Below are positions 1 to 64,000 of a stretch of 64,000 nucleotides of DNA, piece by piece; position 1 is the stretch's first letter; the number at the start of each line of letters is the position of its first letter. The translations under genes and the position numbers were made by a program. This DNA comes from Prostheceraeus crozeri (lineage: Eukaryota; Platyhelminthes; Polycladida; Euryleptidae): the NCBI GenBank assembly GCA_907163375.1, contig CAJQUW010001866.1, forward strand, positions 868,001-932,000, read 5' to 3'. The notes beneath the pieces were generated by a model. The model was not told the origin of the DNA, made no database searches, and was given only the letters and a program-made list of their open reading frames with translations.

Positions 1-1540
1 TGACATGTGCATAGAATATTACGGAATAGATCCATGTTATTGTTATTCTACACCAGGTTTAACATGGTTAGCAGGATTAAAACATACAAATGTTAAACTT
101 AAACATTATAAAGAGAATACATATGATAAATTATTATTTTTTGAATCTGGAATTAGAGGTTGAGTTTCATCAGTTTTAGGTAATAGATATGTTAAACGTT
201 ATAATAAGAAAGTAAATCCACAAGAATATGGAATAATGAAACCTTTATCTCCAGAAGAAAAAGAAAAAATATTAGAAATTTTTCGAACGAAACGAGAAGG
301 AGTAGAACGTGAAAATGCAATTGATGAATTCATGAGAGAAAACTATTTGTTATATTATGATTTTAATAGCTTATATTCTTCTTGCATGATACAAGAATTA
401 CCAACAGGTGAGATGGAATGGTGTAATATTCTTGATTATCAAAAAACATATGATGGAAATTATAATCATGGTTATATATATGAAGTTGATTTAGTATACC
501 CTGATGAAATAAAAGATAAAACAAAATATTTTCCTTTCTGTCCCGAAAACAAAATTCCCAATATAGAAGATTTTTCAGATTATCAAAAATCTATAATTCC
601 TAAGAAATACAGACCAACAAAAAAATTTATGTTAACACAAAGTAATAAAGGAAAGTATGTTGTTGAAGGAAGGAAGAATGCTAGATTGGTATTTAGAACA
701 TGGAATGATTCTCACCAAAATACATCGAAAACTATTTTATCAAAAATCTAAATGGTTAAAAAATTATATAGAGTTCAATATTGAAAAACGTAAAATAGCT
801 AAAAGAAATAAAGATGATTTTGGAAACGTGTTCTTCAAATTAATGAATAATGCATTTTATGGTAAGACTTTAGAAAATGTGCGTAATAGACAAAATATTG
901 AAATAGTTTATGATAAAGATAGGTTTCAAAATTTAACAAGGAAACCTACATATAAAAGAACTACTAGATCTAGTGATGAACTATGTGCTGTACATTTACG
1001 TCGAATTAGCGTAAAACATGATAAGTTTAATTTTATTGGTTTCACTATATTAGAATTAGCTAAACTATTTATGTATAGATTTATATATGATTATTTAGCA
1101 CCTGCTTATGGCAAAAACTATAAATTACACTTTACAGATACAGATTTTGTTTTCTTAGGATTAACAATACTGTATAATAAAATATTAATTAATAAAATAT
1201 AAGATATCATTCATCCTTCAGAATTATGTAAAGTAAAAGATGAATTAGAAGGAAATGAAGATTTCATAACAGAAGCTATATTTTTAAAATCTAAATGTTA
1301 CTGTTATGATACAACTAATAATATTAAAACACATAAAACATTAAAAGGAATTTCAAAGGCATAACATTTCAAGATTATAAAAATGCATTATTTATTAATG
1401 AAATAAAAACAGCATGTAATTATAGACTTAATTCAAAGAAACATAAAATGTATTTAAAAGAAGAACATAAATTAGCATTAGATCCATTTGATGATAAAAG
1501 AAAAATTTTACCTGATGGAATAACTACTTCACTTTTTTAA
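1..1540 (+). pseudogene. Polinton-type protein-primed DNA polymerase B, 3' part, broken
   Basis: This is the C-terminal part of a family B DNA polymerase of the protein-primed type used by Polintons and adintoviruses; the 5' part lies outside the window. Frame 2 opens with a block (DPCYCYSTPGLTWLAGLK) typical of the exonuclease-to-polymerase region. Then come palm motif A (YYDFNSLYSSCM, about 354-387), motif B (KLMNNAFYGKT, about 838-870) and motif C (FTDTDF, about 1132-1150), where the usual Ser after DTD is Phe. A late block ending FDDKRKILPDGI (about 1489-1521) matches the family C-terminus. A TGA interrupts the frame at 161-163, the frame shifts near 660-700, and further breaks follow near 1160-1205 and 1365. 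It faces the minus-strand capsid and ATPase genes, as in Polintons. Identification is firm; the gene is clearly dead. Confidence 0.9.
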
Positions 1541-1622
1541 TTTTCTAATTTCTAAGACAGACAAATTTGATATATATAAAATAAAAAATAAAATATTATA
1601 TCACTATATTTGTATATTTTTA

Positions 1623-2390
1623 TCACTCGGCAAACAGATGTTCTATAACTCTATCATGAATTTTTTTATCAATATTAATTGTGATGAATCCATAATCTTT
1701 TGACCAAGCATTGTTACACGATTGTTTAAATTCATCTTTATTTCTTACACATAAATCTCTTAACAAATCACTTAAGTTTCTTGCATTTATTTCAAATAGT
1801 ATAAATATATTTGCATTCTTTCTAATAACACTTCCGTCTAATGAATACATACTTTGTGTTAAATAAAATACACTACAGTTATTATGTCTACCTCTTGTGA
1901 AATAATTTCTCTGAACTGACTGATTTCTGTCATTAACACAATCATCAAAAATTACACAATGTTTCATTGTTTTATCTAGTTTACTAGGATCTTGCATATT
2001 ATCACTATCATCTATTAATTGTATCTTTATATGTTTCTTTTTATTGGTTTCTACTAACTGATTATTTTTTGCTGCTTCTTCACACCACGAACTTATTTCT
2101 TCTTCATCTTCAGATTTTTCATATTCTTTGAATAATGAAGCAATTGCTGTTTTTTTAAGATTATTTTCAAATCCATATTTTAAAAATTGATAGACGGGTT
2201 GTTCTGCTGTTGTTGTATAAATTATAAGATTGTTATAATCCAAAAAATTTGGAGTCGTTAAAATTTTAAACAATAGATACGTTTTACCACAACCTGATCT
2301 TCCGCAAATAACTGACAAAACTTTATTAGATAAATTTGGATGATGATTAAATTTAAGTTTTTTTTTATTTAATGGTAGTACTTCACTCAT
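1623..2390 (-). CDS. Polinton-type genome packaging ATPase (FtsK/HerA, A32-like)
   Basis: A complete 255-residue ORF with an ATG start and TGA stop. It carries a Walker A P-loop CGRSGCGKT near residues 29-37, a Walker B strand HCVIFDDC near 144-151 and a sensor-like FYLTQS near 175-180. This order and length fit the A32/FtsK-HerA ATPases that drive DNA into capsids in Polintons and related large DNA viruses. The gene is convergent with the polymerase (stop codons about 80 bp apart) and lies just downstream of the minor capsid gene on the same strand. No frameshift or stop is visible, in contrast to its neighbours. The function is inferred from motifs and context. Confidence 0.88.
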   Translation of the reverse strand: MSEVLPLNKKKLKFNHHPNLSNKVLSVICGRSGCGKTYLLFKILTTPNFLDYNNLIIYTTTAEQPVYQFLKYGFENNLKKTAIASLFKEYEKSEDEEEISSWCEEAAKNNQLVETNKKKHIKIQLIDDSDNMQDPSKLDKTMKHCVIFDDCVNDRNQSVQRNYFTRGRHNNCSVFYLTQSMYSLDGSVIRKNANIFILFEINARNLSDLLRDLCVRNKDEFKQSCNNAWSKDYGFITINIDKKIHDRVIEHLFAE

Positions 2391-2454
2391 TTTTTAACAA
2401 AAAAAATATTTTTATTTTAAAAGAAGAAGAAAATTAAACTTCTCTAGCTTTGCG

Positions 2455-2518
2455 TGGGAGTTTATACCTCCCGAACGGGAGTTTTTACCTCTCGAACGGG
2501 AGTTTATACCTCTCGAAC
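2455..2518. repeat. Three tandem 21-bp units at the capsid gene stop
   Basis: Three direct copies of a 21 bp unit (GGGAGTTTATACCTCTCGAAC with small changes). The unit contains the inverted core CTCC-CGAAC-GGGAG. The minor capsid stop codon lies in the third copy (2504-2506), so each unit re-encodes VREV on the minus strand. Confidence 0.8.
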
Positions 2519-4395
2519 CAAAAGATCTATCATAAACTCTTCACCTCCAAAATTTATTTCTTGTCCTTTTTCATCAGTGATTCTAATGTTAATGTTGTTA
2601 ATAGTTTTTCTTGTAATAGGGAAATATATTAATGTTTGTGCAATTACATTTAATCTATAACCAATGGGTACAGTAAAAGCTGGAAAACTGAATATTAAAT
2701 TTGATAATTTACCATTTATATATCCTCCTTCAATAATGTCACAATCTACAACAATTGAATTTATTTCAGTTATTTTTGGAATCTTTTCACCTAAATGATA
2801 ACCTTGACTATAGGTTTGTTTATTAAATCCTAATAGTGATGAAAATTTTCCGGAAAATTTTGAATCAAAATTTTCCGTGGAAAATTATGGAAAAAATTGG
2901 AAAATTTTGGAAAATATTGAAAGTTTTGACTTTTTTGATTGGCCCTATAATTTGAGCGCTTAACCTGCCGAGGCAGCTGCGCACCAATAAATTGGGCTTA
3001 AAACTCTTGATTTCATCATTATTTCGATTAAAGCGATCGTAGCAATATGATTTCCATCCGCGGAACATTCCTTTGCCACCAGTGGCTTGTACTAAATAGT
3101 TAGCATTTTTAATTATCACACAGACATCGTTTGGGATAACGTGAATCTTGCTTTACAATAGGGGTATAATTTCATGCAGTGAAAGATCTGGAGCAAAAAT
3201 AGTGTACTTCATTTTGGAGTTTGCTAATTGTTATCTTGAAAATTAAGCTTTATTATGCAGCGTTGATCATAGTCATGCAAATTCTCTATGTGTTGATGAA
3301 CATGTGAAGTATAAGCACACATTCCACGGAGCGAGCGACCATATTGGAAGATATAAAGACTGTAAATTCATGTGATATTTGGACACTAAAGATCTCTGTG
3401 ATGAGTAAAAGAATATCTATGATAGCTTCAAACTTCTGGCGATTGTCCGATATCTTCGTTGAGGATACACATCCTCCATTTCTAGTTCAGATGGTTCAGA
3501 TAGTTCCAATCCGATTTCAGATCTGCCCAAATGAATTTCAGATATAATCCAGATGAATTGGAGATCTCCAGTTGAATTAAAGATCTTTTCAAAGTTGAGC
3601 TTGTGACAGATATCTGAAATTCAGCTAGAGAAATCTGAAATCCATCTTATGTCTGAAATTCAGTTGGAAAGATCTGAAATAGACATGGAAAAGGTGTAGT
3701 TGGTACCAAAAGAACATACAGGGTTGATAGAGAAGCTTTCGGTCTTTGAATATTACATAGTCTTTTCAAACGACTGCAACAAGTCTCCAAAACAAAGGCA
3801 AAAACGTCAATCACCGAAAAATAAATTTCAAAATTTTCCATCGGAAAATTTTCCGGAAAATTTTGAAAAAATTGGAAAATTTTCCGGAAAAATTTCTGGA
3901 AAATTTTCCATTTGCATCACTAAATCCTAATAGCTTTGACAATGATCTATCATGATTAAAATCAACTTGATGATTTTCGTCTAAAGTAAGAGAAAATTTA
4001 TTAACTGCCGGTTCAACTGCAAAATGTAATTGTTTCTTATTTTTAAATGGTATACCTAAATGTCTCTTAATTTCATTTGATATTGATTCAACTTCGTAAG
4101 AACCAGGAAGAAAAGTTAGTATTTTCCATGTTTTGCCTTTATCAGTAGAATATCTAAATTGATCATTCACATCTTTGATAACGTTTTGAATAGTGTTAAA
4201 TGTGGAGAAACTAGTCAATGCAATTTGATAATTTTTATTTTGTTCTAAATGAAGAATGGGTTCTAAATTACAAGTGTGTGATGAAGTAGTTGTTATAATT
4301 TTAACGTCGTACTAAATTTTGATGAACCCAAAATCTCTGTTAGATTTTCTAAATGATTATTAATTTTGTCTAAATCTGCTGAACACTTTTTTTAG
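2504..4395 (-). pseudogene. Polinton minor capsid (penton-like) protein, split by an insertion
   Basis: The gene reads leftwards. Its 5' part (about 4395-3934) encodes blocks such as YQIALTSFSTFNTIQNV and ends at SLSKLLGF. The 3' part (2833-2504) resumes at LGF and encodes VDCDIIEGGYINGK, a Pro-rich SFPAFTVPIGYR segment, and a terminal block with INIRITDEKG and GGEEFMIDLLVREV before TAA. The LLGF box followed by a D-x-I-x-G-x-x-x-N-G block and a GEE...REV end is, as I recall, typical of the minor capsid protein encoded beside Polinton ATPases. A 1,084 bp insertion separates the halves. Another break upstream of about 4305 obscures the true start. I place this as the penton-like subunit rather than the major capsid protein because no double-jelly-roll hexon block is seen. 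Confidence 0.7.
2837..3920. mobile_element. Unclassified 1.1 kb insertion with AAAATTTTCC-rich ends
   Basis: The sequence taaatcctaatag occurs at 2824-2836 and again at 3921-3933, immediately flanking this segment, so a 12-13 bp target duplication is seen directly. The ends are imperfect inverted repeats: left TGATGAAAATTTTCC, right complement TGATGCAAATGGAAAATTT. Both ends are packed with alternating AAAATTTTCCGG motifs that can fold. There is no convincing coding sequence inside; short ORFs here look like noise. It disrupts the minor capsid gene. The family is unknown to me. Confidence 0.7.
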
Positions 4396-4466
4396 TTAAA
4401 ATTTTAAATTAACATTTTTAATAAAAAAATTAAAAACAACAACATATTTCAGCTACGGGCGAAGCC

Positions 4467-5291
4467 CTAGAACATTCGGTTTGTTATACTTTTATAATCC
4501 TCTTCATTTGGAATCTTCTTTTCTAACAGTCTTTTTAATATAGCATGAATTTCATTGAAACTAGAATTATGTCCTTCTTTTATTGCCGATATTAAAATAT
4601 TTAATCTATTTAGTAATTCTTGTGGATCATCTGGTAAAAATACAGTTTTTTCTGTTTTCTGTTTTTCAGATAAACCTTTTCCTACTTTAACTCCCGTTGA
4701 TAATAAATTTTCTAATTGTTTATAACGTCTAAGAGATTTTACTGCACCAACTCTATCTAACATAGCTTTATATTTTATGAGATCTTCTACAGCATAATTA
4801 TTTAAATCTGCTGCTCTTAAAAGATCAACAAAATTTCTATCTAAATTAAAAGGATATTTATCTGGTGAAAAACTTAAACCTCGAAGAGGTTGTGGAAATA
4901 TTTCTTTTTGTCCGAGATAAAATCTAGGTATTGTTTTTCCATCTATAAATGAAATAGAATGTTCAAATTGCATAGATTTTGGTAATTTCTTATTAATGTT
5001 TGATTCTAGTAATCCATAGTCATCTAATATAGTTTTGTGCTCTGGATCTGTTATATCAATTTGTTTATCATTATTTGTAAGTTCTTTTTCAAGAGTTTTA
5101 AATGGTTTCATAGTTTTTTCAAAATCAGTTTTTACTTGCTCGGTTTGCTGCATTTTTTCAAACATATCAGATTGAATACCAGCTTTTATCATTCTATGTT
5201 GAAGATGATTTTCTTTCATAATATTTCTTTGGTTTATTAACTCTTCTAATTGTTTTATTCTTTTAAAATTATCAGCTCTAATTTTATCCAT
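4467..5291 (-). CDS. Unknown Polinton-associated protein, 274 aa
   Basis: I do not recognise this protein by name. The likely start is the Met at 5291 (MDKIRADNFKRIKQLEE). Earlier in-frame Met codons exist at 5357 and 5345, but they precede a low-complexity leader. The N-terminal 80 residues are charged and probably helical or coiled-coil. The middle has LPKSMQFEHSISF, PRFYLGQKEIFPQPLRGLSFSP and a block NNYAVEDLIKYKAMLDRVGA. The C-terminus has a helical LNRLNILISAIKEG segment. It is intact, lies in the same orientation as the ATPase and capsid genes and is separated from the next upstream gene by about 120 bp. The dense spacing suggests a virion or morphogenesis role in the same element; that is inference. 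Confidence 0.72.
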   Translation of the reverse strand: MDKIRADNFKRIKQLEELINQRNIMKENHLQHRMIKAGIQSDMFEKMQQTEQVKTDFEKTMKPFKTLEKELTNNDKQIDITDPEHKTILDDYGLLESNINKKLPKSMQFEHSISFIDGKTIPRFYLGQKEIFPQPLRGLSFSPDKYPFNLDRNFVDLLRAADLNNYAVEDLIKYKAMLDRVGAVKSLRRYKQLENLLSTGVKVGKGLSEKQKTEKTVFLPDDPQELLNRLNILISAIKEGHNSSFNEIHAILKRLLEKKIPNEEDYKSITNRMF

Positions 5292-5412
5292 TTTTAAAAT
5301 ATAATATTTGAATTTTGTGGTAACATTGGAATACAACAAAAACATTTTACTGAACAAATTATTTTTTTATTGCTTTGTTGTCTGACATCTTTTCGTTTAA
5401 AGGTTTCTCGTT

Positions 5413-6108
5413 TTAAGTTTTGTTTAATAAAGTTTTGCTTAAATTTTCGCTTAAAGTTTTTAGCTCTTCTAAAAAAAATTTATCATTTTCTTCATTAGAA
5501 ATTTTACCATCACCAGAAATTTTGCCATCCTGTTTATTCTTATCATCAACTTTTTCTGACTGTAATTGAAATGATATTTGATTTGCTTCATTAGCTATTT
5601 GATCAAATTTTTCAATCTCATCTAACGTAATAACATTATCATCACATACTCTTTGAAAGTAGTAATGTAGTTTATCATAGACTTCTTTAATATGTAAATG
5701 CTTAGTTTTTAATGATTTTCGTTTCTTAGTTATTAAAGATTTATCTAACATTGTAACAAGTGAAGTTGCAAAAACACCCGTACCTGTTAAAGCTGTAGTA
5801 ACTACTGGAATTACTAAAACACCTGAAGATATAACAATTGTTAAAGCACCTAAACTTATTGTTAAGAATATGCCAATTCCTTGTGTTACATTCTTAACTT
5901 TAGTCCATCTCTTTCTTAATTTTTTATAATGCTCTAATCTTAATAATAATTGAGATTCTTTATCTTTCATATACCTAACTCTGTCTTTATGTTTTTCTTT
6001 ATTCATTTTTTCGATATTTATCTTTTCAATGTCGATTAAAGTAGAACTACGTTCATATGATAACGAAGGATATATTCTTGCGGTTTCTTCCACTTTTGTT
6101 TCTTCCAT
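5413..6108 (-). CDS. Unknown membrane protein of the Polinton-type element, 231 aa
   Basis: The likely start is the ATG at 6108 (MEETKVEETARIYPSLSY). A 60-residue charged helical stretch (KEKHKDRVRYMKDKESQLLLRLEHYKKLRKRW) precedes two adjacent hydrophobic spans, roughly GIGIFLTISLGALTIVIS and GVLVIPVVTTALTGTGVFA, joined by a very short turn. A charged helical tail with a Lys/Asp/Gly-rich low-complexity part (KISGDGKISNEENDK) follows. This is a helical-hairpin membrane protein of unknown function. It is the first gene of the minus-strand block and is uninterrupted. Confidence 0.7.
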   Translation of the reverse strand: MEETKVEETARIYPSLSYERSSTLIDIEKINIEKMNKEKHKDRVRYMKDKESQLLLRLEHYKKLRKRWTKVKNVTQGIGIFLTISLGALTIVISSGVLVIPVVTTALTGTGVFATSLVTMLDKSLITKKRKSLKTKHLHIKEVYDKLHYYFQRVCDDNVITLDEIEKFDQIANEANQISFQLQSEKVDDKNKQDGKISGDGKISNEENDKFFLEELKTLSENLSKTLLNKT

Positions 6109-6139
6109 TTTTAAAGAAATATTTTTAGTCACATGATAT

Positions 6140-6520
6140 ATTTTAAAAACCTGAAAGATGGATAAAATTCATGAATTTGAGATTCTTAACTTTTATGATT
6201 TTTTCGGTGTCCTGGAACGGTCATGATTTAAGCGAGAAAATTGTAATTCTCAAATTTGAGATTTTGAAAAATTTGAAAATTGGGTATTTTCAAAAACGCC
6301 CAAATTTATGAATTTAGGTCTTCATAACCTGAAAAAGGGTTCAAATTCATGAATTTATGTCGTTTTTAAAAATGCCATTTTTTGAAAAAATGGTACTTTT
6401 TGAATGGACTAAATTCATGTATTTAGGTCTTAAAAACCTGAAAAAGGGACTAAATTCATGAATTTATGTCGTTTTTAAAGATACTATTTTTTTGAATTTT
6501 ATGGTGTCCTGGAACGGTCT
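6140..6520. repeat. Degenerate direct-repeat block beside the Polinton genes
   Basis: Repeated phrases such as AAATTCATGAATTTATGTCG, AACCTGAAAAAGGG and GGTGTCCTGGAACGGTC recur two to three times between 6140 and 6515. No coding potential. It may mark the edge of the first Polinton-type element, but no terminal inverted repeat can be tested because the other end lies outside the window. Confidence 0.6.
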
Positions 6521-6694
6521 TTTGCCCATTACTCTCCTTCCTTTCGAGTATCGCACTCTGAGATCCAGTCTCCTAGCCAGCGCATGAATTTTCTCCTGAA
6601 TTCCTGGAACATGTGGCATTCTCAAGATCGGTCGCTTGTCCTCTATCTCTTCACGTTGGGTTCTGACTGAATACAGCTGCCTGTCTGATTTCAC
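6510..6694 (-). pseudogene. Penelope-like element fragment (RT to endonuclease linker)
   Basis: On the minus strand a short open stretch reads RPILRMPHVPGIQEKIHALARRLDLRVRY. This resembles the conserved PYVxGxSEKI linker that follows the reverse transcriptase in Penelope-like elements; the fuller copies at 55.7-58.1 kb have the equivalent LGFVNDKTDRDIRKLIKKY. No RT palm motif or endonuclease is left here. The match is from memory of the family, so confidence is moderate. Confidence 0.45.
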
Positions 6695-6715
6695 TTTTAC
6701 CTCTGCCTGCCTGAA

Positions 6716-6750
6716 GACGAGCGAAGCGCTCGGAAGCTCGCAACTTAATA
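6716..6750 (+). ncRNA. Hammerhead-like motif, degenerate
   Basis: CTGAAGA is followed by a perfect six-pair stem CGAGCG/CGCTCG with loop AAG, then GGAAGC where a hammerhead would have GAAA. The geometry mimics the hammerhead cores found in Penelope-like terminal repeats and it lies next to a Penelope remnant. The GAAA box is imperfect and stems I and III are unclear. Confidence 0.3.
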
Positions 6751-6779
6751 AAAATTCGTCCCGAGATTGGTCTTTTGGA

Positions 6780-9700
6780 AGTACTAATTGATTGCAATTG
6801 TATGGATCTCGGTGAAGAGGGAGTATTTCACATTTTTAGTGAAGATATTTTTCATATGAAAATCAATAACCAGAGCATGTTGAAGTTAAAGTTAAAGGTT
6901 AAAATTTTTGATTTACAAGGTACATCAGTCAGATTTCTGTGATTCTTTCATTCTTCCATCCGTGAAGTGCTGTTGAGTAACGCTTGCGACAACAGCTGTT
7001 CAGGATAGCATGTGGACTTGAATCAAACAAAATGATATTTGAAGAACAGAAAAAGGTGCTGCATGGAAAAGGTAAGTACGACATGAGTTCGTTTGAAAAT
7101 ATTCATGCATCCTTGGAGATATAATTTACTAAGCCAAATATCAAATGATTTGTGTAGTTTAGCTTTCCGACAAGACCAACGTCCAGTCAAATCTCAGTAT
7201 GATGCATTTTGGTGCTTTGCTGCATACTGCAAACGCAGATAGAGCAAATATTTCTTGGAAGGAAATGCTTTCATAACTTTAGTCATGTCTACGCTCTGTT
7301 TTAATACCGGAGCGGGTGACATACTTTAATAGTTGGCTACCTAATAATAGAAGCATGTGTATTGTGAGGTTTCAACGAAATCACTGGATCCAATTAAAAA
7401 GTCACAGCTCCTATTGTGAAGAGATGGCCATAGATAGTGACGCTACTCTTTTGAAATTTCCTCACTCGACTGATTGTGAATCATCATTGTTGTACTCCAG
7501 CATTGATACCGCCCTTCGAAGTTGTCATTGTTCGACCTTCCTCACAACGCGTTACTATAGACACGTCAACGACTGAATGCCGAGAGATCGCGTTTACTTG
7601 CTTTCCGAATGTTCAGTGCGGCAGTGACATCGCGATTATACATCATTCTGTCGACTGACAACTGTCTCGGAATAAGGTGAAAGTGTTAACTGGACGACTT
7701 TCATATTCGTGTGATTTTTTCTTTGTGTATTGCACTGTTCATGCAACATCCATTTGGAAATTGCAAATCAAATTAAGATCAGTGTCCCATTTTCGAGGTG
7801 AGAACCATTCCATTCATATTTGCTTCAAGACGATATTCAGAAAACGGTTCTTTAGGTATTATAAAACATAAATAAAACTAGGATCTTTGTTCAATGCAAT
7901 GGAAACTTGAAACCATACAGAATGGTTGAAAACTATTCATTCCGAAGTAAAATGGAGTTTTATATTAGATCTCATTTTCTTAATGTTGTGGTTAAATAGC
8001 ATTGTAAAATATAAAATGCAATGCTGTATGTTACACAGCTTCAAATGGACAACATGTGTGCCTAACGATCTATCAAATCTTACTTCAGAGTAATGAATTC
8101 GATCACGAGATCTCGACTATTTCTTAGGCGTTCGAGATCCCAAGATTTCAGCGCCGAGACCACGATTATTATATTAGGCGTGTACATACAGTTAACAAAT
8201 GAATATTAATGGTTTCCCCAAACCCAGTACCATGGCATGTTTTGTTATGTAAATCGCATGAAATCAAAAGGGATCATAGCACCAGGAACACGAGTAACTT
8301 AGATATCGGGTATAGCTTATGCTGACGACGAATAGGACTCGTATGTGACGTCACAAGCTTCGCGCTCGTTGACTAGGTTCTACCGGAAACGTAATGTGCG
8401 AGTTTTTATTGCAACGCGTCGCAATGATTCACCTTAAAAATCAGGGATTCGACAGGCCATTTGATGCTCGATGCCCGCAGAATAAGTGAATTAAGAAAGA
8501 CATTAAAATCAGAATTGTAGAGGTGGCCATCTGATGGTCCTGAAACTCCCGCAAAGAGATAATAGCTGCCTATTAGCTACTGGCAAGGGGAGACTAGAAA
8601 AGAGCTTATTATTGTTACATTGAGTTGCTTGCTGGGACATTAGGTTAAATGCTGAAGCCAAATGCACTAGCATTCGCATGCCCACATACCATGCTGGCCA
8701 TTTCATTAGCATAATTTTCTATTTGAGCCAGAAAATAGTATTATTGATGCAACAACATCTATTCCAACTCCTGAAATATGTGCCCAGGTTAATAGCGTGA
8801 TTTTTACTTATTGCGCTCATTCAAAAATTACGAAATCTAAGGCTATTACTGCAACAATACAGTCAAAATGTCAATACTTTGTAGGATAGAAACTCACTTC
8901 TCCACCACAGCCCAACAGTTCTCGATGGTTTTCAAGTCAGAACTGCCGGGCCATGGTTCCAAGACTTCGATACCAGAATTTGATACTATTTTCTAGCTCA
9001 AATTGGAAATTATGCTAATCAAATGGCCAATATGACATGTAAAATGCCATCTGAAAGGTAGGACTAGTGAATCATCTGGTCTTAGGGATGCACAATATTT
9101 GATGACTAAACCTTTGAACTGACTTCTACATGATGACAACTATGGCTATAAGTCATCCGTGCATGTTAGGGTGTGCTGAACATGGATGTTTCAAACAATT
9201 CCTCCCAAGTCAATAAATATGTTAACTCAACGCTGCATTTAGATAATTATTTTTTCATTGGGAAGGCTTATTCATTAATCTTACATATTATTTAACAACC
9301 ATAGATCATCATTTTCAGATAATAATTCATTTTACTAAATGTTTCTTTTGCTGATTTCAAGTCCGCTATTCAAGCGAGCTTGTACCATATTGATTGATAA
9401 AAAACATTCGTATGTAATCAATCGGGTATTTATAGGTCATCTCCCCACCTTTTCAAATTTGTCTTAAATCATCAGTATAAATGAATAAATCACAAAACTT
9501 CACATACAAGTATTTGAGTTTATTTTCTAACCACATGCAAATGTCTATGCAAATCGGACAAGTGCTTTTTGAATTAGAGACGATAACGTGAAGTGTAGCG
9601 ATGTCAGCGGCTTGATCAGTGCCTGACATCGTCTCAGCACTGAGCAGATAGCACTACATGCAGGTCAACAAAGTTATGTCGCGACAACTCATGAAGTATA

Positions 9701-11900
9701 ATAAACCCATACGACATCCTTTCCATTTGCCATATTTAACTTCAGAAATGTGTGGTAGGGTAGTGGTCATGGGAAGATTTTAGACAGCAATGATGAGACG
9801 AAGAGGGAGAGAGAACAATGCACACAACAATAATGCGTCGAACAGACGAAGTCAGATCAAGTTGCTGACATCGTTGCACTTCAATTTGTCATCTAAAATT
9901 CAAAATCACCTGTCCGATTTCATAAAATTTTGCATAGATGATAATCTCAAAAATTTGGAGCTGAAGTTGTGTGACGACTGATTCAATTCTAAGGATTTTA
10001 GACATTTGGAAACGTGGGGGAGATTACCCATAAGTACCGGCAACAGTGTGCCAAAATGCGAATAACCAGACAAATATTTCGGCATTGACTAAGAGAATTT
10101 GATTTATGAAAAGAGAAGGTGGCTGGCGCGCTTTGTGAAAGTTAGGGAATCATGGTCCCAAGAGTACGGACTACTCGTCATATTTTACGGTAATCAATAG
10201 GTAGTCAGTGGGGTTACAGAATATTAGCATGGACGGTGAAAAAAATACTGCGCTTCCTTGTGAACTGGGGAATGCCGACTTCTTCCAACCCATTTTTATA
10301 CTGAACGCAAAAGTTGTACATTTGAAATTATTATTATGCACCATATTTTGTGCGGCTAAATATGTCAAAAAAAGCATTTTTCGGACCATTTAGTCGCTCC
10401 TGTGAAATCGCGAATAGTGTTAAGATTAAAGTGTTTAGAAATGTCGACAAAAGAAAGTATCGTGTTTTGTACAAACGTGTACGATAATAACTCTCATGCC
10501 CATAATTATTCAATGAAAAATATTATCTGGTGAGAGCCTCCTTAGGGAACTGACCGCAGTTTCGGTTATATACAGGTCTATCTTTTCATTTCACCGCTCC
10601 AAAGTTTCAATTAAACAACGAAGGAAAGGCAATTCTAGTTTCAGTAAACTCCATATGTAACATTAATTTTTCTAAATGGTATGATATAAGTATAACATGC
10701 ACATTGTGCATTATAAAGCTTGTTTTCATGAATTTCATTAATTGACCTGGTGAATTAGTTTTCCAGTTTTTCTTTTACATTTTTCCCAATCAAACTTCGA
10801 TTTCTGAAGATTTTTTCAAGCTTAGTGAAGACAATGGTCCACATCTATCATTTGAGCTTATGTTTGTACTCGATTAGGCACTAGACTTTTCCGATAACGG
10901 CATTATCTTCTCAAGTTATCCATGTAGACGAGGATAAAGTATTTCAATAGTAGGCTAGCTTGATTTCTTCGATAATTCAATTATCGAATTTCAGGCTGCT
11001 TTGACATCAGTGGTAGAGTGGTGGATTCACAGTTTCTATCTGCTATTCCAACTAGCCCTTGTCAAGAATCCAGCAATTTAATTCATCCCATAGGCCTGTA
11101 GGCCTACTTGAGAATAGCTTGCTCGTACCAGATTAACTTCTAAACAATTGATGAATTCTACATACTTATTAAGATCAAAATGCCTGTCAACATATCTACG
11201 GATTGGATCATATTGATCTTGCTCAGTTGTTTTAACTGAAAATTTAGTGCCATACCCTGTTGGATGGATTCATTAGAGGTTTCTCAATTTAAAGTTGTTG
11301 AGTAAACTTCTCCAGTCTGTTAATGTCAAATAACATTTAGCTATCCGCTCGCTGATGTTAATAACAGCATCAAATTTAGTAAACTATATTCAGACCAATA
11401 CCAACACATCGAAGTCTTGGTTAAGAAACGATCGCGCCGTTTATTTCATGTATAGGCCTATCTGAATAAAGATGACAAAGATGGGTTACTTACATGTATT
11501 ATTAGAATGCTTGGTTTTCAATTCGGTGTAAGCCCTTTTTACATGTAGAAAGTTGGTACTAGCTTTGGTTGCGTTGGTACTACAGCGTCAAATTATTGTG
11601 GATGAATAAACACAAAATACATTTCCGTTAACAAATTTTACAGATACTGTAGACAGATACTAACAAGGTGATTTAAGTAAAATAAATTTTGATAAGTTAG
11701 CTGTGCACTAGTAAAACGATTGAAGTTAAATTAATGCAAAGATTCAAGCAAAAGTTCAGTGATACAATTCATGCACTGAAATTCTTTTAATCAGCATTTA
11801 TTGCTATTATAGATGATCAAATCTATATTTTTCATTTCTAATTGACTGACAGCTCCTATCCTATATCCACTTGCGTGCCGCTTTGGAATCAATTCCATGT
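6780..11900. other. Gene-poor stretch, no supported gene
   Basis: Only short unrelated ORFs of up to about 86 residues with no recognisable domain. One possible first exon was seen: ATG at 7032 followed by 13 codons and a good GTAAGT donor at 7072. No downstream exon could be linked to it. No RNA genes or strong repeats were recognised. Confidence 0.5.
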
Positions 11901-11907
11901 ATTTTTG

Positions 11908-12462
11908 AATTTCAAAGAATAAATGACCACAAAATATCGCTCCTTTGGTTACGACTAGTAATTCAAATTGTTGTGCTTAAGATAAAATCTCAACATGCTT
12001 CATCCTGTGTAGTGTCAATGGTGCTGGTGCAGGGATCGCAATTTTACGGCTTTTCCGTTTTTCACGAAATTTGTCTGATGTAAATATTTCAAATTTATGC
12101 ATTCAAGCACCGGTTTTTCCCGATTCTGCGTTTTTTCCTTAGGTGAATTGCGATCCCTGTGCTGGCAGTTGCTAGAGAATTATACAAATTTACCATATAT
12201 CGCTGTGTAGTGGCAACTCATCAGATCTGTTCATGACGGCGGTTTAGTTATAGCTTGATTAACTTAATACCCAAAACAACATAGCATCGTCATTTACTGA
12301 TACTGACAATGATAAATTTGAATTCTCTATCAACCGCTAGCACCATTGACACTGTACACAGGACGAAACATGTCGGGATTTTTTCTCAAGTGCATCCATT
12401 TAAATTATTTGTCGTAATCAAGGAAGCGTCATTTTTCAGTCATCTATTTCTTGAAATTCTAA
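11908..12462. mobile_element. Foldback/MITE-like element
   Basis: The arms 11908-12027 and about 12342-12462 are inverted copies of each other with scattered mismatches. Shared blocks include TGTCAATGGTGCT against AGCACCATTGACA and GGTTACGAC against GTCGTAATC. A second inner inverted pair, GCAGGGATCGCAATT against AATTGCGATCCCTGTGC, lies inside the loop. There is no ORF. It is probably a non-autonomous DNA transposon; the exact ends and target duplication are unclear. Confidence 0.55.
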
Positions 12463-12692
12463 ATGAATGAAGAATCTCCCTCACTGACAGACGTTGACGT
12501 TCCATGTCTGAACGAGCGACGGCTTTTGTCCAAATTTTCGAAATATGATATCGTCATTAAATAAATGAACCGTATTTATACTCGGAGACACATTAGACAC
12601 GAAGCCTTTCATCAATGTTGCCAAGTTGTCATTTATCCCTCTCTGATTCTCTGAGAGCTGAGTATTTAGCAAGAATGCAGAGTGTACCTGTT

Positions 12693-12764
12693 TTAACCTT
12701 CCCCCGACGAAGACATTTTTTGCGACATCACCGACGAAGCGGGGTATTTTTTTACCCCATTCGA
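12693..12764. repeat. piggyBac left terminus
   Basis: TTAA, then the 16 bp inverted repeat CCTTCCCCCGACGAAG, a short spacer, and the subterminal unit ACCGACGAAGCGGGG followed by a hairpin GGGGTA-T-run-TACCCC. Confidence 0.9.
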
Positions 12765-12875
12765 ATTTCTCTATTTAATTTCGTAGAAATATGTTTTTAA
12801 AAAGAAAACACATTTATAGGATCAAGTTCTTTTAATAGCAAAACTCAGTAAAAAAATTGAACCGGGAACTGCACA

Positions 12876-14639
12876 TCAGAGCTGCACATCAGAACTGCAT
12901 AGAGAACAAGTAACACTGAAATGTTCCTTGCAAACAAAACGTTTGCACTCCATGCAGCGAGTTTTGCATCTTCTGTCAAGAGCTCTCGGGCAAACAAAAC
13001 GTCTCCCAGAACTCGGAAGTGATGCCACTTGATGGTCAAAAACTGAGGCAGTCGTGTCAGCAATATATCCATACTTCTTTGCAACTGACCTCAATTGTGT
13101 CGTAATTGATTGAAAATTGGTGTCTTTCCATTGCTGAATTCTTTGTCTGATGGCATTCTCAGCCAAATTCTTGCTCATTTGTTCCAGATGAAGGCGTCGT
13201 TGTATTTTTACATTTCTTTTAAGAACGGCAGGATTTTTTTCAGTGAACAACACAAATGAATTATAGGCGGCAGCGTCCAACATAAAAAGGAAACAATTTT
13301 TGGTCCATCTGTTTGTGTACCGACGACAGGAAAATCCGGCAACCAGTTTATCAAAAGTGTCTACTGCACCTTTCGTTTCGTTGTACGCAATGATGATACT
13401 CGGTTTCTTTGCATCATCTCTTTCAACCGACTCGCTGTGATGTTCCGATGAAATGAGAATAACTGCTTTTGACTGATTGGGGACGTAAGAAACAATTGTC
13501 ATTTGATTGTGAAACGCAAACATGGATGAAAATTTTGTTTTTTGCCTCTGTGGTAAGAACGTTGGTGGAATCTCCCCTTTATTCTTTCGCAATGTTCCAA
13601 TATGTGTCATTCCATTCCTCCACAGATTCTCATTCAGCGAAACAGATGAGAAAAAGTTATCGGTTGTTATGCCACGGCCAGTTCTGAAGTATGGTTTTGC
13701 AAGATCAAGTACAACTTCTTCTCCAACATTTTTCGATCTATTTGACGAATGACTTTTCTTTCCAAGATAAGGTGTGACATCCAGCAGATAAGAAGTTTTG
13801 ACGTCGTTGATACAGAAATACTTTATTCCGTATTTAGCAGGCTTACTTGGAAGATATTGCCTGAAACTACACTTTCCTCGAAACGAATATAGTTCTTCAT
13901 CGACACAAAGATGAGAGTATGGTTCGAAAGCTGTTCTTATCTTTGATCGGAAACGGTCGAAAACAAATCGCATTTTGTAAAACTTGTCACAGGAGGTCGC
14001 ATCAGTTCGTCGTTCTTCAATATCATCAAATGTAATGAATTTTGAAATCAGCTTATAACGATCTCTTGAAAGGATTAGTGTGCAGAATTCCATGTAATGA
14101 CATGAATTTGGATTCCATATTTCAGCGATGTCCACGTTCCTTTTCTTTGTAAGTCCGAGAAGAAGGCATACAGAAATATAGCCTTCAAGTTCCTCGAGCG
14201 AAATTTCTTTGGTATCATCTGGAATTCTTTTGTTGGTACAATTGAGAATGAAACGCAGCATGGTCTCGTCCATAATGTAATGAAAAAAGTCGGTTTCATC
14301 TTCACAATCCTTCACAGCGTAAGTTACACTGGGAGACACACGAATGATGTTTTGCCGTCTGAATGCTGATGGTCTTGGAGACTTCGTTTTCCACTCAAAA
14401 TTATTTTTGCCACGAATCAAATCTTCAGTATCATTATCATCTGTTTCAGAATCCGAATTGTTATCACTGTCCAGATAAGATTGATCAATTATGTCTCCTT
14501 CTTCTTCGCCGAATTCACATTCATCACTATCACTCTCTGTTTCACTGGCATGGTCAGAATCTGCGTTTCTCTCGTCATCGTCAGAATTCTCCAGCATCGA
14601 CGCTATGGATGCAGCTGACAATCGTGAACGTGAAGCCAT
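12876..14639 (-). CDS. piggyBac transposase (PGBD-like), apparently intact
   Basis: A 587-residue cut-and-paste transposase if it starts at the Met at 14639 (MASRSRLSAASIASML, the usual piggyBac opening); an in-frame upstream extension to 14732 looks non-coding. The acidic N-terminus (EDLIRG, many Asp/Glu/Ser) is followed by a DDE_Tnp_1_7 core. Catalytic Asp candidates sit in LCVDEELYSFRGK, GITTDNFFSS and NETKGAVDTFDK, the family's DDD triad. The C-terminal 45 residues hold a Cys/His-rich finger (CPRALDRRCKTRCMECKRFVCKEHFSVTCSLC). No stop or frameshift interrupts it. Length, triad and finger are all present, so it may still encode an active enzyme. Confidence 0.93.
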   Translation of the reverse strand: MASRSRLSAASIASMLENSDDDERNADSDHASETESDSDECEFGEEEGDIIDQSYLDSDNNSDSETDDNDTEDLIRGKNNFEWKTKSPRPSAFRRQNIIRVSPSVTYAVKDCEDETDFFHYIMDETMLRFILNCTNKRIPDDTKEISLEELEGYISVCLLLGLTKKRNVDIAEIWNPNSCHYMEFCTLILSRDRYKLISKFITFDDIEERRTDATSCDKFYKMRFVFDRFRSKIRTAFEPYSHLCVDEELYSFRGKCSFRQYLPSKPAKYGIKYFCINDVKTSYLLDVTPYLGKKSHSSNRSKNVGEEVVLDLAKPYFRTGRGITTDNFFSSVSLNENLWRNGMTHIGTLRKNKGEIPPTFLPQRQKTKFSSMFAFHNQMTIVSYVPNQSKAVILISSEHHSESVERDDAKKPSIIIAYNETKGAVDTFDKLVAGFSCRRYTNRWTKNCFLFMLDAAAYNSFVLFTEKNPAVLKRNVKIQRRLHLEQMSKNLAENAIRQRIQQWKDTNFQSITTQLRSVAKKYGYIADTTASVFDHQVASLPSSGRRFVCPRALDRRCKTRCMECKRFVCKEHFSVTCSLCSSDVQL

Positions 14640-14884
14640 AGAAATAATAATTGCAATTGTGAAGGATACAGGCGCGTGAGGTTTGTCGCAAGACGGTGGA
14701 GCTGTGTTCACTATTCGACCAATGGCTTGCAATGTCGCTGCTGCCCAATCGGAGCGAATCTCAATCGGCTCACGTGATATTGTTTCTTTAGAAGTCAGAA
14801 TGAGAGATGAAAAGAAGTACAGTAGATTGACAGCAGCAACACCAATTTTTCAATGGTTCAATGTGAGACAGATATAATAACATA

Positions 14885-16264
14885 TACAGAGTGTTCAAAA
14901 AGAAACTGTGCACCTGATTATCGTAATTTATGACCAAGTTACTCAGTAAACAATGACTACATTCATGTCTAATGCATCGATCAGTTAATATTGCATTGTT
15001 TGATGTACGATTATCTGTGAATAGGCAACTGATGGCTTGAACGATGCTCGAGAATACAATGTTTTCACAAAATCACTGTTTTCGCTGTTCAATTTCATTC
15101 ATTCTTGACAAAATGGTCTTGACTGTGCAACAGAGAACATTCCTGGTTGAACACACGTTTCGCTGTAATGGGCAATGCACAGATGAGGTTCGAAAACGAT
15201 TCGAAGAGGCTTTTCCAAATGAAGATACTCCATACAGAAATTCTGTCAGAAGCCTGATAGCCAAGTTCAGAGAGACAGGATCGGTTCACGACGCAGACCG
15301 ATCAGGCAGACCATCAGTTTTGAACGCTGAAAAGATGGATGCGATTTCTGAGGCAATGACCAATAGCCCAAGCAAGTCCCTTCTACGCTTGTCCCAAGAA
15401 GCGGACATCTCTCTTGGATCGGCTCATAACGCAGTGCGCAAGAACCTGAATCTCTATCCGTACAAGGTTACGTGCTATCATGAACTGAAAGATACAGATT
15501 ACGAGAAACGTGTTTATTGCAGATGGTTTGGACATGTTCTTGATGACAATGGCGTTTTGAACAGAACATTCTTTTCTGACGAAGCTTGGTTTCACTTGTC
15601 AGGTTATGTCAACAGTCAAAATTCACGTCACTGGTCGACTGTCAATCCCCATCAGTTCATTGAAAGCTCTCTCCATTCCGACAAAGTTGGTGTGTGGTGT
15701 GCAATGTCTCGTCGGAGAATTATTGGACCAATTTTTTTCATCACACCATTAATGCAGAAAGGTATTGAGACGAAGTGATACTCCCCTTCATGAACGAACT
15801 ATCAAGACAAGAGGCTATTTTCAGCAAGATGGAGCACCGCCGCACACGGCGAGCGTAAACTTGTCACGCCTGAAAGAAGCCTTTCCTAGTCGACTCATCT
15901 CCACTGGAATCTGGCCACCAAGGTCCCCCGATCTGAGCCCCTTAGATTTCTACCTATGGGGAACCGTTAAAGAAAAAGTGTTCAAAAGGAAGCCACGCAA
16001 CTTAGAAGAAATTCAACAGCACATCAGTGAAATCATTCAGGTCATAACTCAGGAAGAATTGGCTTCAGTGTTCAACAACATGAAAAAACGGATTGAATTG
16101 TGTATTCGAGAAAACGGAGGTCATTTTGAGCAATTTCTTTGACTGCTCCCACATCTTTTTGTTACTTGGTTATCATTAATACACAAATTACTTGATTTGG
16201 AATCATTTGTTTTGATTTTATATTAAGATTAATAGGTGCACAGTCACTTTTTGAATACTCTGTA
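14885..16264 (+). mobile_element. mariner/IS630-type element
   Basis: The ends are inverted: left TACAGAGTGTTCAAAAAG extending to CTGTGCACCT, right the complement TACAGAGTATTCAAAAAG extending to CTGTGCACCT. TA dinucleotides lie at 14883-14884 and 16265-16266. At 1,380 bp the size is typical. It is inserted within the piggyBac element and is therefore younger than that insertion. Confidence 0.93.
15113..16142 (+). pseudogene. mariner-family transposase, frameshifted
   Basis: The N-terminal half (Met at 15113, MVLTVQQRTFLVEHTFRC) carries paired helix-turn-helix DNA-binding motifs and the first catalytic Asp in FFSDEAWFH. The C-terminal half carries FQQDGAPPHTA (second Asp) and SPDLSPLDFYLWG (third Asp). 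About 38 residues separate the second and third Asp, so this is not the canonical DD34D. Between the halves (about 15,740-15,830) the coding information moves through three frames and includes an in-frame stop, so the gene is dead as read. It ends in the family's FEQFL tail next to the right inverted repeat. Confidence 0.9.
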
Positions 16265-16468
16265 TATAGAGAGAGAAGCGCATGAGAAGAAATAAAAGCG
16301 TCGTTTTTTTCATTTCTTACTCGTCACTCCATGCATTTGCATGCTTTACGTTGCTAAATTAATTGTAGGAGTATACTAGAATACTAAAGAAATCATTAAT
16401 TCAGAAGAACATATGATCTAAAGACAAAATAATTACAAAACTAAGACCATTTTAATAAGAAAAAAACA

Positions 16469-16698
16469 CCGACGTAGCCGACGAAGTGGGGTAATAAAAT
16501 ACCCCAGTGACGTTAAGGCCATTTTTTCATTTATATACATTACGTTGATCATCAGGCAAATCATTTATTTTTTACAAGTGTGTTTGGTACTTTAAACATG
16601 TAAAATATTGCCAATGAAAAATAAGTACAAATCATAAATTTCGATTATCAAATACCTCTGGGGTATTTTTTTACCCCGCTTCGTCGGGGGAAGGTTAA
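16469..16698. repeat. piggyBac right terminus with internal subterminal copy
   Basis: The outer end (about 16,655-16,698) is the inverted copy of the left terminus, ending GGTTAA. An internal direct copy at about 16,469-16,505 has GCCGACGAAGTGGGGTA and a GGGGTA/TACCCC hairpin. Such subterminal units are candidate transposase binding sites. Confidence 0.8.
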
Positions 16699-19600
16699 AA
16701 GTCTTAGGTTTGATCCGACCAAAGTTTGAACCAAGGTCACCCGGACACAGAGCAAACACTCCATCGCATGGCCAAAGCGCCGTTGTTATGTCAGAATGAA
16801 CATTTAAAGAGTATTATGTAATATTTTGGTAAATTTTTCAGTAGAATTATTTAAAGCAGCTGGCATTTGGAAGAATGCTGTAGGCCTTCATGTATACTAT
16901 GAAGCACAAGATATATGTTAAAGGCAAGTATATGCAGTCTAAGAGTGAAGTCCATATATCGAAGGTTATATAGGCCTCATCATGGTTCAACTGTCTTTTC
17001 AGATCAGGGTTAGACTTTTTTATGTGCAAAGCCTCCATCATATTTAAATCGAAGCTATTAAAGGCTTTGGTTAGGCTACACTGGCAGTTTAATCAATGGT
17101 TAGAGATAGCTGAAATTATCTGCAGACAGTTTAATCTGACCATAAATTGAGTTGTATTCCTGAAAATAAGAAAATCCTAGCTCAAGTCTCTAACAAACAG
17201 CTTTGTTTTTTAAAATATTATTGAGGCAGTGTTCACAAAAACACAATCTGAACAGACAGCTGAACCATGATGGTGCATTCTTTAGTTGTAGATGTATTCA
17301 ACTGTTGTAAATGTCTCACTGTGTCACATGATTCTAACTGCATTTTGTAATTTCCTATTTTCATTTATTCACCTTGCTTGAAGAAATGTTTGAATTGAAT
17401 AGTAGATGATAGCTAAGTTGATAGAAAGCCCTCATTCCGATGCTTCCAAGTCTATAGTGAAGGACTTTCAGTAATATCATAGTCATTCATCAATACTTAT
17501 CAGAGATTTCAATAATTGATTGCAATTTAATTGGACAAGGAAATCAATTGATTGAAATTGAAAAATATATCAATCAATTAATTAGAATGGAAATTGTGAA
17601 CCAATTAACCAATTGAAGTTGGAAAATGTATCAATCAAATGATTGTAGTTGGAACTGTGAGCGAATCAATATTGAAAATGTAATCCAAAATTCGAGCAGT
17701 TTCTGCAACTTGAAAGCATTAATTATTAATTTACTTGATCCAAGATTTGTTAACTATATACACGTTACACAGCAATAAACAATCTCTTATATTTTTCAAT
17801 ACTGCTTAGTCAGACCAATCAGACAGGCGATAATTTCCTTACATTCGCTCTCATGCCTTGGACATATAGTTTATACAAGCGTTCGTGATTCTCTCCATTG
17901 TTTTTATCAGTGACGATTGAGTAGAGAAATTTCGCCTGCATTTTAGAGCTGCTTGGTCTACTCTGGTTGAAACAAACATAATTTAATTGCGGCTACTAAT
18001 GAATCTTAACTTTGTTACTGCTTGCCAACCTGAAATGCTTACTATAATTGTAAATTGCGAAAAGTAAAATACGTCAGAGGCGGAATTAGATATTCAATCT
18101 CGGCTACTAACAGATAACAATTAATTGGCTGCAATTGTAAAATGCAGCAATCAATACGAATTGGAAAAATATCAATCAATTTATTGAAATTCTTTATTCT
18201 AGCCAATTAATTAATTGAAATTGGTGTCAATTAATTTTGACAATCCTTGCTGCTTATGTGTGTACATGACTTACATGCAATTGTGTGGGATTTTGCCATC
18301 TTCATTTATGAACAACAATTGCGAATAAAAGACAATCATAGTCTATTTTTACATGCTCTTCTCTATTTTCAGGAATTAATACATATTGGTGGAATATCTT
18401 CAGCCCATCCGGAACTTCGTTAAATGGGGTCATTCTTGATACTGATGGCGCCATTATACGGGCATTCCTACGAAGACCGTCTGCGAATCTTTAGAATTCC
18501 AACCCCTCAACGTCTTCGACTTGATATCTTCGACTGACTCTCTGTGATACTTTCTTCAACTTTCGGACTTGCGGCTGTGACTTGAAGCGTTTTCAAAATT
18601 TTTAAGAGTTCAGTCTCGTGAACATTTTTTCTCCAAGAGAGTCATTGTCGATTGGAATTTACTACCCCATTATGATGTTTGATCGTCATCCCTACTGGAC
18701 TTCAAGACAAACATGTTCAATGTTTTTATGCTGCGAAACTAACTTTGTGACATTTCTATTATCTGTATAAGATGCACGTTACAATTAGTTTGTTTATCCA
18801 TTCGTTGTCAATCGCCTTAGCTTTGTTTTTTATGCGCCTATGTAGCAGCAATATAAATACTCAATCATTATGAAGGACTCAGCAGACAATTGACGGCCTT
18901 GTTGTGCTCCAAGCATTCCCTCGAATATTGTCCAAACTCGATTTCGTGTTGATTTGAATGATTTGAAATGGCACCAAAAACTGTGAGCTTCAAAGCTTTA
19001 TTGTACATTTCTATAAAAAATATTTTGACAATTGTCACTTTGAAACTTCGTTGGAATAAGACAGTTTTCAAGAATTTCCATAACTAAGTTTTTCATGACA
19101 TTATAATTTATTAAGAATTTTGCTGCAAAAAAACTTTTTAACTTACTGAATGCCTTTCACTGTACATGTATGCTTTTTTGACTCGCTCTGTTTCAGACGA
19201 CACGCCTTGTAAATATAGAACAAAATTTCTGAACGTTTTGATTTTTATATAGCCGGCATATGTCCTGGAGTTTGGCCAAGTATACTCGAATCGTGTTATA
19301 TGAATTATTCAGACTTTTCGAGAAGCATGTTTTATAGTTTTACATGCTCATGAAATCTGATGGTACTTTATATATGCATCGATGTTGAATTGTTCAGATT
19401 CTCAAAAAGTAATTCCCTTTGTGCATACTAGAAATCCAATATTTTGTTTCTTATTCATTTGAAATTTAATATATGCATGATCGAATTATAGAAACTTTTT
19501 CTTTCTTTTAATTCAGAATAATTAACGGAAGAGAATTTTACGATATAGTAATGAATAAGGGTAGAGATTTTACTACTGATACCAGTAGTATGTAGAAGCT

Positions 19601-21240
19601 GTATTTCGTGAAGAGAAAAATTAGGCGCCAATGGGCACGAACTTAGGCGCCAAGGCTTCGTGCCCACTCGTGCCCGCTCGTGCCTTGTGTTGGCTAGAAT
19701 TGATGCCTAAGTTTCGTGCCTTACAGTTTACAGTGCACAGAAGAATCTTCATGTCAGCACAAAATACAAAGAATGCACTTCGTTTACTTGATTTCATTCA
19801 TTTATCTTAACTTAGGCTTGGCTTTTGGGTTTTGACCCCAAGTTTTGGTCCAACCTTGTGTGAGATATGACGCCCTGTGAATCATTAAATCATGCCACTG
19901 AAAATTTGAATTGAAAACTTGACATTTCAATGATTCACAGCCAGGAAGCTCTCAATAGATTCTCAACTTTGCCTTGAAGATTCGCAGAGACTTGCTTTAT
20001 AATGCAGTTCATGAATTTTCTGTGATCATCAGCTTGATTTCCCACTTTATTACGATGCTTGTTAGCAAATATATTCATTTTGATACACAACTTGTTTAAT
20101 ACTACTTATAGAGTGTGGCTTCATGTCGGTAGTATGTTTATTTGCAAAAATGTAGCGTCTTAAAAACTGCTCAAATAATTGTTTTTGACCACAGGAACGT
20201 AATCTCCGTAAAAAAACGGAATCTTTAGATGTAAAATTTTTCACTGTATGCAGACACTATTTTGAGTCGACACTCTACTATATATCACTACTCTATGTTT
20301 CCAAGTATACTTATTCTATGGCTGCAAAAAGGTGGCTAAGTAGTGTGCATGGCAAAGATAGAATATCCTTCCAGTTGGAAACAGCCAATAATTTCTGAGC
20401 TGTTAATTAACATTTCTTGTGAAAATCTCGTCACTCATTCTAAAACAGAATGCGCAAGCTAGTATTATGCAAGAATTTATTCTATGGCACGAATTCCTGC
20501 TTCTTCTTTATCAGAAGCGAGAAATTGGACTCAACAATTACATGCAAAATGAATTGATATTTCACAAATGTGATGTTGAAGGTATAATGCAACTTTGATT
20601 ATTGCCCAGCTTCCTGCTTCTTCAATGGTCTTCGCCAAATATCTAGGTGAAGTGATAATGGATAATTGACATCAGCAGGAAACAGTATTCATTCCACAAA
20701 ATCATTTTTAACGTGCTAAATAGGTCTATAGCGACTAATGAGTAATTTTCAATGTTTGATTTGTTTGCCAATTATTCATTGATGTTTTCCAATGTGATGA
20801 TTCAAAGCAAGTTGCGCAATATTACTGCCCACAATTTTCTAAATGGCAAGAAAGATTAAATCAATCAATGAACACGCTGTTTGAATGATAGGTGTTTCGA
20901 CTTCATTCCAATATTGATAATATCCTGCTATACACTGTAAACTGTACGATACGAAAGCGAAGAGATTTTCCCTACGAAAGCGTATGTACAAATCGAGAAT
21001 AACAAAATGTACCAGTGCATTTTTGCTTTCGTACATGCACGTACGAAAGCGATATCCGCTTCCTATTAGCGCCGAGCGGAGTCAGCTCTATATTGCTTAA
21101 TTTTGATTTCCTTAACGAGACTTTGGTTGGGGTCAATGAGCGTCCCCGATTAATTATTCTTCTATCTTTATACACTTCTTGTAAACAGATATAGGTAGAT
21201 TTCCATAAGCTCATTGAAACCTAAAATTCAATGCAGTTAA
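16699..21240. other. Gene-poor stretch with AATTGATTG-rich repeats
   Basis: No supported gene. At 17,515-17,690 and again at 18,110-18,240 there are degenerate AT-rich repeats built on CAATTAATTG and ATCAATCAATTAATT. At 19,620-19,695 the phrases GCACGAACTTAGGCGCC and CGTGCC recur. Short ORFs elsewhere look random. Confidence 0.5.
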
Positions 21241-21245
21241 ATCCC

Positions 21246-21400
<155 letters not shown>

Positions 21401-21692
21401 CGAGGTGTATTGCGCGTGTTTTCATTTCCTTCATTGTAATTCATTCCCGAGATATTTGAAGAACAACCATGAATTTTGAGTCAGTTTATTAAAATAAAAC
21501 AAATACGAGAAATAACATTTATCCCGCTAAATGCCGATAAAATTCAGAATGGAAAAAGCTTGATTACAAAAGATTACATGTCATCAGATGATACTGGTCT
21601 ATCTTTGAAATTGAAGCTAGCAAAAAAATAATAAAATTCAAAATTCAATAAATAGTCAAACGGTCCTCCCCCGCCACTCCATCGGCCTCGAT

Positions 21693-22064
21693 AGTAGTAA
21701 GTAAAACTCCACTTCTGGATAGCGCAAGATGGCCGCCGTCGCTGACGTCCCCCCCCCCTCTGGACCGGCAGAGTGTCGTGGTCGGCCGCCGTGGTGCTTC
21801 GGGTCTGACGTCCCCCCCCCTCTGGCCGACCGTCAGTGTAGCGCGCGGTGATGTGGTGTCTAGGTTGGCGTGGTGTGCCGGCCAGGTTGGCGTGGTGTGC
21901 CGGCCAGGTTGGGAGGGTGGACTGTCGTAGCTCACCTGAAAAAATCCTAAGTGTCAGAGTGGCTTTGTATGGGTAAAATTTTGAAAATTTTCCAAAGTGT
22001 GGAATTTCGACCTGGGACCGTCACCAAAACATTTTTCATCAAATTTCACTGACCTCCCCCCCCC
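21693..22064. repeat. Polinton left terminal inverted repeat
   Basis: About 372 bp, inverted relative to 46,832-47,197. It contains three poly-C runs in TGACGT-C(n)-TCTGG or TGACCT-C(n) contexts, and two adjacent copies of the 22 bp phrase AGGTTGGCGTGGTGTGCCGG. It is GC-rich compared with the flanking DNA. Confidence 0.92.
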
Positions 22065-22575
22065 TCTGGACAGCTAGCTTCGATCTTGGCTTCTAGTGGA
22101 CGGATTTTGTCGTGCCATAGATGGTTTGAAAGCTAAGAGTGAGACAAATTCAGTGAAAGAAACGGCTTGTTCATATCTGTCTTCGTTTAGATGTGAGGCG
22201 CCATTTAAGATTTTGGGAGACTGTCGAAAAACGACAGAGTTAGAATTTTGGACGTTTTGGTCTCTAGCGCCAAAACGAACCATCGGATGGGAAAACGGAG
22301 GCCAGATTCGGATTCAGCGTGAAATTCTGCATCGGTATGGTGAGTTTCAAGTCAATCGGAGAGAAAAAGTTTCGCTGACGTCCCCCCCCCCCAGCACCGA
22401 TCTTCCAACTTTGGTTCTAGAGATCGTAGAAAGTCGTGCAATAGCTCGTTTGAAAGCTAAGAGTGAGAAAAATTCACTGAAAGAATCGCCTTGTTCCTAT
22501 CTGTCTTCGTTTAGATGTGAGACGCCATTTAAGATTTTGGGAGATTGACGAAAAACGATAGAGTTAGAATTTCCC
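22065..22575. repeat. Subterminal duplicated block inside the left end
   Basis: Two direct copies (about 22,067-22,260 and 22,385-22,575) share GAAAGCTAAGAGTGAGA, TATCTGTCTTCGTTTAGATG and CCATTTAAGATTTTGGGAGA. An open frame (22,096-22,548) spans them, but the repeat structure argues against a gene. Confidence 0.7.
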
Positions 22576-22692
22576 AAGAAACAGCTCCAGCGGGCGAATG
22601 AAGACTCGGATTGGTAAACGGAGGCCAGATTTGGAATCAGCTTGATGTTATTGTCCAATGAGGATCATCATCCAATGAGTATCAAGCATTTC

Positions 22693-22702
22693 TATATAAA
22701 TA
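22693..22702 (+). promoter_or_regulatory. TATA box of the first plus-strand gene
   Basis: TATATAAATA about 100 bp upstream of the ATG at 22801, with two TCCAATGAG (CCAAT-like) copies 20-45 bp further upstream. Spacing fits an RNA polymerase II core promoter. Confidence 0.7.
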
Positions 22703-22800
22703 GCGAGCCTTCCACAGTGAGAATCATTCCATCGTTGAATCACACGAGTGACGGACGCACATTTCCTCTCTCTAGTTCCCTATTCTATTATCCAACTAAA

Positions 22801-23577
22801 ATGGTAAGTCACTACTTTCCTCCCTCTCCTCCCTTGAACGTAAACTTATTACAATCTTTTCCATTTTCAGGCATCTACTCCATCTGCTGCGCTAGTAGGA
22901 CAAAATGGCGGTCAAACGTTACAAGGTTCGCTACGATCAGATCATCTACAACTGAGGCCAGTGGAAGAAACAACCAAGGTACATAATCCTACACCGCTAC
23001 AGCGTAAATTTAAACAAGTCTTGCGTTATGACGATCATGGCGTAGTACTCCAAACGGGAATGCTCCCTTCCACGGATGTCAAGATAATGCACAATCAGTA
23101 TGGGGACTACATACTGATCCCCGTGAGTCCGTACATTCGCCACCAACTTGATATTATTGAGGAGTACGTGACATTAAATATGGACATTCCTACTCCTCTT
23201 GCTCAAGAGTGGAAGGCGAGAGATGACAAGGATACTCCCTATAGAAAGTTTTGGGATGGTAATCACATTTGCCTACCGGTATCACATTGGTGCACTTACT
23301 ATAAGAAGGAGGGAGATCATTCAACACCCATCACATGCGACGAGCTCGGAGAAGGTACTTGGGATATCCTTTTCAAAGTGAATGGGCTATATTATGGTCG
23401 GCATAAGGATAATAAAATAGCCTCTCTCTCTCCATGCATATGGAATCCATCCTATATATTCCAAAACCACCCAACGTGGACGACATAATTGATCAAATCT
23501 TTAACAGCAGTGGTACGAAGCGCAAGTCGGAGAAGAATGCTGCATCAAAACGCAAATCAAAGAAGGAGAATTACTAG
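22801..23577 (+). pseudogene. Spliced Polinton gene, possible ssDNA-binding protein, one frameshift
   Basis: The ATG at 22801 is followed at once by a GTAAGT donor; the 67 bp intron (22804-22870) ends in TTTTCAG, and exon 2 continues in frame (ASTPSAALVGQNGG). The protein has a beta-rich middle (GDYILIPVSPYIRHQLD) and a block GTWDILFKVNGLYYGRHKDNKIASLS that I think resembles the end of an OB-fold-like domain in virus ssDNA-binding proteins. The read-through frame stops at 23488, but after the CTCTCTCTC run near 23,422 a different frame gives a coherent tail with PPNVDDIIDQIF and a basic KRKSEKNAASKRKSKK, ending at TAG 23575-23577. A one-base slip in the CT run is the likely break. Function is a guess; the splice structure is well supported. 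Confidence 0.6.
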
Positions 23578-23737
23578 TCCTTTCCTAACTCTATCCTATG
23601 ACAATTCGCTTATGTGCTTTGAGTGTCGTAGACGTGGTCTTATTAGATACATTTTACTTCTTCGTTGCCATCATATCATTTGTGTATTTTGTCGTGAAAA
23701 GCATCGATGTAATTCTTCATTTTGTAATATGTTATAG
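23538..23737 (+). CDS. Small RING-type zinc protein
   Basis: A 66-codon frame whose C-terminal part reads CFEC, then CHHIICVFC and a Cys pair. This is the spacing of a RING core (CxxC ... CxHxxCxxC). The start is uncertain: Met codons at 23538 and 23612 are both possible, and the first overlaps the tail of the preceding gene in another frame. A second RING protein lies at 24,818. RING proteins usually act as ubiquitin ligases; nothing more can be said. Confidence 0.4.
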
Positions 23738-23789
23738 AACGTTTCCTTAGATGTGTAAATTTCCGTTTTAGGCTTCTATCATCATTTTT

Positions 23790-24320
23790 ATGGATTGTGA
23801 GGGTGAACCTGTATAGGAGCTCAGTGCTATTGCTATGAACAATTGGACATATCAGATTGTCAGTGTCTATCATCAACATGCCAACTGCAATCCCAATGTT
23901 GATCAATGGGCGAGAAAACACATTCATGGACTTAATCTGAAATATTTGCAAGACTATGGCTTTTCTTGTGAGAGTGCTCTTCTTATTGACTTTAAACGAT
24001 GGTTAGCTGCTTTCAATGTTATACGCATCTTTTGTAATAATCCTGGTAAGGAGAGGAAAGTATTTCCTAATTTAATCATTGATGATATTTTGCTCCCACC
24101 TTGGGATAGTAGAGTGAATCAACATTATAATGAAGTCACGAAACGTTTTAAGGATTTGTGTGTTCCTATTTTGTCTGTTCGCTGTAGTAGCTACATTCAT
24201 AACCAATGCTTCTTTCCTCCTTACCTCAGCACTGCCAAAGTCCTGTATGGTTATCATTGCTCGCTGTATGATAGTTACCAGCTGTATCTATTTTATCTCT
24301 TTCAAACCATTGATTTATAA
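23790..24320 (+). pseudogene. DEDDh (DnaQ-like) 3'-5' exonuclease with one stop
   Basis: The ExoI motif FMDCEGEP (Asp and Glu present) is followed eight codons in by a TAG at 23814-23816, then ELSAIAM. HIHGLN fits the strand-helix turn after ExoI. The ExoII region has NNPGKE and LIIDD. An ExoIII-epsilon motif HCSLYDSYQLYLFYL (His and Asp five residues apart) lies near the C-terminus. All four DEDDh residues can be placed, so only the stop is damaging. A TTTTAG acceptor-like site lies at 23,767-23,771, so a short upstream exon is possible. In the element it would give proofreading or end-processing; that role is inferred. Confidence 0.72.
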
Positions 24321-24404
24321 TGCATGCTTGTTACCGTTATTCAATAAATGTTACTATGAGAAGAGTTGTTTTCATGCAATGGATGGGTTAGTTAAAGGGC
24401 GATC

Positions 24405-24815
24405 ATGTCTTTCTCAAACGACTGCGGAACATTACATTTTCATAGGCAAAGTTTAAAAGGAGCTGTTCAAGATTATGTGATAAATTTTCATAAAGATGAG
24501 ACCGACATCGAAGCAGTGGTCGATGATGCTAGCACTCTATTTCTAGAGTTAATGAATACATTCTCTGATAGCATTGTCATGGCGCGATTAGTTGCGAAAA
24601 TTAAGTTTAGTCATTTTGGAAAGGAAGAGGTGGAAAGTCGCTCTTTCCATTTTGCTTCTTATTCAATGGAAGTGGTAGATCACCCCGAAGAATTTTTTAA
24701 AAGACATATGATAAAAATTGCTGAACGTCTTAACGCATTTAACCATCATGGTAGCAGTCTAGTGATTGAAGCGATTTCAGATATTCACATTCAACTTTCC
24801 ATAAAGAAAAATTGA
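24405..24815 (+). CDS. Stand-alone protein resembling the N-terminal domain of Polinton DNA polymerase
   Basis: A 136-residue ORF starting MSFSNDCGTL. Its second half (SRSFHFASYSMEVVDHPEEFF, IAERLNAFNHHGSSLVIEAI, DIHIQLS) resembles the short domain that precedes the exonuclease/polymerase in Polinton-type polymerases: a helix pair, then a GSG/GSS turn and a hydrophobic strand. The ORF stops at TGA 24813-24815, and a RING gene begins three bases later instead of polymerase sequence. Either the domain is used alone or it is what remains of a deleted polymerase. The resemblance is by eye and needs a profile search. Confidence 0.5.
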   Translation: MSFSNDCGTLHFHRQSLKGAVQDYVINFHKDETDIEAVVDDASTLFLELMNTFSDSIVMARLVAKIKFSHFGKEEVESRSFHFASYSMEVVDHPEEFFKRHMIKIAERLNAFNHHGSSLVIEAISDIHIQLSIKKN

Positions 24816-24817
24816 AA

Positions 24818-25141
24818 ATGCAGTGGTACTTGATTGTAGCACAACTGGTTTTCGAACTATGTCTGCTCACTCTCGAAGTATATTCCTTCTGTACATGTGT
24901 CTATTATTTAGAAAAGGCTAGCAAATTCATATCTTCAAAAAGACTTGCTATAGACATCAGTAACGGTGAAACTATGTGTTGTGATGTATGTAAGCGAAAG
25001 GATGGAAATGAAAAGCGCATCTTCAAGAGATGTAAGCATGCTTTTTGTCAACGCTGTTTCATACGTAATTGCATTCAACTTTGCAAATGTAACCACTGTG
25101 ATATTGCTCATTTCGAGTGTCACTTATGTCGCAATAGTTAG
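24818..25141 (+). CDS. Membrane-anchored RING finger protein
   Basis: The 107-residue product starts MQWYLIVAQLVFELCLLTLEVYSF, a clear N-terminal hydrophobic anchor or signal. The C-terminal half is a RING-type finger: CDVC, then CKHAFCQRC, CKCNHC and a final CHLC. The layout (membrane segment plus RING) suggests a membrane E3 ubiquitin ligase that could act on host proteins; that is inference. It lies three bases after the stop of the previous gene, the tight packing seen through this arm. Confidence 0.65.
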   Translation: MQWYLIVAQLVFELCLLTLEVYSFCTCVYYLEKASKFISSKRLAIDISNGETMCCDVCKRKDGNEKRIFKRCKHAFCQRCFIRNCIQLCKCNHCDIAHFECHLCRNS

Positions 25142-25192
25142 TACCTATGCAAATGTGGTAAAGAGATGTTTTAGCAAAGACTAACACGGAAA

Positions 25193-25552
25193 ATGGCGAA
25201 ACGTAAAATGGCGAAACGCAAAAAGTCTTGAAAGTTTTCTTCAGCCATTCAAGCTCTCCGACGAATGAAAGCAAATCAGCGATACAATGCTATACGACAT
25301 GCCAACGATAAATTCATTCATGAAATTATTTCTCATGTGAGAAAGTTGAGGACGAAGAAATTAGCGCCAAAACAACGAAAGTTACTTAAGCGATACGCTA
25401 CGAAATTGCGTTTCATCTCCAATCCTAAAGTCACCCTTCAAAGAAAGAGGAAAACTCTAACACAAAAGGGCGGTTTCCTTTCAGCAATACTTCCAATGAT
25501 AGCTCCTGCCGTGGGCAACCTATTGGGTAATATCTTTGGCTCTAAGCGTTAA
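25193..25552 (+). pseudogene. Basic protein with hydrophobic C-terminus (protein X-like), one stop
   Basis: The frame opens MAKRKMAKRKKS (a duplicated MAKRK), hits TGA at 25229-25231, and continues to an Arg/Lys-rich helical body (RKLRTKKLAPKQRKLLKRY) and a terminal GGFLSAILPMIAPAVGNLLG segment before GSKR. The basic body plus glycine-rich amphipathic tail is like the small condensing or membrane-active proteins (adenovirus pX/pVI-like) in Polintons and adintoviruses. A reinitiation Met at 25265 would leave 95 residues. It directly precedes the packaging ATPase. Confidence 0.6.
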
Positions 25553-26197
25553 TTATGCAAATGTTGAATCTCAAAGTATTAAAATTGATTTCAGACTTCA
25601 ATGCGATAAAGTTCTGACTGTATCAGGTCCATCTCATGCAGGTAAAACTGTTTTCACGCTGAATTTATTGGATAAAAGAAGGGAGCTGTTTAAGGAACCT
25701 ATCAATCGAGTGATTTGGTGTTATGGTATTTATCAACCGTCGCTGTTTCAGGAATTGCAAAGTCGCAACTTTATTCGACATGAAGGAATTATTCCAGTGG
25801 ATAAACTTCAGTCTAATGATGTTGTTGTATTGGATGATTTATTAAAAGAAAGTAAGAATTCAAAAGATGTTACAGATATGTTCACTCGCGCAGCACACCA
25901 TAAAAGGTGCTTTATCATCTATATCACACAAAATTTGTTTCCTGATGGAAAAGAAGCTCGTACACGAAACCTACACACTATTATGCTATTTTCAACAATC
26001 CGCCGGATAAAAGTCAATTTGAAATTTTAGCGCGACAAGTTGCACCCAGAGGATCAAAAGCCTTAATTGAAATTTTTCAAGCAGCTACTGAAAAACCATA
26101 CGGTTACTTATTCATTGACTTTACGCAAGAGTGTCCGGAAGTATTTAGATTTCGAAGTGATATTTTGAAAACTCCCATGATTATCTACAAACTATGA
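25537..26197 (+). pseudogene. Packaging ATPase (FtsK/HerA, A32-like), frameshifted
   Basis: Walker A is GPSHAGKT, preceded by the strand KVLTVS; Walker B is VVVLDDLL; a sensor-like IYITQNLFPDG follows. All are normal for Polinton packaging ATPases. No ATG lies in frame before the P-loop, so the start is lost or non-canonical. Near 25,995 the frame breaks: the first frame ends at 26,030, while the next frame carries the conserved tail (NPPDKSQFEILARQV ... IDFTQECPEVFRFR) to a TGA at 26195-26197. The stop overlaps the next ATG (ATGA). It is a second, clearly different ATPase from that at 1.6-2.4 kb. Confidence 0.85.
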
Positions 26198-26886
26198 GTT
26201 CTTATTCTCGCATGATTGTTATTCCTCAGGATGAATATGTACAATTGACTGCCATGCAGCAAGTAAAGCAACCTCTTGCAAATCAAATGTATAGGAAAGA
26301 AATAGATTATCAGCAAAATGTTCACATCAAAGATCCACATCGTGCTGTATTATTACAATCGGAAACTGTTGAGCAATTGAAAAACTTGAAGTATAAGATG
26401 CGTGACTCTGTATCGACTGCTACACCTTTAGCATCTCGCGCACATGCCATATCTCTTTTCAACAGTATTGAACCCCATCTCAATGTAAATGATAGAGGAG
26501 AAATCATTACAGATGAAAATAAAGTGATTGATGCTTCACGTTATGAAGACTTGATTCAGTATGCGACACGTAGAAAGCGCCGTCAGGGCTATGTTCCACC
26601 TGGTTGGTCATACTTTCTTAAACTATTGAAAAAGCATAATGTGCCAAAATTTGCTTTAAATAATGAGACATTGAAAGAACTTGATTCAACAGTGGCTACT
26701 GCTCCAATGCTTCAGGCGATGAAAATGCCAACAAATTGGTTTAAGACGTCACCTGCTACATCCCCTCCCACACTCACTAAGCAAACAAGAGGAAGAACTC
26801 GACGTAGATCTACATCACCACTAAAACTAGTAAAAGGAAAACGTAAAACAGCTCCTCCTAGGAAATACATGTTCTCAGACTATTAA
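26194..26886 (+). CDS. Conserved-type Polinton protein of unknown function, 230 aa
   Basis: It starts MSSYSRMIVIPQDEYVQL, overlapping the ATPase stop by ATGA. The N-terminal VIPxxEYxxL phrase recalls a protein often found beside Polinton ATPase and capsid genes. The centre has TRRKRRQGYVPPGWSYFLKLLKKHNVPKFALNN, with a PPGW turn and long helix. The C-terminus is very basic and Ser/Thr/Pro-rich (RGRTRRRSTSPLKLVKGKRK), suggesting nucleic-acid contact or a nuclear signal. Intact. A virion core role is plausible but unproven. Confidence 0.65.
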   Translation: MSSYSRMIVIPQDEYVQLTAMQQVKQPLANQMYRKEIDYQQNVHIKDPHRAVLLQSETVEQLKNLKYKMRDSVSTATPLASRAHAISLFNSIEPHLNVNDRGEIITDENKVIDASRYEDLIQYATRRKRRQGYVPPGWSYFLKLLKKHNVPKFALNNETLKELDSTVATAPMLQAMKMPTNWFKTSPATSPPTLTKQTRGRTRRRSTSPLKLVKGKRKTAPPRKYMFSDY

Positions 26887-26887
26887 T

Positions 26888-27103
26888 ATGAAGCAGATGT
26901 GTTGCTTGCCATGTAATGAGCCGCCAGAGGTGAATGTCGTTGTCACTTGCACTTGCTGCGCCAGCTCTCATAATGAAACCCCTAAGCAATGTGAACACGA
27001 TCGCAAAACCGCTAAAGCTAAATGCTGCAGTTGTTGTAAATGTAGAAAGGCAAGAAAACAAAAAGATGAGAAGGAGGAAAAAGAGTCAGTCGTCATCGAC
27101 TGA
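26888..27103 (+). CDS. Cys-rich basic peptide, 71 aa
   Basis: An ATG two bases after the previous stop opens a small protein with many cysteines (MCCLPC, CTCCASS, CEHD, CCSCCKC) and a Lys/Glu-rich tail (RKQKDEKEEKE). It overlaps the integrase start by 38 bp in another frame. It could be a metal-binding protein; no family recognised. Tight spacing supports it being real, small size argues for caution. Confidence 0.4.
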   Translation: MKQMCCLPCNEPPEVNVVVTCTCCASSHNETPKQCEHDRKTAKAKCCSCCKCRKARKQKDEKEEKESVVID

Positions 27104-28154
27104 ACGTTTGAAGTCAATCTATTATGATGTAAAACATCTGGCAGGATTTGCATCTATCAAGAAATTATTAAAAGCGAGTGGTCTTCCACAATCACAAGTG
27201 AAACGATGGTTAAAGGGTCAGGCTACCTATACACTCCACAAACAAGCGAAAAAGAAGTACCGCACCCGCCATTATATTGTTCATGACATCGATGAACAGT
27301 GGCAAGCAGATTTGTGTGATGTTGCCTCCATTTTAAAACATAACTCGGGCAATAATTTTATTTTAACCGTCATTGATATTTTCTCGCGTTATGCATGGGC
27401 TCAACCTTTAAAAACTAAAGAAGGTAAAGGAGTAGCAAAAGCATTCCAAACAATTTTTCGAGAAGGTCGCATTCCAAAAAGAATTCAGAGTGATCAAGGA
27501 AAAGAGTTTGAAAATCAGCATGTGACAAGATTATTTGAGAGGCATGACATTGAGTTTTTTAGTGTAAAGAGTGCTTATAAAGCTGCACTCGTTGAACGTA
27601 TTAATCGCACATTAAAAAATCGCTTGTGGCGACATTTTACTGCCAACTTGACACAAAATTGGACAAAGGTTCTACAAGATACACTCCATGCCTACAATCA
27701 CTCTATCCATCGTTCTATTGGACTCAGACCAGTAGATGTAAATGCTGACAATGTAGATAAAGTGCGCGAATCATTCCGACGTAAACGCACTCATGTGAAA
27801 AGTGATGTGAAAATTGGTGATAAAGTTCGTATCTCAAAAGTGAAAAGTGTTTTTGCTAAAGGGTACCTTCCGAATTGGACAGAGGAGGTATTTACAGTAT
27901 CAAGGATTAATCAAAAAGACTCTCCGACCACCTACAAGTTGAAAGATTACGATAATGAAGAAATTAAGGGTAGCTTTTACCGCGATGAGATTGAGGTAGT
28001 CACTGAAAGTGAAACATATTTGGTAGAGAAAATCATTCGATGTAAAAAACGGCAAGGTGAAGAATGGTGTCTTGTTAAATGGACTGGTTATCCTTCAAGT
28101 ATGAACTCTTGGATGCGTCGTGCCGACATCTTTCATCTAAGTGATCGACAGTGA
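27066..28154 (+). CDS. Polinton integrase (retrovirus-like DDE) with C-terminal chromodomain
   Basis: The Met at 27066 (MRRRKKSQSS) is the best start, giving 362 residues; an upstream in-frame extension overlaps other genes. An HTH-like N-terminal segment leads into the DDE core: Asp in WQADLCDV (about residue 81), Asp in IQSDQGKEF (about 143) and Glu in LVERINRTLK (about 177), with roughly 33 residues between the last two. The KGYLPNWTEEVFTV block is the usual beta-barrel. The tail YLVEKIIRCKKRQGEEW-CLVKWTGYP is a chromodomain, which reads histone marks and may steer insertion. It is intact, and catalyses the insertion that makes the 6 bp duplication. Confidence 0.95.
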   Translation: MRRRKKSQSSSTERLKSIYYDVKHLAGFASIKKLLKASGLPQSQVKRWLKGQATYTLHKQAKKKYRTRHYIVHDIDEQWQADLCDVASILKHNSGNNFILTVIDIFSRYAWAQPLKTKEGKGVAKAFQTIFREGRIPKRIQSDQGKEFENQHVTRLFERHDIEFFSVKSAYKAALVERINRTLKNRLWRHFTANLTQNWTKVLQDTLHAYNHSIHRSIGLRPVDVNADNVDKVRESFRRKRTHVKSDVKIGDKVRISKVKSVFAKGYLPNWTEEVFTVSRINQKDSPTTYKLKDYDNEEIKGSFYRDEIEVVTESETYLVEKIIRCKKRQGEEWCLVKWTGYPSSMNSWMRRADIFHLSDRQ

Positions 28155-28195
28155 TTCATGCAAAGTTGTAACTAACAATGTTTAGGGTTTGAGCT

Positions 28196-28651
28196 ATGAA
28201 TCCAACTGCCTCATTTTATTCACGACCCTCCTATGTAAGTGGTGGAGGACAAATTTACATCGGCGCTCGCCGCCAACGTGGAGGTAGCGTACTTGGTGCA
28301 CTGAAATCTGTTGTAGCACCTCTCATATCCAATGTCGGTAGATCTTTAAAACGAAATGTTTTAAGTAATGCCGTTGGCTTTGCTGTTGATGTTGTTAGTG
28401 ATCTTTCCAGAGGTAGAAGTTTTAAGAGCAGTTTGTTGAATCGTGGGAAGGAACGCGGTTTAAAAACATTGAAGCAGACCTTTGCTGGTGTTACTCAAGG
28501 AAAGAAATCACCTAAACGAATGAAAAAAGGAAGGAGGAAACATCGCGGAGCTGGTAAGGTGCGATCTTCAGTCAAAAGGCATTCACGCAAACGTCGCAGA
28601 GGCTCTAATCATTCATCAGGCGCTAAACGACGACGCTGCTATAACTTCTAA
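28196..28651 (+). CDS. Basic virion-core protein (pVI/pVII-like), 151 aa
   Basis: The N-terminus has aromatic/Gly-rich YVSGGGQIYIGARRQRGG and then an amphipathic LGALKSVVAPLISNVG segment, like the membrane-active peptide of adenovirus protein VI and its Polinton counterparts. The C-terminal 60 residues are almost all Lys/Arg/Ser/Gly (KRMKKGRRKHRGAGK, RKRRRGSNHSSGAKRRR), suited to DNA condensation. It lies 42 bp after the integrase and 3 bp before the major capsid gene. Intact. Confidence 0.65.
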   Translation: MNPTASFYSRPSYVSGGGQIYIGARRQRGGSVLGALKSVVAPLISNVGRSLKRNVLSNAVGFAVDVVSDLSRGRSFKSSLLNRGKERGLKTLKQTFAGVTQGKKSPKRMKKGRRKHRGAGKVRSSVKRHSRKRRRGSNHSSGAKRRRCYNF

Positions 28652-28653
28652 TC

Positions 28654-29737
28654 ATGGAGTGTAAAACTTCTGGTTTTTGTTTGTTCGATCAACAAGCCAT
28701 ACAGACAGATATTCTTAGTTCAAGTATTGTAGATTATCATCCTCGAACAGCTGAGAATGCTGGCCCCATTGAATTTGTTATTCCTGGTGGTAGTGGTGAC
28801 TACATAGATTTGAGTTATGCGATGCTTGATTTGAGGTATAGAATTCAGCAAGCAGATGGAACTGCTATTGACGATGCACATAAAGTTGGGCTGAACAATT
28901 TACCATTGACTACATTACTTCGTGATGTTTCTCTAACGATTGGAGAGCAGCAGGTGGAAGGTGGTCAAAGCGATTATCCCTATAAATCATATTTCAATCA
29001 TGTATCACAGTTTCATCCAGCAGCACAAAAAAGTCATATGGAAGCCATGGGATGGTACAGAGATGAAGCAGGAAAATTTGATGTTGAAACAAACAGTGGC
29101 TTTGTAAAGCGATCTGCTATGATTAAAGATAGTAGAGTATGTCAGCTATATGGTCCGCTAAATTTAGACTTCTTTAGACAGTCAAAGTTTTTACTCTGTA
29201 ATACCAGCATGCGACTCAAGCTGACATTGAATAAGCCTGAATTTGCGCTAAATGCATTTGCTAGTTGACAATTTTAGAATTCATGTGGAAGATATTGCAC
29301 TTTACATTCGTCGAGTAGTACCGAATCCAAGTGTCATTAGAGGACATGCTGAACGTCTTAACCGCCAAAATGCCATTTACCCCGTTCAGCATACAAAGCT
29401 TCTCACCTTTACAATTCCTAAAGATCAAAAGAGTTTCATGAAAGATGGCCTCTTTCCATCGGAAGCACCGAAGCTCCTCATGGTGGCAATGGTTGAAAAT
29501 GACGCATTTAATGGTAATATAAAGAAGAATCCTTTCAATTTTAAACACAATCAGTTAAGTGAAATTGCTTTACGTGTAAATGGTGTGAGTCATCCTACAT
29601 GCCATAATAAATTTTTATTTCGTATTATCTTTGCTTTCATACTGACTTACTTGAATGGGGCTTCAGTGGATGATTTAACCATGTATACATTTTCATTTGG
29701 AAATAGTAGCACGCTTAGTCTAACTTGTAAATCTTAA
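28654..29737 (+). pseudogene. Polinton major capsid protein (double jelly roll), frameshifted and truncated
   Basis: The first 204 codons carry GPIEFVIPGGSGDYIDL, LDLRYRIQQADGT, LLRDVSLTIGEQQV and SDYPYKSYF, the hallmark order of the Polinton major capsid protein (often annotated like nematode F54H12.2). Near 29,252-29,268 the frame shifts; the other frame continues with VEDIALYIRRVVPNPSV, a lysine/threonine block and NPFNFKHNQLSEIALRVNG, all family signatures. After about 29,610 the family sequence is lost and replaced by a block that recurs in a tandem 205 bp repeat (VDDLTMYTFSFGNSS). The C-terminal third is thus missing or scrambled. Confidence 0.88.
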
Positions 29738-29813
29738 AACATTTCATATGAACGATGATGGTAGATGAAATAGTGTCAAATAAAATTAAGATAGCTTACA
29801 CTTCTGATACAGG
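29666..29813. repeat. First copy of the 205-bp tandem unit, cut by the LTR element
   Basis: Starts GTGGATGATTTAACCATG and ends at CAGG, the LTR element's target duplication. The unit resumes at 42,200 on the other side of the 12.4 kb insertion. Confidence 0.85.
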
Positions 29814-29913
29814 TGTAACCCGGAGGACTCGATCCCCAGCCTTAGGACCCTTAGTGTACAGCAAGCCGGGTCACATTTAGGAACTTGAGCGGGAAGAGAA
29901 ACAAACGAGATGG

Positions 29914-30187
29914 TTACGTAAGATTCCAAACGAACGATATAAAGTGCAAATAAATAAGGAAGGACAGAATAGGACAGAACAGTAAAAGTGGCGCCATTCG
30001 GGAAACATAAATTACCATTCCAGGCGCCGGGGCATGATCAGATCCGTGGGAGACCAGAGCGCGTAGAAGAGTGTTACGTAATACTGGAATTGAAAAGCGA
30101 TATTTCCCAGAACTATCAAAAGAGACCGCCGTAATTGACGAGATCGGTTTCGTGAGAAACAAATAAGCAAGGGACTGTGTTACGTAA
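29914..30187 (+). promoter_or_regulatory. U3 cluster of TTACGTAA (bZIP-type) sites
   Basis: Perfect palindromes TTACGTAA occur at 29914-29921, 30074-30081 and 30180-30187. TTACGTAA is the classical site of PAR/C-EBP-related bZIP factors. Two of the three lie at the same place in the 62 bp direct repeat, as duplicated enhancers do in retroelement U3 regions. Confidence 0.55.
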
Positions 30188-30323
30188 TACTGAAATTGAA
30201 AAGCGATCGTTCCCAGAGCTATCAAAGGAGACCGCCGTAAGTGCCCCATTAAATAAATAATAGTCAGGAAAGGAATTCGAAGCGCATGGGGGCAGGCGGC
30301 AGCGGATCAAAGTCTAAGAACAG

Positions 30324-30330
30324 TATATAA
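30324..30330 (+). promoter_or_regulatory. LTR TATA box
   Basis: TATATAA upstream of GCGAGGCTC; transcription probably starts about 30 bp downstream. The same box is in the 3' LTR at about 41,631. Confidence 0.65.
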
Positions 30331-30893
30331 GCGAGGCTCAAAACAGCAACCGTATAACAAGAACAATCGACGATCTGTGTACGCACAGCAGTAGATCCGC
30401 TAGCCGATCAAGAGACCAAGACAACTACGACCCGACCGGACGAGAGAGTGAGTATAACGATAGCTAAAGGCAGGCGTAAGGTTCGAAGGCCCTAGACCGA
30501 CCTAGAAAGATCGCGCCGAGAGGCCCTGATAGTAGCTAGACGTACCGCAGAGGCTCGAAGCACTATACGTCTCCGTTTGTTACTCTTCCCACTAAACTAC
30601 CTGTGAGGCTGAAGCTATTTTTCTCTCCCTCTATTCGTATTTCTCTCTCCCTCTATTTGTATCTCTATCTTCCTCTATTTGCACGTATTGTTAATTTATG
30701 ATTGATTTATGTGAATGATTGATAAAGGCAATTATATTTACGTATTGATCAGAGTTGTTCTGTATTCGGGCTCGACTGAGGATCGTTAGGATCGAGTAGA
30801 AACCAGAGTGCTAACCAAAATAAGTGATCAAGTAACCTGTAAGCGAAGAGAAACGCGCAAAACGAAAATAAAGACCTACCAGAGGGGCTACAC

Positions 30894-30905
30894 TGGAGGT
30901 CCCAC
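30894..30905 (+). promoter_or_regulatory. Primer-binding site (tRNA-Gln-like)
   Basis: TGGAGGTCCCAC starts one base after the 5' LTR. TGG complements the CCA end of a tRNA, and the 12 bases look like the glutamine-tRNA type site used by some retroviruses. Comparison with host tRNA-Gln genes would settle it. Confidence 0.6.
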
Positions 30906-30964
30906 AAACTGAACTAACCGAGCCCAGAATACTTACTCGATCTAAGACAAGAAAAGTGAAGACT

Positions 30965-31900
30965 ATGACTTCCGACATAGCAGACGCCTTGAAAGCATTG
31001 ACAGTGAAACTTGAGAAAATTCCGAATAATCCACCACGAATGATTCCACCGACTTCAGGCAATTTCTCTATCCCGGTTTTCTCCGGAGATCTTGACGATA
31101 CTGATATCAGCTTCGCTGAATTTGTTGAGTATTTTGATTTAGTTGCTCGAGCATTAAACTGGGACGATACCCAGAAGACGAATACACTACCCGCATACTT
31201 GAAAGCCCACGCACTTGAGACTTATCGACAGCTATCTACAACCACTCAGAATAATTATCGATCACTGATTAGTGAACTTAGCCAGAAGCTGCAGCCGCCA
31301 GAGACTCAAAGGGCCGCCTGTGCAGCTCTGAATTCCAGGAAACAAGGGAGAGAGGAATCAATTTCATCTTATTCTAGTGCTATCAGACGGCTAGCCAGGC
31401 GGGCGTATCCCTCGCTGGATGAAGCAACGCGCTCACTATTGACTAGAGAGGTTTTTGTTAACGGGCTCCGCCGTGATTATAAAAAAGCCGTTATACAGAA
31501 AGACCCTCCTAGTCTCGAAGAAACGATTGCTTACGCCCAAAAACTCTACTCTCAGAGAGACCTACTTTTTAGCGACGATTCGGTTGACAATAGCCGATTT
31601 GTGGCAGCCATCACCGAACAGATAGGTACCTTAACGAACGCAATTAACAACATCAATACTCGGGAGCCTATGCGGCCTCCCAGAGCGACTTACCCGGCCA
31701 AGTCCCCTCCGCCTAGACGTCAACAATGGTCTTCTTATCCGATGACCCGGAGATGGACTCAAACTGGCCAACCGATCTGCTTAAATTGTCAATGCCCTGG
31801 GCACTTTGCTAGAGAGTGTAGACGCGCACAATCGGTTCGTTTCGAAACCGAGCAGCGCTCTAACAGACGATATCCGGATAATTATTTATCGAATCAGCGA
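30965..31900 (+). other. Gag region of the LTR polyprotein
   Basis: The capsid-like part has FSIPVFSGDLDDTDISFAEF and a helical ALNSRKQGREESISSYSSAI-R segment typical of Gypsy gag. A single CX2CX4HX4C knuckle (CLNCQCPGHFAREC, about 31,776-31,817) would bind RNA. The next 300 residues are low-complexity and acidic, without recognisable domains. Confidence 0.85.
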
Positions 31901-32839
31901 AATAGGCCTTATAGAGAGGCGAATAATCAGCAGTATCAGCCACAGATGCCTGTGGAGCGGTCAGCACCTCTTATGTCCTCATACGGCAGAGTCCCATTTA
32001 CGACACCTTCTTTTTCCCAGGATCAGTCTTCCCGAATCCCGTTAGGTCGTAACATACGGAGAAGTGCTTATTCCGAGCCAGCACGAAATGCGAGTATTAG
32101 TACTGATGTGGACCTCGAACGGCGTTTTCTAGATAGGGACCCGGACGTTTTGGTAGCGACGATTGAACCCTCAGCTATCGACGCGCGAATATTTACACAC
32201 TACACCCTGCCATCTATTGTCTCAAACACTGCTGAAACAGATCCGACACATGACGAACAATACAGTCATGCCAATGAGATCGGAACAGTTGAGGAGACTC
32301 CTAGAGACGTCGAAGATACTATCACCGACCAAGAGAAAGTCGACGACAATATTGATAACACAGATATGGAGTCCGGAGTCTTTCCTCGTACGTCCTTCCT
32401 ACCAAACGACGAGATCGTTCGCGCAGATGCACACGCGGCCGATATCTTTCCTTATGCATCGTTTTCACCATGCGACGGCGACGCTGACTACTTCGACACC
32501 GCGTCGGATGTGACTGTACAATCAGACGACGAGGTGACAAGTCCCGAAGTCCATCGGGACCTGCAGCATCATACGATGGAAATCGGAGCGCCGAAGGCGG
32601 ACTCGACCGACGATCAAATTATCTGCAGCGTCGCAACGAATACCAGGAACGATCTTACGACTGCGTCGAACGGACCCGAACTCGTGGTAAGTACTGCCGG
32701 GCAAGGGACGGTACGGAGAACCAAGATTCATGAAGACCTTGTTAGCGCCGACAGCTATGCTAAAGTCAAGAAATTCTACTATGAAAAATTGCTTAGCTTT
32801 CGTACAACGTTTGACGAAGGAAAAATTAGGATTCCTTAT

Positions 32840-34760
32840 TCAAAACGATTAGCTACGCTTTCCATCCTCATTCTCCTGCCTATTATCGTTTTTGCAACAG
32901 GAGAGGTACAGACCTATCCCCTCCCTATGATGTGTCAGCAGACAGCAGGTCGTATAGTTTGGCGTTTGCCTCGGAACCATGAGTGTAAAACAACGGGCCA
33001 ACTAAAAGGCCAAGTGCCAATAGCAAAAGCTTATGTTCTGTACAAACCTAATCTACTCGAATATAAGTCATCTGGGTACCATTGCGTAAAGATAAGAAAA
33101 ACTTTTAAAACTCTCACGTTTTTCTTTGGAGACGAACGGCGGTTAAAAACAAATGTGGAACATTTAACGGTTACGCGCGGAGAATGTAAGACTATGATAG
33201 ATAGAAAGGAATGCTCAGTAGGAAAGTTGAAACAAGTTAAAAGCCTATGGTCGACCAATTATCCATATACCTACACGTACCCTAAGGCGCCATTTTATTG
33301 CTGCTATTGGAAAACAACTGTTATTACCAATTGCTACCTTATACCTATTCAGGTATATAAACGCCACCAAGCAGAACATATGGAGTCAACCGGCGGTAAT
33401 GTCAATTCATGCTCATATCGGACAGGCCACTGTCAGCTACCTGATAAATCATACATGTACTGGGTGACTGAAAAGGAAGAAGCCTGCAAGTTCAAACGAT
33501 GGAAACGGATGGACGGACACGAAATGAATGACCGATGGCTATCACTAACCGGAGAAATGGCATTGACTTTCCCCAAACAAAGAAAAACTTTCCACAACTG
33601 TGATGGCACATTATACATATCGGACCAAGGGATCTATGTAGTCGATGTCATAGGAGGAGAAAAATCCTTTCACTTTCCTCGCCTTAACCTAACAAAGGCT
33701 CAAACAAACTCGGAAAACAAGAAAAGTTATAAAAAGCGCAGTAAACGAACGGTCACTTCAGCGGAAGTGGTGGCATCACAGTTGCAGGCCCTTCAAACGA
33801 CCCTAACAAACTATGTTAAATTTGCATTCGATACAGCGCTTATGTCAGTGTGTCATAATTACCGCAGCTCATTAAATATCCTCCGTTCAGCAGTAGTTTC
33901 ACACCCGACGCTCGTCGCCCGATCGATGCTGAATCATAAGTATATTCATGCTCGATCCACAACCGAATACATAGAAATTTGGCCATGCTCTCCAATAACG
34001 AATTACACAATAGAATCTATGAAAAACAAATGCACAGTTTGGCTACCATTAAAATTTAATTTACATGGTTACGTCAAAACCGGATATATGGATCCTCTCA
34101 CAAATATTGTACATCAGAGCTCCGCATTACAGCAGTGTCATGACGCTATTGATATTCCTTTCTGCGCCAATGAGTCATGCTTTAATTACGAACCAAGTGG
34201 TGCCATACATAAATTGCATAGCAGACACCCATTCCCGATGTTCCAATTCAATTGGACTACTGTTCCCAAAACACCACATATGATTATTCACGCTATGGGA
34301 ATGTATAATTGGACGGAAGTCTTTACAACAAAAAGCCAGAATAACCTACTGAGTACATTGTCTCAACAACAAATGATTTTACATGAACTGGGAGTCCAAT
34401 CGGACTCGAAGCCTGAAGCCGTAGCGAAACAATTCGTCAACTCTATTACTGAGAAAGCGTCACTAAGCTTCTTGCTCGGATTCCGAATCAACATGCGAGA
34501 GCTATGGGTATTTCTGGTATGTGTAGCTGTCACCATATACATTGTGTACCTGGCAGGACTCTGTCTATGGCCACGCATGCGATTTTGCCTTGCATGTGCT
34601 TCAGCAGATTACTTCACTTTTCGACGACCTATCATAGCGACAGTCAACCGACGGAACAGCACTAACTCTCAATCGCTACCACAAAGAAGTACAGCTGAAG
34701 AGGGAGCGTCGGCCTCAGCCCCCCCTCTTCCCCCACCTTACGAGCTAGATGATTTACCTG
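32840..34760 (+). other. Envelope-like glycoprotein region between gag and protease
   Basis: A hydrophobic segment ATLSILILLPIIVFATG (about residues 630-646) looks like a signal peptide. A Cys-rich ectodomain with several N-x-S/T sites follows, then a furin-type site RSKR at 925-928, a long helical part and further Cys pairs, and a transmembrane span (WVFLVCVAVTIYIVYLAGL, about 1180-1200). The order resembles class III fusion glycoproteins of the gB/chuvirus kind more than the baculovirus-F-like env of insect gypsy, but this is a visual judgement. The tail carries PLPPPYEL, a PPxY late-domain-like motif, before the protease. No stop interrupts this region. Confidence 0.68.
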
Positions 34761-34889
34761 GCATAACTGAGCTTACTTCACTGACAAAGGACACGCGGAA
34801 TGCACTCGAACGTTGGCCGATTAATTACTCGGATCCAGCGCCTGAGGAGTTAGTAGCCGCCTGTCGCGGTCAAAATAAGTCCGTACTTA

Positions 34890-36349
34890 CAATAAAAGTG
34901 GATGATCATAGTGCTGAAGCCTTAATTGATACAGGCTCCTCCGTAACATTATTGAGCGATACTTTCGCACGCAGAATTGACCTACAATGGGCACCGACTG
35001 ACCTAAAAGCCTCTGGAGTCGACGGCAATCAACTCCCGATTATCGGAAGAGCACAAGTACAGATTGAGATCGGACCGAGAAAACTTCAGCAGAAGGTGGT
35101 GATTATGGAAAAATCTCCTTTCAATGTTATTCTTGGAGTCGATTTTTTGACGAAACTTGGCCCACTTACCATAGACTATGTCAATAAAAATGTTGACATC
35201 ACAACACCGGTACCCTCCGTGTGTCATGTATACATTACGGATCAAACGACGGTACCCCCTCGCGCAGAAGTCTGCATTCCTGGAACTTTGAGCACCCGAA
35301 TTCCACAAGAACCTGTCATGTTCGAGCCCTGTCGACCAAGCAACCCTTTCCTTCGCTTCGCGTCAAGTGTCGGATTACCATCGGAATCCAAAATACCCTT
35401 AAGGGTCTTAAATATCTCTAATGAACCAATCACAATCGCTGAAGGAACTAAGATAGGCGAGGCAGAACCCTGCGAGACATCTATAGCGACTGAAGAGATA
35501 AGAGATCCACTGCAGCGGGACTCTTTCCTTTCAATGTTTTCACTCCCCGCACAGCTTAACATCTTTCAACGGAAGTGCTTAGAAGATCTTTTATACTCTT
35601 TCCAGGACACTTTTTCACAACATGAGTACGACCTTGGACTGATGCCAGGTGTTGAACATGATATTTTTACCTCTGACCACCCACCGGTTCGTCAAAAGGC
35701 GTATCGAATTCCGGAAAGACAGAAACCGATCCTCCGAGAACACCTTGACAAAATGATACAGGCAGGAGTGATAGAACCTTCAGCTAGTCCATTTGCTAGC
35801 CCCATAGTGCTAGTGCGGAAGAAGGATGGATCCACTAGATTCTGCGTTGATTTTAGAAAATTAAACGCCATAACAAGCAAGGATTATTTTCCCCTACCGC
35901 GAATCGATGAAACGGCTAATAGCCTCAGCCACGCAAAATTTTTCTCTACGCTCGATCTTTTCTCCGGTTACTGGCAAATCAAAGTTGGGGAGACATCCAA
36001 GCCCAAGACATGTTTTACGACATGTTATGGCACGTTTCAATTTACACGACTGCCCTTCGGATTATGCAACGCACCCGCTACCTTTCAGCGAGCTATGGAA
36101 GTGGTCCTCAGCGGGCTCCAGAACCAAACATGTTTAGTTTATCTCGACGATATCATAATATATTCAACAACATTCGAACAGCACTTGCGAGACATTGCTG
36201 AAGTTTTAACGAGAGTAAAAGAGTATGGACTGAAGCTTAAACCTACGAAATGCGAATTTATGCACGAATCGGTCAGATTTTTGGGCCATATAATTTCAGC
36301 AGAAGGAATGCGCCCAGACCCAGCTAATACGGACAAAGTGAAAAATTAA
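34890..36349 (+). other. Protease and reverse transcriptase region
   Basis: The aspartic protease has LIDTGSSVTLLS and the flap/ILGVDFL block. The RT has FCVDFRKLNAIT, FSTLDLFSGYWQI, LPFGLCNAPATFQ and YLDDIIIYS, standard Gypsy/Metaviridae signatures with all catalytic Asp present. The region closes with the LGHIIS block and ends at the TAA at 36347-36349. Confidence 0.93.
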
Positions 36350-37861
36350 CCCACGCCTACATCTGTTAAGCAAATACGACAATTCGTCGGACTAGCATCG
36401 TACTACCGGCGATTCATTCCAAATTTCGCGAAGTTGGCAGACCCGCTAACTCAACTGCAAAGGAAAGATGCCACCTTCGCTTTGGGCACTGAGCAGGAGC
36501 AAGCATTCCAGATGCTAAAACTAAGACTGATTACTCCTCCTATTCTGGCTTTTCCAGACTTTGACAGACCATTTACCCTCCAAACGGACGCTAGCAATGT
36601 TGCAATAGGCGCTGTGTTGTCACAGGGTACTAAAGCCGAGGAGCACCCCATAGCATATGCTAGTAGATCTCTTAACAAATGTGAACGTAACTATGCCACT
36701 ATCGAACAAGAAGCGCTAGCTATTGTTTGGGCATGCGAGCATTTCCGATGTTACTTATGGGGGAAACCATTCGACGTAGTCACTGACCACGGGCCCCTAA
36801 AATGGCTGTTTACACATCGCAACCCTTCCTCACGATTGATTAGATGGGCATTGCGCCTCCAAGAATTCGATATGACAATATCATACCGACCAGGGAGGCA
36901 TAATAATGCCGACGCTCTGTCGCGGATCGAGACTGGAGAGGCGCAAGAACATGTCCATAACATCCGAGCAGTATCAGATTTAGGGAACGTTCGGACTGCT
37001 CAAGCAGCCGACCCCCTCTTGGCCGCGCTGATGCAAAAGCTCAGGGGCCTCAGACCTAATGTAACCGAATTGTCCGCCACCGAGAAATTAATTGTTCGAA
37101 ATCATTTTGATACATTTAGGATTCGTCAAGACGCGTTGTACAAGCTGTCAGATGCTAATAAGTTCATGTTGGTTCTACCGCCGCCCTACCGCCAGGACAT
37201 TTATAACGAGTTCCACGAAGGAATATTTGGCGGTCATCTGGCGACCGAGAAGACGTTATCTAGACTTCAGAAGTTTTACTACTGGCCAGGTATGAAACGG
37301 GACGTTCAGCAATGGATTGCTGACTGCCCGTCGTGTAACGCGAGGAACAACCCTCAGACGAAGATAAAAGTCCCACTGCATACTATTGCAGTACCCCCGC
37401 CGTTCACTCGCTTTGGAGTGGACGTTACGGGAGCTTATCCGAAAACGGACCGAGGAAATCGCTACATAATTGTTTTTGTGGAATACGCAACAAAATGGGT
37501 AGAGGCTTTCGCCACACCCAACCAGACAGCCGAAACAATCGCTAGGCTGTTCATCGACGAGATAGTATGCAGATTCGGCTGTCCGCGCGAATTATTATCG
37601 GACAGAGGAGCGAACTTCACGAGTTCTCTGCTAAAGAACATATGCCGACTGACGAATACTCAGAAAATTTTCACCCTATCCTACAACCCCAAATGTGATG
37701 GACTGGTGGAGCGGATGAACGGCGTTTTGATACGAATGCTCTCTCACTACTGTGCAGCAAATCAGAAAGACTGGGACCTCTACATCGCGCCCGTTTTATT
37801 CGCCTACCGGGCAAGTGTTCATGGATCGACAAAGGAGAGCCCGTATTATCTTGTGTTCTGA
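36350..37861 (+). other. RNase H and integrase region, between the two stops
   Basis: In the same frame as the upstream part. RNase H: LQTDASNVAIGAVLSQ, RNYATIEQEALAIVWA and VVTDHGPLKWL. Integrase: an H2C2 zinc part (GGHLATEKTLSRL ... DCPSCN) and the core Asp/Asp/Glu in FGVDVTGAY, LLSDRGANF and GLVERMNG. Ends at TGA 37859-37861, after ESPYYLVF. Confidence 0.92.
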
Positions 37862-38923
37862 CGTGACCCTTTACTACCTTGTGACATTGTCTTACAAGAC
37901 CCACCGGCGGACAACGAACTCAGGTCGTATCGACACGAGCTGGGAGAACGACTACGCACAGCGTGGGCCGTTGCTAGAGACAATAACGTACAAGCTCAGG
38001 CCCATCAGAAGGAGATGTACGATCGGACCGCAACGGATACCCTCCAGCATATTGCTATCGGCGATCGGGTCTATGTACATACACCTCAACCGAAAAAGTG
38101 TCTATCCCCAAAACTACAGAAGCTTTGGAAGGGTCCATTCCGAATTCTGGATATGACGGACACAACCCTTCTGGTCACTCCGGTAAACCAACCATCTCTA
38201 AAACGACAATGGGTGAATATTAACCGGTGCAAAATGGCCCTTACCGCACACACGCCGGCTTTCCCACCTTCATCGGATTCTACAGCGCTGAATACAGAAC
38301 CGGTACAAGTCGAGGATAGTCAGGAACCAGAGATCTCGAACGAACCTACGACAGTTTTGACGGAAGAAGAAGAACGCAGCCACCCAATTCAGGAAGAATC
38401 TACAACGTCCTCAAGGGAATCACCCACCCCGCCCACGACATCAACCGGAGCGGTCGCGGAGGAATCTCTCGGCGATAGCGTCCAGGAACCAGCACCGCTT
38501 GGACGAACGGAACCGACAGATATGCCGAAGCCAGTGGACTCCAACGAGAACGCCAGTCCACCCGCGGCAGGACGAGAACCGTCGGAACCGTCGGACCAAC
38601 CGGCTCAAAAGACTGAGAACGCTCGTGACGCGGATCCGCCCACGGGCAAGAAAACAACCTCCGATAAACGTGGACCACCAAAGGATTTGTTACCTGCGAG
38701 TGGAACTGGACAGACCTCCTCAGTCCCCACACGACGCCGTGAGCGGCCACGCAAACAACAGGCGGATCAAGCAGCACCACAAGCTATCAACTCGCCCGAG
38801 CCTGTAGCGGAGGCCATGTCACCCACAAGGAGAATGACAAGGAGCCAACTCCGTGCTTTTCTTCATCAGCAAAAACAACGCATGGCGCGGGGCGCCACGG
38901 GTGAGCAAGGCGTGAAGCCGTAA
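37862..38923 (+). other. Polyprotein C-terminus: GPY/F-like barrel and Pro-rich tail
   Basis: Same frame after the TGA. LWKGPFRILDMTDTTLLVTP is the small barrel that follows integrase cores (GPY/F type). The last 230 residues are rich in Pro, Glu, Thr and Ser with RRRERPRKQQ and RRMTRSQLRAF patches, and no known fold. Confidence 0.8.
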
Positions 38924-39551
<628 letters not shown>

Positions 39552-41028
39552 ATGTCAATATCCTTTCACATTTTAGTGACCTCAGGCAAATCTTTATTGT
39601 TAGCCACGGAGGGAACCTTTGACGAGGACACAGCCCTGCCGGCCCGACGCAGTGACACGGGCGTGGTGGAAGTCGCCGTCGCCGTCGTCAACAATCAATA
39701 CCAGCTGTTGGCGACGTTCCACAGTTTCCTAAGGCCGGAGGGAAGCACCCGCGCCCTGGGACCACGACAACCACACGGCCTGAGGGCAAGCTTTCTAACA
39801 TTCCAACCAACCCTGCGGGGCATAGAGCCCTCCCTCAGCGCTTTCCTTCAGGCCAACGGACCGCTGACGTCCATCTACGCGGCGCGACCGCGCGATCGAG
39901 GCATGTGCCATCGGCTATCAGCAACTCGCCACCTGACCGTGCGGTTGATTTCCGGACAATACCAGCACTACTGTCAGGGGCCGTGCATCAGGGCACACCG
40001 TCGGCCGGGGAGGGTCACTTGTGCCCTCCAGACGGTGAGGGCCATGGCCTTAGCCCTCCAGGTGAGTGACCCGGTTCGCCCTATTCCTCGTTCCCTCACT
40101 ACCCCCAGCTTACCACCGGTTACACCCGAGGCCGACCCAACCCCCATAGCCGACTCATTCGTCATCTTAGTAGATGGCAATGAGTTGGACGGTTGGGACT
40201 CGGACCCACAAACCGAGGAACCCCTCCCCAGTCCTTCCCCCCCACTTTCCCACCCTCAACCCAACAGAACACCCGTTACCGGCCTAGCTCCACCATACCC
40301 CGAGCCCATTACTAATGCCATCCAACCCCAATTGTCCCCTCGGTTGGGCGTCGACACGCCTTACCCCATCATGGGCCACAACCGAGACGTTGTCCTTTCC
40401 CTTGCCCGATACCTCTCCACCTTCTCCGACATCCTCCCACTTCCCCAATTTTCTGTCCGTTTCGGCCCTTTCCTTCGTGAACTCTTCACCCCTTACACCC
40501 TTATTTTTGATACCCTCTACGCCCTAGCCCCTCACTTCCAGCACCGTTCCCAATTATGGCGGGGAATCCTCGAGCGCATCCAGCACGTTTTCAACGCCAA
40601 GTGCTGGGTTGCTCGAGTCCCCGACCCGTTCGCCTTTCCCACCCCCCCCCCCATTGATATTAGTAATTACGACCCAACCCTCCTCCCCATATGAATCGTC
40701 CCCACAATTTTTGAATTACCATACCCCTTTCACCGCCCGGAACCCTGTACTTCTCCCCCATTCTGATCGCGCTGTCCATCGACTCCTTGCCTGGTCCCAC
40801 CTATTCCGAGCAGTTATTCTGCAACTCCCCGATAATCTCCCCTTTGCCCTTTTGAGCGCCGTTGTAGAGCCCCTCGATTCTCGGTTCCCGCATCTTCCCC
40901 GCCTGCTACTCCTCCAATACCCACCCGATAACCCCCATACCCTGACCCGTGCCCTCCGCCTCGTCCGTCGGCCGTACGGCCTGGGGCCGCTTCTTAACGG
41001 TTTCCCCACGGAAGAGGCCATTTGCTAA
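39552..41028 (+). CDS. Accessory 3' ORF of the LTR element, possible degenerate DEDDh fold
   Basis: The first 380 codons (39552-40694) start MSISFHILVTSGKSLLLATEG. A block VVEVAVAVVNNQYQLLATFHSFLRP, then HGL, is laid out like the ExoI strands of DnaQ-family exonucleases, and CALQTVRAMALAL is like their last helix, but the metal-binding acids are not at the expected places. A Pro-rich linker and a hydrophobic helical C-terminal part follow. After the run of C near 40,640 another frame stays open to 41028 with the same base composition (HRLLAWSHLFRAVILQLP), so a slip at the C-run is likely. It sits where env usually lies. I recognise no family with confidence. Confidence 0.5.
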
Positions 41029-41120
41029 ACTATAATAGATCATACCATGTCCCGACTGTATGATCCCCTCCCTTGAGCTCCAACCGCGAGGACGCGGCTC
41101 TTTCTCGTCCCCGGTAGGAG

Positions 41121-42199
41121 TGTAACCCGGAGGACTCGATCCCCAGCCTTAGGACCCTTAGTGTACAGCAAGCCGGGTCACATTTAGGAACTTGAGCGGG
41201 AAGAGAAACAAACGAGATGGTTACGTAAGATTCCAAACGAACGATATAAAGTGCAAATAAATAAGGAAGGACAGAATAGGACAGAACAGTAAAAGTGGCG
41301 CCATTCGGGAAACATAAATTACCATTCCAGGCGCCGGGGCATGATCAGATCCGTAGGAGACCAGAGCGCGTAGAAGAGTGTTACGTAATACTGGAATTGA
41401 AAAGCGATATTTCCCAGAACTATCAAAAGAGACCGCCGTAATTGACGAGATCGGTTTCGTGAGAAACAAATAAGCAAGGGACTGTGTTACGTAATACTGA
41501 AATTGAAAAGCGATCGTTCCCAGAGCTATCAAAGGAGACCGCCGTAAGTGCCCCATTAAATAAATAATAGTCAGGAAAGGAATTCGAAGCGCATGGGGGC
41601 AGGCGGCAGCGGATCAAAGTCTAAGAACAGTATATAAGCGAGGCTCAAAACAGCAACCGTATAACAAGAACAGTCGACGATCTGTGTACGCACAGCAGTA
41701 GATCCGCTAGCCGATCAAGAGACCAAGACAACTACGACCCGACCGGACGAGAGAGTGAGTATAACGATATCTAAAGGCAGGCGTAAGGTCCGAAGGCCCT
41801 AGACCGACCTAGAAAGATCGCGCCGAGAGGCCCTGATAGTAGCTAGACGTACCGCAGAGGCTCGAAGCACTATACGTCTCCGTTTGTTACTCTTCCCACT
41901 AAACTACCTGTGAGGCTGAAGCTATTTTTCTCTCCCTCTATTCGTATTTCTCTCTCCCTCTATTTGTATCTCTATCTTCCTCTATTTGCACGTATTGTTA
42001 ATTTATGATTGATTTATGTGAATGATTGATAAAGGCAATTATATTTACGTATTGATCAGAGTTGTTCTGTATTCGGGCTCGACTGAGGATCGTTAGGATC
42101 GAGTAGAAACCAGAGTGCTAACCAAAATAAGTGATCAAGTAACCTGTAAGCGAAGAGAAACGCGCAAAACGAAAATAAAGACCTACCAGAGGGGTTACA
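41121..42199 (+). repeat. 3' LTR
   Basis: Same length as the 5' LTR (1,079 bp), begins TGTAACCCGGAGG and ends GGGGTTACA. I count about five substitutions (for example G/A in CCGTRGGAG, A/G in AACARTCGACG, C/T in the last ten bases). Confidence 0.96.
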
Positions 42200-42661
42200 C
42201 AGGGATAGCAATCGACTGTGATCCATGTGTAAAGAGCTTGTTAGACTACGGATGGGCTTAAGTGGATGATTTAACCATGTATACATTTTCATTTGGAAAT
42301 AGTAGCACGCTTAGTCTAACTTGTAAATCTTAAAACATTTCATATGGATGATGATGGTAGATGAAATAGTGTCAAATAAATTAAGATAGCTTACACTTCT
42401 GATATAGGGATAGCAATCGACTGCGATCCATGTGTAAAGAGCTTGTTAGACTACGGATGGGCTTAAGTGGATGATTTAACCATGTATACTTTTTCATTTG
42501 GAAATAGTAGCACGCTTAGTCTAACTTGTAAATCTTAAAACATTTCATATGGACGATGATCATAGATGAAATAGTGTCAAATAAAATTAAGATAGCTTAC
42601 ACTTCTGATACAGGGATAGCAATCGACTGCGATCCATGTGTAAAGAGCTTGTTAGACTACG
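42200..42661. repeat. Remaining copies of the 205-bp tandem unit
   Basis: The interrupted first copy ends here, followed by two more starting at 42,262 and 42,467 (period 205 bp), the last one ending near GACTACGGA at 42,661. Each unit holds VDDLTMYTFSFGNSS-type and MVDEIVSNKIKIAYTSDTG-type short frames, with stops between them. A stray fragment GGGATAGCAATCGACTGC lies at 43,505. Confidence 0.88.
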
Positions 42662-42774
42662 GAAGAGAGAAGTGTGTTATGTTGCGTGTGGCGCGTGAGT
42701 GTCCTCCCATTTCATTCCATTCATCAATTCGTCTCATTGATAGAGACAGGTAGAACTCATGGTTCTCATAACGT

Positions 42775-43185
42775 ATGCAATGGAAAGTTTTAGGCAACCT
42801 TCGACAGTTGGCTAAATGTCGCCCTGGCGCGAATGCATACTACGTTGAGACAGAGGCAATCAATTGCAAACATGACGCAGAGAGGTTTAACAAGATTGAC
42901 CATTGCCGAATGTCCCTTGCGGTATACATAGATACGGGTTTCACCGCCGCCCTTTACAGGAACGCCCGTCGAAAGGAAGTATTACACCGAACTTCATTTG
43001 CAACGTTCAAGTTGACTGATAGCAGATTCAACTTAATGATAGTATTCGCCAGTTCGAAGACTGCCCAGGGCAAACCGCGAGGAGGTTCTATCATGTCTTG
43101 CCCCATGGTGGCCCTTAAGAGAGCCGATGCTTCGTTCTCGGGGGGTGTGAATTTGACGATTGGCTGGAATAGTCAATGGGTATGA
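42775..43185 (+). CDS. Unidentified plus-strand ORF entering the shared repeat
   Basis: A 136-codon frame with MQWKVLGNLRQLAKCRPGANAYYVE, MSLAVYIDTGFTAALYRNARRK and then the repeat R1 read as FKLTDSRFNLMIVFASSKTAQGKPRGGS. All three repeat copies keep this plus-strand reading open for about 30 codons, so it may be the 3' end of a plus-strand Polinton gene convergent with the minus-strand cassettes. No family recognised. Confidence 0.35.
   Translation: MQWKVLGNLRQLAKCRPGANAYYVETEAINCKHDAERFNKIDHCRMSLAVYIDTGFTAALYRNARRKEVLHRTSFATFKLTDSRFNLMIVFASSKTAQGKPRGGSIMSCPMVALKRADASFSGGVNLTIGWNSQWV
43001..43150. repeat. Shared 3' repeat R1
   Basis: About 150 bp from CAACGTTCAAGTTGACTG to GTTCTCGGGGG. Near-identical to R2 and R3. 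On the minus strand it supplies the last codons PRTKHRLS and stop of the 43,115-43,411 gene. Confidence 0.9.
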
Positions 43186-43411
43186 CGGTTAGGTTGTCAT
43201 AGACCCTATACCGCCGAGGTCGTACTGGTGCATCTGGCACCTTTCGGATGCGGGTGGTATTTGGAGTCCACACCTCATCCGTCCAAACGATCCTCTTGAT
43301 CTTCCCCTTCTTCTCATCCTCCTCATCCCACTCGTCGAGGATGACGAACTCGGGAATGGCGTTGTCTTCATCGATGAAGACGGGAATGTTGTCGGCAGAT
43401 GTCGCTTCCAT
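43115..43411 (-). CDS. Acidic 98-aa protein, right-arm cassette C
   Basis: It starts MEATSADNIPVFIDEDNAIPEF and has an acidic run DEWDEEDEKKGKIKR and a basic VRPRRYRVYDN. The last residues PRTKHRLS and the stop come from repeat R1. A TATA box (CTATATAAG on the minus strand, 43,453-43,461) lies about 42 bp upstream of the ATG, so it seems to be a single-gene transcription unit. No family recognised. Confidence 0.55.
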   Translation of the reverse strand: MEATSADNIPVFIDEDNAIPEFVILDEWDEEDEKKGKIKRIVWTDEVWTPNTTRIRKVPDAPVRPRRYRVYDNLTVIPIDYSSQSSNSHPPRTKHRLS

Positions 43412-43452
43412 CGTGACTTCAAATTGAATGAGAAGCGCTACAATCTTCTGGC

Positions 43453-43461
43453 TTATATAGG
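43453..43461 (-). promoter_or_regulatory. TATA box of cassette C
   Basis: Minus-strand CTATATAAG about 42 bp before the ATG at 43411. Confidence 0.6.
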
Positions 43462-43527
43462 GTTTTCAACAATGAATTGCTCAACAGCGAATCAGAATGC
43501 TTAAGGGATAGCAATCGACTGCATAAT

Positions 43528-43668
43528 GTTCAAGTTGACTGATAGCAGATTCAACTTAATGATAGTATTCGCCAGTCCGAAGACTGCCCAGGGCAAACCG
43601 CGAGGAGGTTCTATCATGTCTTCCCCATGGTGGCCCTTAAGAGAGCAGATGGTTCGTTCTCGGGAGTA
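43528..43668. repeat. Shared 3' repeat R2
   Basis: Copy of R1/R3, directly downstream of cassette B. It is preceded at 43,505 by GGGATAGCAATCGACTGC, a fragment of the 205 bp tandem unit, a sign of recombination. Confidence 0.9.
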
Positions 43669-43676
43669 ACGTCATC

Positions 43677-43943
43677 TTACACCCTACCAATTCTGCTGAG
43701 AGAGTCTTTGACTCTCTCTTTGGTAGCACTGTCGACTTCCACGCTAATTGGCACGTGACTAAAAAGTGGAATGTAGCGCCATTCCGTTGGATTGACAGCA
43801 GTTGCTGTCATCGGATTGCCAATCCGAGCAAGATTATTAAAAACTCTGTCTTGCTCCTCTAGCCTGGCAAACTCCTCAAATAAATTTCGCGGCCTTAACT
43901 GCGGTCCGCGAGGAGAGCTGACTTGACTGTTCGGCGTCTGCAT
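43677..43943 (-). CDS. Unknown 88-aa protein, right-arm cassette B
   Basis: It starts MQTPNSQVSSPRGPQLRPRN and is followed by a helical LFEEFARLEEQDRVFNNLARIGNP and a C-terminal VEVDSATKERVKDSLSRIGRV. It stops just before repeat R2. A TATA box (TATATAAA, minus strand, 43,975-43,982) is about 32 bp upstream. No family recognised; it is unrelated by eye to cassettes A and C. Confidence 0.5.
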   Translation of the reverse strand: MQTPNSQVSSPRGPQLRPRNLFEEFARLEEQDRVFNNLARIGNPMTATAVNPTEWRYIPLFSHVPISVEVDSATKERVKDSLSRIGRV

Positions 43944-43974
43944 GATTAAAATGAAATGAAATGAGAGGCAGTGG

Positions 43975-43982
43975 TTTATATA
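43975..43982 (-). promoter_or_regulatory. TATA box of cassette B
   Basis: Minus-strand TATATAAA about 32 bp before the ATG at 43943. Confidence 0.6.
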
Positions 43983-43998
43983 CCCCTCTAACGCGACG

Positions 43999-44150
43999 CA
44001 ACGTTCAAGTTGACTGATAGCAGATTCAACTTAATGATAGTATTCGCCAGTCCGAAGACTGCCCAGGGCAAACCGCGTGGAGGTTCTATCATGTCTTGCC
44101 CCTAGGTGGCCCTTAAGAGAGCCGATGGTTCGTTCTCGGGAGTGAATTGA
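43999..44150. repeat. Shared 3' repeat R3
   Basis: Third copy, CAACGTTCAAGTTGACTG to CGGGAGTGAATT. It supplies the last codons PRTNHRLS of the spliced reading of cassette A. Confidence 0.9.
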
Positions 44151-44828
44151 TGGGGTGGTGAAGGCGGGCAAAGATCTGCAATGAAAATGATATGTATTAG
44201 AATAGGATATACTATCTTATTTACTTTTTCACTTACCAAGTTAGTCATCCTTTGGCAGTCTCGCGCGCTTCCGAATTGAAAATTTGTGTAGATGGCCGCG
44301 CATTCGTAGGCTGGCATGCAAACATTTTTTCGTTGGATGACCATTGTAGCATAGGATGGATTCGTCTAAATTCTGGTTTACGAGTACTTCGCCGGCCAAA
44401 TGATTATCCCGAATAGGGATGTGAAATTCAAACAAACGATCCTCATTCACACGTTCCCACTCATCCCTCATGCGCTCCAACTTCTCATACGCCTGCCTCT
44501 CATCATCCCGCCGAGCCACAGTCCTCTCCAACTCAACATTCCTCGCTCTCAACACACTCATCTCCTTCATCATCTCCTCAAACTTCGCTTCTGCATCTCT
44601 CATTCTTCTCTCCGCTGCACTCGCCCTCTTCTCACACTCATCATTCTTCTCTTCCAACTCTCGCGTCTTTTTCTTCAAATCAGTCACACTACGCCTCATT
44701 CTAATATTTTCATCCGCTACCTCCTTCGACTTCAGTTCCTTCTTTTTTAACTCATCCAACTCCTTCACAACTTCATCCTTCACTTTCTTCAAACTCTCAT
44801 ACTTATTAACCAACAAATCATGCGCCAT
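44113..44828 (-). CDS. Coiled-coil protein, right-arm cassette A (3' part), with intron
   Basis: From the Met at 44828 (MAHDLLVNKYESLKKVKDEV) about 130 residues form a strong heptad coiled coil (LDELKKKELKSKEVADENIRM, RELEEKNDECEKRA, VLRARNVELERTV). That frame stops at 44241. In a second frame, CMPAYECAAIYTNFQF and DCQRMTNL lead to a GTAAGT donor at 44236; a 61 bp intron (44,176-44,236, acceptor CATTGCAG) joins it to IFARLHHPINSLPRTNHRLS, whose end matches cassette C. So the true product probably changes frame before the intron, or one base is missing. The function is unknown. Confidence 0.5.
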
Positions 44829-44855
44829 CTGCTGCGAAACATGCCTCTTCTCTTA

Positions 44856-45420
44856 ATCCTTCAACCACCTCGCCGACTGCACACGAATCCCACCACTCTT
44901 CACTTTTGGGGAAGATGAGCTCTTCGGGGGGTCGGTGATCACAATGTTTGACACCTCCGACGACGAAGAGCTCAACTTCCTCACACGCTTCCTCACACGC
45001 TCCCTATCTAAATCCACATCATCCTCATCATCACTCTCAAGCACTCTCTTTCGCTCAATCTCACCGTCCAACGACGCAACCGCTCTCGCCAACTCATCAT
45101 TCTCAACAACATTCTCAACAACATTCTCAGCCTTACCCTCTCGCTCGATCGCCAACATTCGCTCCCTCTCTTCCACAATCAACTGCGTAAATCTCAAATC
45201 AGTCACTAAACCACCACTACAGTCAGCATGCACTCTGTGGAAACGCGCCTCATCCTCATCACCCTTCAGCACTCTACACCTCACGCACGCAACCCTATTC
45301 AAGATAATCATGTGGCCGGTGCCCGCCTTCTTGACATGAGCCTTGGCGTCCGCACTGCGATTTATTCGACCGCACACACACATTTTGATATGGTATTTGC
45401 GATTTTTATCGTTTGCCATG
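44856..45420 (-). CDS. Zinc-binding protein with acidic/basic tail, cassette A (5' part)
   Basis: Likely start Met at 45420 (MANDKNRKYHIKMCVCG), just after an acceptor-like TTATCTTACAG at 45,440, so a 5'-untranslated intron is possible. A Cys/His cluster (CVCG, HVKKAGTGH, CVRC, HRVHADC) suggests a treble-clef type zinc site. Then come ENVVENVVEN repeats, an acidic ESDDEDDVDLD and a basic RKRVRKL run. The frame ends with a TAA at 44853-44855 and continues open in the same frame into the coiled coil, so the two may be one gene broken by a stop. Confidence 0.5.
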
Positions 45421-45474
45421 CCTGATTTATCGTTAGCTGTAAGATAATGAAATTTGTATAAGTTTGGAATCATG

Positions 45475-46255
45475 TAGTACAGTCATATTCCTAAAGAGTG
45501 TAGTGAGTGGCACTCGATCCCGTCGACAGCCCGAAGGCCTTGTACTGATCACTAGGGAAGTGAGAGATCTTCCCCGATACCCGCTCTTTACAGCTGAAGA
45601 CATCATTGTCACTGCCCCGAAGTGGTAACAGGAACGCCGAGTCAAAGGTAGTGATCAGTAGCTGGGATCTAACCCCTCAAAGCTGCCTTAGACATAGTTA
45701 AATTTCAAATCTGATAGCAGATTTGAACTCAGGATACTTGAAAACCTTAGTCTATATGTTAAAACTTTGAAAAAACTGAAAATTAAGAATTTTTAAAAAA
45801 ATTCCGCATTTTACTACTCATACTACTTTTAAAAAATTTTATCAGTAGTAAAGACACTATCAAACTCTATCATACAAACTTTGAAGTAAGAAGATAGCTT
45901 GCCTACTTCAAAAGATAGAGTCCTTTGAAACACCCGATATCGGGAGCTCAGAGCGACGACCGTCGCTTACCTCGTCTTTCGATGAAGTGATCAGACTTAC
46001 GTTGTCGGGGGTTTATATATGCTCGGAAGAAAACTTAAAATGGCTCTATCTCCGAAAGTATTCATCGTAGCGACATGCGGTTTGTTGCAAACGATTCGTC
46101 TTATCATTTTCTATCATATGACACCTGAACCATTCTCATATGACCACGGGAAGTTGGTCCGTCAGCACATGTCCATGTAAATTGCCACAAGTGAAAAAAT
46201 TCCTAAGTGTGAGAGCTCCAGTGTGGTGAAAATTTTGAAAAAATTTAAAACTTCC
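45475..46255. other. Right-arm spacer, no supported gene
   Basis: AT-rich near 45,750-45,850. It contains a GGGTTTATATATGC stretch near 46,010 that could be a promoter for nearby genes. No coding sequence recognised. Confidence 0.4.
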
Positions 46256-46377
46256 GAATTTCGACCTGGGACCGTCACCAAAACATTTTTCATCAAATTT
46301 CACTGACCCCCCCCCTCCCCCCTCGTTCAGAGAAATTTGATGAAAAATGTTTTGGTGACGGTCCCAGGTCGAAATTC
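46256..46377. repeat. Palindrome of TIR-derived sequence
   Basis: Arms of about 46 bp (46,256-46,301 and 46,332-46,377) are perfect or near-perfect complements (GAATTTCGACCTGGGACCGT...), separated by a C-rich loop. The arm is also part of the terminal repeats. Confidence 0.88.
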
Positions 46378-46427
46378 CACACTTTGGAAAATTTTCAAAA
46401 TTTTACCCATTTAAAGCCACTCTGACA

Positions 46428-46860
46428 CTTAGGATTTTTTCAGGTGAGCGAGCTCCGACCTAAAATCTTGTAACCGCTCTAACTTTTGAACGGCTGGTCC
46501 GATTGACTCGCAACAAAAAATGCTGTCGAGCAGTTTTTTCTCCTCTTTCGAATGCAACTCGAACGAACAGAATCCGTTCACTAGAACCAAAGTTAGAAGA
46601 TTGCTGTCGGGGGGGGGGGGGTCAGTGAAATTTGATGAAAAATGTTTTGGCTTAGGATTTTTTCAGGTGAGCGAGCTCCGACCTAAAATCTTGTAACCGC
46701 TCTAACTTTTGAACGGCTGGTCCGATTGACTCGCAACAAAAAATGTTGTCGAGCAGTTTTTTCTCCTCTTTCCAATGCAACTCGAACGAACAAAATCCGT
46801 TCACTAGAACCAAAGTTAGAAGATTGCTGTCGGGGGGGGAGGTCAGTGAAATTTGATGAA
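46428..46860. repeat. Tandem duplication beside the right TIR
   Basis: Two copies with a period of 223 bp, each starting CTTAGGATTTTTTCAGGTGA and ending in a G-run followed by TCAGTGAAATTTGATG. A third partial copy begins in the TIR at 46,947. Confidence 0.88.
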
Positions 46861-47197
46861 AAATGTTTTGGTGACGGTCCCAGGTCGAAATTCCACACTT
46901 TGGAAAATTTTCAAAATTTTACCCATACAAAGCCACTCTGACACTTAGGATTTTTTCAGGTGAGCTACGACAGTCCACCCTCCCAACCTGGCCGGCACAC
47001 CACGCCAACCTGGCCGGCACACCACGCCAACCTAGACACCACATCACCGCGTTCTATACGACGGTCGGCCAGAGGGGGGGACGTCAGACCCGAAGCACCA
47101 CGGCGGCCGACCACGACACTCTGCCGGTCCAGAGGGGGGGGACGTCAGCGACGGCGGCCATCTTGCACTATCCAGAAGTGGAGTTTTACTTACTACT
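46832..47197. repeat. Polinton right terminal inverted repeat
   Basis: Inverted copy of 21,693-22,064, ending ACTTACTACT before the CTCGAT duplication. It has G-runs matching the left end's C-runs. Confidence 0.92.
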
Positions 47198-47203
47198 CTC
47201 GAT

Positions 47204-50200
47204 GATAATGTCCTGTATTACCACATAGGGCTGGATTCGCGACAGTTCTTCCAATACGCAGTGGTTCCTGTTGAGGAAAGAAGCGGAACTTTAGCATATT
47301 AAATACTTAACTTACTTGAGACAAAATTGAACCTGTTTGCAAAAGGATATTAGTCTTCTCATAGGATATTTATGTACCAAGCATTATTCAGAATAATAAA
47401 TGTGTAATTTCAGATACAATCATCTGATAGCAGGAACAACAGCAACCTATGCATATAAGTGATGTAAATAGTGACTTCCTTAGCGGAAATTTTGGACCGG
47501 TATTTTCTGGCAAAAGTTAACCTCTTTGTTGCAATTCAATACTACATGTACTGACTGAATATCGCATAACGAATATCGTTTGACGAATTTAGCACACTCA
47601 CATTTTTACATTGTCATTGTAATATGATATCTGTGTATTGTATACACTCCATGTATCATGTAATCCTAATCGCAATGATTTTACCATAGAATCATATTAA
47701 AATGCAACTGTGAGCATGTTTGAATTCGAACAGCAATGAATAACTACGACACGCAGACTAGTGTATCAATGGCATTGCTATGTACGAGTCCGCGTCAGCA
47801 ATATGACATTGATGGACATATGCATGTGTCGCAGTGTCACTGTTGTAGACTTCTCTTAGAAGCTATGACTGTTGCATTGCCGGACGGTTAGAAATTTTAA
47901 TGCTCCATAGTTTCATTTATTGGACACATACTGTAGCTTGAATTCTACATTTCTTATAGAATGCGTACATCGTGCAAGTGAAAATTGATTTGGAGAGATT
48001 CAATGCAAATTTTCATACATAATTTCCTAAAAATGCTCTATGAAACAGACAACAAGCTGAAATATGAATACTGATGTCTCGAGCATACTGTATTTAGGAT
48101 AAAATTGAGCGTTCAAGTTGCATAACGGATGAATTTGGCAAATCCACAATTCTGCATTCAACAGCATATAATGAATTTTTGTGAATGGGTTTTGATATTG
48201 TTTTATCGGCTCAGAGATGAGAAAGGTTAGTCAAAAGTGACCACCGACTTATTTGCTTCTAGACGTCTATAAAACAGAGAAATATATATTTCAGCACCAA
48301 CTCGTCAATGGTGTTCAATCAACCATCAATATTTCAACACGTTATTTCTTAAGAGTGTAAAAATGCAAGCAATTTTTTGAAACTGATGTCAATGGCAAAT
48401 TGGAACCATGCCAATTGGTTGCTTCAGTATTGTTCAGACCCTTAGGACGTTGAAAAAACTCATCCACAGGTTTTGCGATCATGATAAAAATATATAACTT
48501 TCTTGATGCAATCGCAGCTAATCTGATATGACGTGCATCAGTATGAACTTATTGACACCATCAGCGATTGTGAATGAGAACATTTGTCATGCTAATAGTA
48601 GTTTCTCCCACTTTATTTAGTGCATCTCTTCATTGCTAAATTATTGAGTGCATCTACTACTCAATGTTTGTTATCTATGTCCTATACTGTTGAACTTATT
48701 TGGTGCTACTTTTCATATCTCTACTGTGAGGAGAAATTTGTATTATTTATGTACATCGTGTATATACTGTTTGTTATATTAATTAGCACTATACCAGAGT
48801 ACCTGTGTACTTTAGTACGCATGTACTCGGAACTAGTTTCTCCTCTGGTTCAAATGCTATGGGATTTAGTAAAATGATCTTCATTGCTGAACAGTAAACA
48901 TCAAATATCATTGATTTCTGATATTAAAATTAATGGGAAGGCAATTTCTAAGTTAGATAAAATCTCATTGCTGGACACTTAAGTCTACAACAATGACTAT
49001 CAGACTCGACTGCTAACGCAGCCTTTTCTTCACATAGTCATTGCTTTCCTCTCAAATGTGCTCGCAGTTATACATTGCAATGAACACTTTTATCATTGAG
49101 AAATCCAGTGTCCCTACTCTCATTTCTCAAAAACTTCGGGTATCGGAAAAGTATTCGGGCATGTTTCTTAAATTGTAATATTAATCGTTGTATGTATTTG
49201 AGCATATTGGGATATTCCATTGTCTCATCTCAAAATTGTAAATAGATATCATCACAAATTGTCATGTGCATCATAATTTGTAATCATCATGATAATGAAC
49301 GTGTTTTCATTTTTGAAAAATAAACGTTTCTGACTTCTGACTTCTGACTTCTGACTTCTGATATTTCGAGTGCCTATGCTCGAGTAAAGTTCCTCATTTT
49401 AAGCTATTAAGTTTGATTTCAGCTCTCTAATTGTACCTGACGCTAATTGAATGCAAATCTGAACCGGAGCCGGTAGTGACAACATATTGTAGAATGCTAT
49501 GTAGTGTTCGCTTTGAATTGATAACTTTACTTACAACCGAAAATTTTAGCGAAGCATTCTTATATAGGTACTCTAATACACAGTAAGAACAATTTTACTA
49601 ATTGACCTTGGGAAATTTTTATCAAATCGTATCAATTTTTGTCTTCTTTGTAAAAGAAAAAAGGATTTTCACAGTTACTTCTAATAATAGCTGTACGCTT
49701 AATATTTCTTACACGTCATATCACACCACACATGCAGACCACGAAAGCACTACCCTGTAACTTGACTTTCACAAAACTAGCTTAGTTTAGCGTGAGTAGG
49801 ATTTTGTGATGTAATAGATATCAAAATTATGCAAGTGCTGCTCCCAATAGTAAAACATAGCTGAACCAGGGATGTCTATGAAGCATAGAAAGTGTCAGGG
49901 ATTTCCAACTCTCAATCCCTAGGATTTATCGTAGGCCGGTTTTCTGGCCATAATTAGGTTTCTGGACATATGGCTTTCATGAGTTACAGGAACCTATATT
50001 TCACCAATCAACTGGATATGATTATGAGCAGTTACACAGCGGTTGTTCAATTGTTCCCGAATTTCAAGAAAATGATCTAAATGTAGATGCATCATTGCAA
50101 TTATCAGATATACTGTCAAGCGCCTGAAGAATACAAATTTTCTTTCTTTTCGAACGACGATAGATGGAAAGTATTATAGGATGTTTTGAGACTGTGCAGC

Positions 50201-51790
50201 TGAATTTATGATCAAATTATGTAAGCCAATTATTTCTAATAAACTTCAATCAGTGGACGAGACAAAATAATAAATAGGGTGGCGTAGCTGAGGTTCGGCA
50301 ATGTGCTTCACTGAGAAATTGTTTGATCTTTTGTGATCCTTCTGAACTAGTAAACAGAGAGTTTCGATTTGTGACATGAATATCTGTCTTTAGATAAAGT
50401 ATGAATATCCACCGAAAGACTTCACAATCTCAATAGTACTCTCTAAAATTTGTTTGATCAATTTTGAAGTCAGTGAAGATACTGGTAAGAGATGCATGAC
50501 AAATGCACGGATGGGTTTTCTGAAGCGAAGACTTATCCATCATTGCTAGAATACTACGGACTTTTTATACGCGAGTCATCAGCATGTCCAATAATGTGTT
50601 TTCCACAACATCTAAGAGATGACAAAATCTTCATCTCATCACACACCACAACTTGTCCAGGAGAACTTGAAAATATGCAGTTTTTGAAAATTTCTATTGA
50701 TTCTGACTCCGAACCAATATTTTGGAAGTTTTCAATGTTTTCCATCAATGTAGTTGGATGTGGAAATTGGAGAAAAAATCATTTAGTATTATTTATTGTT
50801 TGCTGTATACAATTTTGATGATATCAAAATAATCAGTGATGCACTATACCTGCCCCATTGAATTCAATTTCAGACAACTCAATTATTTCTACACGGATTT
50901 TTGGGTCTTCATTCAAATTTGTTGGATTCCTTCATTCAGCTAATGATTTGATTGATTAGATAATATGTCATTCACAGTTTTCATAAAGTACAACACATTT
51001 CCCAAATCTGTCTAATATATGCTAGAAACCAAGCATTGTGGGTGAAATTGAATATGAATAAGCTTGAAGGAAGACTATTTGACGCCTTCATCAATAAGCA
51101 TCCATGATCAAAAATTTCTGACGGTGATATTAAACCCGACCTTCTCTGTACATGAAATCCGTACATTCTCTGATTCCGATTTGATTCCGATGTTCAGTTG
51201 ATTTTCAGTTGGAATTTTTCGTAACTAAATATATGTTCCACGAAGAATGCCTGTAGGGTAGTCAATGCATGAATCGAAAAATGATAGATTGCATGGCTAC
51301 TACTACTACTACTACTATGTCCACTTCTTATTCAATTCTTTGGCGCATTGTAAGACCAGTGTCATGCACTTGTTGTTTTCTATTAACCAATGATATTAGG
51401 AATGGCGTTCATCTACCTGTCTCCGTTTTTCCATTTCTGATTGGAAACTGCAATTTACGACCGTGCACTTTCTCAACATCTTTGATGAAAATTCTGCAAT
51501 CTGTATTTTCAAACCGGCCAAAGCTAAATCCTACAGACTTGAAAGTTGGAAGTCCCTATCACTTTCTACATGTATGTTTCAAAGACATCCCTGACTGAAC
51601 AAACAACAATGAGGTTGTTTAACTCAAAATCTATGAGATAATTGCTACATGGATTTTTCGTTCAACAACTCTACTTTGTCAATCTACGGGCGCGAATTTT
51701 TGGCTATTCGTATTATTCTAAATCTTCATTAACATGACTAATTGGATAATAGAATGAATTTCATTAAATCAAAATCATCATTCATCACAT
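47204..51790. other. Gene-poor stretch with one retroposon tail
   Basis: No supported gene; the 85-codon hydrophobic frame at 48,620 is low-complexity. At about 49,330-49,362 an AATAAA-like sequence is followed by five CTTCTGA units, typical of the microsatellite tail of a LINE or SINE. Nothing else recognised. Confidence 0.5.
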
Positions 51791-51798
51791 TACATGCA

Positions 51799-52300
51799 TT
51801 TTAATAATAATAATAATAGTTCTTTATTGAGTTCACTTGTGGGTACATGAGGTGAACGCTACAATAATACTCGATGATAATAGTGTAAAGCGGAAAGAAG
51901 CTATAATGGTCACAGAGAAAAAAATTAAGTAAAGGTAATTTAAAAGAAAATTAAAAAGTTATTTGCAGAAACGAACAAAAGAATTTGCAAAACGTGCAGT
52001 TAGTATACGTGGGGCCCTGAGACATCTTCTAGAACGAGTGGTGATATGGCTGGGCACATCATCGAACATATCTCGCAGAAGATGCAAATCGTCTTTCACA
52101 ATGCTGTGAAAAAGTTTGTAACACGAATTGTGAGCACTAGTGATGATGTCTTCAGTCATACATACATCTGAACCAATTATGCGCATCGATCTTTTCTCAA
52201 GACACTTGACCTTCTGCAAAAGATGCTGAGAGGCGTTACAAAAAGCCCCAAACGAGTGCATCAAAAATGAGCGAATGAAAACTTCGTAACTATTTTTCAA
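51799..52300 (-). pseudogene. 3' end of a LINE (CR1/L2-type) retrotransposon
   Basis: The minus-strand frame (52300-51959) reads KVKCLEKRSMRIIGS, DDLHLLRDMF, TTRSRRCLRAPR and FANSFVRFCK, the usual end of a LINE reverse transcriptase ORF (LQKRALRII ... FxxSFxxRxxxxWN-like). It is followed by CAATAAAGAACTATT and an ATT repeat tail at 51,799-51,830. It is strongly 5' truncated, as LINE copies usually are. Confidence 0.75.
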
Positions 52301-52411
52301 TTAGTTCTCATGGTAGGTGCTGTACTTTCTATGGTAGAATTCCGGTTTGATCTCTACGTGTATGTCACATGACACAGAGATAACAATATAACATTAATCT
52401 GGATTTTTGAG

Positions 52412-52465
52412 GGCAACAATGTAGGACATTTGAAGGCGACCGGAAAATGCCCTACATTGTTGCCC
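52412..52465. repeat. Short hairpin
   Basis: GGGCAACAATGTAGG and its complement CCTACATTGTTGCCC, 24 bp apart. A third partial copy (GGCAGCAATGTAGG) lies at about 52,511. Confidence 0.75.
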
Positions 52466-52783
52466 GAAAAAATAGATGTTAATACTGTTGTGCGTAATTG
52501 AAATGGTCTGGGCAGCAATGTAGGAAAAAGCGGGCACGATGATATGAATACATGTATAAGATATTCCATGATATTTCTGGGTGATATGTAAATAAATCCC
52601 GAGAGCCGAAGGCAATATCTAATACCATATCTCCTATATACCATGATATTTTTTATGGGAGTTATTTAGATAACTCCCTTTGATTTGAATTGTAAATTTG
52701 TTTGTGATCAACGCATCATGGAATTCTTATTACGCGTACATATAGATCTACTTCGGTTGCATTGACAATTTTAGTGTAAACAT

Positions 52784-54104
52784 TTGCCAGACATGGATGG
52801 CAAATTGGGCATTGTCAAACTTCTGGTAGACCTCACTAATGGATTCATCGGCAATCAAGATCCGAATATAATATCATACGATGAATTTGAAACTATTGAA
52901 GATCTGTTCCCACTACTAAGTGATTTGCAAAACCACAACACGAATTACAGCAGATTTGCCAACTACTCACAACAAGAGCTAAATGAATTGAATAAATCAG
53001 TGACAAACAAGAACACCAAAAAGCGCAATAAATGGGCAAATAAAATATTTGAATCTTTGAGAGAAGAACGACTGGATTATGTAAATTCAAACATATGTGA
53101 CTTATCCGATGATGCATTATGCCAACTTATGACTAAGTTCATTCACGAAGTAAGGAAATCAAATGGTGAAAGATACCCAGGCAGTCTCTCGTGTCGATTG
53201 TTGCGGGAATACAATCACATATTTCGCTTACACGAAAAGTCGACTTCTTTCGAGATGAAAAGTTTTCAGCGGTGACAGTGAGTCTTGATTCATCGATGAG
53301 AATATCCATTGAAAGCGGTGCCAGTTTGAAATCGAAGTCGGCTTATGTGATAAGTGAAAATGAGGAAAAATTATTATGGAACCATGCAATGGGGGCCTCC
53401 GATGGACAGTCATTGTTATATGCTCTGTTTTACCTGAATGGATTGAATTTTGCTCTTCGAGGCGGTGAGGAACACGTACATCTTCTTATTGAGCAATTTT
53501 CTTTTGAAGTTCGTGACGGCAAACGATGTCTAGTCTACCGTGAAAAACATTCGAAAACAAATTCAGGAGGTTTGAATAACTTGAGGCACAAAACCAAGGA
53601 AGTAGTACATTTTGAGAATGTATCGAACAGATCAAGATGCCATGTAACTTTGATGGAGCTTTTCCTCAGTAAACGACCTCAAAGCTCAAATCGCTTCTAT
53701 CTGCAACCTTTAAAAAACCAAACAATTTATGTTGGTACACATCTAAGCCAATAGGCAAGAACAAGCTCAACAAATTTATGAAATCAATATATGATCAAGC
53801 TGGAATAGATTCAAGCAGCAAAAGCAACCATTCCCTTCGTGCGACATGCGCAACAAGACTTCATCAGAACAACATTGACGAACAACTCATTATGGAACGT
53901 GCGGGTCACAGAAGTCTGGCAGGAGTCAGATGTTACAAAAGAAACGCAGATACTCACCTGGAAAACTGTTCTGCCATTCTCGATGGAACAACTCTATCCA
54001 AGGTTTCAAAACCGTGTGGAAGTGAAACAGACTCTCTCATATTCAATTTCAACAGTTGCAATGTCGTGATCAATAATGGTACGAGTACCATTAAAAACAA
54101 TTAG
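52784..54104 (+). pseudogene. Crypton-type tyrosine recombinase (DUF3504-like), broken
   Basis: Three frames hold consecutive parts: 52,784-53,275 (N-terminal helical YSQQELNELNKSVTNKNT-K and ERLDYVNSNICDLSDD), about 53,191-53,754 (FALRGGEEH with the first Arg, KHSKTNSGG with the Lys) and 53,778-54,104 (HSLRATCATRL for HxxR, AGHRS for the second His, VRCYKR for the Tyr). All residues of a tyrosine recombinase site can be placed. This architecture is that of animal Cryptons, from which the host KIAA1958/ZMYM-type genes were domesticated. Frame changes near 53,200-53,270 and a stop at 53,752-53,754 make it a pseudogene, though introns could explain some of them. Confidence 0.82.
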
Positions 54105-54639
54105 ACATTGCTGTGTGACAAGTTCTCATGTTCATGTATACGCGTACATGGTTGGCATATTTAGAAGTGGGTATCCACATAGATATCCATATGGGTATTT
54201 TAGCTGTATTCCCTGTCTGACAATAGAAAATACCATACACATAGATATTTTTGATGAAATTCCATTGAAAATAACTACCGGAAACTATCATGGTATATAT
54301 GCAGATATACGCTAGCTGAGATTTCTTCAAATATCTTTCACATGCATAGATACAGATATCATAATTACGGATACATTGTTACCTTCTTTTTTCAACATTG
54401 CGCCATAGCTAAATTACGCACAATAAGAATTGTTAACAATTCCTTTTACACTATTATTGACACAAACTGCAATATCAATTGCCATTTTTACACCGAAGGT
54501 TTTAAATTTCTCGCCGTAAGCTGTCAATGGTTGCCTGACAACTTTGAAGCTATTGCGATCCGTGTCCACTCACTGATATATCGTTGAGGTGAACGAAGAG
54601 AGGGCGAAATACGTCATATGGTTCATGAGAAATGGTATT

Positions 54640-55060
54640 CAGTGACATAACATCCTCACCGACGAGTGCAGATTCAACATCTGGACCGCGAGGACTCAAG
54701 GCTGATCATCTCAAGTAGAAAGGGCAGTGCGTGTAGTTGAAGGACAGAGAGGGAATATTCCATAGCTTGTTTAGCTGTCTCTCCCATCCTACTTCGAACT
54801 CTTACATATCATGTGTGTCGAGGGAAAATGACGAAATTCTTTTTTGAAATTCATTAACAAAGCAGGTGGCCATCTTTTCGAGGAGTCCATCTTCCTCCTT
54901 TATGACAATGCTCTCCTCCACACAAAGATTGAAGGCACTCCCGAGATATTGTCCCTTTGCAAACATGACAGAAAATGCCGTATCATGCGCTGACGGATCC
55001 TCGCATCCAGTCGATCTTCAGTGATCATTCAGCCCCTCGATCTGCTGGAGTGACTCTTTG
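54640..55060 (+). pseudogene. Relic of a DDE (IS630/Tc1-superfamily) transposase
   Basis: Fragments TDECRFNIWTARTQG, VERAVRVVEGQRGNI and GGHLFEESIFLLYDNALLHT appear in order with several stops. They match the first Asp block (DECGxNIW), an RGxR block and the second Asp block (YDNAPxH) of this superfamily. Terminal repeats were not identified. Confidence 0.5.
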
Positions 55061-55743
55061 CCGACATCGAAGGAATACAGCAGTTTGAGGAAGCGATGTC
55101 GTCAATCACTCCCGTCAAATGCTATCAGTTTCATAATCGATTTCTTATTTACACATATAAATTTCTGATTAAAGAGGACATTATTGATAAGTATAGGCTA
55201 CCCAAAAAATTGCAGTTCATTACTTCACAGATGTATTGTCACGCAATTGTTCTCCCGTATCGCAATAGATTTGGTGAAATGGAAAATTGTGCGAGCGTAC
55301 ATTATAAAGCTTGGAATGTGCGACCTATCACTAAGAATGGAATAATAAAGATATCTGCCTATCATGAGACTAACATAGAACATAAGCATTACATCCACAA
55401 TGTCTATCCGCTGAAATCAGTTGCGACATTTATTTTGCAGTTTGTGTCAATAGTTAATGGAAAAGGTAGAACTGATGTCCGAATGCAATTATTTGAATTT
55501 CAACTGAAGAAAGCAGTTGTAGACACCGGATGTTGAAGAAGAAAAAAGTCATTGAATTTTCTTATTTGCTATAACCACCTACTGCATTCAATATTTAACT
55601 TGAACTTAAATCTATCAACCATCAATTTACAGGATGACCGCCAACAGGAGGTTCTTCATACTTGAGTTGATGCTAAAAACAGCTTTCGTCTCTCCTTGAA
55701 ATTTATTGACCAGATTAAAATAGATAATTAAAAGATATGTACA

Positions 55744-55783
55744 ACCCCTACGCGTTTCGAGCGTTCGCTCTTCCTCAGGGGGT
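55744..55783 (-). ncRNA. Hammerhead ribozyme motif, left Penelope copy
   Basis: On the minus strand: ACCCC (stem I), CTGAGGA, a five-pair stem GAGCG/CGCTC, GAAA, the short CGCGTA, and GGGGT closing stem I. The core boxes CTGANGA and GAAA are exact apart from one extra A before stem II. Penelope-like elements are known to carry such minimal type I hammerheads in their terminal repeats. Confidence 0.65.
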
Positions 55784-55869
55784 AATTCGCTAAAACCAAC
55801 TGATCTGGCCGCTCATGTGGGCTGCTAATATACAATGCTATCGGTTGAGAGATATTTAAAATACCGTCA

Positions 55870-56844
55870 ACTCTTTTCTTCGATTGATTTTTGGAATCAA
55901 CTGTTTAATGTAACGAGCTTCAGTCAGTCTAGTGTCCAATGCATCTTTGCACTTATCAAGAATTTCAAGGTCAAAATCAGTCAAACGTTTTGATCTACAT
56001 TTCAGACAATGTTCTGCCATAGCACTCGAATCAACATTACCTTTATCTACAGCACGCTTGTGTTCATTAAAACGATGCTTAAATGACGCGAGGTTTGACC
56101 AATATAGAAATCTTTACAATGATGGCATGTAAATTTGTATACCAAAAACCGATCTGTTCACTTCATCTTATTAGGCAAACTCTCACAAACAAGGCAACTT
56201 TCGTGTTTTTCTACTTTTTGTTTGAATTTCAAGGCATTATATAAAGTTTTCTTAGGGGAGCTAACAAGATTTATCGGTAACTCGTATTTTTTAATTAATT
56301 TGCGGATATCACGATCAGTTTTATCGTTAACAAATCCGAGTTTTAAATACGTACTGTTTTTACGTATTTCCTTGCATCTTTTACTACTTTTCTTATGTTT
56401 TCGTTTCATTGAAAATCCATTTTTACTTAATTTAGTTTCAAGTTTATTAAAAGCTACCTTGCAATCAGCTTCGTTGCTACATCTTCTCTTTACGCAGTTG
56501 ATGCTATTATTTACGTAATTGTTTTTGATATGGTTAGGCACGTAACTATCGCTGCGCAGTGAAATACCCGAATGTATTTCTTTCTCAAACCATTTATAAT
56601 TCATACTGCCTTCTTTCACCGTGATGCTTATGTCCAAGAAATTAAGTGTAAGGTTTTTTGGAACTTCCACAGTAAATTCAATATTCTCATCGATGCCATT
56701 AAAAGTTCTTAATATTACATCAAAGTCGAAATCTTTGTCAAAGGGACCCATAATTACGTCATCAATGTATCGAGCATAAATGCTTGGAGATATATTGTGC
56801 TGTGATTTCAAAAGTTGCAGAGCTTTACTTTCAATACTATGCAT
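55870..56844 (-). pseudogene. Penelope-like RT and GIY-YIG endonuclease, left copy
   Basis: The RT palm motif is intact (YARYIDDVIMG), followed by LNFLDISITV and the linker LGFVNDKTDRDIRKLIKKY. A TGA at 56,155-56,157 interrupts just before the endonuclease; the rest (FTCHHCKDFYIGQTSRHL) continues to a frameshift after HL. The C-terminus (LEILDKCKDALDTRLTEARYI) is in another frame. The RT N-terminal half is missing because the copy is 5' truncated at the palindrome centre. Confidence 0.88.
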
Positions 56845-56905
56845 AAACTAAACCGCAAAAGGTGGACTAAATGGCAAAAATTACCTCCAAATTAAAGGCT
56901 GTCCT

Positions 56906-57932
56906 ATGGGAGCCCATTTTAGTCCCCTTTTTGCGGTTTTGTTTATGCATAGTATTGAAAGTAAAGCTCTGCAACTTTTGAAATCACAGCACAATATATC
57001 TCCAAGCATTTATGCTCGATACATTGATGGCGTAATTATGGGTCCCTTTGACGAAGATTTCGACTTTGATGTAATATTAAGAACTTTTAATGGCATCGAT
57101 GAGAATATTGAATTTACTGTGGAAGTTCCAAAAAACCTTACACTTAATTTCTTGGACATAAGCATCACGGTGAAAGAAGGCAGTATGAATTATAAATGGT
57201 TTGAGAAAGAAATACATTCGGGTATTTCACTGCGCAGCGATAGTTACGTGCCTAACCATATCAAAAACAATTACGTAAATAATAGCATCAACTGCGTAAA
57301 GAGAAGATGTAGCAACGAAGCTGATTGCAAGGTAGCTTTTAATAAACTTGAAACTAAATTAAGTAAAAATGGATTTTCAATGAAACGAAAACATAAGAAA
57401 AGTAGTAAAAGATGCAAGGAAATACGTAAAAACAGTACGTATTTAAAACTCGGATTTGTTAACGATAAAACTGATCGTGATATCCGCAAATTAATTAAAA
57501 AATACGAGTTACCGATAAATCTTGTTAGCTCCCCTAAGAAAACTTTATATAATGCCTTGAAATTCAAACAAAAAGTAGAAAAACACGAAAGTTGCCTTGT
57601 TTGTGAGAGTTTACCTAATAAGATGAAGTGTACAGATCGGTTTTTGGTATACAAATTTACATGCCATCATTGTAAAGATTTCTATATTGGTCAAACCTCG
57701 CGTCATTTAAGCATCGTTTTAATGAACACAAGCGTGCTGTAGATAAAGGTAATGTTGATTCGAGTGCTATGGCAGAACATTGTCTGAAATGTAGATCAAA
57801 ACGTTTGACTGATTTTGACCTTGAAATTCTTGATAAGTGCAAAGATGCATTGGACACTAGACTGACTGAAGCTCGTTACATTAAACAGTTGATTCCAAAA
57901 ATCAATCGAAGAAAAGAGTTGACGGTATTTTA
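56906..57932 (+). pseudogene. Penelope-like RT and GIY-YIG endonuclease, right copy
   Basis: It opens MGAHFSPLFAVLFMHSIES, the RT block before the palm, then YARYIDGVIMG, where the second catalytic Asp is Gly, so the RT is inactive. No stop is present at the position where the left copy has one, and the frame runs through CLVCESL, the zinc pair CHHC and FYIGQTSRHL to 57,742. The same frameshift as in the left copy follows, and the endonuclease tail ends near 57,932 (ELTVF then TAA). Confidence 0.9.
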
Positions 57933-58005
57933 AATATCTCTCAACCGATAGCATTGTATATAAGCAGCCCACATGAGCGGCCAGATCAGTTGGTTTTAGC
58001 GAATT

Positions 58006-58045
58006 ACCCTCTGAGGAAGAGCGAACGCTCGAAACGCGTAGGGGT
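58006..58045 (+). ncRNA. Hammerhead ribozyme motif, right Penelope copy
   Basis: ACCCT, CTGAGGA, A, GAGCG-AA-CGCTC, GAAA, CGCGTA, GGGGT. Stem I pairs ACCCT with GGGGT (one G-T pair), and the predicted cleavage site follows GTA at 58,038-58,040. It is the inverted twin of the left motif. Confidence 0.65.
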
Positions 58046-58291
58046 TGTACATATCTTTTAATTATCTATTTTAATCTGGTCAATAAATTTCAAGGAGAGA
58101 CGAAAGCTGGTTTTAGCATCAACTCAACTATCAATTTTTCCTAACGCTTTTGCTCCTAGTGAGCTACAATGAGCAAATAGGCCTTATTCAAATATGCAGT
58201 TACATGCAAAACAATTTCTCCATGGTATCTCTGCCTATTATGTTATTATCACTCACATAGCGAATGTTTCAAAATAATTGAGCTATCATTA

Positions 58292-58512
58292 GATATCACG
58301 ATGTGCCCGAAAATAATTAGTTGTCTAACAGGAATCGGCTTAGATTCCACTTTTGTAGGTTCGTATGGACTTTTCTGATAGCTTTAAAACAAATTTAAAA
58401 ATCTTCCATCGAGGGCAGTTTTCTGTAGGCAAAATGACGACATGATTGCCATATATGGCAGGTGAGAAAAATAATTTTGGGATAACCCGTCTCACATTTT
58501 AATCTCTTAGCA
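58292..58512. repeat. Inverted-repeat arm, left
   Basis: Complementary to about 60,841-61,055: shared blocks include TTAGATTCCACTTTTGTAGGT, GAGGGCAGTTTTCTGTAGGC and GCCATATATGGCAGGTGAGA. Confidence 0.8.
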
Positions 58513-58543
58513 TACATAATATGGATCCAATACTGTATAAATA

Positions 58544-59817
58544 TACTCATTGACAAAATTTTGAAACATTTACTTCTTTAACTTCTTCCTTTTTGACTGG
58601 TATATAATTATACAGGTATGTATGGTACCTTCATAATTTAGTCACAATCTCCACCAAGTCGTTAGCACAGAAAAACAATGCATGTAGCAGATTCAACTTT
58701 AATAGCGCGTGTGCCCCCCTCTAGCTCCAATACATTCAGTAATCCGAGATGGCATGGATTCACAAAGTTTCTGAATGAATGTTTCAAGGAGAAGCCACTG
58801 CTCTGTCAGTCTTTCAGAGAGAATCTTCAGGGACACTGGTGGAGGTGAATAGCGATCTCTCACTCGCCGCCCAAGCTCGTCCCATACTTGTTCAATGGGT
58901 GACAAGTCAGGTGAGCGTACAGGCCAGTCAAGGGTTTGAATGTTCAATCTCCTAACAGTGGCAATGACAGCCGAGGAGCGATTTGGTCTTGCGTTGTCGT
59001 CTTGGAAGACGAGATCCTCCACCCTGACCACTGGGGCAACAACAGGAAGCACAATTTCATTGAGATACCTCTCTCCAGTCAACGTGCCTTTGATGATGAC
59101 TAGTGCTGTCGTTCGTCCGCCATGCCAAATGCCAAATGCCACCCCACAGCACAACACTTCCACCACCATATCTGTCGTGGGCATCACACCAGGCAACTCG
59201 TCTTCTGCGGTGCTCAAAACTCAATGGAATTAGGACAGCTGGTCGTCGCGATTAAATTCCAGCTTCTCGCAATCTTCGGTAAGCCGTCCGAACGCTACAG
59301 TCTATATTTGAGGCAGTCTTCAGTGTACGCCTAGCTTTGGGACTGATACAAATCTATTCCTCTTTGCAGCTAAAGCTAGACGTTCGTCTGTCCTTCCTGC
59401 AGACTTTCTTGGTAGACTAGATCCCTTCTTCTTTTTAGCATCTCCTTCTGCTTTCCATCGACACCACCACCTCCAAACAACGACTCTCGATAGTTGCAGC
59501 TCTTCGGCAACACTCGCACAACTTCTACCACAACGAATCATTCCAATAGCCATACCTCTGGTAAACTGATCGTGTGCCATTTTATTTTACAAAAGCTGGA
59601 TTTCAGTTCGCGTTTATGTTCAATTTGTAAAGGCAATTGTGACAGTTGTATCGATATCAAAATTTGAAATATGACCACCATAGATCTTTCTCCATTCTCT
59701 AATGTGTTGAATGGTAATACATAGAAAGCGAGAAATTGCATCATACCTGAGAAAAAGATGAAACAAACTTCAATTCAAGCCAATGATAGTTTGTTTCATT
59801 AATTATGTCAATGAGTA
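58544..59817 (-). mobile_element. Tc1-type element, degraded
   Basis: Ends carry inverted TACTCATTGACA(A/T)AATT...GAAAC sequences next to TA dinucleotides (58,542-58,566 and 59,793-59,819). The 1.27 kb size is smaller than a full Tc1 because the transposase has an internal gap. Confidence 0.75.
58699..59580 (-). pseudogene. Tc1-family transposase, internally deleted
   Basis: The N-terminal piece (59,580-59,320) starts MAHDQFTRGMAIGMIRCG with a helix-turn-helix (SCASVAEELQLSRVVVWRWW). The C-terminal piece (59,217-58,699) has LVFQDDNARPNRS, SPDLSPIEQVWDELGRRVR and ends near GARGGHTRY; the Glu of the DDE triad (PIEQ) is present. The section between, including the first Asp, is disrupted. Confidence 0.85.
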
Positions 59818-59819
59818 TA

Positions 59820-60840
59820 TGTTAATTTTTGAGAAATCGACGTTGGCCTTTCTGTGCAACCCCAAAAATGTATAATATGGCGACTTAACTTCCATGTATG
59901 GCAGTTGTTTACATAAATTGGCATAATTGGTTTCATTAATTGGCATAAAAGTTTGTTATAATTTTTCATTGTCCTTGATATCGATAACCACATACATTTT
60001 CTTAGCATTGTTCAATTATAAAGAACCTTACTAGTAGCAGCTACTAAAATATGATTCCATACGACAACAAGTGCACTCAAATAGCTAAAAACATGCGTAG
60101 GTCCTAACATACGCTGTCGATGTTTCTCTAAAGAATAGTCAAAGCCTGCTGGTGATGATAAGAGCTATAGGTGTTGACCATTTTAGTATTAGCGAACTGC
60201 TTGCAACAAACGAGACGAATGCCAAAGATGATTCATATACAAGTACTACTCTAAAACGTTTAGATTTCTCATTAAAATATAATTGGATTTGAATATTTGA
60301 ATCTATGTCTATGATTGCATTCATTCTTTTGATGTCGAAATCTGCGTATGCATCTATTATGTAATATTCGCGCTAAGTTTCTTAAGCCCAAGTCCAAGTG
60401 AAATTGGTGCAACATTAAACTCATGAGCTCTTCATTAAGTAGCTAATGAGCTACTTAAGTAGATTCGAACTCAGCTAGCCGTATATGAGTATGATGTGTG
60501 AGTACAGTACATAACATACAAGTACCAGTGACATGCAAACGCACTTCCTGATCGTTGACATGCAATCGATGCCGTGACATGTTCGCTGGATAACTGAAAC
60601 TTAGTGATTCTTATGGTGTTTTAACACAGTGTAGCTTAAGTTGGCAAGTAGAACTGTACATAATACAACAAAAGCCTTGAATTACAAAATGACGTAAGTA
60701 AGTAACTTTTAAGATTCATTCATAAACGCCATATAAGCAGGAAGGTAAGTCGCCATCTTATACATTTCTGGAGTTGAAGAGAAAATCCCTCGCTCAATTT
60801 CTCAAAAATTGACATATTTGAATAATATTGGCTCCGTGCT
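59820..60840. other. Gene-poor stretch
   Basis: No supported gene or structured repeat recognised; short ORFs only. Confidence 0.45.
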
Positions 60841-61055
60841 AGGCTGAGGGATTGAAATCTGAGACGGGTCATCACAAAATTATTTTTCTCACCTGCCATA
60901 TATGGCAATCATGTCGCCATTTTGGATTTGTAGGCCTACAGAAAACTGCCCTCGATGAAAAATTTTAAAATTGTAGGTCCATACAAACCTACAAAAGTGG
61001 AATCTAAGCTGGGTCCTGTTAGACCACTAACTATTTTCGGGTGCACCGTGATATA
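60841..61055. repeat. Inverted-repeat arm, right
   Basis: Inverted partner of 58,292-58,512. Together the arms enclose 2.3 kb that includes the Tc1 relic, so they may be the long terminal repeats of another non-autonomous element or two opposed MITE copies. Confidence 0.8.
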
Positions 61056-61383
61056 TTTTGTGTCGATATAAATTGTGTACGTGAGTATGCCCAAATATAA
61101 TATCATTCTACCCGCCAGAAGCAACTTACATTTCCATTTTGATTGCATCCATTTTGATAGCATCTGATCCCTGCATTTGATCGTGATCATGCGGAATCCT
61201 TTCCGCAATTTGGATACTGGAAATATAGAAGACTCATGTTACAATCTTGAAAAAGCCGATGTTGTCGGGCGAAAATTGCATTCATGTTGAACAGACCTAT
61301 ACAAATCACATATTTTGCATAAAGTCACTAAGTATAAAACTATCGGCGCTGATTACACTGACAAACTCCTTACTATAGTCTTA

Positions 61384-61940
61384 CTAGGCAGTCTCACTTG
61401 AGCACCTTCCGTACTCCGTAATCTGACTGCCATGGTAGACAAACTTATTGACGACTTGTACCTCCTCATGTTGTATTCTCATCTCGATGTCAGGGTCTGC
61501 TTCTGTTCCCATGCACATGGCTATCGTTTTTCCCAAATTGATCTGTAGACCGAATGACTGAGCGTCACTACGAACCCGATCTACGCTCCACTGAAAGGCC
61601 TCCACACTAACTTCGATCAGTCAATGTCGTCAGCATATCGAATGTCGCTAAGTTTTGAACCATAGATCGACACAATCCTTGACAATACATGATAATCTTG
61701 GAGCACGCGCTCCAAATAGATGATGAAGCGGAGAGGCGAAAATGGGTCCCTTTGCTGAACGCCTTTCTCTTGGTTGAACCAGTGGCTGCAGTGCGCATTG
61801 CTGCAGCCACTTTGGTATGCACTTTGGATCACTCTATTGAGTTTTACCGGCACTCCTTAAGACTTGAGGATCTTCACATGATATCCTGTCTGACGCTGTC
61901 AAACGCCTTTCTAAAATCAATGAAGCAGTGCCAAGTCTCT
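61384..61940 (-). pseudogene. LINE reverse transcriptase fragment
   Basis: On the minus strand: CFIDFRKAFDSV (RT motif A) near 61,890-61,930, VQQRDPFSPLRF (motif B-like, with the usual GD changed to RD), RYADDID (motif C) near 61,617-61,640, then FGLQINLGKTIAMCMG and a YHGSQIT block downstream. A TC-rich run and frame changes interrupt it. Endonuclease and 3' end are missing. Confidence 0.82.
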
Positions 61941-62039
61941 CTCTCTCTCTCCTACTTTCCACTCAGCGCTTCTTCCCGCAACCACAGTGTGAGAATCTGC
62001 TGTACTGTACATCTGTCGCGTCGGAATCCATTCTGTCTT

Positions 62040-64000
62040 TCTCCATCCCAGAAGAGCCTTCTTCTCTGAGAGGACCTTCTCAATCTCAGAGGGCCCTTCC
62101 CTATCTCCGAGAGGACGTTCTGAATCTCAGAGGCCTTTCCCAATTTCAGAGGTGCCCTCCTCCATCCCAGAAGCGCTCTCTTCGCATTTTAAGAGAGGTC
62201 CTTCTGCACATCTGAGGGCCCTCCTGCATCTTAGAAGGTCTTTCTCAATCTAAGAGGCTCTTCTTCATCTCGGAGGATTTTATGTCTAAGAGGGTCCGTC
62301 CTCTATCTCAGAGGTGATCTCCTATATTTTACAGAGCTATTTCATTATCTCAGATAGGCCTTTCTCAGCATCACAAGGACACTCCTCCATCTCAAGGGAC
62401 CCTTCTGAATCTCAGATGTCCGCCTCCTCTCAATGTCAGAGGGACCCTTCTCTATCTCAGAGGGCCCTTCCCTATCTCCGAGAGGACGTTCTAAATCTCA
62501 GAGGCCTTTCCCAATTTCAGAGGTGCCCTCCTCCATCCCAGAAGCGCTCTCTTCGCATTGTAAGAGAGGTCCTTCTGCACATCTGAGGGCCCTCCTGCAT
62601 CTTAGAAGGCCTTTCTCAATCTAAGAGGCTCTTCTTCATCTCGGAGGATTTTATGTCTAAGAGGGTCCGTCCTCTATCTCAGAGGTGATCTCCTAAATTT
62701 TACAGAGCTATTTCATTATCTCAGATAGGCCTTTCTCAGCATCACAAGGACACTCTTCCATCTCAAGGGACCCTTCTGAATCTCATATGTCCGCCTCCTC
62801 TCAATGTCAGAGGGACCCTTCTCTATCTCAGAGGGTACTTTTTCTATCTCAGAGGGATCATCTCCATCTCGTAAGGGACGCTCTCAATCTCAGAGTTGAT
62901 CTTGCTTGTCTCAGAGGGTCCCTCCTAGATCTAAAAGCGGCCCTTATCAATCTAAGAGGGCTCATCTCTGAGATATGACCTTCTGTTTCTCTGAGTGGCT
63001 GGTCTCTCTCTCAGAAGGACCCTTGTCCATCTGAGAGAGAGCCCATCTGTTTCTCAGAGCAGCTCATCTCTGTCTCTGAGGGGTCCTTTTCCATCTGAGA
63101 GGAGCCCTTCTGTTTCTCAGAGTGGTTGGTTTCTTTCTCAGAGGGGTCCTTGTCCATCTGTGATGAGCCCATCTGTTTCTCCGAGTGGCTGGTCTCTGTC
63201 TCAGAAGAGCCCTTCTGTCTCTCAGAGCGGTTGGTCTGTCTCAGAAGGACCATTGTCTACCTGAGAGAAGCCCATCTGTTTCTCAGAGTAGCTTGTCTCT
63301 GTCTCAGAAGGGTCCTGATCTATCTGAGAGGAGCCCTTCTGTTTCTCAGAGCCGCTCATCTCTGTCTCAGAGGAGCCCTTGTCTATCTTAGAGGAGCCCT
63401 TCTGTTTCTCCGAGTGGCTGGTCTCTCTCTCAGAAGGGCCCTTGTCTATCTGAGAGGAGCCTTTCTGTCTCTCCGAGTAGCTGGTATCTGTCTCAGAGGA
63501 GCCGTTTTCTATCTGAGTGTAGCCCTTCTGTTTCTCAGAGCGGCTGGTTTCTGTCTCAGAATGGCCCTTGTCCATCTGAGAGGAGCCTATCTGTTTCTCA
63601 GAGCGGCTGGTCTCTTTCTCAGAAGGACCTGTGTCTATCTGAGAGGAGCCCATCTGTTTCTCAGAATGGCTGGTTTCTGTCTCAGAAGGGCCCTTTTCTA
63701 TCTGAGTGCAGCCCTTCTGTCTCTCAGAGTGTCTGGTCTGTCTCAGAAGGACTATTGTCTATCTGAGAGGAGCCCTTCTATTTCTCAGAGTGGCTGGTCT
63801 GTCTCAGAGGGGTCCTTATCCATCTGTCAAGAGCCCTTCTGTTTCTCAGAGCGGCTCATCTCTGTCTCAGAGGAGCCCCTGTCCATCTTTGAGGAGCCCA
63901 TCTGTTTCTTCGAGTGGCTGGTATCTGTCTCAGAAGAGGCCTTTTCTATCTGAGTGTAGCCCTTCTGTCTCTCAGAGTGTCTGGTCTGTCTCAAGAGGGA
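62040..64000. repeat. TCTCAGAGG minisatellite array
   Basis: About 2 kb of degenerate units of roughly 22 bp built on CTNTCTCAGAGG. In 62,080-62,830 a higher-order period of about 370 bp repeats (for example CTATCTCCGAGAGGACG at 62,101 and 62,472; CCTCTCAATGTCAG at 62,425 and 62,795). From 63,000 on, the units form roughly 70 bp groups (TTTCTCAGAGCGGCTGGTC...). It runs off the window. Long open frames across it come from the repeat. Confidence 0.92.

What the first reader, a model, noticed from the sequence alone, without database searches (positions are those of the whole stretch)
30965..38923. Envelope-like glycoprotein fused between Gag and Pol in a single frame
Standard retroelements place env after pol and express it from a spliced RNA. 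Here a signal-peptide-like segment, Cys-rich ectodomain, furin-type RSKR, transmembrane span and PPxY tail sit in frame between the Gag knuckle and the protease. The order gag-env-pro-RT-RH-IN is seen directly, with no stop or frameshift across the joins. Either the element makes its envelope as a polyprotein domain, released by signal peptidase, furin and its own protease, or splicing and internal initiation are used in ways not visible.
Basis: partly seen in the sequence, partly recalled or inferred. Interest (0 to 1): 0.9.

Follow-up and report, generated by a model that had tools for sequence, protein, structure and literature searches.

The report
Envelope fused between Gag and Pol
An animal retrovirus-like element, and a lineage of its relatives in the same genome, carries an envelope-type membrane-fusion gene in the middle of one long Gag-Envelope-Pol reading frame instead of after it, which points to an unusual way of building a virus particle.

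Summary
Window 29814-42199 is a young Ty3/Gypsy-type LTR element. Gag, an envelope-like glycoprotein, protease and RT share one stop-free frame (30965-36346); RNase H and integrase continue in phase after two stops (36347, 37859). It is not one odd copy: the 2.05-Gb genome gives 69 scored envelope match rows, 31-100% identical. In 9 of 30 fetched loci Gag-Env-PR-RT is one open frame; in three families (Env 31-47% identical to the window's) one frame of 2307-2729 codons runs on through integrase. Relatives match the class III Monjiviricetes_fusion profile (best 3e-13); the window copy alone does not. A furin site (13 of 14 rows), two membrane segments and, in nearer families, late-domain motifs in the tail are kept. 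Env is under purifying selection; Env-bearing RTs form one branch (100/99). Env only downstream of Pol: 0 of 88 places. Against: many copies are broken; Gag-Env is in frame in 15 of 26 readable loci and Env-PR in 21 of 28, the 7 others all in the window's own family, at one single-base run. Best explanation: Env is an internal, membrane-threading domain of a Gag-Env-Pol polyprotein; expression is inferred and splicing not excluded. An eLife survey of Env-carrying Gypsy elements could not be read.

The parts
29814..30892 (+). 5' LTR (TGTAACC...GGCTACA), 1079 bp
   Evidence: 5 mismatches against 3' LTR; TSD CAGG at 29810-29813
30965..31900 (+). Gag: capsid (Retrotrans_gag) and one CCHC knuckle at 31778
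   Evidence: (PF03732 3.8e-5; PF00098 0.019, below cut-off)
31901..32797 (+). low-conservation linker, in frame
   Evidence: no Pfam match; dN/dS 0.62-0.67 in three pairs
32798..34705 (+). envelope-like class III fusion glycoprotein: signal-like segment 32852-32908, furin-type RSKR 33737-33748, TM 34508-34564
   Evidence: PF24664 in relatives, not in this copy
34706..34800 (+). cytosolic tail with PPPY late-domain-like motif 34730-34741
34890..35251 (+). aspartic protease (LIDTGS at 34922)
   Evidence: PF13975 6.6e-13
35252..35701 (+). PR-RT linker, weakly dUTPase-like
   Evidence: PF04797 4.6e-5, below curated cut-off
35702..36346 (+). reverse transcriptase
   Evidence: PF00078 3.2e-38
36347..36349 (+). 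in-phase stop of this copy
36434..37858 (+). RNase H and integrase (H2C2, rve)
37859..37861 (+). second in-phase stop of this copy
38015..38923 (+). integrase C-terminal part and Pro-rich tail
   Evidence: MLVIN_C 0.0035, below cut-off; first part homologous in L059-L061
39552..40694 (+). separate 3' ORF of unknown function; relative after IN in the C1541 family, where a weak exonuclease match appears
41121..42199 (+). 3' LTR; TSD CAGG at 42200-42203

Best explanation
The window holds one copy of a Ty3/Gypsy-type endogenous retrovirus lineage in which a chuvirus-like class III fusion glycoprotein is an internal domain of a single Gag-Env-PR-RT-RNaseH-IN polyprotein. Shown: the order, the one frame in this copy and in diverged families, selection on env, and one branch of env-bearing RTs. 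Inferred: the ribosome translates straight through; the segment before the ectodomain acts as an internal signal sequence (Gag stays cytosolic), signal peptidase and furin cut on the lumenal side, the TM segment returns the chain to the cytosol so that PR-RT-IN stay inside, late-domain motifs in the tail recruit ESCRT, and the element's own protease later frees Gag, Env and Pol.
For: Stop-free Gag-Env-PR-RT in 9 of 30 loci, from 6 families; one frame Gag to IN in C12938, C1541 and C136, the last a 7th family whose Gag is recognised by its NC match only. Linker and tail indels 7 of 7 in phase in three pairs. env dN/dS 0.19, 0.14, 0.32. Net positive charge before the signal-like core and after the TM in 13 of 13 rows, 18-21 ectodomain Cys. 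PPxY or P[ST]AP in the tail in 17 of 17 tails of the nearer families (about 7 families, many near copies), 2-12% each by shuffles. Nearest upstream in-frame Met at 92, 92, 21, 14, 35, 2, 43, 2, 15 residues in 9 loci, so no conserved start. Outside the window's family Env-PR is in frame in 17 of 17 readable loci. Env and PR-RT trees agree but for one local swap. The 14 ENV RTs are one side of a branch, 100/99. Fused Env in one Gag-Pol-Env polyprotein is known in Atlas virus, PMC9094657 (passages).
Against: No RNA or protein data. A 1:1:1 Gag:Env:Pol ratio would be unusual. Gag-Env is in frame in only 15 of 26 readable loci; out: L013, L015, L018, L023, L024, L030, L032, L034, L036, L037, L038; most have an in-frame relative (L009/L012, L022 or L035), L036 and L038 are unresolved. 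In the window's family 7 of 11 rows have Env and PR in different frames, by length differences of one single-base run in the tail: decay, sequencing error, or a real slippage site. The linker is weakly constrained (dN/dS 0.62-0.67). The lumenal side of the TM is also positively charged. C136 has no late-domain motif (0 of 1) and the first Met of its open frame lies inside a capsid-like part (by eye). L025-L027 has one out-of-phase indel near the end of the piece and PR-RT dN/dS 0.89.
Confidence: 0.6

Rival explanations
1. The unspliced RNA is Gag-Env-Pol, but alternative splicing makes separate products: env removed as an in-frame intron to give Gag-Pol, and/or a spliced mRNA joining a Gag start to Env, as for CERV of Cer1.
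For: In-frame blocks would keep phase too. The window has a strong acceptor-like site at 32021 and a donor-like site at 32687. Cer1 makes a spliced product that joins Gag peptides to a 3' ORF (PMC10309623, passages).
Against: With a rough matrix (recalled, not trained on this host) no acceptor of score 9 or more lies at the env start in the six loci scanned, and 4 of 6 have none in the held stretch. The scan is weak evidence.
Confidence: 0.25
2. Slippage (ribosomal or polymerase) at the single-base run in the tail sets how much Env-terminated and how much Env-Pol product is made, at least in the window's family.
For: All length differences between Env and PR among the rows of the window's family aligned, apart from one in L018, fall in one run; 7 of 11 rows are out of frame there.
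Against: Single-base runs also mutate and misread easily; other families are in frame in 17 of 17 readable loci. It modifies rather than replaces the polyprotein model.
Confidence: 0.05
3. Env is translated by internal initiation from a Met before the signal-like segment.
For: A Met lies 2 residues upstream in C1015 and C12942.
Against: The distance varies from 2 to 92 residues in 9 loci; the frame upstream would not need to stay open.
Confidence: 0.06
4. A chance chimera or assembly artefact in one copy.
For: The window copy has two stops.
Against: 69 scored match rows on many contigs, diverged to 31%; same order in the loci where both sides could be read.
Confidence: 0.01
5. The inserted part is a cellular membrane protein or a non-fusion accessory glycoprotein.
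For: The window copy alone matches nothing in Pfam, nothing scored in the protein search (and profile 62); the fold could not be modelled.
Against: PF24664 Monjiviricetes_fusion in 6 of 9 and 6 of 8 members, collinear over up to about 250 residues.
Confidence: 0.03

Closest known systems
Ty3/Gypsy elements (Metaviridae), incl. Errantivirus
   Same: LTRs, 4-bp TSD, gag with CCHC, PR-RT-RH-IN order
   Different: ICTV profile PMC7879559 (whole text read) says Env, where present, is encoded downstream of integrase; here it is between Gag and PR. Insect Gypsy ERV Env is F-type, related to baculoviruses (PMC12992720, passages).
Atlas virus of hookworm (Belpaoviridae)
   Same: Env is part of one stop-free polyprotein (2828 residues)
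   Different: Order Gag-Pol-Env, class II phlebovirus-like Env, BEL/Pao pol (PMC9094657, passages)
Anakin of mosquitoes (BEL/Pao with chuvirus glycoprotein)
   Same: Chuvirus-type glycoprotein captured by an LTR element
   Different: BEL/Pao pol; the position of the glycoprotein in Anakin was not found in the passages seen (PMC7642597)
Env-carrying Gypsy elements of insects and other metazoans
   Same: Gypsy elements with type III fusion glycoproteins are mentioned (PMC13172572, passages)
   Different: [quoted passage not shown] the survey behind it (Chary and Hayashi 2025) is not held and was not read
Cer1 of C. elegans
   Same: Gypsy/Ty3 element whose extra protein shares Gag sequence
   Different: The extra ORF (CERV) lies after pol, the protein is nuclear and made from a spliced mRNA (PMC10309623, passages and abstract)

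Membership tests
Ty3/Gypsy (Metaviridae) | two LTRs with TG...CA and short TSD | tested here: met
Ty3/Gypsy (Metaviridae) | gag with CCHC, then PR-RT-RH-IN in this order | tested here: met
Ty3/Gypsy (Metaviridae) | RT phylogeny within Metaviridae | not tested
   trees hold only rows of this genome
Ty3/Gypsy (Metaviridae) | env, where present, downstream of integrase | tested here: not met
   env upstream of PR-RT in 56 of 88 rows and in 9 of 12 more; downstream only in 0 of 88
Errantivirus | baculovirus F-type env as third ORF | tested here: not met
   best Pfam matches of relatives are Monjiviricetes_fusion, and env lies before PR
Monjiviricetes/chuvirus class III fusion glycoprotein | sequence profile match above curated score | tested here: met
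   relatives L020, L022, L038, L063, L068 above 27 bits; L025, L035, L064, L066, L067, L069 match below it; L065, L070 and the window copy do not match
Monjiviricetes/chuvirus class III fusion glycoprotein | class III fold | tested here: inconclusive
   single-sequence model, mean pLDDT 33
Belpaoviridae with fused env (Atlas) | env C-terminal in Gag-Pol-Env | tested here: not met
Infectious retrovirus | enveloped particles, transmission | not testable with these tools
   sequence only

The most novel reading that the evidence does not exclude
A retroelement lineage whose particles are built from a Gag-Env-Pol chain that is threaded twice through the membrane: Env's membrane segments, not an N-terminal Gag signal, anchor Gag and Pol at the budding site, and the late domains sit in the Env tail, so that entry protein, capsid and enzymes are co-packaged by covalent linkage.
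Probability: 0.38. Interest if true: 0.88.

Novelty: new variant of a known kind. Interest (0 to 1): 0.75.

Why it matters
The ICTV profile of Metaviridae places Env downstream of integrase (PMC7879559). A lineage with Env inside the polyprotein shows another way for a retrotransposon to become virus-like, perhaps without a spliced env mRNA, and makes testable how Gag is targeted to membranes and how an internal entry protein is released. It is also a case of a class III-type glycoprotein that has stayed linked to one Gypsy pol lineage through long divergence.

Tried and rejected
Env homologues in the protein collection: none scored; in IMG/VR: none confirmed. PDB by sequence: best were weak glycoprotein B matches (E 0.096 and 0.11), with unrelated proteins next. 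AlphaFold from the window sequence alone: mean pLDDT 33, not used for a fold search. One search used three query pieces in a wrong frame and is replaced. Splice-site scan: inconclusive, matrix recalled. NCBIfam: nothing for 2 members. Host not named: a COX1 search did not complete. Genome-wide count of the 3' ORF did not complete. Literature: 10 searches; no title or abstract start in the listings pointed to Env between Gag and PR, and searches returned 0 papers; only open-licence PMC papers are searched.

Full report
The element. Window 29814-42199 is bounded by LTRs of 1079 bp that differ at 5 positions and by a CAGG target duplication. It sits in repeated DNA; the same flank without the element is seen at about 42404-42663. 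The LTR start has 56 matches in the genome with up to 2 mismatches, 0 for the reversed control. Pfam finds gag, CCHC (below cut-off), protease, RT, RNase H and integrase in the usual Ty3/Gypsy order.

The frame. The phase of 30965 is open for 1794 codons, to 36346, where shuffles give about 94 stops; the frame then has two stops of this copy (36347, 37859) and ends at 38921.

The lineage. The envelope piece matches the own genome in 69 scored rows (275 candidates): 12 rows from the window copy and near copies at 88-100%, one at 65%, the rest at 31-48%. In 30 fetched loci (L009 is the window; L018 and L019 are one element), with about 1.5 kb on each side, 9 are stop-free from Gag to RT: L009, L012, L020, L021, L022, L025, L026, L027, L035; the others are broken, truncated, shifted in frame or lack a readable side. 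In C12938 (2729 codons), C1541 (2502) and C136 (2307; Env 31% identical; Gag recognised by its NC match only) the frame continues through RT, RNase H, integrase and its C-terminus.

The joins, counted over all 30 loci. Gag and Env are in the same frame in 15 of 26 readable loci, Env and PR in 21 of 28. The 7 Env-PR exceptions (L010, L011, L013-L017) are all near copies of the window; in the tail alignment of ten rows of that family the length differences fall in one single-base run, apart from one in L018. In the other families Env-PR is in frame in 17 of 17. The exceptions look like decay or misreading of a run, but a real slippage site is possible.

What Env is. Alone, the window copy matches no profile. 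Of 9 aligned members 6 match PF24664 Monjiviricetes_fusion, best 3.2e-13; of 8 further members 6, best 1.3e-12; Glycoprotein_B and Rhabdo_glycop_FD match weakly, all but one (L026, Rhabdo_glycop_FD) below cut-off in the members shown singly. In 14 aligned rows 13 have R-x-[KR]-R in the middle of the protein, in L065 and L066 inside an insertion; L068 has not (in part by eye). I read this as a class III fusion protein of the chuvirus kind; the fold itself was not obtained.

Selection. NG86 dN/dS for env was 0.19 (L009-L012), 0.14 (L020-L021) and 0.32 (L025-L027); for the Gag-Env linker 0.67, 0.62 and 0.66; for PR-RT 0.145, 0.10 and 0.89. Only L020-L021 is diverged enough (dS 0.34 in env) to weigh much. 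Indels in linker and tail: 7 of 7 in phase; over the whole held stretches 10 of 11, the exception being 1 base near the end of a piece. These pairs were chosen because they are open, so they show that the joins can drift in phase, not how often copies break.

Topology and budding. In 13 of 13 rows the residues before the first hydrophobic core carry net positive charge, and so do those after the TM, though the lumenal flank of the TM is positive too; ectodomains are 512-527 residues with 18-21 Cys. The tail between TM and protease has PPxY or P[ST]AP in 17 of 17 tails of the nearer families, not in C136; linkers have one in 1 of 9. That these motifs act as late domains is inference from retroviruses. 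Gag of the window starts MTSD and so lacks the glycine needed for myristoylation (rule recalled), which fits an anchor through Env but does not show it.

Origin. Of 91 PR-RT rows 88 were compared with the env list; 56 have env upstream, 0 only downstream, 32 none listed (C13791 is counted as none only because its two matches overlap by slightly more than the margin; the env list itself is capped). Twelve of the 32 were fetched: 9 have env (two of them, L045 and L046, only its last part), 3 (C2108, C14154, C13534; 38-39% identical) have none upstream or in 3.6-5 kb beyond RT. C13349, another relative, has CCHC about 1 kb before RT and no env match. In an RT tree of 26 rows the 14 Env-bearing rows are one side of a branch, 100/99; nine rows were of unknown Env state and only one of them (C13349) was checked. 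Env and PR-RT trees agree except that C1015/C12942 and C12938/C1586 swap places. The simplest reading is one capture of a chuvirus-like gene between Gag and protease, followed by joint descent.

Novelty. ICTV places Env downstream of integrase (PMC7879559, whole text). A fused Env is known from Atlas virus, at the C-terminus (PMC9094657, passages). [quoted passage not shown] The survey that paper cites, Chary and Hayashi 2025, was not held. I therefore file this as a new variant of a known kind: the internal fused Env is the new point, not Env capture.

Noticed in passing
window 39552-40694: Separate ORF between integrase and 3' LTR; a relative at 23-24% lies in the same place in the C1541 family (L060 2938-4296), where a weak RNase_T exonuclease match appears (E 0.038). 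DEDDy-type exonuclease ORF3s are known in rotifer LTR elements (PMC5408684, passages). Function unknown.
   Followed up: partly
window tail of env, about 34710-34800: Single-base run whose length differs among copies of the window's family, so that Env and PR lie in different frames in 7 of 11 rows.
   Followed up: partly
window 25265-29737: Maverick/Polinton-like gene cluster: integrase with chromodomain at 26934-28154 and a weak adenovirus pX-like match at 25265 by Pfam, probable ATPase and capsid genes by eye; the LTR element lies just downstream of it.
   Followed up: partly
window 1623-2390: Poxvirus A32-like ATPase (PF04665, 5.8e-5), perhaps another Polinton remnant.
   Followed up: no
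window 12876-14732: Transposase matching DDE_Tnp_1_7 (5.4e-70), piggyBac-type by recall.
   Followed up: no
window 55655-58134: 2.48 kb near-perfect palindrome, 98% identical to its own reverse complement.
   Followed up: no
window 62963-64000: dense array of diverged repeats at the window's end.
   Followed up: no
window 35252-35701: PR-RT linker matches a herpesvirus dUTPase profile weakly (PF04797, 4.6e-5, below cut-off).
   Followed up: no
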